A stretch of 32,130 nt of DNA from assembly GCA_002364615.1 (NCBI GenBank), contig DEYP01000006.1, positions 1 to 32,130 of the forward strand, given 5' to 3'. Both the position numbers and the translations under genes were made by a program. Shown in pieces: positions 1 to 32,130 of this stretch. The notes under the pieces were generated by a model that ran no database searches, was not told the DNA's origin, and was given only the letters and a program-made list of their open reading frames with translations. The DNA comes from Arsukibacterium sp. UBA3155 (GTDB taxonomy: Bacteria > Pseudomonadota > Gammaproteobacteria > Enterobacterales > Alteromonadaceae). How positions within the stretch are numbered: the first letter of the stretch is position 1; every line of letters begins with the position of its first letter.

Positions 1-39
1 TGATATTCCACCTTGATAGGTATAAACCAGACTGGCACC
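1..39 (-). other. possible outer-membrane protein gene fragment at window edge
   Basis: The minus strand is open here and reads GASLVYTYQGGIS, which has the alternating pattern of an outer-membrane beta-strand. It ends at the left terminus of the insertion sequence. The piece is too short to name. It does not belong to the cupredoxin gene on the other side of the element, so the two flanks of the IS come from different genes. Confidence 0.2.
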
Positions 40-57
40 CAGGGCAAGATCACGAAC
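40..57 (+). repeat. left terminal inverted repeat of the ISAs1-family element
   Basis: CAGGGCAAGATCACGAAC pairs with the right end at 1266-1283. Differences are mostly transitions. The family normally has CAGGG-type ends. Confidence 0.6.
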
Positions 58-138
58 ATTTAGTACGCACTTTAGCATAACTGATTGACCCCGATCTTCA
101 GCTGTGATCAGATACTGGCTTTTACGCGGAGCCAGTTT

Positions 139-1263
139 ATGAACATCGATATTTTTGCAGAGCACTTTTCAGAATTAGAAGACCCAAGGCAAGCCGCTAA
201 GGTCGTTTACCCCTTGTTTGACGTAGTGTTTTTAACGCTTTGCGCAGTCATTGCTGGCTGTGAGGGCTGGGAAGATATTGAAGATTTCGGCGAAAACCGC
301 TTTGACTGGCTGCAAGAACATAGCTTTTTTAAACTGGGTTTGCCGGTACACGACACCATCGCGCGGGTGATGTCACTGCTGGACAGCGAAGCCTTGCAGC
401 GCTGCTTTGCCAGTTGGATGCAGGCTTGTACAGAGCTTACCGATGGTCAGGTGGTAGCAATCGACGGCAAAACGCTTCGCGGCTCCTACAACCGGGAAGA
501 CCGCTGCTCTTCTATTCATATGGTTAGCGCCTTTGCCAGCGCCAATGGTGTGGTAATGGGCCAGGTTAAAACGGACGAGAAGAGCAACGAAATTACGGCG
601 ATACCTCAGCTACTTAACTTGCTGGAGCTTAAAGGATGCCTGGTCAGTTTGGATGCAATGGGATGCCAGAAAGAGATAGCGCAGCAGATAGTAGATAAAG
701 AAGCCGACTACCTGTTGACGGTTAAAGGCAACCAAGGACAGTTGCACGATGCAGTAAAACAAGCCTTTGCGGTGAAAGCGCATAAAGATAGTGCCGCGCA
801 GTCACTGGAAAAGAACCCTGGGCGCTTGGAGTACCGAGAATTCCAGGTATGTGATGCCAGTGAATTACCGGAAAAACTCAAAGCTGCGTGGCCAGCGCTG
901 ACAACCCTTGGCATGGCAACGACTTACCGGGTGGAAAAGCACAAGCGTGCGGTGTTAGAGCAACGTTATTTTATCAGCTCAGCCGACCTTAACGCAGAAA
1001 GGCTGTCCCAGGCAGTACGCGAGCATTGGTGTATTGAAAACCAACTGCACTGGGTGCTGGATGTGAGCTTAAGTGAGGATGCGTGCCAGATATACCGTGG
1101 TAATGCAGCAGCCAATCTTGCCACGATGCGACACTTCGGCTTGAATATGTTACGCGCTGAGAAGCGGAAAATGAGTATCAGAAGAAAGCAGCGTCAGGCA
1201 TTGATGAATGAGGCTTATCTTGATGCGGTGTTGGAAGCTGGCATGAGTGTGGTGATTAAATGA
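139..1263 (+). CDS. ISAs1-family transposase (DDE)
   Basis: This transposase catalyses cut-and-paste movement of the surrounding IS. The ATG at 139 is chosen because a GGAG motif lies 8 bases upstream and family members begin at about this point. The longer reading frame from 85 adds a non-conserved extension. The product is 374 aa, normal for the family. The N-terminus has the DPRQ...KVVYPL and CEGWEDIEDFG signatures. Catalytic residues are visible as D109 (AIDGKTLRGS), D172 (LDAMGCQ) and E300 (CIENQLHWVLDV). No frameshift or internal stop is seen, so the element may still be active. Confidence 0.93.
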   Translation: MNIDIFAEHFSELEDPRQAAKVVYPLFDVVFLTLCAVIAGCEGWEDIEDFGENRFDWLQEHSFFKLGLPVHDTIARVMSLLDSEALQRCFASWMQACTELTDGQVVAIDGKTLRGSYNREDRCSSIHMVSAFASANGVVMGQVKTDEKSNEITAIPQLLNLLELKGCLVSLDAMGCQKEIAQQIVDKEADYLLTVKGNQGQLHDAVKQAFAVKAHKDSAAQSLEKNPGRLEYREFQVCDASELPEKLKAAWPALTTLGMATTYRVEKHKRAVLEQRYFISSADLNAERLSQAVREHWCIENQLHWVLDVSLSEDACQIYRGNAAANLATMRHFGLNMLRAEKRKMSIRRKQRQALMNEAYLDAVLEAGMSVVIK

Positions 1264-1265
1264 CC

Positions 1266-1283
1266 ACTCGTAATCTCACCCTG
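1266..1283 (-). repeat. right terminal inverted repeat of the ISAs1-family element
   Basis: Reads CAGGGTGAGATTACGAGT on the minus strand and pairs with 40-57. Cupredoxin-like coding sequence begins immediately beyond it, which fixes this boundary. Confidence 0.65.
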
Positions 1284-1515
1284 TGTTTACACGCCGTCGG
1301 TAATAGAGGTGCAAGCGGGCAGTCCATTAACCCTGAAGTTTAATAGAAAAGATGCGTCACCTTGTACAGAAACAGTATTAATACCAGCGCTAGAGATTAG
1401 TGCCAGCCTTAAATTAAACGACATTACCAGCGTGCCTGTGCCAGCTTTGGCCGTGGGAAAATATGAGTTTCACTGCCAAATGCAGATGTATCGTGGCGTG
1501 ATAAATGTGGTCTAA
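1284..1515 (+). pseudogene. cupredoxin-domain protein, C-terminal fragment cut by the IS
   Basis: The plus strand is open from the very end of the IS (codon at 1285) to a stop at 1513-1515. It gives about 76 residues beginning VYTPSVIEVQAGSPLTLKF. The pattern matches the copper-binding cupredoxin domain often encoded next to CusA/CopA genes: YTP..I.V.AG.P..L.F.R.D.S.C and a late YEFHCQMQMYRG. The conserved Cys, the HCQMQM cluster and the closing RGVINVV strand are present. Signal peptide and N-terminal strands are missing. A GTG at 1309 could serve as a start but would give an incomplete fold, so I treat it as a remnant. Confidence 0.75.
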
Positions 1516-1563
1516 GTTCATACCCCTGCATAAATAAGTTACAGCAGCTAATGTAACTAGCGT

Positions 1564-1604
1564 ACTCACATACCAAGCTTTTTATTAGAGTAAGTTATGT
1601 GAGT
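1564..1604. repeat. 9-bp perfect inverted repeat before the integrase fragment
   Basis: ACTCACATA (1564-1572) and TATGTGAGT (1596-1604) are perfect reverse complements separated by 23 bases. The right arm contains the GTG where the open frame of the integrase fragment begins. It could be a recombination-site remnant, an operator or chance. It does not match the conserved ends of integron attC sites. Confidence 0.4.
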
Positions 1605-2222
1605 GTTTTTATGTTATTGAAGATGGTGAATCACTTGCGGCAACTGCCTGACACCAAAAAGAAGCAGCGGGATATCGCGCTGGTGTTGACCGGCTTTTTT
1701 GGCGCCTTTCGTCGTAGCGAATTGGTGGCCATTCAAATCGGTGATCTCGTGTGGGAGCCTGAAGGGCTTCTCATTAAGTTGCCACGATCCAAGACCGATC
1801 AGCAAGCAACAGGTTTGGTACGGGCCTTGCCCTTCGGGGCACCAGGCTGCTGTCCTGCTACGGCCATGAGGAACTGGATAGAATCGGTTGAAATCAATGA
1901 AGGTCCGATTTTTCGCCCCATTAACCGCTGGGATAAGGTTCAACCCAAAGCGTTGAATTCCGGTGCCATTAATGAATTACTCAAGACGCTGGGTAATGCC
2001 TGTCAGTTCGATTTCGTATCGGACTTGAGCAGCCATAGCTTCCGGCGTGGTCTTTCCACATCGGCTGCAAGAGAGCGAGTCGATTTTGAACTGATTAAAA
2101 AGCAAGGCGGCTGGAAAAGCGATGCAACGGTTTGGGAATACATTGAGGAAGGACAGCAGTTCAACAACAATGCCTCGCTGGTCCTGATGGAAAAATTGGA
2201 GGCACTTGTTGGTAATGTCTGA
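1599..2222 (+). pseudogene. tyrosine recombinase/integrase, catalytic domain only
   Basis: The 207-residue reading frame is the catalytic half of a phage-type integrase. Conserved residues in order are R38 (GAFRRSEL), K65 (PRSKTDQ), H146 and R149 (HSFRRG), W172 (GGW) and the nucleophile Y181 (WEYIEEG), so the active site is complete. The roughly 100-residue N-terminal core-binding (SAM-like) domain is absent. The frame is closed by a stop at 1557-1559 just upstream, and the first residues align with the linker that normally precedes the LTGFFGAFRR helix. It is therefore probably a 5'-truncated remnant of the enzyme that moved this island or a neighbour. A short standalone protein cannot be excluded. 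Confidence 0.75.
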
Positions 2223-2269
2223 AGAATATGGAGCGGCGAGCAAGGGAAAGGGCTGGAGAATATAACGTG

Positions 2270-2305
2270 GGGCAGAGTGCCCGGCTGACACCGAGCACTC
2301 TGCCC
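2270..2305 (-). terminator. hairpin downstream of the cytochrome c gene
   Basis: GGGCAGAGTGC (2270-2280) and GCACTCTGCCC (2295-2305) form a perfect 11-bp stem with a 14-base loop, 12 bp past the cytochrome stop codon. The U-tract on the minus strand is weak. It also lies downstream of the convergent integrase fragment and may act in both directions. Confidence 0.6.
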
Positions 2306-2317
2306 ACAGATAAAGCC

Positions 2318-2920
2318 CTATTTCTCGAAGGTGGCTCGCATATAACCAAGTACGGCTTTCAGGTCGGCGTCGGTCAGACTGACATTGCCGCCCCGCGGTG
2401 GCATGGCCATGGGCGAGCCTGGACTCTGAAATCCATTGATCATGTTGCTCAGTAACTCTGCATCATTTTTGCTCAATGGGCCTTTCGACTTGGTGAAGTC
2501 CGGAATGCCAGGAAAGGCACCCTTGCCGTCGCCGCCATGGCATGCGATACAGGTGCTTTTGTAGACTGCCTCACCGGATAGACCGGAGTTGGCCAGATCC
2601 ACCGATACAGACTTTACTGTTACCTTTACTGCTGGTGTGTTCGATGCCTGCAGGAACGCGAGAATATCACGTTCGTCCACCCCCCACAGTCCAGCACGGA
2701 GGCGCATGTGCATAACAGTGGTGTCCCAGTAAGCATCTGAAAACTCCTTAGGGTCGCGCATGTTGTGACAACGGGCGCAGTTATTGGCCCATTTCTGAGC
2801 ACCCTTTGCTGCATCGCCTTTTGCTTCGGCCAGAGCCGGTGTGAGGACGGTTGCAGACAGTAACAAAGCCATACTACTTACACCGAAAAGCTTGCTAGTA
2901 ATAAATTTGCTGATTTTCAT
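2318..2920 (-). CDS. periplasmic diheme cytochrome c
   Basis: This 200-aa secreted electron carrier has an N-terminal signal peptide ending in TPALA (about residue 31). It has two heme-attachment motifs: CARCH at 48-52 and CIACH at 124-128. M70/M72 and the M171/M173 cluster (PMAMPPRGG) are candidate distal heme ligands. Each half looks like a class I cytochrome domain. A good ribosome site (GGGGAG) precedes the ATG. The gene lies 12 bp downstream of the porin gene and is surely co-transcribed with it. The electron partner is unknown. Its place in a copper island under a shared copper-regulator box suggests periplasmic redox chemistry on metal or a respiratory role under low oxygen (inference). 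Confidence 0.88.
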   Translation of the reverse strand: MKISKFITSKLFGVSSMALLLSATVLTPALAEAKGDAAKGAQKWANNCARCHNMRDPKEFSDAYWDTTVMHMRLRAGLWGVDERDILAFLQASNTPAVKVTVKSVSVDLANSGLSGEAVYKSTCIACHGGDGKGAFPGIPDFTKSKGPLSKNDAELLSNMINGFQSPGSPMAMPPRGGNVSLTDADLKAVLGYMRATFEK

Positions 2921-2932
2921 ATCAATTCTCCC

Positions 2933-4195
2933 CTAAAAACCGTAAGCCAGTTGCACTCGCACAGCGTTATCATCATCTGCGCCTGATGAGTCGTAGTCTT
3001 TTATCTCATAATTGAGCTTAACGACAACATGGGGGGCAAACAGGTAATTCAACCCCAGCGTGCGCTGAGAATAGTTTTCCGCAGAGTGAGGCGTCTGTAA
3101 TTCACTGGTGCGAACGACGACTTCAAATGATGTCGAGGGGATTTTATAGGCTGCCTGCAGATACCAGGCTTTCCATTGACCTACCTCAACTTCGTCAAAC
3201 TCCGCGGGGCCTGCATAATCTGCTGGAAGATCATCGCTGTGAAATTCGACTCCGGAACTACCTTCGCCAATCTCGGTTTTGAGGTATTCCCCTCTGAGCT
3301 CCAGGTTGTTCCAGCCATAGCGAAAATCAGCACCGATGACGTCATAATCAAATTCGCCTGTGGATTCAATATCGAGCTCAGGCCCATCGTGTCCACCAGC
3401 AAAAGCCTCCGTTACGGTGGCTTTACCTTTGGCAGCGGAAATCCCTATTTCCAAACCTGGAAACGGCAGTAGCCCAAGGCGGCCACCAAATGACTTCTTC
3501 CCGTCAGGGTCACTGGTACGGCCTTCGGTCTCCACCTCCTCGATGGCCAATTCGTAATCCCCTCCTTGTCCCTCTACTGCGGCGGCCAGGGTGGGCCCGT
3601 TACCAACATAAACAGCATAATTGGCGCGCATCTCGCCGAGTGGAAACCCGCCGCGCAATTGCAAGCCGGTCTCAGTTAGGGGCGCAGCTCCGCCATGCCC
3701 GAAGCCAGCGGGTGCCGAGACAGCTTTGTTGATCCAGCTAGGGTGCAAATTCTGCCGGAATTGACCTATGGGACTTAAAAATTTTCCCGCGCCAAGCGCT
3801 ACATAGTCATTCAGGAACAGGTTGATAGAGGCATATTCCAACGCCAGCTCAGTGCCCCCATCAGCTGTGTTCGACAGCTCAAATTCTGTTTCGAACATTA
3901 GCCAGTCTTGGTAATTGTAGTGGATGATGGGGGCGACCAATACCTTGTTAAAAGCGGCGTTGCCTGAATCCGGATCGGCGTACTCGACCGCTCCATAACC
4001 TGCCATATGAAATGACGAATCTGTATTACGTTCCGCTGCCGTGTTTTCCAAGCGATCAACTTGATTTTGAAGATCGTCGACTTGCTGCCTGAGATTGTCG
4101 GTCTGATTGTCTGCGTAAACAGCGGCAGGAACTATTGCCGCTGTAACACTTAAAGCCAGAAGGCAGCATTTGAGTTTTGACTTCTTCATGTTCAT
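2933..4195 (-). CDS. outer-membrane porin with N-terminal coiled coil
   Basis: The 420-aa protein begins with a signal peptide ending AAVYA (about residue 28). A short heptad-like segment follows (LRQQVDDLQNQVDRLEN, about 34-51), as in many trimeric porins. The rest is a beta-barrel rich in Gly and aromatic residues. The C-terminus RVQLAYGF ends in Phe, the outer-membrane assembly signal. The start ATG has an AAGGG site 6 bases upstream. Resemblance is to the broad phosphate-selective/DcaP-like porin type, without enough signal to assign a substrate. It is the first gene of the porin-cytochrome operon. Its upstream region carries the FNR and CopR-type sites described separately. Confidence 0.82.
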   Translation of the reverse strand: MNMKKSKLKCCLLALSVTAAIVPAAVYADNQTDNLRQQVDDLQNQVDRLENTAAERNTDSSFHMAGYGAVEYADPDSGNAAFNKVLVAPIIHYNYQDWLMFETEFELSNTADGGTELALEYASINLFLNDYVALGAGKFLSPIGQFRQNLHPSWINKAVSAPAGFGHGGAAPLTETGLQLRGGFPLGEMRANYAVYVGNGPTLAAAVEGQGGDYELAIEEVETEGRTSDPDGKKSFGGRLGLLPFPGLEIGISAAKGKATVTEAFAGGHDGPELDIESTGEFDYDVIGADFRYGWNNLELRGEYLKTEIGEGSSGVEFHSDDLPADYAGPAEFDEVEVGQWKAWYLQAAYKIPSTSFEVVVRTSELQTPHSAENYSQRTLGLNYLFAPHVVVKLNYEIKDYDSSGADDDNAVRVQLAYGF

Positions 4196-4288
4196 GGTTT
4201 TCCCTTATCGTTGATTTACCCAACTTCTACACCGGTAGCTGTCAAGCTAGTTGTCGCCTAAGGTGTGTTTTATTAAGCTTCTTTGTCT

Positions 4289-4294
4289 ATTATA
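4289..4294 (-). promoter_or_regulatory. -10 element of the porin-cytochrome promoter
   Basis: Minus strand reads TATAAT, a perfect consensus. The position 17 bp upstream reads ATCCAT, a poor -35, as expected for an activator-dependent promoter. The copper-type box begins 31 bp upstream, the same spacing as in the cop operon promoter. Confidence 0.55.
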
Positions 4295-4325
4295 TGGGGT
4301 GATGATTACGGATGGATAGCTCCAA

Positions 4326-4342
4326 CATGACATGACTGTAAT
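4326..4342 (-). promoter_or_regulatory. candidate CopR/CusR box upstream of the porin operon
   Basis: The plus strand reads CATGACA-tgac-TGTAAT. The same CATGACA-N4-TGTAAT arrangement occurs at 20023-20039 before the multicopper oxidase gene. In both places it has the same orientation and exactly 31 bp to a -10-like hexamer. It resembles the TGACA/TGTCA half-sites known for CusR/CopR/PcoR-type regulators of the OmpR family. Confidence 0.6.
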
Positions 4343-4357
4343 GTTTAGGTGTTTTGA

Positions 4358-4371
4358 TTGATTCAGATCAA
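4358..4371. promoter_or_regulatory. FNR/ANR-type box
   Basis: TTGATTCAGATCAA matches the FNR consensus TTGAT-N4-ATCAA at all ten fixed positions. The neighbouring cusA gene ends toward it, so the only gene it can serve is the porin-cytochrome operon. Its centre lies about 30 bp upstream of the copper-type box and about 82 bp upstream of the predicted transcription start. Confidence 0.65.
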
Positions 4372-4435
4372 CCAAATAGCATTAACCTATTTGTGCATTT
4401 GGTGCTTTATTGGTTTATACCACAGAGCTCCGGCA

Positions 4436-4455
4436 GGGGCAGACAAGTCTGCCCC
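4436..4455 (-). terminator. hairpin downstream of cusA
   Basis: GGGGCAGA (4436-4443) and TCTGCCCC (4448-4455) make a perfect 8-bp GC-rich stem with a 4-base loop, 16 bp beyond the cusA stop codon. There is no long U-tract, so it could be a weak terminator or a 3'-end stabiliser. Confidence 0.5.
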
Positions 4456-4471
4456 ATTTAGTTTGGCAATA

Positions 4472-7400
4472 TTATGCTTTCAGCGAGCGGGTGCGCCATA
4501 GGTAATACACGACGGGTAATACCAACAACGTTAAAATCACAGCACTCACCATTCCGCCCACCATAGGCGCCGCAATCCGGCTAACAACTTCCGCACCTGT
4601 TCCGGAACTGAACATAATGGGCAACAATCCAGCGATAGTGGAGACCGTAGTCATCATTACGGGTCTTACACGAAGTCCCGCGCCCTGTGTCACGGCTTCG
4701 AGCAAATCTTCTTTTAATGGTTGCACTCCACGCTCACGACAGGTATCTATCAATTGGTGATATGCTTGGTTAAGATAAGTTAACATGATGATACCTATCT
4801 CCACCGTAACCCCCGCCAGTGCAATAAAACCAACCGCAACCGCGACAGAAAAATTATAGCCAAGCAGGTACATCAGCCAGATTGAACCAATTACCGCCAG
4901 TGGTAGTGTTCCCAGAATAATGGCTATTTCAGTGAAGTTACGAAAATTCATGTATAACAGAATGATAATGATGGCAAGCGTCAAAGGAACCACATAGGTC
5001 AGTTTCTCTTTGGCGCGCAGCATGTATTCGTACTGACCGGACCAGGCCACCGAGTAACCGGCCGGTAAATCCAACTGCTGCTCGACCGTTGCCATGGCCG
5101 CTTGTACATAGCTGCCCACGTCCACCCCATCGATATCTACAAAGGTCCAGCCATTCAGCCTGGCGTTCTCGCTCTTGATCGCTGGCGGGCCGTCCTCCAC
5201 ATAGACATTGGCCACATCGGCGAGCGCAATGCGTTGGCCGCTGGGCGTAACGATGGGCAGCAGCGCCAGCTGTTCTGGCGAGTCTCGATAGTCCTGCGGG
5301 TAGCGCAGATTGATCGGATAACGCTCCAGCCCCTCAATGGTCTGCGCCACATTCATTCCCCCAATGGCCGTGGCTATTACCTGCTGCACATCAGCAATAT
5401 TGAGGCCATAGCGCGCCGCCTGTGCACGCTGAATATCCACCTTGATGTAACGCCCACCGGCCACCCTTTCGGAATACACCGAGGCTGTGCCGGGTACATC
5501 CTTGAGGATCTGCTCTAGTCGCTGACCAATCTTCTGAATTTCTCGCAGATCCTCGCCCGCCACCTTGATGCCTACCGGCGTCTTGATACCGGTGGCCAGC
5601 ATGTCGATGCGAGTCTTGATCGGCATCACCCAAGCGTTGGTTAGACCGGGGAATTTCACTAGCGCATCCAGCTCCTTCTTGAGCTTCTCCGTGGTCATGC
5701 CCTCGCGCCATTCCTCTTTGGGCTTGAGCTGAATAAAGGTCTCGATCATGGTCAGCGGAGCGGGATCCGTGGCTGTCTCGGCACGACCGATTTTGCCAAA
5801 CACGGTTTTTACCTCAGGCACTGTCGCGATCAGCTTGTCGGTCTGCTGCAACAATTCCCTGGCTTTGCCTATCGAGATCCCCGGATAAGTGGTCGGCATG
5901 TACATGAGATCACCTTCATCCAGATCGGGGATGAATTCACTACCAATCTTGTTAACCGGCCAGATCCCAACGAGGAAAATCACAACCGCAATCGCAAGTG
6001 TGATTTTCGGAAAACGCAATACGGTTTTCAGCAGGGGCATGTACCCGGCAATCAGTAATCGATTAACAGGATTCTTGTTTTCCGCTACCACCTTGCCTCT
6101 GATGAAATATCCCATCAAAACCGGCACCACTGTGATAGCAAGCGCCGCACTGGCTGCCATGGCATAGGTTTTGGTAAAGGCCAACGGGCTGAACATCCGG
6201 CCCTCCTGGGCTTCCAGGGTGAATACTGGTACAAAGCTCACAGTGATAATAAGCAAACTGAAAAACAGCGCCGGACCGACTTCACTGGCTGACGCCGCCA
6301 CGATTTTCCAACGGTTCTCTGGCGTCAAGGGCGTACGTTCCATATGCTTATGCATGTTTTCGATCATGACAATCGCGCCATCAATCATGGCGCCTATCGC
6401 AATCGCTATACCGCCTAATGACATGATATTGGCATTAAGGCCTTGCCAATACATCACGGTAAAAGCCGTGAGTATACCTAGCGGCAGACTGAAGACCGCC
6501 ACCAGTGAGGACCTGACATGAAACAGGAAAATGACACAGATCAACGCCACAATAGCGAGTTCTTCGGCCAGACTTTTCCACAAACTGTCAATGGCGCGAG
6601 ATATCAGCCCTGAACGATCATAAACGGTTACGATCTCCACGCCCTCGGGCAAACCCGCCTTGAGTTTTTCCAGCTTGGCCTTGACCCCATCAATGGTTTT
6701 CTGGGCGTTCTCACCGAAACGCATCACCACAATACCGCCCACCACTTCACCTTCGCCGTTCAACTCGGCGATGCCACGGCGCATTTGCGGCCCCAATTCG
6801 ATATCCGCCACATCCTTGAGCAACAGCGGCGTACCGTTAACATCCAACCCTAACGGAATGTTGGCCAGATCATCGATACTCTGGATGTAACCGCTGGCGC
6901 GCACCATGTATTCGGCTTCGGCCATTTCCACCACCGAGGCGCCCACTTCCTGGTTGCCGCGCTGGATAGCCATCTGGATAAGAGACAGGGGAATACCGAA
7001 GGCGCGCAGTTTTTCCGGGTTTACCTTCACTTGATACTGCTTGACCATGCCACCGAGCGCCGAGACTTCGGAAACACCCGGCACGGTTTGCAGCTCGTAT
7101 TTCAGGAACCAGTCCTGCAGGCTGCGCAGCTGACTGAGGTCATGCTTGCCGGTACGGTCCACCAGGGCGTAGAGATAGACCCAGCCAACTCCGGTAGCGT
7201 CCGGCCCCAGTTGCGGCCGGGCGCTGGGCGGTAATGTGGGCGCGACCTGAGACAGGTACTCCAGCACCCGGGAACGTGCCCAGTAGGCATCGGTATCCTC
7301 GTCGAAAATGACATACACAAAGGAATCGCCAAAAAAGGAATAACCGCGCACGGTAACCGCACCGGGTACCGACAACATGGCAGTAGTCAGTGGATACGTG

Positions 7401-7594
7401 ACCTGGTCCTCCACCACCTGCGGTGCCTGCCCAGGAAAACTGGTCTTAATAATGACCTGTACATCGGACAGATCGGGAATGGCGTCCACCGGGGTGTTTT
7501 TCAGCGAATAGAGACCCATCCCCACCAGCATCAAAGTAGCCAGCAGCACGAAGAAACGGTTACCGATGGACCAACGGATTATCGATTCAATCAT
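4472..7594 (-). CDS. cusA: CusA-type heavy-metal RND efflux pump
   Basis: This inner-membrane proton-driven pump expels Cu(I)/Ag(I) through the CusCBA channel. Length (1040 aa) is normal for the HME-RND family. The signature DVQVIIKTSFPGQAPQ stands near the N-terminus, and the proton-relay Asp is at 405 (GAMIDGAIVM). The three methionines that bind Cu(I)/Ag(I) in E. coli CusA (573, 623, 672) align with M566 (YMPTTYPG), M616 (PLTMIETF) and M665 (RIDMLATGI), all conserved. This favours monovalent copper/silver over the Zn/Co/Cd substrates of CzcA. The start overlaps the end of cusB by 8 bp, indicating translational coupling. It is the last gene of the operon. Confidence 0.95.
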   Translation of the reverse strand: MIESIIRWSIGNRFFVLLATLMLVGMGLYSLKNTPVDAIPDLSDVQVIIKTSFPGQAPQVVEDQVTYPLTTAMLSVPGAVTVRGYSFFGDSFVYVIFDEDTDAYWARSRVLEYLSQVAPTLPPSARPQLGPDATGVGWVYLYALVDRTGKHDLSQLRSLQDWFLKYELQTVPGVSEVSALGGMVKQYQVKVNPEKLRAFGIPLSLIQMAIQRGNQEVGASVVEMAEAEYMVRASGYIQSIDDLANIPLGLDVNGTPLLLKDVADIELGPQMRRGIAELNGEGEVVGGIVVMRFGENAQKTIDGVKAKLEKLKAGLPEGVEIVTVYDRSGLISRAIDSLWKSLAEELAIVALICVIFLFHVRSSLVAVFSLPLGILTAFTVMYWQGLNANIMSLGGIAIAIGAMIDGAIVMIENMHKHMERTPLTPENRWKIVAASASEVGPALFFSLLIITVSFVPVFTLEAQEGRMFSPLAFTKTYAMAASAALAITVVPVLMGYFIRGKVVAENKNPVNRLLIAGYMPLLKTVLRFPKITLAIAVVIFLVGIWPVNKIGSEFIPDLDEGDLMYMPTTYPGISIGKARELLQQTDKLIATVPEVKTVFGKIGRAETATDPAPLTMIETFIQLKPKEEWREGMTTEKLKKELDALVKFPGLTNAWVMPIKTRIDMLATGIKTPVGIKVAGEDLREIQKIGQRLEQILKDVPGTASVYSERVAGGRYIKVDIQRAQAARYGLNIADVQQVIATAIGGMNVAQTIEGLERYPINLRYPQDYRDSPEQLALLPIVTPSGQRIALADVANVYVEDGPPAIKSENARLNGWTFVDIDGVDVGSYVQAAMATVEQQLDLPAGYSVAWSGQYEYMLRAKEKLTYVVPLTLAIIIILLYMNFRNFTEIAIILGTLPLAVIGSIWLMYLLGYNFSVAVAVGFIALAGVTVEIGIIMLTYLNQAYHQLIDTCRERGVQPLKEDLLEAVTQGAGLRVRPVMMTTVSTIAGLLPIMFSSGTGAEVVSRIAAPMVGGMVSAVILTLLVLPVVYYLWRTRSLKA

Positions 7595-9212
7595 GATTGT
7601 GCTCCTTTTGATCGTGACCGCCGTGGTTCATGCCCTGGTGTTCGCTGTGCTCCGGCATCGACATATCACCGTGATCCATACCCTCGTGCTGACCGTGATC
7701 CATTCCTGCAGGCATGGCATCATTGCCTTGCTCATTGGGAATATGCACTTGGGTAATCTGGTATCCACCACTGTTGTTATTGGTGATCTGCACATGCAGG
7801 CGCATTCCCTGTTTGAGCGCATCCATGTCCACAGCCTCAGCGACGGTGAAATCCATGGTCATGGTGGGCCATTGCCAGTCCGGGATGGCCTCGTGCTCCA
7901 GGGTCACCATGCGGTGATCCGGCATCAGGCTGTCGATACGTGCGGCCACCCAGACTGAGCGGGAATCAGCGTCTGCCTTTACATCCATTGATTCGCCTTG
8001 CTGATCGCGCTTGGCCATGCGCTTGAAGTCCGACGTCTTGCTGGATTCCGAGTCGATCAGGAACTGAGCAGAGGTCACAATGCGTTCCCCTTCTTTGAGT
8101 CCCGACTGAATTTCCACCTGCCGCTCGCCCACGCGGCCGACCTCAACGGCCACCGATTTGAATTTGCCATCACCCAGCGCCAACACCACGCGCGCCTGGC
8201 TGCCGGTACGGATCAGCGCTTCCCGCGGGATTAACAGTGCTTCAGCCCCCGCCTGGGTCTCAATGACCATCTGCGCGAACATGCCCGGCTTGAGGAAGTC
8301 GTCCGGGTTGTCGAAATGCACCCGGATTTGCGCGGTACGTGTCTTGGCATTCAAAGACGGATAGACATAGTCCACCTGGCCCAACCAATCCCGACCGGGC
8401 AGGTAATCGAGCCGCATCCGCACCTGGTCGCCGGTCTTGACCAGGCTTGCCTGTCGTTCGAACACCTCACCGATCACCCAGATATGTTCTAGCTGGCCGA
8501 TGCTCATCAGACTCAAGCCAGGCTTGACGAACATGCCCTCACGCACCGCGAGATTGTCCAGTACCCCGGACTGCGGCGCGGCAACGGTGATGGTCTGGCT
8601 GACCTTGCGGGTTTTACGCAGCCGGTCGATATCTGCCTGAGGTACTTGCAATGCCAATAACCGTTCCACGGCAGCGCCGATCAACACCGGATTGTCGCGT
8701 TTCAACGCCAACAACAATTCCTCCTGGGCGTTGACCAGGGTGGGTGAATAGAGGGTGTACAGGGGGTCGCCCTGTCTGACCGGATCCCCGGCGGCCTTGA
8801 CATGGAGCTTCTCGATCCAGCCTTCCACGCGCGGGCTGATATGCACCAGCCGGTTCTCATCGTATTGCACGTAACCGACGGTTTTGACATCCAGATCCAG
8901 AGACCCGGACCCAACCGTGGCGGTGCGCACGCCGAGATTGTTGACGACCTCGGGCGATATCTTGACGGTGCCGGCTTCATCCTCTCCGGCGGATTTCTCG
9001 TACACAGGGATCAGATCCATGCCCATGGGCGATTTGCCAGGCTTGTCGCGCTTGTAGTTGGGATCCATGGGCGCCACCCAGTAAAGTGGCTTGCGTTCAC
9101 CGCCGGTTGCTGTCATATCCCCCTCATCGGGGTTGCCGAGCAGCCAGACGCCGGATGCGCCGAGCAGCGCGCCGACGGCCGTGCCCAGCAAGGTTTTGGT
9201 GAATGTATTCAT
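7587..9212 (-). CDS. cusB: CusB-type adaptor fused to a CusF-like domain and His/Met tail
   Basis: This periplasmic membrane-fusion protein joins CusA to CusC. The 541 aa are longer than a plain CusB (about 400). An N-terminal membrane anchor (about 7-26) is followed by a metal-binding motif (YWVAPMDPN, KPGKSPMGMDLIP, 44-69), the lipoyl/hairpin/barrel region (about 105-390) and a CusF-like domain (about 418-493). In that domain H440, W448, M451 and M453 reproduce the spacing of the CusF Cu(I) site (H36, W44, M47, M49). Residues 500-541 are a tail with repeated MDHG/MNHG units. CusF is usually a separate chaperone, so the fusion delivers copper within one polypeptide. Ribosome site AAGGAG precedes the ATG. 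Confidence 0.93.
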   Translation of the reverse strand: MNTFTKTLLGTAVGALLGASGVWLLGNPDEGDMTATGGERKPLYWVAPMDPNYKRDKPGKSPMGMDLIPVYEKSAGEDEAGTVKISPEVVNNLGVRTATVGSGSLDLDVKTVGYVQYDENRLVHISPRVEGWIEKLHVKAAGDPVRQGDPLYTLYSPTLVNAQEELLLALKRDNPVLIGAAVERLLALQVPQADIDRLRKTRKVSQTITVAAPQSGVLDNLAVREGMFVKPGLSLMSIGQLEHIWVIGEVFERQASLVKTGDQVRMRLDYLPGRDWLGQVDYVYPSLNAKTRTAQIRVHFDNPDDFLKPGMFAQMVIETQAGAEALLIPREALIRTGSQARVVLALGDGKFKSVAVEVGRVGERQVEIQSGLKEGERIVTSAQFLIDSESSKTSDFKRMAKRDQQGESMDVKADADSRSVWVAARIDSLMPDHRMVTLEHEAIPDWQWPTMTMDFTVAEAVDMDALKQGMRLHVQITNNNSGGYQITQVHIPNEQGNDAMPAGMDHGQHEGMDHGDMSMPEHSEHQGMNHGGHDQKEHNHD

Positions 9213-9223
9213 GTTGAACTCCT

Positions 9224-10555
9224 TTAAAACGGTTTCGCCGGCCGTGCATCGTCGAACGACGCCTCGGCGAGCAGGTAATTGATTTGGGCGATGGTCTTCT
9301 GCCGATCCACGGCAATGGCGAGCGCGTCGACCTTGGCATTCAATTCGGCAATGCGAGCACGCACGGCTTCGGCGAAGTCGCCGTCGTCGTTGTTGTAGGC
9401 GGTCAGCGAAGCTTCTGCCTGCTCAGCCATTTGCGGCAGCAGCTGATCGGCGTATAACGCCTGGCGTTCATCAAGACGCGCCAGTTGCACGCTCGCGGTT
9501 TCCAGTTCCGCCATCAGCCGACGACCAAGCAAGTGCTTTTCGGTTTTGATGGCCTCGGTTCGATTGACGGCGGCGCTGACTTCCTTGTCCTGCCGGTTAC
9601 CGGTGAAAATGGGCAGGTCGAAGTTCACGCCAACGGAGAACAGATCGGCCCGGTCGCGCCCCATGGGATCGCTGTCGCGATAGCCGTATTGGGCGGTCAG
9701 GCCCCATTCGGGCTTGTATTTCTGTTTTGCCAGATCCACACCGGTTTGCGTTGCGTCGATACGCTGGTCCAGCGCTCGCAACGCGGGATGATGACGGATC
9801 CATTCGTAGCGCGTATGCTCGCTGGACTGCTTAATGGTCGGTACCGACAGTGGCCTGGAAAGAGACTGTGTCGGTAGTACCGGAGCCAGAGGGACAGTGG
9901 CAGGCGCACCGATCCATTCGGTCAGACGCTTTTGTGCGGCTTGCTGTTGCTGCCTGAGCATCGTCAGTCTGTCTTCGAGACGAGTCAGCTCCAACTGCGC
10001 ACGGATCACGTCCTGCTGACGTGCCCTGCCCAGCGCCGAGGAGTAACCCGCTTTGGCGGCATCCACCAACTGCTCAAACAGTGCGCGATCCTGTTCGATC
10101 AGCCGGATACTCTCCTGAGCTTTGAAGGCCTCCAGCCACAACTGGCTGACCATAGCGCTTACCTTGGCCTTGCGATCCAACCTTAGCAGTGGATGTTGCT
10201 CGGCTAGTTGCTGCTTTTGATGCTGGGCGAGCGCAAGGCTATCGCCCCGTGGAAACATCTGGCTGACCCCTACCGACAACTGGGTCATGGCTTCCTGGTT
10301 CAAATCGAAAGTGTCCACGGGGAAATTGCCCGCCATCAAGCTCACTCGTGGGTCCGGTAAAGTCGCCGCGGCTATCGCTTCATCATTGAGAGCTTCCTGA
10401 GTGAACTGGCTTCCCGTAAGCCAGGGATCAGCATCTACGGCAAGTGCAACCGCCTGCTCCAACTTCAGTGGCTCAGGAAACGTCTGAGCATACCCAATAA
10501 CATTGCTGACGCTTAGCGACAAAACGACAAAGAAAGTAACATTTGACAAGTTCAT
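9224..10555 (-). CDS. cusC: CusC/CzcC-type outer-membrane efflux factor
   Basis: This is a TolC-like trimeric outer-membrane channel for the Cus pump. The ATG at 10555 is chosen because GGAGG lies 5 bases upstream; an upstream TTG gives four extra residues and would consume that site. The 443-aa product has a signal peptide (to about residue 23) without a lipobox Cys, unlike E. coli CusC. It contains two repeats of the outer-membrane efflux domain, beginning LKLEQAVALAVDADPWL and, in the second half, the RYEWIRHHPALRALDQRIDA region. Long Ala/Gln/Glu-rich helices typical of the periplasmic tunnel are evident. The gene ends 11 bp before cusB. Confidence 0.9.
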   Translation of the reverse strand: MNLSNVTFFVVLSLSVSNVIGYAQTFPEPLKLEQAVALAVDADPWLTGSQFTQEALNDEAIAAATLPDPRVSLMAGNFPVDTFDLNQEAMTQLSVGVSQMFPRGDSLALAQHQKQQLAEQHPLLRLDRKAKVSAMVSQLWLEAFKAQESIRLIEQDRALFEQLVDAAKAGYSSALGRARQQDVIRAQLELTRLEDRLTMLRQQQQAAQKRLTEWIGAPATVPLAPVLPTQSLSRPLSVPTIKQSSEHTRYEWIRHHPALRALDQRIDATQTGVDLAKQKYKPEWGLTAQYGYRDSDPMGRDRADLFSVGVNFDLPIFTGNRQDKEVSAAVNRTEAIKTEKHLLGRRLMAELETASVQLARLDERQALYADQLLPQMAEQAEASLTAYNNDDGDFAEAVRARIAELNAKVDALAIAVDRQKTIAQINYLLAEASFDDARPAKPF

Positions 10556-10679
10556 TAGTGCCTCCAAAACAATTTAACAAAAAGCAAACTAACCACTAAC
10601 GAAGCGACATGCTCTCATTATTAGTGTTAGCAAAATACTTTGCAGTATGCCTTTCTCAAACGTATTAAAATCAAGTGAT

Positions 10680-11063
10680 TTAGGTTATTGGCGGTCTTAA
10701 TAGCGGAAAATAAGGTGATGGAGGAACTGCTTTATTATCAGCAAAATAAGTTGTGACCGACGTAAATTGCTGGGTGAGCATGCTTACTGGCGGCGGGGAA
10801 ATTAGCGGAATACCACTAATCATGCAATTTGCATCAAGTTGGCAATCTGTACAACAACCTCGCTCAGACTGGTTGATTAAAAGGTTGTGAAGGATAGCCG
10901 AATGCTCTGATTCAGCTTGGTGTTGAGAGGTTGTAGTGGTGTGCACTATCTGCTCAGGAAACATAGTACACGAATCAAAGCCATTGGCTAACGCTTCCCT
11001 GGTAAGGAAAGTGATTAATATTAGCCAAAAAAACCATGAAGCTTTACGCAAAACGTTTCTCAC
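10680..11063 (-). CDS. small secreted Cys-rich protein at the head of the cus operon
   Basis: This 127-aa protein has an N-terminal hydrophobic signal (about 8-26, ending EALA) and a central motif GCCTDCQLDANC. The Pro-rich C-terminus closes with LLRPPIT. It looks like the DUF2946-type or CopL-like small periplasmic proteins often found before cus/czc genes. Family assignment rests on shape and position, and no function is established from sequence. The Cys cluster and scattered His could bind copper. The frame begins with GTG directly behind an AT-rich TATTAT segment and has no clear ribosome site. The start is therefore uncertain, and a leaderless or internal start is possible. It ends 124 bp before cusC. 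Confidence 0.6.
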   Translation of the reverse strand: MRNVLRKASWFFWLILITFLTREALANGFDSCTMFPEQIVHTTTTSQHQAESEHSAILHNLLINQSERGCCTDCQLDANCMISGIPLISPPPVSMLTQQFTSVTTYFADNKAVPPSPYFPLLRPPIT

Positions 11064-11266
11064 TTATAATATGTTTGTACTAATATCAGCGTACCCAATT
11101 TCACAAAAGAATTGATATGCAAGCCTGTCCATTTTGTGTTGACGGCTTTATGTGGCGACTCAGGGCCCATCAATTATAACTTATAAATTATAGATGGCGT
11201 ATCACCAAATTGATTTTGCCTACGCCGGCGTGATGTTTAAGATCACGCATCTTTAAATTTTAACGT
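11064..11266. other. intergenic region between copper ATPase gene and cus operon
   Basis: This stretch must hold the promoter of the small secreted protein/cus operon. No box of the CATGACA-N4-TGTAAT type is present. A plus-strand TTTACG-N16-TATAAT promoter-like pair (TATAAT about 11066-11071) precedes a 20-codon frame at 11117-11179 (MQACPFCVDGFMWRLRAHQL). An inverted repeat GCGTGAT/ATCACGC (11228-11234/11242-11248) lies 19 bp past the ATPase stop and may be a weak terminator for it. Confidence 0.4.
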
Positions 11267-13546
11267 TCAAGACATTATTTTTCGTTTAAATTGCTGTTTT
11301 AGCAGTAATGAATTACCAATTACTGATAATGAACTGGCGGTCATTGCCACGACCCCAATCATTGGGTGTAGTAAACCAATCGCAGCAATCGGGATAGCTG
11401 CAATGTTATAGGCACTGGCCCAAATCAAATTTTGCACAATCTTATTAAAGGTCGCTTTTGATAGATGCATTGCATCAACCACGCCAGTCAATTCGCCCCG
11501 CACCAGGGTTACGTCGGCTGCCTCTATAGCGACATCAGCCCCTGCACCAATAGCAATGCCGACGTTAGCTTGTTTTAGCGCCGGCGCATCATTAATGCCA
11601 TCTCCGACCATGGCCACATAGTTGCCATATTTTTTTTGAAGTTCGCGCACCGCATCGACTTTGCCGGCGGGCAACACACCCGCCTGCACTTCATCGATGC
11701 CAACCTCATTAGCCACAGCGCGTGCCGCACGTTCATTATCGCCAGTGATCATCACCACATGCAGGCCCAGCTCATGCATGCCACGAATGGCAGCAACTGA
11801 CTCCCTCTTAATGGTATCGGCCACGGCGACAACACCACAGGCTTTACCGTCAACCGCAACCAGCACAGCGGTGCGGCCACGCCCTTCCAGCTCATCTAAC
11901 TCTTGATCCAGCGCTTGGAGGCCTATGACGCCCTCTTCATCGAGCAATTTGCGGTTTCCGATCAGTACAAAAGCACCCGCAACCATACCAGACACTCCTC
12001 GGGCGCCGGTAGAGCGAAATTCAGTAACCTCGCCAGGTTTTACATTGCGTTCGCGTGCACCCTCAACAATCGCCCGGGCAATTGGGTGTTCCGACGCATT
12101 TTCAACCGTAGCGGCCCATTGCAACAATTGTTGCTCGGTCACACCATCAGCGGTTGTCAATTCGGTCAGTTTGGGTTCACCACGGGTAATAGTGCCGGTT
12201 TTATCCAGTACTATCACTCTAATGTCTTTAAAGGTCTGAATCGCTTCACCGGATCGAATCAAAATGCCTCGTTCTGCGCCAATCCCTGAGCCAACCATTA
12301 ACGCTGTCGGGGTAGCCAGGCCTAACGCACAAGGGCAAGCAATAACCAATACGGCAATGGCCGATAGTATCGCCAACACTGTCGTGCTTGCACTTGGGTC
12401 GACCCAGGGTAGAAAACCGGCCCCCCACTCCAGCATAGGCCGCAAGCTATCAGCAGCCAATAACCAAACAATCAGGCTGCCAAGCGAAATAAATAACACG
12501 ATAGGAACAAAGCGGCCCGTCATGCGGTCTGCAAATTCCTGAATAGGCACCCTCGAGCCCTGAGCCTGCTCCACTAATTTAATAACCTGAGATAAGAACG
12601 TATCGCCGCCCACCTTGGTGACTTTTACCCGCAATCGACCTTCTTTATTAATAGTAGCACCGATGACATTATCGCCTGCTGCCTTATACACCGGCACTGA
12701 TTCACCAGTGGCTATAGATTCGTCCAGATGGCTCTCTCCATCCAGTACTTCGCCGTCTGTTGGCACTTTATCACCAGGACGGATGAGCATCACATCGCCA
12801 GGTTTTAACTCCTTGACCGGTATCTCCAGCTCTGCGCCGTCTCGTTCTATACGGGCGATTTTAGCGCCCATAGTCAATAGCTTACGGATAGCCTGAGAGG
12901 CTCGGCCCTTCGCCTTGGCTTCCAGAAAACGTCCCAGCAAGTGAAAGGTCATGATGGTGGCAGCCATTTCGATAAAAGAAGTCATACTATAAAAAAAGCC
13001 GACCAGGCCAATCAGATAAGGCGGAATTGAGCCAAGTGAAATCAGCACGTCCATATTAAACGTGCGGTTGGTCAGTGAGCGCCAGGTAGAATTATGAGTT
13101 GCCGCACCGCCAAACAAAAATACCACAGGAAAAGCCAGCAGCGCGACAATAGCCAGGTATCCAGGAATGGGTTGCCAGAACATATGAGGCAACATCAGTA
13201 GCATAATCATGGCGGTAGGGAGCCCGGCTATCCAAAGTCGTTTGTGGGCTTGGGTTAAATACGCTGCGTCAATTTCAGCGTCGTGACCGGTGTCAGCATC
13301 ATCGTCAGCGGACACTTGTGCCACATCGTAGCCTGCTTTTTCGACGGCAGCGCGGATATCATTCAGAGTTAATACCTTTGCGTTATAGCTGAGGTGCACG
13401 CGATGCGCTGCAATATTAGTGCTAATCTCACCAATACCTTTTAGCCGCTTCAAAGATGTTTTCACAATCCCGGCGCAGTGATCCGATCCCATGCCCGGCA
13501 CCGTTAGCCGTGCCTGACTTCTTTTTTCCAGTGCTGCACTGCTCAT
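11267..13546 (-). CDS. copA: copper-exporting P1B-type ATPase
   Basis: This inner-membrane ATPase pumps Cu(I) from cytoplasm to periplasm. The 759 aa contain one N-terminal HMA-fold domain (about 11-77), the actuator motif TGES (280-283) and the transmembrane metal motif CPC (404-406). They also contain the phosphorylation motif DKTGT (448-452), the P1B-specific HP (487-488) and GDGIND (648-653). YN (713-714) and MxxSS (735-739) in the last helices define the Cu(I)/Ag(I) subgroup. The HMA motif is degenerate: GMGSDHC has Ser in place of the first Cys of GMxCxxC, leaving C24 alone. It is downstream of the DUF2933 and helical-bundle genes in the same direction. Confidence 0.95.
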   Translation of the reverse strand: MSSAALEKRSQARLTVPGMGSDHCAGIVKTSLKRLKGIGEISTNIAAHRVHLSYNAKVLTLNDIRAAVEKAGYDVAQVSADDDADTGHDAEIDAAYLTQAHKRLWIAGLPTAMIMLLMLPHMFWQPIPGYLAIVALLAFPVVFLFGGAATHNSTWRSLTNRTFNMDVLISLGSIPPYLIGLVGFFYSMTSFIEMAATIMTFHLLGRFLEAKAKGRASQAIRKLLTMGAKIARIERDGAELEIPVKELKPGDVMLIRPGDKVPTDGEVLDGESHLDESIATGESVPVYKAAGDNVIGATINKEGRLRVKVTKVGGDTFLSQVIKLVEQAQGSRVPIQEFADRMTGRFVPIVLFISLGSLIVWLLAADSLRPMLEWGAGFLPWVDPSASTTVLAILSAIAVLVIACPCALGLATPTALMVGSGIGAERGILIRSGEAIQTFKDIRVIVLDKTGTITRGEPKLTELTTADGVTEQQLLQWAATVENASEHPIARAIVEGARERNVKPGEVTEFRSTGARGVSGMVAGAFVLIGNRKLLDEEGVIGLQALDQELDELEGRGRTAVLVAVDGKACGVVAVADTIKRESVAAIRGMHELGLHVVMITGDNERAARAVANEVGIDEVQAGVLPAGKVDAVRELQKKYGNYVAMVGDGINDAPALKQANVGIAIGAGADVAIEAADVTLVRGELTGVVDAMHLSKATFNKIVQNLIWASAYNIAAIPIAAIGLLHPMIGVVAMTASSLSVIGNSLLLKQQFKRKIMS

Positions 13547-13630
13547 GACGTTTCCTTCAGAGGTGACTAAAAATTAACCTAGCTAAAACTTCAAGATTAG
13601 CATTCCAAACCTAAACGAAAAGGTGGTTAG

Positions 13631-14089
13631 TTACAGATCGCTCATTCGGCCAGTCTGCCTGGACAGCCGCATGGCTTCATGCTCTTCCATTGCCAGTAAC
13701 GAACCCAGCAATGCTTTCGCTTCAGGAATATCAGCCCTCGCTTCAATATCCCGGTAAAGCTCTATAACCTGTTGATGATAATCAAATACCTCGTTACAGA
13801 TTTCATCAAAACCAAGGCTTGCATAGTGGCTATCACAAGTTCGGTGTGACTGTATGGGCTGATGGCAAAGATAGTCATAAATGTAAGTTTTCAGAACTTT
13901 AGGTGCAGCCTGCTGTTCGAATAATTTCAGCATATGCTCAATTTTTGCTTCATGCTCAGCCAGGTAGTCAAGCAATATTCTGGCCTGCTGTTGTTCATTC
14001 TTAGTAGCACAGTGAGCAAGACACAATGCCAAGTGTTGATGCAGCTGACGGGTCCATTCTATCAGGTCTGAAAAGGTTTTAATTTCCAT
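13631..14089 (-). CDS. helical-bundle protein of copper clusters, function unknown
   Basis: The ATG at 14089 (MEIKTFSDLIEW) is chosen because GAGG lies about 7 bases upstream and the upstream extension overlaps the previous gene. The 152-aa product is predicted almost entirely helical, soluble and without signal peptide. It is rich in His, Cys and Glu in helical contexts (LHQHLALCLAHC, HEAKIEHMLKLFE, FDYHQQVIELY, LAMEEHEAMRL). The spacing of His and Glu in a four-helix pattern recalls ferritin-like or hemerythrin-like folds, but no canonical motif is complete. Homologues beside CopA ATPases are, as I recall, often mislabelled ATPase; no nucleotide-binding motif is visible. It sits between the DUF2933 and ATPase genes and may handle or sense cytoplasmic copper (inference). 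Confidence 0.65.
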   Translation of the reverse strand: MEIKTFSDLIEWTRQLHQHLALCLAHCATKNEQQQARILLDYLAEHEAKIEHMLKLFEQQAAPKVLKTYIYDYLCHQPIQSHRTCDSHYASLGFDEICNEVFDYHQQVIELYRDIEARADIPEAKALLGSLLAMEEHEAMRLSRQTGRMSDL

Positions 14090-14132
14090 GTCGTGCGCCT
14101 CACAATTACTGCTCAAGCTTAAAGTTAATAAA

Positions 14133-14414
14133 TCATTGCTGCGGTTTAGAATGTTGAGAACACTGTTTTTTTCCTTCTTCAAGCCCCCGATGATAAGCCT
14201 CGTTTGAATCCGGGGAAGTATTGTTTTGATTAGATCCACTATGGCTCTTGTGCATAAAAACGTGCATCAGCGGGCATAGCAATAAAATAAGATAGGGTAA
14301 ATAAGGCAAAAAGTGACTACCATGCTCGACAAATAGGAAATACAGTGCTGATGCAACTAAAAACAGTACAATGAGACCATGAAGACTGAGCCAATTTGTT
14401 GATCTTGCTGACAT
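14133..14414 (-). CDS. DUF2933-type small membrane protein
   Basis: This 93-aa protein has two hydrophobic segments (about 10-27 and 35-52), the second ending in CPLMHVFMHKSH, the DUF2933 signature. The hydrophilic C-terminus is rich in Ser, Asn and His. The ATG at 14414 has AGGAG 7 bases upstream; an ATG 15 bases earlier would overlap that site. Met and His at the membrane edge could coordinate copper. Genes of this family commonly accompany copper ATPases and RND pumps, but the function is not established. It is the first gene of the DUF2933-helical protein-ATPase unit, 43 bp before the next start. Confidence 0.75.
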   Translation of the reverse strand: MSARSTNWLSLHGLIVLFLVASALYFLFVEHGSHFLPYLPYLILLLCPLMHVFMHKSHSGSNQNNTSPDSNEAYHRGLEEGKKQCSQHSKPQQ

Positions 14415-14702
14415 GAAATAACTCCTCATAAGTTTTAGAGAGACAAGTACGTAAAAAATTTTGAATTTTTCACATCCATCCTACAGATCAAACATTCAAT
14501 ATTTGTCAGACTAACAAACAGGAGTATAAACCTGAATGTGGCTAAAAAATTGATCTAAAACAAAGGGACGCTCCTTGGCAAAACTATTTTTTACAAAGAC
14601 ATCAACCCGAGCAAACAGCGCGTAGATATAGAAAGCCATTCTGGTAGCACTGGATGAAACAGATTACCCCGCTACACCTGTTGCATCTGGCCAATGTGCA
14701 TA
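14415..14702. other. intergenic region with a small open frame
   Basis: This region lies between the end of the cop operon and the DUF2933 gene. It should hold the latter's promoter, but I see no convincing -35/-10 pair. On the minus strand, 14511-14639 encodes a possible 42-aa peptide beginning MAFYIYALFARVDVF. It has no ribosome site and no recognised relative and may be chance or a gene remnant. No strong terminator hairpin follows the DUF411 gene. Confidence 0.35.
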
Positions 14703-15230
14703 CTACTGCTGGCTGGCTGCACTGACATGAACATACACGCTACTGCTGCCATCCTTCATCAACATGATGATGTCATACGGCATAAAGCTATCACCTACTT
14801 CCATTCCCGGAGAACCCATTGGCATAGCGGGTACGGTGAGGCCAAGCGCGTCGGGATGTGACTCAGCTAAAAATTGCCTGATATACCTGGCAGGAATATG
14901 GCCCTCAAACACAAAGCCCTGTTCTGAAACGGCCGTATGGCAGGAATAATGTTCAGGCTTAATGCCATAGCGTTTTTTTATGCCTGTTAAATCATCATAA
15001 TTCTCTGCAGCAGACACGATATTGTTCTGTTCCAGATGCGATATCCATTTTTTACAGCAACCGCAACTGGGTGTTTTGTATATCGTTAATGTGATTGCTG
15101 GCAAAACACTGTCGGTTACCGGCGCTGAAACCTGCGCTACTTTATCTACTGCTGGATCTACTGCAGGTTCGGTGCAAGCCACCAATAACAGCGGCACCAA
15201 CAGCATTAGCGAAGTAATTTTGATTGTCAT
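14703..15230 (-). CDS. DUF411 metal-binding lipoprotein
   Basis: The ATG at 15230 has AAAGGAG about 7 bases upstream; the longer frame overlaps the previous gene. The 175-aa product has a lipoprotein signal peptide with lipobox LLVAC (C19). A DUF411 domain follows: ITLTIYKTPSCGCCKKW with C56, C58 and C59, then a conserved HYSCHTA and the HIPARYIRQFL segment. DUF411 proteins are thioredoxin-like metal-binding proteins found in copper and silver loci. The Cys triplet probably binds Cu(I). Anchored to a membrane in the periplasm, it would act as a copper scavenger. It is the last gene of the cop operon, 25 bp after the SnoaL-like gene. Confidence 0.88.
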   Translation of the reverse strand: MTIKITSLMLLVPLLLVACTEPAVDPAVDKVAQVSAPVTDSVLPAITLTIYKTPSCGCCKKWISHLEQNNIVSAAENYDDLTGIKKRYGIKPEHYSCHTAVSEQGFVFEGHIPARYIRQFLAESHPDALGLTVPAMPMGSPGMEVGDSFMPYDIIMLMKDGSSSVYVHVSAASQQ

Positions 15231-15255
15231 CCGTAGTCTCCTTTGCTGGTCGCTG

Positions 15256-15741
15256 TTATCGCGACCAATGTATATGTACAATGCGCCAGCCTTTTTCATT
15301 CTTCACCAGTACCAATGTTTCTTTACCAGTGTAATCAATCACTTTTCCTTTATATTCGCCGGACATTTTTGTTCTGCTTACCGAATACGCGACATCACCT
15401 TGCACGACGGTATGATGTTCAATTACCTCGCCTTTGACCGCGGCCAGAAATTTCATATCCGACAACATATGATGACTGGCATATTCATCGGCAGAGCGCT
15501 CTACACCGCCACCTTCAATAATCAGGACATTGTCTGCCAAGCTTGAACGGGCAACGGCAGCTTTGCCTTGCTGCAAGGCTTTGTGAAAAGCTTTTACGAC
15601 CTGCGCAGCGGCGGACGTTTCGCCTGTAAACATCTCAGTAGCATTCGGTTTTTCAGTGCCATGTGCGACAACGATAACCGGCAGCATAAGTAGAGAAAAC
15701 AGGGATGCGACAGTTAACGCATTTAAGTTTTTGAATAACAT
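15256..15741 (-). CDS. secreted SnoaL/NTF2-like protein (DUF4440-type)
   Basis: This 161-aa protein has a signal peptide ending VVAHG (about residue 26). The rest has the NTF2-like alpha+beta pattern: a first helix VVKAFHKALQQGK, then DNVLIIEGGGVERSADEYASHHM. A strand series ending GWRIVHIHWSR is characteristic of the SnoaL/DUF4440 superfamily. Ribosome site AAGGA precedes the ATG. Proteins of this kind turn up repeatedly in copper-resistance operons with unknown role. His and Met are frequent (HH near 90, HIHW at the end), but no defined metal motif is present. It lies 39 bp after copD. Confidence 0.8.
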   Translation of the reverse strand: MLFKNLNALTVASLFSLLMLPVIVVAHGTEKPNATEMFTGETSAAAQVVKAFHKALQQGKAAVARSSLADNVLIIEGGGVERSADEYASHHMLSDMKFLAAVKGEVIEHHTVVQGDVAYSVSRTKMSGEYKGKVIDYTGKETLVLVKNEKGWRIVHIHWSR

Positions 15742-15780
15742 GCCATATATCCTTTTATTCTATAAATTTCAGTTGGATGG

Positions 15781-16692
15781 TTAGCCCGCCGGCCCAACCA
15801 CAGTGGTAAAAACTGTGGTTGTTGTTAGCACCAACACGGCCAGTAGGGTCTCGACCATTATAGATCTTCGCAGCGTGTCGCTGTTGTGATGCCGTGCCAG
15901 GTCTTTTACCAGTTTAAATTTATGCCAAGCTGCCAGTAACAACATGCAACTGACTAACATCAGTTTAAACAACATTAACCGACCATAGTCGGTGGTAAAT
16001 AGTGCGTTAAGGGAACCAATTAACTGCAGCAGCAATAGCAGACCACAGCTCAGCAGCACTATTACGATTACAACTGCAACGCGACCAAATCTCTCCATCA
16101 GCGTCAACAAAGACGATATAGCCATCAAATCGCAACTTTTCTTAAGCGGCCACAATGCACCAACCCAGGCTGCAATCGCCAGCACGTGCAAAAGCAATAT
16201 TGCTTGTACCCAACCGGCAAGCGGCGCGGTGTGACCGGTGAGGATAAAACTACCTGCCAGAGATACAATGCCGCTGAAAGCGAGAATCCAGGCAACAATC
16301 CAGGCGACAATGGTATCCTTTCCCCAACCCGACCACAGCAGTGCTGCGAACAGCAGTGCTGCAAAGCCACTAAACCGTATTACAGTTTGACTCCCTATGG
16401 CAGACTGCCAGACAATGTTTAGCATTATCGTGTCCATCATCGCCGCAGGTCCGCTTTCTGCCATAGCACCTGCCTGCAACGGCAATTGTAGTAGTGCTAA
16501 AATCATCCCTGCAGCAGACCAATTGATCAACCAGCGGTTAAGCCAAAACTGAAAACGGTTAGAGCCATATTGGTCGAAGGTGCTCCGAAGTGGCAAGAGG
16601 GTAAAAAGCAGCACCGCGCCGATCCCACTAACCACTGCACTATAGCTAAGCAGTTTTAACAACATTAGAAATAGCGCCCAAACATCAACCAT
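15781..16692 (-). CDS. copD: CopD-family inner-membrane copper protein
   Basis: This 303-aa integral membrane protein has about eight hydrophobic segments. CopD works with periplasmic CopC and is thought to carry copper across the inner membrane. Conserved features include a Trp/His-bearing helix (LLHVLAIAAWVGALWPL), a helix with a terminal GHT (ILTGHTAPLAGW) and the lysine-rich LLAAWHKFKLV loop. The start has AAGG upstream and lies 15 bp after copC. The C-terminus ends FTTVVGPAG as in many relatives. Confidence 0.88.
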   Translation of the reverse strand: MVDVWALFLMLLKLLSYSAVVSGIGAVLLFTLLPLRSTFDQYGSNRFQFWLNRWLINWSAAGMILALLQLPLQAGAMAESGPAAMMDTIMLNIVWQSAIGSQTVIRFSGFAALLFAALLWSGWGKDTIVAWIVAWILAFSGIVSLAGSFILTGHTAPLAGWVQAILLLHVLAIAAWVGALWPLKKSCDLMAISSLLTLMERFGRVAVVIVIVLLSCGLLLLLQLIGSLNALFTTDYGRLMLFKLMLVSCMLLLAAWHKFKLVKDLARHHNSDTLRRSIMVETLLAVLVLTTTTVFTTVVGPAG

Positions 16693-16707
16693 CTTCGTTA
16701 CCTTATT

Positions 16708-17106
16708 TTAATGCTGATGTGAATGTGGCGAAGCTTCTGCGGTCGCAGATGCACTCGGGCCATGCAGCATAAAAGTGAAGTCGCCACTCATTTTGTGGCC
16801 ATCGGCACCCAGTGCTATCCAGCTTACCTGGTAGTTACCGCTTTGTAGCACAGGTAACGCCCAGCTAAATTGCTCAGATGCCGACGCTGATGGCGTAAAT
16901 CCAAATTCAACACTGGTGTTATCCGCGTCGGTCAAACTTATTTTTGTAAGGCGAACCGGGCCGCTAAAGTTCAGGATCAATGTATCTGGTGTCTGCGTCA
17001 GCATGGCCTTATCAGCTGGCACCGTTTGTGTAAGATGGACATGTGCCAGCACCTGGCCGGCGAAAAAAAGTGCCACCAGCGGCAGCAGAAATTTAACTAT
17101 TTTCAT
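16708..17106 (-). CDS. copC: CopC periplasmic copper-binding protein
   Basis: The ATG at 17106 has AAGGAAA 6 bases upstream, preferred over an earlier frame start. The 132-aa protein has a signal peptide cleaved after VLA (residue 21), making His22 the mature N-terminus. His22, His24, Asp102 and His104 (GADGHKMSG) form the high-affinity Cu(II) site of CopC. The Met-rich loop that binds Cu(I) in Pseudomonas/E. coli CopC/PcoC is not evident, so this is probably a Cu(II)-only type. A His-rich tail (HSHQH) ends the protein. It delivers copper to CopD or buffers it. The gene starts 17 bp after copB. Confidence 0.93.
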   Translation of the reverse strand: MKIVKFLLPLVALFFAGQVLAHVHLTQTVPADKAMLTQTPDTLILNFSGPVRLTKISLTDADNTSVEFGFTPSASASEQFSWALPVLQSGNYQVSWIALGADGHKMSGDFTFMLHGPSASATAEASPHSHQH

Positions 17107-17123
17107 CTTCGTTTCCTTATTAA

Positions 17124-18143
17124 TTAAAACCAAAACCGTAAACCGGCAACTAGCGCAGTTTCTTGAGTTGCTTCATCGTACAAACGGGCGAGATCGGCCG
17201 TATTACCATACTTATTACTCCATTCTATACCGGCATAGGGTGCCAATTGGCGGGAAAATTCATAGCGCATACGCAAACCGACGTTTGAAGACGTCAATCC
17301 TTTACCGATAGCATTTACCGCGTCATCTTTACCGTAAGCAGCTAGTTCTGCCCGCGCTTGCAATACCAGGCGTTGGGTCAACAACACTTCATATTCTGCT
17401 TCAGCGGCCAGTGCAGTACGCCCATTACTACCAACGTAAGCGGTGATATCCAGCTCAAACCAGTATGGTGCCAGCCCTTGAATGCCAAATGCCAGCCATT
17501 GCCGACTTTCACCCTCAGCATTTTGATCGAACCGTACACCAAGCTGGCGATCCCAGTATGCTGCAACTGCATGTCCCCACAACAAATCGGTCTGACTTTC
17601 TTCCAGTATACCCTCGCTAACATGCCCTTCAGATTTCACTACCAGTTTATCGTAGGTGGTGCCATACCAGGCCTGCATATCGAACACCACTGCATCGGTG
17701 TCAATATCGTACTCCAGCCGGTCCCCCACAATTGACCACATTGGATGCTCAACAGCATGTTTTAAATGCCGGGAGTCTGCCATGCCATAGGGGCCGTCTG
17801 TCAGGGTGTAACCACTGGAATAAGCGTGTGGATCGCGCGCATCCGCCGGCGCCTTACCGCCCTGCATCTGCATATCGCCGTGATCCATGCTGCTGTGATC
17901 CATCGGCTTCTCGTCATGCTGCATTTTGCTGTGGTCCATTTGGTTATGGTCCATCGGCATCTCATCTTGCTGCATTTTGCTGTGGTCCATCTTGCTGTGA
18001 TCTACACCACTGTTATCCTGCGTTTCATGCTGATGTGGTTGCGCTTCAGTCGCGGTTTGTGCGGCCAGGCCGCCACTTAATAGCAATAATGTGCTGGTGA
18101 ACAATAAAACCGGCAGCTTGGTTGTCGCAATTGGTTTCTTCAT
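17124..18143 (-). CDS. copB: CopB outer-membrane copper-binding protein
   Basis: The ATG at 18143 overlaps the copA stop (ATGA), which fixes the start. The 339-aa product has a signal peptide ending GGLAAQ (about 29). A Met/His/Asp-rich repeat region follows (about 47-93) with units such as MDHSKM, MDHNQM and MDHGDM. A C-terminal beta-barrel domain begins DPHAYSSGYTLTDGPYG and ends ALVAGLRFWF, with terminal Phe. CopB sequesters copper at the outer membrane. Near-identical MDHSKMQ units, which favour slippage, can change repeat number between strains. Confidence 0.93.
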   Translation of the reverse strand: MKKPIATTKLPVLLFTSTLLLLSGGLAAQTATEAQPHQHETQDNSGVDHSKMDHSKMQQDEMPMDHNQMDHSKMQHDEKPMDHSSMDHGDMQMQGGKAPADARDPHAYSSGYTLTDGPYGMADSRHLKHAVEHPMWSIVGDRLEYDIDTDAVVFDMQAWYGTTYDKLVVKSEGHVSEGILEESQTDLLWGHAVAAYWDRQLGVRFDQNAEGESRQWLAFGIQGLAPYWFELDITAYVGSNGRTALAAEAEYEVLLTQRLVLQARAELAAYGKDDAVNAIGKGLTSSNVGLRMRYEFSRQLAPYAGIEWSNKYGNTADLARLYDEATQETALVAGLRFWF

Positions 18144-19954
18144 GCCACCACCACTTCTCTGAACATGCCTGCATCCATATGGAACAATAAGTGACAATGC
18201 CAGGCCCAGCGGCCTACATCATGGGGCGTGGTTAAAAAACTAATACGCTGTGCCGGCTGAACCGGTATGGTATGACGCCGAACCAGCACTTCACCACTGT
18301 CATTTTCCAGGTCGCTCCACATACCATGCAGATGCATCGGATGGGTCATCATCGTGTCATTCTGCAAAATAACCCGGATGCGCTGGTTAAGCTTCATATG
18401 CACCGGGGTACTTTTACTGAACTCTAAACCGTCAATTGACCAGCTATAACGCTCCATATTGCCGGTAAGGTGTAACTCTATTTCTGCTTCCGGGCCACCC
18501 TTTTCGATAATGCCGTCCAATGAATGTAAATCGGCCAGCGTTAATGCCCGCCGTCCGGTATTTCGCAAACCAATACCTGGATCGTCCAGATTGGTTCTGG
18601 GCATGTCCACCCGCATATCGACCGACGGGCCGTATTCGGTGCTGGCGTGGCGCACTGTTTTGCTGGGCACAGCAAATGGTGTTGGCCTGGCATGCTGACT
18701 GTGATCCATTGCCATGCCACCGTGCATACTATGATCCACCGCGGCACTGCCAGTCGCCATAGCGCCTGCCTGCATCGCGCTGTGGTCCATCGCGTTGCTG
18801 CCTGCCATATCACCCATCATGTCGGCCATGGTTAGCCACTCCACCGGATCTAACGCCGGCACAGGCGCATTTAGGCCAGCCGCTACTGCCAGCGTTCCTC
18901 GGGCGTAACCGCTTCGGTCCATACTTTGAGCGAAAATGGTATAGGCATCGGTTTGCGGCGTGACGATAACATCGTAGGTTTCACCTGGGCCAAAGCGGAA
19001 TTCGTCTACCGTTACCGGATGCACATTTTGTCCATCGGCCTGCACCACGGTCATTTTCAGTTCGGGAATACGCACGTCAAAAAAGGTATTGCTGGAGCCA
19101 TTGATAAAACGTAAACGCACTTTTTCGCCTCGCTGAAACAAGCCGCGCCAGTTGGCCAGTGGTGTGCTGCCATTCATTAAATAAGTTAAGGTTGCCGCAG
19201 ACAAATCGGCCAGGTCAGTGGGGTTCATCCGCATCTGTTGCCACATTTTGCGTTTCGCTAAGGCCGCTTCTAAACCTTTAGCCGACATATCGCGAAAAAA
19301 GTCCCGTACTGTTGGCTGATTAAAATTATACACATCACTTTGCACTTTCAGTTTGCCAAACACCTGCCTCGGATCATCGTCGGTCCAATCTGACAGCTGC
19401 ACCACATATTCGCGATCGGCAGTAATAATATCTTGTGCTCTGGGCTCAATGATCAGCGCACCATACATGCCGGTCATTTCCTGAAAACCACTGTGAGAGT
19501 GATACCAGTAGGTGCCGCTCTGCTGCAACGTAAAGCGATAAACAAAGGTTTCACCGGGCATAATGCCCCTGAAACTCATGCCGGGCACACCGTCCATCTG
19601 GTAAGGTAAAATAATGCCGTGCCAGTGAATAGAACTGGGTACTGACAAGGTGTTAGTCACTTTTATCGTGACCTCATCCCCCTCACGCAGGCGTAACGTT
19701 GGGGCGGGAATGGAACCATTAATCGTCGTTGCTGTTCGCACTACCCCCGTAAAGTTAACCAGGGCTTCGCCAATGGTCAGCTCAATAACCTTGCCGCTTA
19801 ACTCTGACGCATAGCCGGTGAAAGCATTATCTCTGAAGCGGCTACCCGCATGCACAATATGCGGAAAGGTAGCCAATACACCGCCCGCAGCCAGCCCCTG
19901 GACGAAACGGCGACGCGACACTGACCGCGGCATCGATAACTTGTTGCTGCCCAT
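18140..19954 (-). CDS. copA: CopA/PcoA-type multicopper oxidase
   Basis: This periplasmic oxidase converts Cu(I) to less toxic Cu(II). The 604-aa protein has a twin-arginine signal (SRRRFVQG, 13-20), so it is exported folded. Copper ligands are visible as HWH (110-112), YHSH (151-154), HPMHLH (538-543) and HCHLLFHMDAGM (586-597), where C587, H592 and M597 belong to the type 1 site. Residues about 376-421 form a Met/His-rich insert with MDHS and VDHSMH units, typical of CopA and thought to bind extra copper. GAGGG precedes the ATG. It heads the copABCD-SnoaL-DUF411 operon and is divergent from copR. The symbol is the same as that of the ATPase by convention. Confidence 0.96.
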   Translation of the reverse strand: MGSNKLSMPRSVSRRRFVQGLAAGGVLATFPHIVHAGSRFRDNAFTGYASELSGKVIELTIGEALVNFTGVVRTATTINGSIPAPTLRLREGDEVTIKVTNTLSVPSSIHWHGIILPYQMDGVPGMSFRGIMPGETFVYRFTLQQSGTYWYHSHSGFQEMTGMYGALIIEPRAQDIITADREYVVQLSDWTDDDPRQVFGKLKVQSDVYNFNQPTVRDFFRDMSAKGLEAALAKRKMWQQMRMNPTDLADLSAATLTYLMNGSTPLANWRGLFQRGEKVRLRFINGSSNTFFDVRIPELKMTVVQADGQNVHPVTVDEFRFGPGETYDVIVTPQTDAYTIFAQSMDRSGYARGTLAVAAGLNAPVPALDPVEWLTMADMMGDMAGSNAMDHSAMQAGAMATGSAAVDHSMHGGMAMDHSQHARPTPFAVPSKTVRHASTEYGPSVDMRVDMPRTNLDDPGIGLRNTGRRALTLADLHSLDGIIEKGGPEAEIELHLTGNMERYSWSIDGLEFSKSTPVHMKLNQRIRVILQNDTMMTHPMHLHGMWSDLENDSGEVLVRRHTIPVQPAQRISFLTTPHDVGRWAWHCHLLFHMDAGMFREVVVA

Positions 19955-19985
19955 TGCTATCCCTCAATACGTTGTAATTTATTGC

Positions 19986-19991
19986 AGTCTA
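19986..19991 (-). promoter_or_regulatory. -10-like element of the cop operon promoter
   Basis: The minus strand reads TAGACT (matching TAnnnT plus one more position). It is placed exactly 31 bp from the copper-type box, as in the porin promoter. Confidence 0.45.
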
Positions 19992-20022
19992 GTGATTAAA
20001 GCTGTCAGCAGCATGACTCAAA

Positions 20023-20039
20023 CATGACAAAGTTGTAAT
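20023..20039. promoter_or_regulatory. CopR/CusR box in the divergent copA-copR region
   Basis: Plus strand reads CATGACA-aagt-TGTAAT. The inner part TGACAA-AG-TTGTAA is close to the known CusR palindrome (TGACAA-N2-TTGTCA). A further TTGTCGTCAT half-site-like stretch follows at 20041-20050 on the copR side. The location between the oxidase operon and the two-component genes suggests control of both by phosphorylated CopR. Confidence 0.7.
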
Positions 20040-20108
20040 CTTGTCGTCATCTTGCTGTATGCCTACCAGCGCCATACTTCTGGCAGAGCCAACGCCAAAG
20101 GAAAAAAG

Positions 20109-20795
20109 ATGCGTTTACTGATTGTTGAAGATGAACTGAAAACCGGTGACTATCTCAAGCAAGGTCTGACTGAAGCCGGCTTTCAGGTATCGCTGGTCAG
20201 AAATGGCCTGGATGGTCATCATCTGGCGATGACAGAAGCCTTCGATCTGATCATTCTCGATGTGATGCTACCCGACGTCAGCGGCCTGCGCATCGTGCAG
20301 GCACTGCGTGAGCGCGATAACCGCACGCCGGTGCTGTTTTTATCGGCCCGCGACAGCGTAGATGACCGGGTGAAGGGGCTTGAGCTGGGTGCCGATGATT
20401 ACCTAATCAAGCCATTTGCCTTTTCTGAAGTACTGGCCCGGGTACGCACCCTGCTGCGACGCGGACAAAACATCAGCGCCGCTGAGCTGTTACAGGTAGC
20501 CGATTTGCAGTTGGATATCGCCAAACGCAAAGTAGTGCGCAGCGGCACAAAAATAACGCTCAGTCATAAAGAGTTTTGTTTACTGGAGCTACTGATGCGC
20601 CGCCGGGGTGAAGTTTTGCCGCGATCGCTTATCGCATCGCAGGTATGGGATATGAATTTTGACAGCGATACCAATGTTATCGATGTGGCTATCCGGCGCC
20701 TAAGGGCAAAAGTAGATGACAGCTTTACGCCTAAACTGATCCATACTGTGCGCGGGATGGGTTATAAACTGGATGAAGAGCAAGATAATGAATAA
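20109..20795 (+). CDS. copR: CopR/CusR-type response regulator
   Basis: The ATG at 20109 (MRLLIVEDE) has AAAGGAA upstream and matches the family start. The 228-aa OmpR/PhoB-type regulator has a receiver domain (1-115) with D51 as phospho-acceptor ([10 protein letters not shown]), S79 and K101 (LIKPFAF). A winged-helix DNA-binding domain (about 128-225) ends GMGYKLDEE. It overlaps the sensor kinase gene by 8 bp. Expected targets are the CATGACA-N4-TGTAAT boxes at 20023-20039 and 4326-4342. Proteins of this kind are activators that respond to periplasmic Cu(I)/Ag(I). Confidence 0.93.
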
Positions 20796-22182
20796 CAGCC
20801 GTCAGCGCCCGCTGTCTCTTACGCTACGCGTGGTGCTTTTTGTCACTTTGACCATTTCAATTTGCCTGTTTTTTGTCAGACAGATGCTGATAAGCTCGGT
20901 TGAGCATCATTTTATTCAACAGGATGCGGATGAGCTGGCAGTTATCGTGCGTTCTGTCGAAGAAATACTGCACCGTGCCGCAACTCAGCAACAACTGAGC
21001 GCAACGTCACTGTCGTTGGCGGTTGCCGGGCATCATGGCGTGTTTTATCAAATTATGGATGAACACAACGCGCTGATTTATCGCAATGCCGATTTTGATT
21101 TAACTCAGCTGTCAAGCCTCTCAGTCGCAGCCGACCATTTTGATGATGCGCAGATTTTCAACTGGACGCTGGCAGAAAAAACATATCACGGTGTAGTAGT
21201 GAAACTTACTTCCGCAGCCGCAAACTACCAGGTTATTGCCGCCATTGATACCAGCTTTCACTTGCAGTTTTTGCAGCAATTGCAAAGAAGCCTTGGTTTT
21301 ATTTTATTTGGTTCCTGCATACTCACGCTGCTGGCCGCCTGGCTGGCGGTGCATCAGGGCCTGGGACCTCTCAGAGGCTTGACTGAGCAGATGCGCGATA
21401 TTCAAACCAATAAACTCGACATCCGGCTCAACTCTAATACAGTACCTGCGGAATTAGAGCATATGGTGCAGTCATTCAACCATATGCTGCACCGACTGGA
21501 AGAAGGCTTTACCAAGCTGTCGCATTTTAGTGCCGACATTGCGCATGAGCTGCGCACTCCACTAACCAATATCATTACCCAAACCCAGGTTAGTTTATCC
21601 AAGCCACGTACGCTGCAGGAATACCAGAATGTGTTGTTTTCAAATCTGGAAGAACAAGAACGATTAAACAAAATGATTAGCGACATGTTGTGGTTGGCGA
21701 AAAGTCAGAATGGGCTGATCACACTGCAAAAGCAGCCGCTAAATCTTGCGGACGAAATTAACGCGATTTTTGACTTTTTCGAAGCATTAGCTGAAGAGTC
21801 CGGCGTTACGTTACAATTTTCCGGCGCGGCAATTATGGTGCAGGCTGACCGCACGTTACTGCGCCATGCGTTAACCAATCTGCTGTCGAATGCATTAAGG
21901 TATACCGCTAAGGGCCAAAGCATTACCGTAACAACGGCGTTGGCTGCACCTGGCTCGGTTACTATTTGTGTCGAAAATCCTGGACTACCCATTCCGCCAA
22001 AACATTTACCCTTTTTATTTGAACGTTTTTATCGAGCTGACCAATCAAGACAACGCCATAGTGAAGGTGCGGGTTTAGGTTTGGCTATTACTAAAGCCAT
22101 TGTTGACGCGCATGAAGGTCATATCAGTGTCGAATCAGATCAGCAAAGCACCCGCTTTGTGGTCAGGCTGAAAACAGCCTGA
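20788..22182 (+). CDS. copS: CopS/CusS-type heavy-metal sensor histidine kinase
   Basis: This inner-membrane sensor of periplasmic copper phosphorylates CopR. I prefer the ATG at 20788 (464 aa); one five codons earlier (20773) is also possible. Transmembrane helices lie at about 14-34 and 168-188 and enclose a periplasmic sensor domain of about 130 residues containing HHFIQQ and GHHGVFYQI, with His residues that may bind metal. A HAMP linker follows, then the phospho-acceptor H253 ([14 protein letters not shown]). The N box ([11 protein letters not shown]) and the G box (EGAGLGLAI) complete the kinase. Length fits the heavy-metal sensor kinase family. Confidence 0.93.
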
Positions 22183-22201
22183 CCACTGCCTTACCATAGA
22201 G

Positions 22202-22236
22202 ACTGCGCTAAAGCTTCCCCGCGCAGTTTCTGTTTT
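22202..22236. terminator. terminator between copS and the reductase gene
   Basis: ACTGCGC (22202-22208) and GCGCAGT (22221-22227) form a perfect 7-bp stem with a 12-base loop, followed by TTCTGTTTT on the plus strand. It ends copRS transcription and lies 3 bp past the stop of the convergent reductase gene, so it may serve both. Confidence 0.7.
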
Positions 22237-22238
22237 AG

Positions 22239-24086
22239 CTAACTGAACTCATCAAAGGCGATGTTACTTTCAGGCACCCCTTTGTCACGCAGTAACCGGA
22301 TCGTGTCATCCATTAGGCCTTTGGGCCCGCACAGATAAAACTCAGGTTCACCTTGTTCAACCACATTCTGCCAATTCAACGCCAGCACGTGCTGTGCATA
22401 GCCGGTCGCACCCAACCAGCCTTTGTCCGGCCGTGACAACACCGGGTAGTAATGAAAATGCGGGTACTGCTTCGCCAGCTGATAAAAGTAGTCGACGTAA
22501 ATCACATCATTTTCATTGCGGGCGCCGTAAAAGAAATGCAGCGGCCGGGGCGGCTTGTCGCCTTTATTGTTGCGATGCAGCGCTAACTGTTCTTCAATCA
22601 GCGCTTTTAGTGGCGCCATGCCCGAGCCTGCCCCCACCAATACCATGGTTTTGTCACTGCCTGGGTTAGCGTAAAACTCTTCAAACGGCCCTAAAGCCTC
22701 AACCCGGTCACCAATGCGCAAGTTCCCCAGATAATTAGAACCAATACCGGGCAATACCGACGGGTTAGTTGCGCTTTGCAGCTTAATGACAAACACTAAC
22801 TCGTTTGTAGCTTCATCTATGCCGGCTAAGGAATAGCTTCTGCTACAGGCACCATGTTGATAGTTTAACCGGGCGATATGCTGCCAGTCCGGTTGCAATG
22901 AACCTGGCACATCTGCCGGCACGGAGCAGCCACTGGCCTTCGGGATAAAGAAGCGCATAAACGCACCGGCTTTATAGCGCATGGGTACCTTAGACTGGGT
23001 GGTAAAGCGTAACTCTTTAATAAACGGGCTTAAAAAGGTGCTGTTGACTAATTCCAGCTGGTACTTTTTCGCATCGGTAATATCCATCAGTGTCATATGT
23101 TCAACATCATCACTGAAGTGCTGGCAAGCCAGGCGGTACCCCTGTTCCAGTTCGAAGACGCTGAAGTGCTGCAAATCCGCCGCGGTGCTTTTCACATTTT
23201 GATTTATCATGATGCAGCACCGGCCACAGGTGCCACCGCCGCCGCAGGTGGAAGGCAAAATGATATTGTGCTCAACCAAACCATCCAACAAATTTTTATG
23301 GTTGGAAAACGCCACCTGGCCCAGGCTTTTCTGGTTGCGGTCAAATAACTTTACCGTGTTTTTGCGGCCAAACAGCTTAATTTTATACTGACCGCGCAGC
23401 GCCAGATCGACGGTCCAGACCATGCCGGTGCCGCTGAGCCACAAGGCGACAAAGGCAAATACCATCATCAGCACGCTGTTAAAACTGCCTTCGTTGGCAT
23501 AATCCATAAAATGCAGTTTCAGGAAAAAATCTGCCAGCCGTTTGTCAGCATCACTGTGGCCGGCAATACGGCCTGAGTCTGCCTCAACATAGACGCTGGT
23601 GTTAATTTCATCGGCAAAGTTAACCTGCCACACGGCATTCTTTTGTTTGAGTAAATCGGCAATCGGCGGCTGCATCAATGTTACAGATACGATTTCACCC
23701 GGCCCGCTATATGAAGCGCTTGCCAACTGCCGGGCAAAATCCGCATCGACCGTCAGCGGCTGGCCTGTCTGCGCATCGACCAAGCTGTGTTTGTTGACAA
23801 AGTTAGCGTACAAACCGCGCTGATGGTTAAGCAAATAATACGGTTTTTGCGCCAACTCAATTAACGTCAGCGAGGTGCTGGGTGCATACTGCCGTAACAC
23901 CTCGGCAGGCTCCTGCAGCGCCAGCGTATGCCAGCTCAGCGACGGATGCTGATGCGCTTTGTAAGTGTGTCCCGCCGCTTTGGTATGGTCCATAAAGTTG
24001 AAATACATACCACTGCCCAGCCAGATCAGAAACTGAATGCCAACGACAACAGAGGCCCACTTATGCAGTTTTCTGACTGTATTCAT
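22239..24086 (-). CDS. PepSY membrane protein fused to NqrF-like 2Fe-2S/FAD/NADH reductase
   Basis: This 615-aa fusion has an N-terminal PepSY-TM-like part: TM1 about 11-30, a periplasmic domain about 31-202 and TM2 about 203-226. A cytoplasmic electron-transfer part follows. It has a plant-type [2Fe-2S] domain with C281, C287, C290 (STCGGGGTCGRC) and C321 (YRLACQ), FAD-binding RSYS (416-419), NADH-binding GAGSGMAP (485-492) and CGP (586-588). The order and motifs match the soluble part of NqrF of the sodium-pumping quinone reductase. Positive charges at 4-9 and 231-246 place the reductase in the cytoplasm. It probably moves electrons from NADH across the membrane to a periplasmic metal-ligand substrate. 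Its ATG overlaps the stop of the upstream PepSY gene (ATGA). Confidence 0.85.
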   Translation of the reverse strand: MNTVRKLHKWASVVVGIQFLIWLGSGMYFNFMDHTKAAGHTYKAHQHPSLSWHTLALQEPAEVLRQYAPSTSLTLIELAQKPYYLLNHQRGLYANFVNKHSLVDAQTGQPLTVDADFARQLASASYSGPGEIVSVTLMQPPIADLLKQKNAVWQVNFADEINTSVYVEADSGRIAGHSDADKRLADFFLKLHFMDYANEGSFNSVLMMVFAFVALWLSGTGMVWTVDLALRGQYKIKLFGRKNTVKLFDRNQKSLGQVAFSNHKNLLDGLVEHNIILPSTCGGGGTCGRCCIMINQNVKSTAADLQHFSVFELEQGYRLACQHFSDDVEHMTLMDITDAKKYQLELVNSTFLSPFIKELRFTTQSKVPMRYKAGAFMRFFIPKASGCSVPADVPGSLQPDWQHIARLNYQHGACSRSYSLAGIDEATNELVFVIKLQSATNPSVLPGIGSNYLGNLRIGDRVEALGPFEEFYANPGSDKTMVLVGAGSGMAPLKALIEEQLALHRNNKGDKPPRPLHFFYGARNENDVIYVDYFYQLAKQYPHFHYYPVLSRPDKGWLGATGYAQHVLALNWQNVVEQGEPEFYLCGPKGLMDDTIRLLRDKGVPESNIAFDEFS

Positions 24087-24841
24087 GGCGCAACTCCAAC
24101 TGTATGGCTGTCATTGCCAGCCGGTGCCGTTAATGCCTCATCCGTTTTACGAAACACACGGAAATAGGCCAGCACCATGCCCAGTACAGAAGCTAACATA
24201 CCGAACAAGGTAAACCAGAACAGCAGGCTGTTATCAATATCGGCGCCGTCATCGTAATCCATCACATGGAAGCGAAACATCCAGTCAAACAGGCGCCAGA
24301 AACTATGCCGTTTACCTACCAGCAAGCCTGTTTCGGCAGACACGTAAATTGCCGGGGCGCCAAAGTCGCTGAAATTTACCCGCCAGGCAGGCATGACCTT
24401 AGGGTTAAGCTCAAATGGCGCATTTTCACTGATAAGCTCGGCGCTTTCGACAGTGCCGGCACCGCTGTAATAAAACCGGGCAGCTTGTTCTGCCTGAGCC
24501 TGACCTAACGGCGGCATGATCGCACCGCAACTGGCGTCGATCGCTAACTTTTGTTCTGCCAGCGTAAAACGATACACCACCTTATCCAGATAACGGCCCA
24601 ACGTAATGGCTTTTGCCTGCGGATACTGTTGTAACAAGCTATGTAATGAGTAGGTTACCTGCTGCGGGTCGATTTTATCCTGTTCGTTATTAACCAGGGT
24701 ATCGCCATGGATATAATCAATATCAAAAAACACCATATAGGCCCCGGTTACCGACCAGATAATAAACTGCAGGCCTATAAACGCCATCAGCCATTTATGG
24801 TATTTCCTGCTGGTTTTCAGCAGCCGCATTGATTTATTCAT
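24083..24841 (-). CDS. PepSY-TM domain membrane protein
   Basis: The ATG at 24841 has GAGGG upstream; earlier in-frame sequence is not conserved-looking. The 252-aa protein has TM1 (about 17-38), a periplasmic domain and TM2 (about 205-227). It is paralogous to the N-terminal half of the next gene's product. Shared features are HKW at TM1 (H15 here, H8 there), GxQFxIW, a W-x-VNF-D segment, YVxAxxG and the xHxMDY motif before TM2 (H192 in both). The membrane-edge His residues are candidate heme ligands, as in siderophore reductases of the PepSY/FoxB type (inference). It is translationally coupled to the reductase fusion and lies 166 bp after the TonB-dependent receptor gene, behind a terminator hairpin. 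Confidence 0.82.
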   Translation of the reverse strand: MNKSMRLLKTSRKYHKWLMAFIGLQFIIWSVTGAYMVFFDIDYIHGDTLVNNEQDKIDPQQVTYSLHSLLQQYPQAKAITLGRYLDKVVYRFTLAEQKLAIDASCGAIMPPLGQAQAEQAARFYYSGAGTVESAELISENAPFELNPKVMPAWRVNFSDFGAPAIYVSAETGLLVGKRHSFWRLFDWMFRFHVMDYDDGADIDNSLLFWFTLFGMLASVLGMVLAYFRVFRKTDEALTAPAGNDSHTVGVAP

Positions 24842-24940
24842 TCCCAACCCTCTAGTCCGGCACGGCCTGGTTTCACGCAGCAGTTTAATAGCCGCGTAGG
24901 AGGCCTGTGGCCCGGACAAAACCATTAATTACTGTTATGA

Positions 24941-24989
24941 GAAAAGTAAACACCAGGGCCCTATGGTATACGGGCATACGGCCCTGGTG
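24941..24989 (-). terminator. strong hairpin terminator after the TonB-dependent receptor gene
   Basis: CACCAGGGCC (24951-24960) and GGCCCTGGTG (24980-24989) pair perfectly over 10 bp with a 19-base loop. On the minus strand the stem is followed by TTTACTTTTC. This is a good intrinsic terminator placed inside what otherwise looks like one operon. It would lower expression of the two reductase genes relative to the receptor unless there is a second promoter in 24842-24940. Confidence 0.75.
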
Positions 24990-25007
24990 CTACCGATAAA
25001 AGCTGAC

Positions 25008-27683
25008 TTAGAACTGGTAGGTTGCACGGACGAAACCGCGGCGCCCCAGCAGATCATATGTCATTACATCGGTGTTGGCATCGTTCCATGACGTCAGGTA
25101 CGGTGCTTTTTTATCAAAGATGTTGTCAACACCCAGGCTAAGCGTCAACGCATCACTGTAGTACCACGAGGCTGATACATCAGAATAGGTAACTGAACCG
25201 ACTGATTTACCCAGCGGGTCGAAATCCGAGCCGTTAACGTCATCGGCACTGCCGATATAACGCAATGAATAGCTCGCTGACCAGTCATCTGTCATCACGC
25301 TGTAGCTGAAGTTACTCCGCCATTCAGTGTAACTACCCTGGTCTTCGGTAATAAAACCCACCTTATCAATGGTTGGCTGACCTTTAAACGGTGTGCTTTC
25401 ATGCTTCAGTAAACGGGTGATATCCAAACTCGCCCGGCTGCTCAAACCAAATAAGGTAAATTTATAAGCCGTGTTCAGGTCGATACCACTGACGGTTTCT
25501 ACTGCAGCATTCACCGGGCGCTGATTCAGCTCATTAACCTGGTGTGTTACCGGATGCCGGGTAAAGGTATCGCAGAATTTCGCATTGCCGATAGGGTCTT
25601 CGTAGCATAACCGCAGCATATCGGAACCATTGACTGATGTAATAGCTTCGTCGATTTTAATGTTGAAGTAATCTATCGTCGCGGAAAAACCGTCAAGGAA
25701 CTCGGGCTGCCATACGATACCTACCGTAGTGGTGTCAGCCGTTTCTGGCTCCAGCCTGGGGTTGCCACCAACACTGGTTAAAATTGTCGTGCCGTCCTGT
25801 ACAAAATCTGCCGGTACACCGGCCGCCAGACAATTTGCCGCTATGGTGCCAGTAGCATTTTCACAGGGGTCTATCGTGCGCAGGTTTTCGCCATTAGTGC
25901 CGCCAAACAGTTCTGTAATCACCGGCGCGCGGAACGCGGTAGAACGCACAGCCCGCAGCATCAGGCTGTCGTTAACATTCCAGGTTAAACCCATTTTGTA
26001 GGTGGTTTCCGCACCTGCAGTGCTGTAGTCAGAGTAACGCGCCGCCAGCTCAACCGACAATCGCTTGGCTAAATAGGTATCAGCCAATATTGGCACCGAT
26101 AGTTCGCCAAATACTTCTTTTACATCATAGCTACCGCGGATCGGGTCTTCTAAGCCGTTACGCAATACAGTAGAGTCCGGGTCGCGCCAGCCTGTTTCGC
26201 TGCGACTTTCTGCACCAACAGCAAAACCAATACCTCCGGCCGGCAACTCGTACAAATAGCCATTCATATTCAATGACCAGGTGCGCATTTCATTACCACC
26301 TGTGCCCTCACGGCGGTATTTTACATAGTCAATAACGTCCTGCGTCAGCTCGTTTTTACCAAACCAGTCACCACAAGGAATGCCATTGCTGTTGTCATAG
26401 GTACAAATGCTGTCGTCCAGCGTATGCGCTGCACGGTCAGGGTCAATGTCGAAAGTCCAGCCATCAGTACCGGTATTACGGCCATAGTTGTAAGACAAGT
26501 CCCATTCCCAGCCATTGTCTAGTACGCCGGTTAGTCCCGTTACAATGCGAATGGTATTGGTTTCCTGGAAAAAGTAAGGCGCGCCCAGTTCGGTGTTGCG
26601 CCGGCGTAAAAACTCCAAATCCTGACCGGTAGGGTTGTACTGGAAATCGGCATCGACTTTAATACCGGCAAAACCATTGCGGGGCGTCACGATTTGCTCG
26701 CCCTGGCGATTAGCGTAACTTGCTTCTACAAACAACTGCACCGAGTCATTGATATTGTAGTTAGCAAAGCTGGATAGATTTATCCGCTCCATCGGGCTTA
26801 CGGCGTTTAGGTAGGGAATATAGTTAAAGCTATGCAACGCGCCATTATAGGGGCCGTAGTTATTGCCGTTAGTGGCGGTATCCGGGTCCTGGTTAAACTG
26901 CACCTGAGTACCGTCAGCCAATAACGCACGGCCACCTTCACTGGTGCTGCTGCCAAAACACTCAAAGGTGCCTTCTTCCGTACCGTACTTAGAGCAGGCA
27001 ATACGATCAGACTGGCGCACCGCAGAGGTGTTGCCGTAACTCAAATTGACAACCACATTGCCCTTATCAAATTCGCCGCCCAGTGTCAGGCTCAGATCCT
27101 GATTTTCGGCATCGCCCTTATCTGCCATGCCCGCTTTTACACTGAGCTCAGCGCCGCTGAATGCTTTTTTAGTGATGATATTCACCACACCGGCGACCGC
27201 ATCAGCTCCGTACACAGCCGAAGCACCATCTTTTAATACTTCGATTCGTTCAATCATCGCTGTCGGTATCATATTTAAATCCACCGAACTATTGGCACCG
27301 GTTCCCCCGCCGACCACGCGGCGGCCATTTAACAATACCAGGGTGCGCTTAATGCCCAGGCCACGCAAATTGACCTGAGCCGTGCCATAACCACCACTGG
27401 TCCAGTATGCGTTAGTTGCATTACCGGCCACGCCGGCTGAAAACGACATTTCCTGCAGCAGGTTTTCTACATTGGTAATGCCTGATGCACTGATATCCGC
27501 TGACGATATAACCGATACCGGACTGGCGGTTTCAATATCGGTACGTTTAATTTTTGAGCCGGTAATTTGAATACGTTCAACCGGATCACTGTCTTGTGCC
27601 TTCGTTTGCGCGGAAACTGCCACTGCACCGGCCATCAGCATCGCGGTATATACACGACTAGGCGTCAAATTTATTGCTGTCAT
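25008..27683 (-). CDS. TonB-dependent outer-membrane receptor
   Basis: This 891-aa receptor imports a ligand across the outer membrane using TonB energy. The signal peptide runs to about residue 30. ERIQITGSKIKRTDIETASP then opens the plug domain, including NLRGLG...LVLLNGRR and the ASAVYGADAVAGVVNIITK motif. A 22-strand barrel follows and ends RGFVRATYQF. There is no N-terminal signalling (STN) domain, so it is not an ECF-type transducer. It belongs to the large Alteromonadales-style receptor group whose substrates range from siderophores to peptides and glycans. The neighbouring PepSY reductases favour a metal chelate. AGGAG precedes the ATG. Confidence 0.9.
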   Translation of the reverse strand: MTAINLTPSRVYTAMLMAGAVAVSAQTKAQDSDPVERIQITGSKIKRTDIETASPVSVISSADISASGITNVENLLQEMSFSAGVAGNATNAYWTSGGYGTAQVNLRGLGIKRTLVLLNGRRVVGGGTGANSSVDLNMIPTAMIERIEVLKDGASAVYGADAVAGVVNIITKKAFSGAELSVKAGMADKGDAENQDLSLTLGGEFDKGNVVVNLSYGNTSAVRQSDRIACSKYGTEEGTFECFGSSTSEGGRALLADGTQVQFNQDPDTATNGNNYGPYNGALHSFNYIPYLNAVSPMERINLSSFANYNINDSVQLFVEASYANRQGEQIVTPRNGFAGIKVDADFQYNPTGQDLEFLRRRNTELGAPYFFQETNTIRIVTGLTGVLDNGWEWDLSYNYGRNTGTDGWTFDIDPDRAAHTLDDSICTYDNSNGIPCGDWFGKNELTQDVIDYVKYRREGTGGNEMRTWSLNMNGYLYELPAGGIGFAVGAESRSETGWRDPDSTVLRNGLEDPIRGSYDVKEVFGELSVPILADTYLAKRLSVELAARYSDYSTAGAETTYKMGLTWNVNDSLMLRAVRSTAFRAPVITELFGGTNGENLRTIDPCENATGTIAANCLAAGVPADFVQDGTTILTSVGGNPRLEPETADTTTVGIVWQPEFLDGFSATIDYFNIKIDEAITSVNGSDMLRLCYEDPIGNAKFCDTFTRHPVTHQVNELNQRPVNAAVETVSGIDLNTAYKFTLFGLSSRASLDITRLLKHESTPFKGQPTIDKVGFITEDQGSYTEWRSNFSYSVMTDDWSASYSLRYIGSADDVNGSDFDPLGKSVGSVTYSDVSASWYYSDALTLSLGVDNIFDKKAPYLTSWNDANTDVMTYDLLGRRGFVRATYQF

Positions 27684-27755
27684 TAAATGTTCTCCTGAGT
27701 AGCATCTGTACCAGCTGAGGCCGGAAATTATTATAAGGTCGCTGCCTGCTTAAAT

Positions 27756-27784
27756 GTTATACAACAGCATACCGGTATATACAA
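27756..27784 (-). promoter_or_regulatory. candidate receptor promoter with HutC-type operator on its -35
   Basis: The minus strand reads TTGTAT, 17 bases, TATAAC (27761-27756). The palindrome TGTATATACC (27783-27774) overlaps the -35. It matches the HutC half-site pattern TGTA-N2-TACA at all but the last position. Confidence 0.45.
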
Positions 27785-27847
27785 CATCGGTATTGAAAAT
27801 AATTTCATTATATTTGCGACAGAAAACTCGGTTGAACTGACTAAAAA

Positions 27848-27875
27848 TTGACAGCATAGCCATGTGGTATATACT
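27848..27875 (+). promoter_or_regulatory. regulator promoter with HutC-type operator on its -10
   Basis: TTGACA (27848-27853, perfect consensus), 16 bases, TATACT (27870-27875). The palindromic GTATATAC (27867-27874) covers the -10, which predicts autorepression of the GntR/HutC-type gene downstream. Confidence 0.6.
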
Positions 27876-28052
27876 GGCACGGTGTTGCTGACATGTTACT
27901 TATGCGACAAGCCTAATTAACGCCAACCAGGCCCCAAAAATCTGTTGGCGGCAGCGCAATGCAGTATAGAATGACCGGGTTCGCACTGAAGTGTCATGAG
28001 TTAGCTGAATACGCACTTCGAACTTATTGTTTGTAGGTAATATGGACATTGC

Positions 28053-28757
28053 ATGAAGCTGCCAAAGTATCGTCTTATTTCGAATGAGATTAAAAAGAAG
28101 ATAAGCGCCAGCTTATGGAAAGCGGGCTCTCAGATCCCGTCGGAAACCGAACTGGCTAACCACTTTTCTGCCAGCCGGATGACGGCACGCAAAGCCGTCG
28201 ATGAGCTGGTTAATAGTGGCGTGCTTGAACGCGTTGCCAGTGTCGGTACTTTTGTAAAGGAACCCGCCGCGCAAAGTTCATTACTGGAAATCCGCAATAT
28301 TGCCGATGAAATTCGCTCCCGCGGGCACGTACACAAGATGACAGTGTTAAGTAAACTGATGCTGATCCCAAACGATGCCATCGCATTTACCCTGTCACTT
28401 AACAGCAGAACGGTATATAAAATTATTATCGTGCACTGGGAGAACGATCAACCCATTCAGCTGGAAGAACGCTATGTTAATGCAGAGCGGGTACCACTGT
28501 TTTTACAGCAGGATTTCAGCAAGATCACTGCCAGCGAGTATCTGAACTCAATAGCACCGGTTACCGAAGCAGAAATAACGGTAGAAGCGGTGATGCCGAC
28601 GAAAATACTTAAACACAACCTGCAAGTGGACGATGGCGTACCCTGCCTGAAAGTCACCCGGATAACTCACTCTCATGGCCAGCCTATTTGCTACGCCGTG
28701 CTGTACCATCCGGCTAACCGGTTTAAACTGACCAGCCATTTAAATATCGTTAATTGA
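28053..28757 (+). CDS. GntR-family regulator, HutC subfamily
   Basis: This 234-aa repressor has an N-terminal winged helix (about 5-68) with the GntR pattern PSETELANHFSASRMTARKAVDELVNSGVLERV and VGTFV. The SRMT recognition helix spans about 41-48. A C-terminal UTRA ligand-binding domain (about 90-232) ends with the HutC-like RITHSHGQPICYAVLYHPANRFKLTSHL pattern. HutC proteins bind urocanate and repress histidine-degradation genes; no hut genes are visible here. The gene diverges from the receptor operon and two palindromes lie between them. It likely controls the receptor, the PepSY reductases and itself. The effector could be urocanate/histidine-like or a different small molecule. The ribosome site is weak. 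Confidence 0.88.
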   Translation: MKLPKYRLISNEIKKKISASLWKAGSQIPSETELANHFSASRMTARKAVDELVNSGVLERVASVGTFVKEPAAQSSLLEIRNIADEIRSRGHVHKMTVLSKLMLIPNDAIAFTLSLNSRTVYKIIIVHWENDQPIQLEERYVNAERVPLFLQQDFSKITASEYLNSIAPVTEAEITVEAVMPTKILKHNLQVDDGVPCLKVTRITHSHGQPICYAVLYHPANRFKLTSHLNIVN

Positions 28758-28976
28758 CAGACTATTAGGAAACGTTCTCGGCCAGGGTCTAAATAACTGA
28801 TCCTTACTCAGCTCCATCCGCTGTAAGCTATGATCGACTACCTGAAACGAAGCAGCGTTATCCGTAAAGTGCCCAAACTGATCTAGTAAATCATCCATTG
28901 TTTTGCAGCGGTGATTGTATTTTATAGCCTCTTCGCCTTTGTAGCAATGGCTCCCAACTCTCAACTTTACTAACAA
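28740..28976 (-). CDS. uncertain small open frame, possibly a gene remnant
   Basis: This 78-codon frame has a TTG start, no ribosome site and an 18-bp overlap with the end of the regulator gene. It is convergent with that gene. The product (MDDLLDQFGHFTDNAASFQ near the middle, PWPRTFPNSL near the end) reads like natural protein rather than random translation, but I do not recognise it. It may be the tail of a degraded gene at the junction between the receptor module and the AT-rich flank. Confidence 0.25.
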   Translation of the reverse strand: MLVKLRVGSHCYKGEEAIKYNHRCKTMDDLLDQFGHFTDNAASFQVVDHSLQRMELSKDQLFRPWPRTFPNSLSINDI

Positions 28977-29008
28977 TTTTAATGAGTTATCTAATTACAC
29001 TGGCCCAT

Positions 29009-29332
29009 CTAATGTGACGTCAGACTCATGGTGGCAATAATCAATTCATCATCCCATATCGGCATATCAACGTAAGAAAATAGGGCTTCTATCAGTTCGT
29101 TAAAGCCTGTATCCGTATTGTAATGCTGGACTGTATATATACACGTCAAGGTGAACAGCTTGTTCTTTTTGTGGTTGATTCTGGTCACCGGTGTCGTTCG
29201 TATATAATGAACTCCATATTGCTCAGAATATCGGATCCCATAGGCGTATTGGAAAGGTAGCTCCGGATCTTTAACCAGAAAATACTCTAATAAAATACCA
29301 GCATACCGTCTATTGATTATTCGTTTTGTCAT
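29009..29332 (-). CDS. unrecognised 107-aa protein downstream of the recombinase-like gene
   Basis: The ATG at 29332 lies 2 bp after the stop of the recombinase-like gene, so the pair is probably co-transcribed. The product is soluble, without signal peptide or transmembrane segment, basic at the N-terminus (MTKRIINRRYAG) and rich in Tyr. The middle (FQYAYGIRYSEQYGVHYIRTTPVTRIN) suggests beta strands. No family is recognised. Confidence 0.5.
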   Translation of the reverse strand: MTKRIINRRYAGILLEYFLVKDPELPFQYAYGIRYSEQYGVHYIRTTPVTRINHKKNKLFTLTCIYTVQHYNTDTGFNELIEALFSYVDMPIWDDELIIATMSLTSH

Positions 29333-29334
29333 AG

Positions 29335-30360
29335 CTAATCGAGCACATATTGCGATAAAATTTGATGGATAACAGGCCGAAACAAGATCTGTGTTTGTTG
29401 GCAAATTTGGTCGACACTTAGTCCGGCTTCATAGAGGTAAAAGACTGAAGCACGCTTCAGAACATGAATATGTAGCACTTCTCTTCCGACCTCCTGACAA
29501 GCCTTTGGCCAACATTCTTTGCTGAGCCAGCAATGGTTTATTTTCAACTTTTTGCCAAAAGGTGCGCCAAATACATAGCGGCTACTACCCGATTTTTTTC
29601 GCAGTTGAAAGAGAAGACGTCTAGCATAAGGGTCGATATATACCTCCCGCCCAGACAAAAAAAACGTTGTATCCTTTATGCTATAGTGTTTCCATTCAAG
29701 CTCTAACAACTCTTTTGAAGATAGCCCCGTATAATATTGCAATAAAAAAACCTCGCGATATTTTGATGGCACGTTATCGACTATTTGCAATATGTCTCTG
29801 TGACATAATGGCCTGGCATATTGTCCACCGTCGTCTGTTAGCACTAGTTTGAATGGCCTGGGAAATACATAGACTAGCGAAGCTTGATCTAAGACCGTGA
29901 AAACAAACTCCATCGCTGCAATGTAATTTGGTTTTGTAATTCCCTTTATAGTCTTGAGCATTTCTTTCAGTTTGAGGATGTTGTAACCCAGAATTTCATC
30001 AACCCGTTGCTCCCCCAAACATCCCATAATGCAAATCATTAAAATCTGCCCTAGTTCATCTGAACTACCTTGAAACTCATTCATTAGGAAATGCCTGAAA
30101 GTAGGTAGTCCTCGCCAACCTGGCGACAGAAATTTTGATTTTAATGCATTGATATAAAATACATTTTTACTGTAAGGAAAGTATTTTGCATATTCAAAAA
30201 CACCTGATTTCACTTCTTGATGTATTTTTTTTAAGGTAGTCTGCAAATACGTCCTGTGTTTCGGTGTATCTAAAAATTTTGTTTGCTCAGATAAGTGGCA
30301 CCCCATGATTTTTAGACGTAATACCAAATTACCTTCTGTATCACGGACAATAGGCTTCAT
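29335..30360 (-). CDS. tyrosine recombinase homologue lacking catalytic arginines
   Basis: This 341-aa protein has the layout of a phage/ICE integrase. An N-terminal arm-binding region resembles DUF3596 (GNLVLRLKIMG, LDTPKHRTYLQTTLKKIHQEV, GVFEYAKYFPYS, about 10-64). A central core-binding helix set (about 85-165) and a C-terminal catalytic-like fold (about 185-341) follow. The active site is degraded. The first arginine of TGLRxxEL is Ser214 (TGLSSKELLEL). The HxxR box reads H299-V-L-K302. No LGH motif is seen. A possible nucleophile, Y338, remains three residues before the end. GGAGG lies 6 bases before the ATG, so it is translated well. Either it is a dead integrase kept as a DNA-binding protein, or a divergent recombinase that I misalign. 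Confidence 0.7.
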   Translation of the reverse strand: MKPIVRDTEGNLVLRLKIMGCHLSEQTKFLDTPKHRTYLQTTLKKIHQEVKSGVFEYAKYFPYSKNVFYINALKSKFLSPGWRGLPTFRHFLMNEFQGSSDELGQILMICIMGCLGEQRVDEILGYNILKLKEMLKTIKGITKPNYIAAMEFVFTVLDQASLVYVFPRPFKLVLTDDGGQYARPLCHRDILQIVDNVPSKYREVFLLQYYTGLSSKELLELEWKHYSIKDTTFFLSGREVYIDPYARRLLFQLRKKSGSSRYVFGAPFGKKLKINHCWLSKECWPKACQEVGREVLHIHVLKRASVFYLYEAGLSVDQICQQTQILFRPVIHQILSQYVLD

Positions 30361-30438
30361 TTTATACCTCCATTAAGAACGATGCGCTTTTGGTGAAAAA
30401 CCGGTTATGATTAAAAACAGGCAACCCCCGGAGGACAG

Positions 30439-30663
30439 ATGTTCAGGTACCATTTAATGGCGTTAGTCGAAAAAAAATCATTTGATGATGGGCAACGCGT
30501 TACGATTAACGAGATTTCCGAGGCAACGGGGATACACCGAGCGACCCTATCAAAAATGATTAATAACCCTGGCTGTAATGTGACGCTAGATACCATTGAT
30601 CGCCTCTGTAAATTTTTCGAGGTTCCGGTCGAACACCTTATCGAGCACGTTCCCGACAAGTAA
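30439..30663 (+). CDS. XRE/Cro-type helix-turn-helix regulator
   Basis: This 74-aa single-domain DNA-binding protein has its helix-turn-helix at about 22-45 (TINEISEATGIHRATLSKMIN). The remaining helices (NVTLDTIDRLCKFFEVPVEHLIEHV) complete a Cro/C1 fold. GGAGG sits just upstream of the ATG. The 78-bp gap to the divergent recombinase-like gene must hold both promoters. It is likely a repressor of that gene and itself, as in many integrative elements. Confidence 0.85.
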   Translation: MFRYHLMALVEKKSFDDGQRVTINEISEATGIHRATLSKMINNPGCNVTLDTIDRLCKFFEVPVEHLIEHVPDK

Positions 30664-30678
30664 AGCCCACAGACAGCC

Positions 30679-30975
30679 TCAGTCAGGCCAACAATCCAAA
30701 GTCCGCTGGAGATGGTGTAGCAACAGACTTTTCACTTCTTTCGCTGGCAAATCCGCCAGAAAAGAATTGTGATGTGACGTCCCCGAAAGCCAGTTCAGAA
30801 GGGCGTCAGCATTACTCTTCTCATTGCCATTTCCGATGGCAACTATAAGGTTATGGCTGTGAGGATTGATCTGAAGTGACGCTAGCAAATAATCTCGCAC
30901 GTTATGTAAACGCCTCTGTTGTGATTTATGCTCGTACATTGACTGTAAAAACGTATTCGCCGAGATGCTCATCAT
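30679..30975 (-). CDS. unrecognised 98-aa protein
   Basis: The ATG at 30975 has AGGAG 6 bases upstream. The product is soluble and mostly helical, with a basic N-terminal helix (MYEHKSQQRRLHNVRDYLLASLQ), a His-rich middle and a C-terminal helix (EVKSLLLHHLQRTLDCWPD). There is no signal peptide. It is convergent with the XRE gene, ending 15 bp away. No family is recognised. Position suggests an accessory protein of the mobile element. Confidence 0.5.
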   Translation of the reverse strand: MMSISANTFLQSMYEHKSQQRRLHNVRDYLLASLQINPHSHNLIVAIGNGNEKSNADALLNWLSGTSHHNSFLADLPAKEVKSLLLHHLQRTLDCWPD

Positions 30976-31404
30976 AGAATTCTCCTGTATGAAACTCTGA
31001 CCATCCCTGGCGGACATAGAAATCCCTTCTTCAGCGCTTACTTAACCATTTTTAGTTAGCCCATTTAAATGTAGACTTAAATACACCAATGTCAAATATA
31101 GTCGACATTTTATTTTATGTGTACCTTTACTAGGCGTTAGAATGCGTGAGTAACACTGGGCAGTTTTCCTCACTTTCCAGAACATTGACTGATTAAAGAA
31201 TGCAGCGGATACAGGCGATCTTGTGGAGATGGTAGGATGGCTTTTCACCGTGATTTTAATAAAGAATAAAGAAAGTAACTGCTTTTAAATTGGTTATGTT
31301 GTTATTGAAATTTTGTAATTAACTTATAATAGACTGATTTAGCCGTGGTGGACGTTAGATTGTCAGGCCCGAGCACTACTCACCTCTAGTGCCGGCAAGC
31401 CGAA
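30976..31404. other. AT-rich region without a convincing gene
   Basis: A 68-codon frame on the minus strand (31042-31248) has no ribosome site and unconvincing composition. Near the right end a small hairpin is visible: CCG-a-GCACTA (31369-31378) with TAGTGC-CGG (31387-31395), loop of 8, one bulged A. It lies just before the replication-protein fragment. Nothing else is recognised. Confidence 0.4.
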
Positions 31405-31701
31405 ATGCATGCTAAGTTTTGCGCTGAATTAATACATAGAGAAGGGCTCAAAGCGGCTTTAGACTATTGCCAAAAACAAAATATTGAGCCTCCACAATTT
31501 TCACTTACTGCTGATTCTCACAACGCACACGTTCTTAGAGAAAAAGCAGCCAGAATGCTAAGTGAAATTAAATGGTGGAAAAGGCGATTAGGTAACAAAG
31601 CTGGGCGTGATTTTGAATATGGACAAATGCTGCAAGGGAAAGTGACGAATATAATCTCAGATGCGTCATTAAAATACTATTTGTCCAAGAAGCGTCGTTA
31701 A
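31405..31701 (+). pseudogene. fragment of a P2 gpA-like replication initiation protein
   Basis: The 98-residue frame contains KAARMLSEIKWWKRRLGNK followed by a G-x-V and ISDASLKYYLSKKRR pattern. This matches the segment of phage P2 gpA-family replication endonucleases around DEWWTHQLKGQ...ASKHAIRDVRARR. In P2 that segment lies well before the catalytic tyrosines, which are absent here because the frame stops directly after KKRR. It is therefore probably the remains of a prophage or satellite replication gene. A short standalone homologue is possible. No clear ribosome site is seen. Confidence 0.55.
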
Positions 31702-31904
31702 CTTGAAACTGAAAATATAACTAATTGAAACAAAGCGTTCTTAATTAAGTTGAAAAAAGTGATTGCTGCCGACTGAGCACTGGTAACTCAATTTGCTAAC
31801 GCTTGTTTCTTCATTAAATTTGAGTCGTTTCAATATTTAGTTTGCTTGGTTTTGTTGTTATATAAAATCACCAAAAATTTCTCTGCGTGACTGAGCGGCA
31901 CTGA

Positions 31905-32130
31905 TTAATGGCTATCTAACCTACCATCAACGAATGAAAGTGTGCTCTGATACTCGCTTAAAAGGCGATTGAAATCGTTATTTTTATAACGCTTTTGCCT
32001 TATTGCCGTTTTTAGTCTTTGGATTTCTTCCGGCGGTATTGCGTTGACAACTATCCCTTCAACATCAATACATACTCTATCAATTGCATCGATGAAGTCC
32101 TCGTCACGTTTTTCTAGTAGCGCTGTTTCG
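31905..32130 (-). CDS. C-terminal part of an unrecognised protein, continuing past the window
   Basis: The minus strand is open from the window edge to a TAA at 31905-31907, giving 74 residues that include KRDEDFIDAIDRVCIDVEG and PPEEIQRLKTAIRQKRYKN. It is charged and helical with plausible codon use. The start lies outside the window. No family is recognised. Confidence 0.5.
   Translation of the reverse strand, partial: ETALLEKRDEDFIDAIDRVCIDVEGIVVNAIPPEEIQRLKTAIRQKRYKNNDFNRLLSEYQSTLSFVDGRLDSH

Follow-up and report, generated by a model that had tools for sequence, protein, structure and literature searches.

The operon of a porin gene and a diheme cytochrome c gene in the marine bacterial DNA analysed here is probably controlled by CopR, and we regard this as the best explanation of its promoter. 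Porin and cytochrome would then share a switch with copper-resistance genes, hinting that the pair, on which little work exists, takes part in the copper response. The window, 32,130 bp, is the entire contig C28 of an assembly of 3,888,708 bp in 30 contigs; besides the genes in Table 1, the same contig encodes a copper ATPase, a DUF411 protein and copABCD. We propose that a separate CopR-type promoter, at about 4289-4342, serves the porin-cytochrome operon (2318-4195). On a rise in periplasmic copper, CopS would let CopR become or stay phosphorylated. CopR dimers would then bind the ATTACA-N4-TGTCAT inverted repeat and the subsequent half-sites at 11-bp steps. Bound beside a -10 element that lacks a good -35, CopR would recruit RNA polymerase as presumed at copA. 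Judged by comparison of genomes, CopR control appears well supported in the lineage, and we are a little less sure of it for the window's exact copy.

Table 1. Genes and promoter elements of the window; positions marked + are counted from the core operator.
Feature	Position	Strand	Description
Diheme cytochrome c gene	2318..2920	-	200 aa, two CXXCH motifs, 12 bp past the porin gene
Porin gene	2933..4195	-	420 aa, weakly matching Porin_O_P; outer-membrane beta barrel and N-terminal helix predicted
-10 TATAAT, +33..+38	4289..4294	-	fits TAnnnT at +33 or +34
Fourth half-site-like CGTAAT, +17..+22	4305..4310	-	in 11-bp register with TGTCAT
Third half-site position, +7..+12	4315..4320	-	GCTATC, degenerate
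Porin core operator (predicted) ATTACA-GTCA-TGTCAT	4327..4342	-	exact box of a unique pair; second on the 16-bp matrix
FNR/Anr-like palindrome TTGATTCAGATCAA	4358..4371		upstream of the CopR-type operator; lead only
Perfect 8-bp stem-loop	4436..4455		between cusA and the porin promoter; terminator-like score on the + strand only
cusCBA efflux genes	4472..10567	-	cusA 4472-7594, cusB 7587-9212, cusC 9224-10567
copA, copper-resistance multicopper oxidase	18140..19954	-	TIGR01480, 906 bits
copA -10 TAGACT	19986..19991	-	at +33 from the core
copA/copR operator	20002..20061		core 20024-20039
copR, heavy-metal response regulator	20109..20795	+	TIGR01387, 335 bits
copS, sensor kinase	20773..22182	+	CusS sensor domain; TIGR01386

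An earlier note on this DNA had described a 17-bp box, CATGACA-N4-TGTAAT, before both the cop and the porin-cytochrome operons. Both copies are present (4326-4342 and 20023-20039), each an exact TGACA-N4-TGTMA inverted repeat, and a gap of 31 bp separates each from its minus-strand -10 (TATAAT, 4289-4294; TAGACT, 19986-19991). The assembly-wide scan that the note had suggested returned the exact 13-base pattern twice, both times in this contig. Scaled from a reversed-pattern control, chance predicts approximately 0.1 exact match per genome, so a second match within the same 32-kb contig is unlikely to be fortuitous. With up to 2 mismatches, the 3.89-Mb assembly contains 97 matches (48 + 49) versus 87 (47 + 40) for the reversed pattern, and with up to 3 the window contains 13, against a shuffle mean of 11.1. 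These counts are close to chance and only exact matches are therefore informative; mismatch-tolerant matching of the short box, no better than chance in window or genome, was dropped in favour of exact and extended matches. When scored with a 16-bp matrix built from 21 boxes upstream of copA in relatives, the site at 20024 ranked first in the window (23.2) and the porin site at 4327 second (13.99), with the third at 10.3. The model predicts 0.040 chance sites per 10 kb for scores of at least 13 and 0.025 for scores of at least 14.

Comparison of copA promoters indicates that the operator extends beyond the 17-bp box, which forms its first portion. Of 30 copA loci within the order, counting the window's own, 23 combine the 16-bp core with GTCA at +7 and with a TAnnnT element that starts at +33 or +34. 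No operator was found at the other seven (L129-L132, L135-L137), all of which have more divergent copA genes; one of them, L129, has the short box only, and this box was part of the 16-bp training set. The core alignment comprised 22 loci, L129 being left out along with L114, a duplicate of L113. All 22 show GTCA at +7, a GACAG-like element around +18, and TAnnnT at +33 (4 loci) or +34 (18 loci). The half-sites recur at an 11-bp pitch (TGTCAT to GTCATG), a spacing that resembles the direct repeats bound by OmpR-family regulators. The published CopR/CusR consensus is TGACA-N4-TGTCA with several half-sites per promoter, and in P. putida an extended, multi-half-site binding region was footprinted at cop promoters without typical -10 and -35 boxes, as given in the accessible part of PMC12428095. 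The copA alignments and this footprint together argue that the box is part of a longer operator and that its distance from the -10 is a family rule. The repeat and its multiple half-sites resemble CopR/CusR/PcoR operators as far as these are described there, and here they lie between divergent copA and copR. The assignment of the box to the CusR/CopR type is thus supported by comparison, given the conservation of the copA operator. The shared geometry is likewise real, but it does not tie the two operons to each other in particular, as every one of the 23 copA loci with the operator has its -10 at +33 or +34. As for the extent of the operator, the box is there, but the true operator is predicted to be larger, with half-sites every 11 bp, one of which is damaged before the porin.

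The operator was next scored as a whole with a 38-bp matrix trained on 21 copA sites, from which the window's own copA site was excluded. Over the whole window, the highest scores were obtained for the copA reading (minus strand, 20002-20039; 48.1) and the copR reading (plus strand, 20024-20061; 38.7), followed by the porin site (12.0), the next site scoring -1.4. No operator before cusC was among the top-scoring sites of the window. The copA/copR operator, situated between copA on the minus strand and copR, followed by copS, on the plus strand, matches the extended pattern with 0 mismatches in both directions, and the third half-site towards copA (GTCA at +7) is intact. The porin core operator, 131 bp upstream of the porin gene, has perfect half-sites and an unusual centre (TGAC). 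At +7 GTCA is missing and GCTA is found instead; with this half-site damaged, the porin site falls clearly short of the copA site in strength (12.0 versus 48.1). The damaged half-site combined with a consensus -10 suggests that the window's porin promoter is probably a weaker variant or one that depends less strictly on copper, and we infer that its site is still functional. The poor -35 claimed for this promoter is weakly borne out: a search of 4150-4520 detected no sigma-70-like promoter that includes a -35, a limited argument because shuffles average just 0.7.

To look beyond the window, porin relatives were collected by a scan of GTDB genomes, which gave 267 confirmed stretches, and the best 80 of these were analysed. 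Upstream sequence was usable for 76 and too short for the 4 omitted. The 38-bp matrix scored at least 10 in 7 of the 76 porin upstreams versus 0.43% of 2,091 random stretches, and in 7 of 50 versus 11 of 370 upstreams of other genes, a control not purged of copper genes. The remaining 69 of 76 scored below 10; control of these porins, if any, must take another route, e.g. read-through. The seven scoring upstreams represent four lineages: a Spongiibacter type (L138, L141, L162), Kangiella (L139, L140), L173 and L183. Relative to the window, porin identity is 98% in Spongiibacter marinus (L138), 96-98% in L141 and L162, and 82-83% in the two Kangiella. Eight porin promoters were compared, and TAnnnT stands at +33 or +34 in five of them (window, L139, L140, L173, L183) versus 2.2% expected by chance; L138, L141 and L162 have GACAAT or GATAAT at +34 rather than TAnnnT. 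Both Kangiella promoters contain ATTACA-N4-TGCAAT, GTAA at +7, and TATAAT or TATCAT at +34, and the blocks conserved between Spongiibacter-type and Kangiella promoters are the core, the -10 and an upstream palindrome. In L183 a porin-facing site (17.4) is accompanied by TATCGT at +34, and a stronger, oppositely facing site (24.2) lies further upstream. The clearest candidate outside the window is L173, from a metagenome-assembled genome, in which one full-strength operator is located between divergent copRS and porin-cytochrome genes, scoring 34.5 towards the porin and 35.3 towards copR. The recurrence of the arrangement before orthologous porins in four lineages and the divergent operator of L173 make CopR control the best explanation, and the placement of the pair in the CopRS regulon, as the earlier note had predicted, is supported to this extent. 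The 16-bp matrix gave a weaker contrast before porins (7 of 76 at 10 or more versus 1.2% of 1,363 random stretches); its matches in L148 and L157 were dropped as apparently lying inside the coding sequence of the preceding gene, and that in L181 was not sustained on the 38-bp matrix.

Several points weigh against CopR control: the degenerate GCTA half-site, the porin and copA loci that lack an operator, and the extended operator pattern, which at 2 mismatches occurs 13 times genome-wide, the porin site included, versus 14 times for the reversed control. A different regulator, acting alone or with CopR, could control the operon, though we consider this unlikely; it might be FNR/Anr acting at TTGATCTGAATCAA or a metal-responsive OmpR-family protein that uses the same half-sites. 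The palindrome upstream of the core operator, which we take to be FNR/Anr-like, is perfect in the window and retained with one change in both Kangiella promoters, and an FNR-like protein whose N-terminus contains CxxCxxxxxC is encoded in the genome. Exact copies were found in 7 of 76 porin upstreams versus 1.15% of random stretches. Against the fairer control of 370 gene upstreams the enrichment shrinks (exact, 5 of 50 versus 2.7%, three of the five being nearly identical; up to one mismatch, 9 of 50 versus 8.9%), and the palindrome is therefore treated as a lead only. Such an input would also be compatible with CopR control, not exclusive of it. For the OmpR family, the accessible portion of PMC11195947 reports the site form CTGACAn5GTAAT and common targets of CopR, CusR and CzcR in P. 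paraeruginosa; that related regulators share half-sites counts against CopR specifically.

The near-identical relatives bear on a further possibility, that CopR control is ancestral and the site is decaying here, leaving the operon mostly constitutive or under another regulator. The third half-site reads GTCATC in S. marinus and GCCATC in L141 and L162 (GTAATC in Kangiella L140), so that GTCA, GCCA and the window's GCTA form a series of loss. The -10 is GACAAT or GATAAT in these relatives versus TATAAT in the window, consistent with a gain, and the window site scores 12.0 versus 24.8 in S. marinus. However, the 16-bp core is identical in the window, L138, L141 and L162, a further GTAAT stands in register at +18, and TAnnnT at +33 occupies the position used by the window's copA, so that we rate decay to this degree as rather unlikely and continue to prefer CopR control. 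Even less can be said for a chance match of the box with transcription of the porin operon by read-through from cusCBA or other upstream genes, which is very unlikely: in many relatives the porin is preceded on its own strand by a cusA-type gene, the operator is missing from 69 of 76 upstreams and mismatched boxes are as frequent as chance predicts, but the two exact matches in 3.89 Mb fall within one 32-kb contig, the core, spacing and -10 agree with copA promoters, L173 joins copRS and porin in one divergent arrangement, and a stem-loop separates cusA from the porin promoter.

The two proteins themselves were also analysed. The porin matches PF07396 with 26 bits (cut-off 20.9). Its AlphaFold model (pLDDT 85.2) is rich in long strands, approximately 17 of them with nine or more residues, as in a 16-18-strand barrel, and has an N-terminal helix. 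Foldseek retrieved general porins, e.g. Vibrio OmpU/OmpT, at E values of about 1e-12 with a TM score of only about 0.5. No NCBIfam family was assigned to the porin, and sequence profiles against solved structures gave nothing convincing for it. For the cytochrome the same profiles returned generic cytochromes c. Its model is of moderate quality (pLDDT 74.6) and nothing reached E 0.001 in the fold search; an alignment of 36 sequences shows conservation of the two heme motifs and of a QSPGSPMAMPPKGGN-like region. The porin was found without close relatives in viral contigs, and the operon without near-identical DNA in plasmids. In a Halieaceae metagenome-assembled genome (L141, 10001-12557), a 98%-identical porin gene is present in two pieces about 1.3 kb apart.

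Pairing of the two genes is nearly invariant. In 79 of the best 80 of the 267 porin loci, a cytochrome-c match follows the porin on the same strand; in the exception, L209, the contig stops 26 bases past the porin match. The first cytochrome frame past the porin has a single heme motif in 25 of 71 readable loci (L138-L217); 14 of the 25 have another cytochrome match beyond that frame. By thresholds of our own, on which these counts depend, at least one copper gene is present in 44 of the same best 80 loci, and in 23 of the 31 that extend over at least 20 kb. A copper gene lies within 3 kb in 35 of 80 porin loci versus 0 of 33 stretches of approximately 3 kb from the window's own genome, and by the same thresholds 21 of 58 porin loci of at least 10 kb are without one. 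More distant porin-cytochrome pairs (porin identity about 27-39% over the matched parts) also lie near copper genes, both in other genomes of the order and on Alteromonas macleodii and Glaciecola plasmids. For a Shewanella pair (G171, porin 49%), no convincing copper gene was present within the 20 kb fetched. A Legionella anisa plasmid (NZ_CP082853.1; L104, 10798-14984) encodes a 758-aa fusion in which three cytochrome c domains precede a porin-like part; two more cytochrome genes come after it, and a CusA/CzcA-type pump is encoded about 10 kb upstream.

These surroundings bear on the view that a porin and a cytochrome are an unusual output for copper resistance. This was overstated, since the pair often stands amid copper genes and metal-responsive control is reported for the porin OprD of P. 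aeruginosa, in a review whose available text also cites a proteomic study against a copper link (PMC7922089). Like OprD as described there, the porin of the window is predicted to be under metal-responsive two-component control. Unlike OprD, which is lowered via CzcRS and Hfq, the activator-type promoter suggests that the porin would be raised. The CopRS regulon of P. aeruginosa, as listed in the accessible part of PMC7763554, comprises pcoA, pcoB, ptrA, queF and PA2807 and includes no porin-cytochrome pair; in the window, by contrast, a further copy of the operator precedes a porin and a diheme cytochrome c. Copper lowers rather than raises several porins of A. ferrooxidans, according to the available text of PMC6070983, which counts against activation by CopR and raises the question why a channel and an electron carrier would be made under copper stress. 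The regulatory site itself, by its sequence, is a member of a known family, and what is new in copper-regulon content is the predicted copper-switched porin-cytochrome pair. A pair whose porin was found in 267 GTDB stretches would thereby be tied to the copper response by promoter and neighbourhood. The operator model spans 38 bp with half-sites every 11 bp, places the -10 at +33 or +34 and dispenses with a -35; it can be used to list candidate CopR targets in marine bacteria.

As to function, the outer-membrane barrel genetically tied to a c-type cytochrome recalls Cyc2 and the porin-cytochromes (PCC). The Legionella anisa fusion, with N-terminal cytochrome domains and a C-terminal barrel, has the order described for Cyc2 in the accessible text of PMC5566968. 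Cyc2 was compared by description; unlike in Cyc2, the window's cytochrome is a separate diheme protein and not part of one polypeptide, the context is copper resistance and not iron oxidation, and the fold is like that of ordinary porins. It is conceivable, though we hold it to be quite unlikely, that porin and cytochrome form a copper-induced outer-membrane redox unit, a copper counterpart of the Cyc2-like porin-cytochromes that would be widespread in marine Gammaproteobacteria. In it, a diheme (or multi-heme) cytochrome of the periplasm would be docked in or at the barrel and would carry electrons between copper in the periplasm and either the cell exterior or the respiratory chain. Such a unit would aid Cu(I) oxidation in situations beyond the reach of CopA, an oxygen-dependent oxidase, and an FNR-type low-oxygen input might be added. 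In the open PMC text we found no description of a copper-linked porin-cytochrome redox unit, and the main text of an Alteromonas copper paper, as available (PMC8478169), contains neither 'porin' nor 'cytochrome'.

A second copA-like cluster with a degenerate operator upstream is present in the same genome on contig C2 (G000; L231, 17856-17881), a contig on which tblastn detected no CopR at 1e-6. Within the window, the product of cusB (7587-9212) has a CusF copper-binding domain at its C-terminus and a heavy-metal-binding domain at its N-terminus. Transposase or integrase genes lie close to both contig ends (85-1263, 1599-2222, 29335-30360), so that the copper cluster looks like a mobile island. 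Beside copRS, a TonB-dependent receptor is encoded together with PepSY/flavin-reductase genes (22239-27683), and comparable reductase genes are present in some of the other copper loci fetched.
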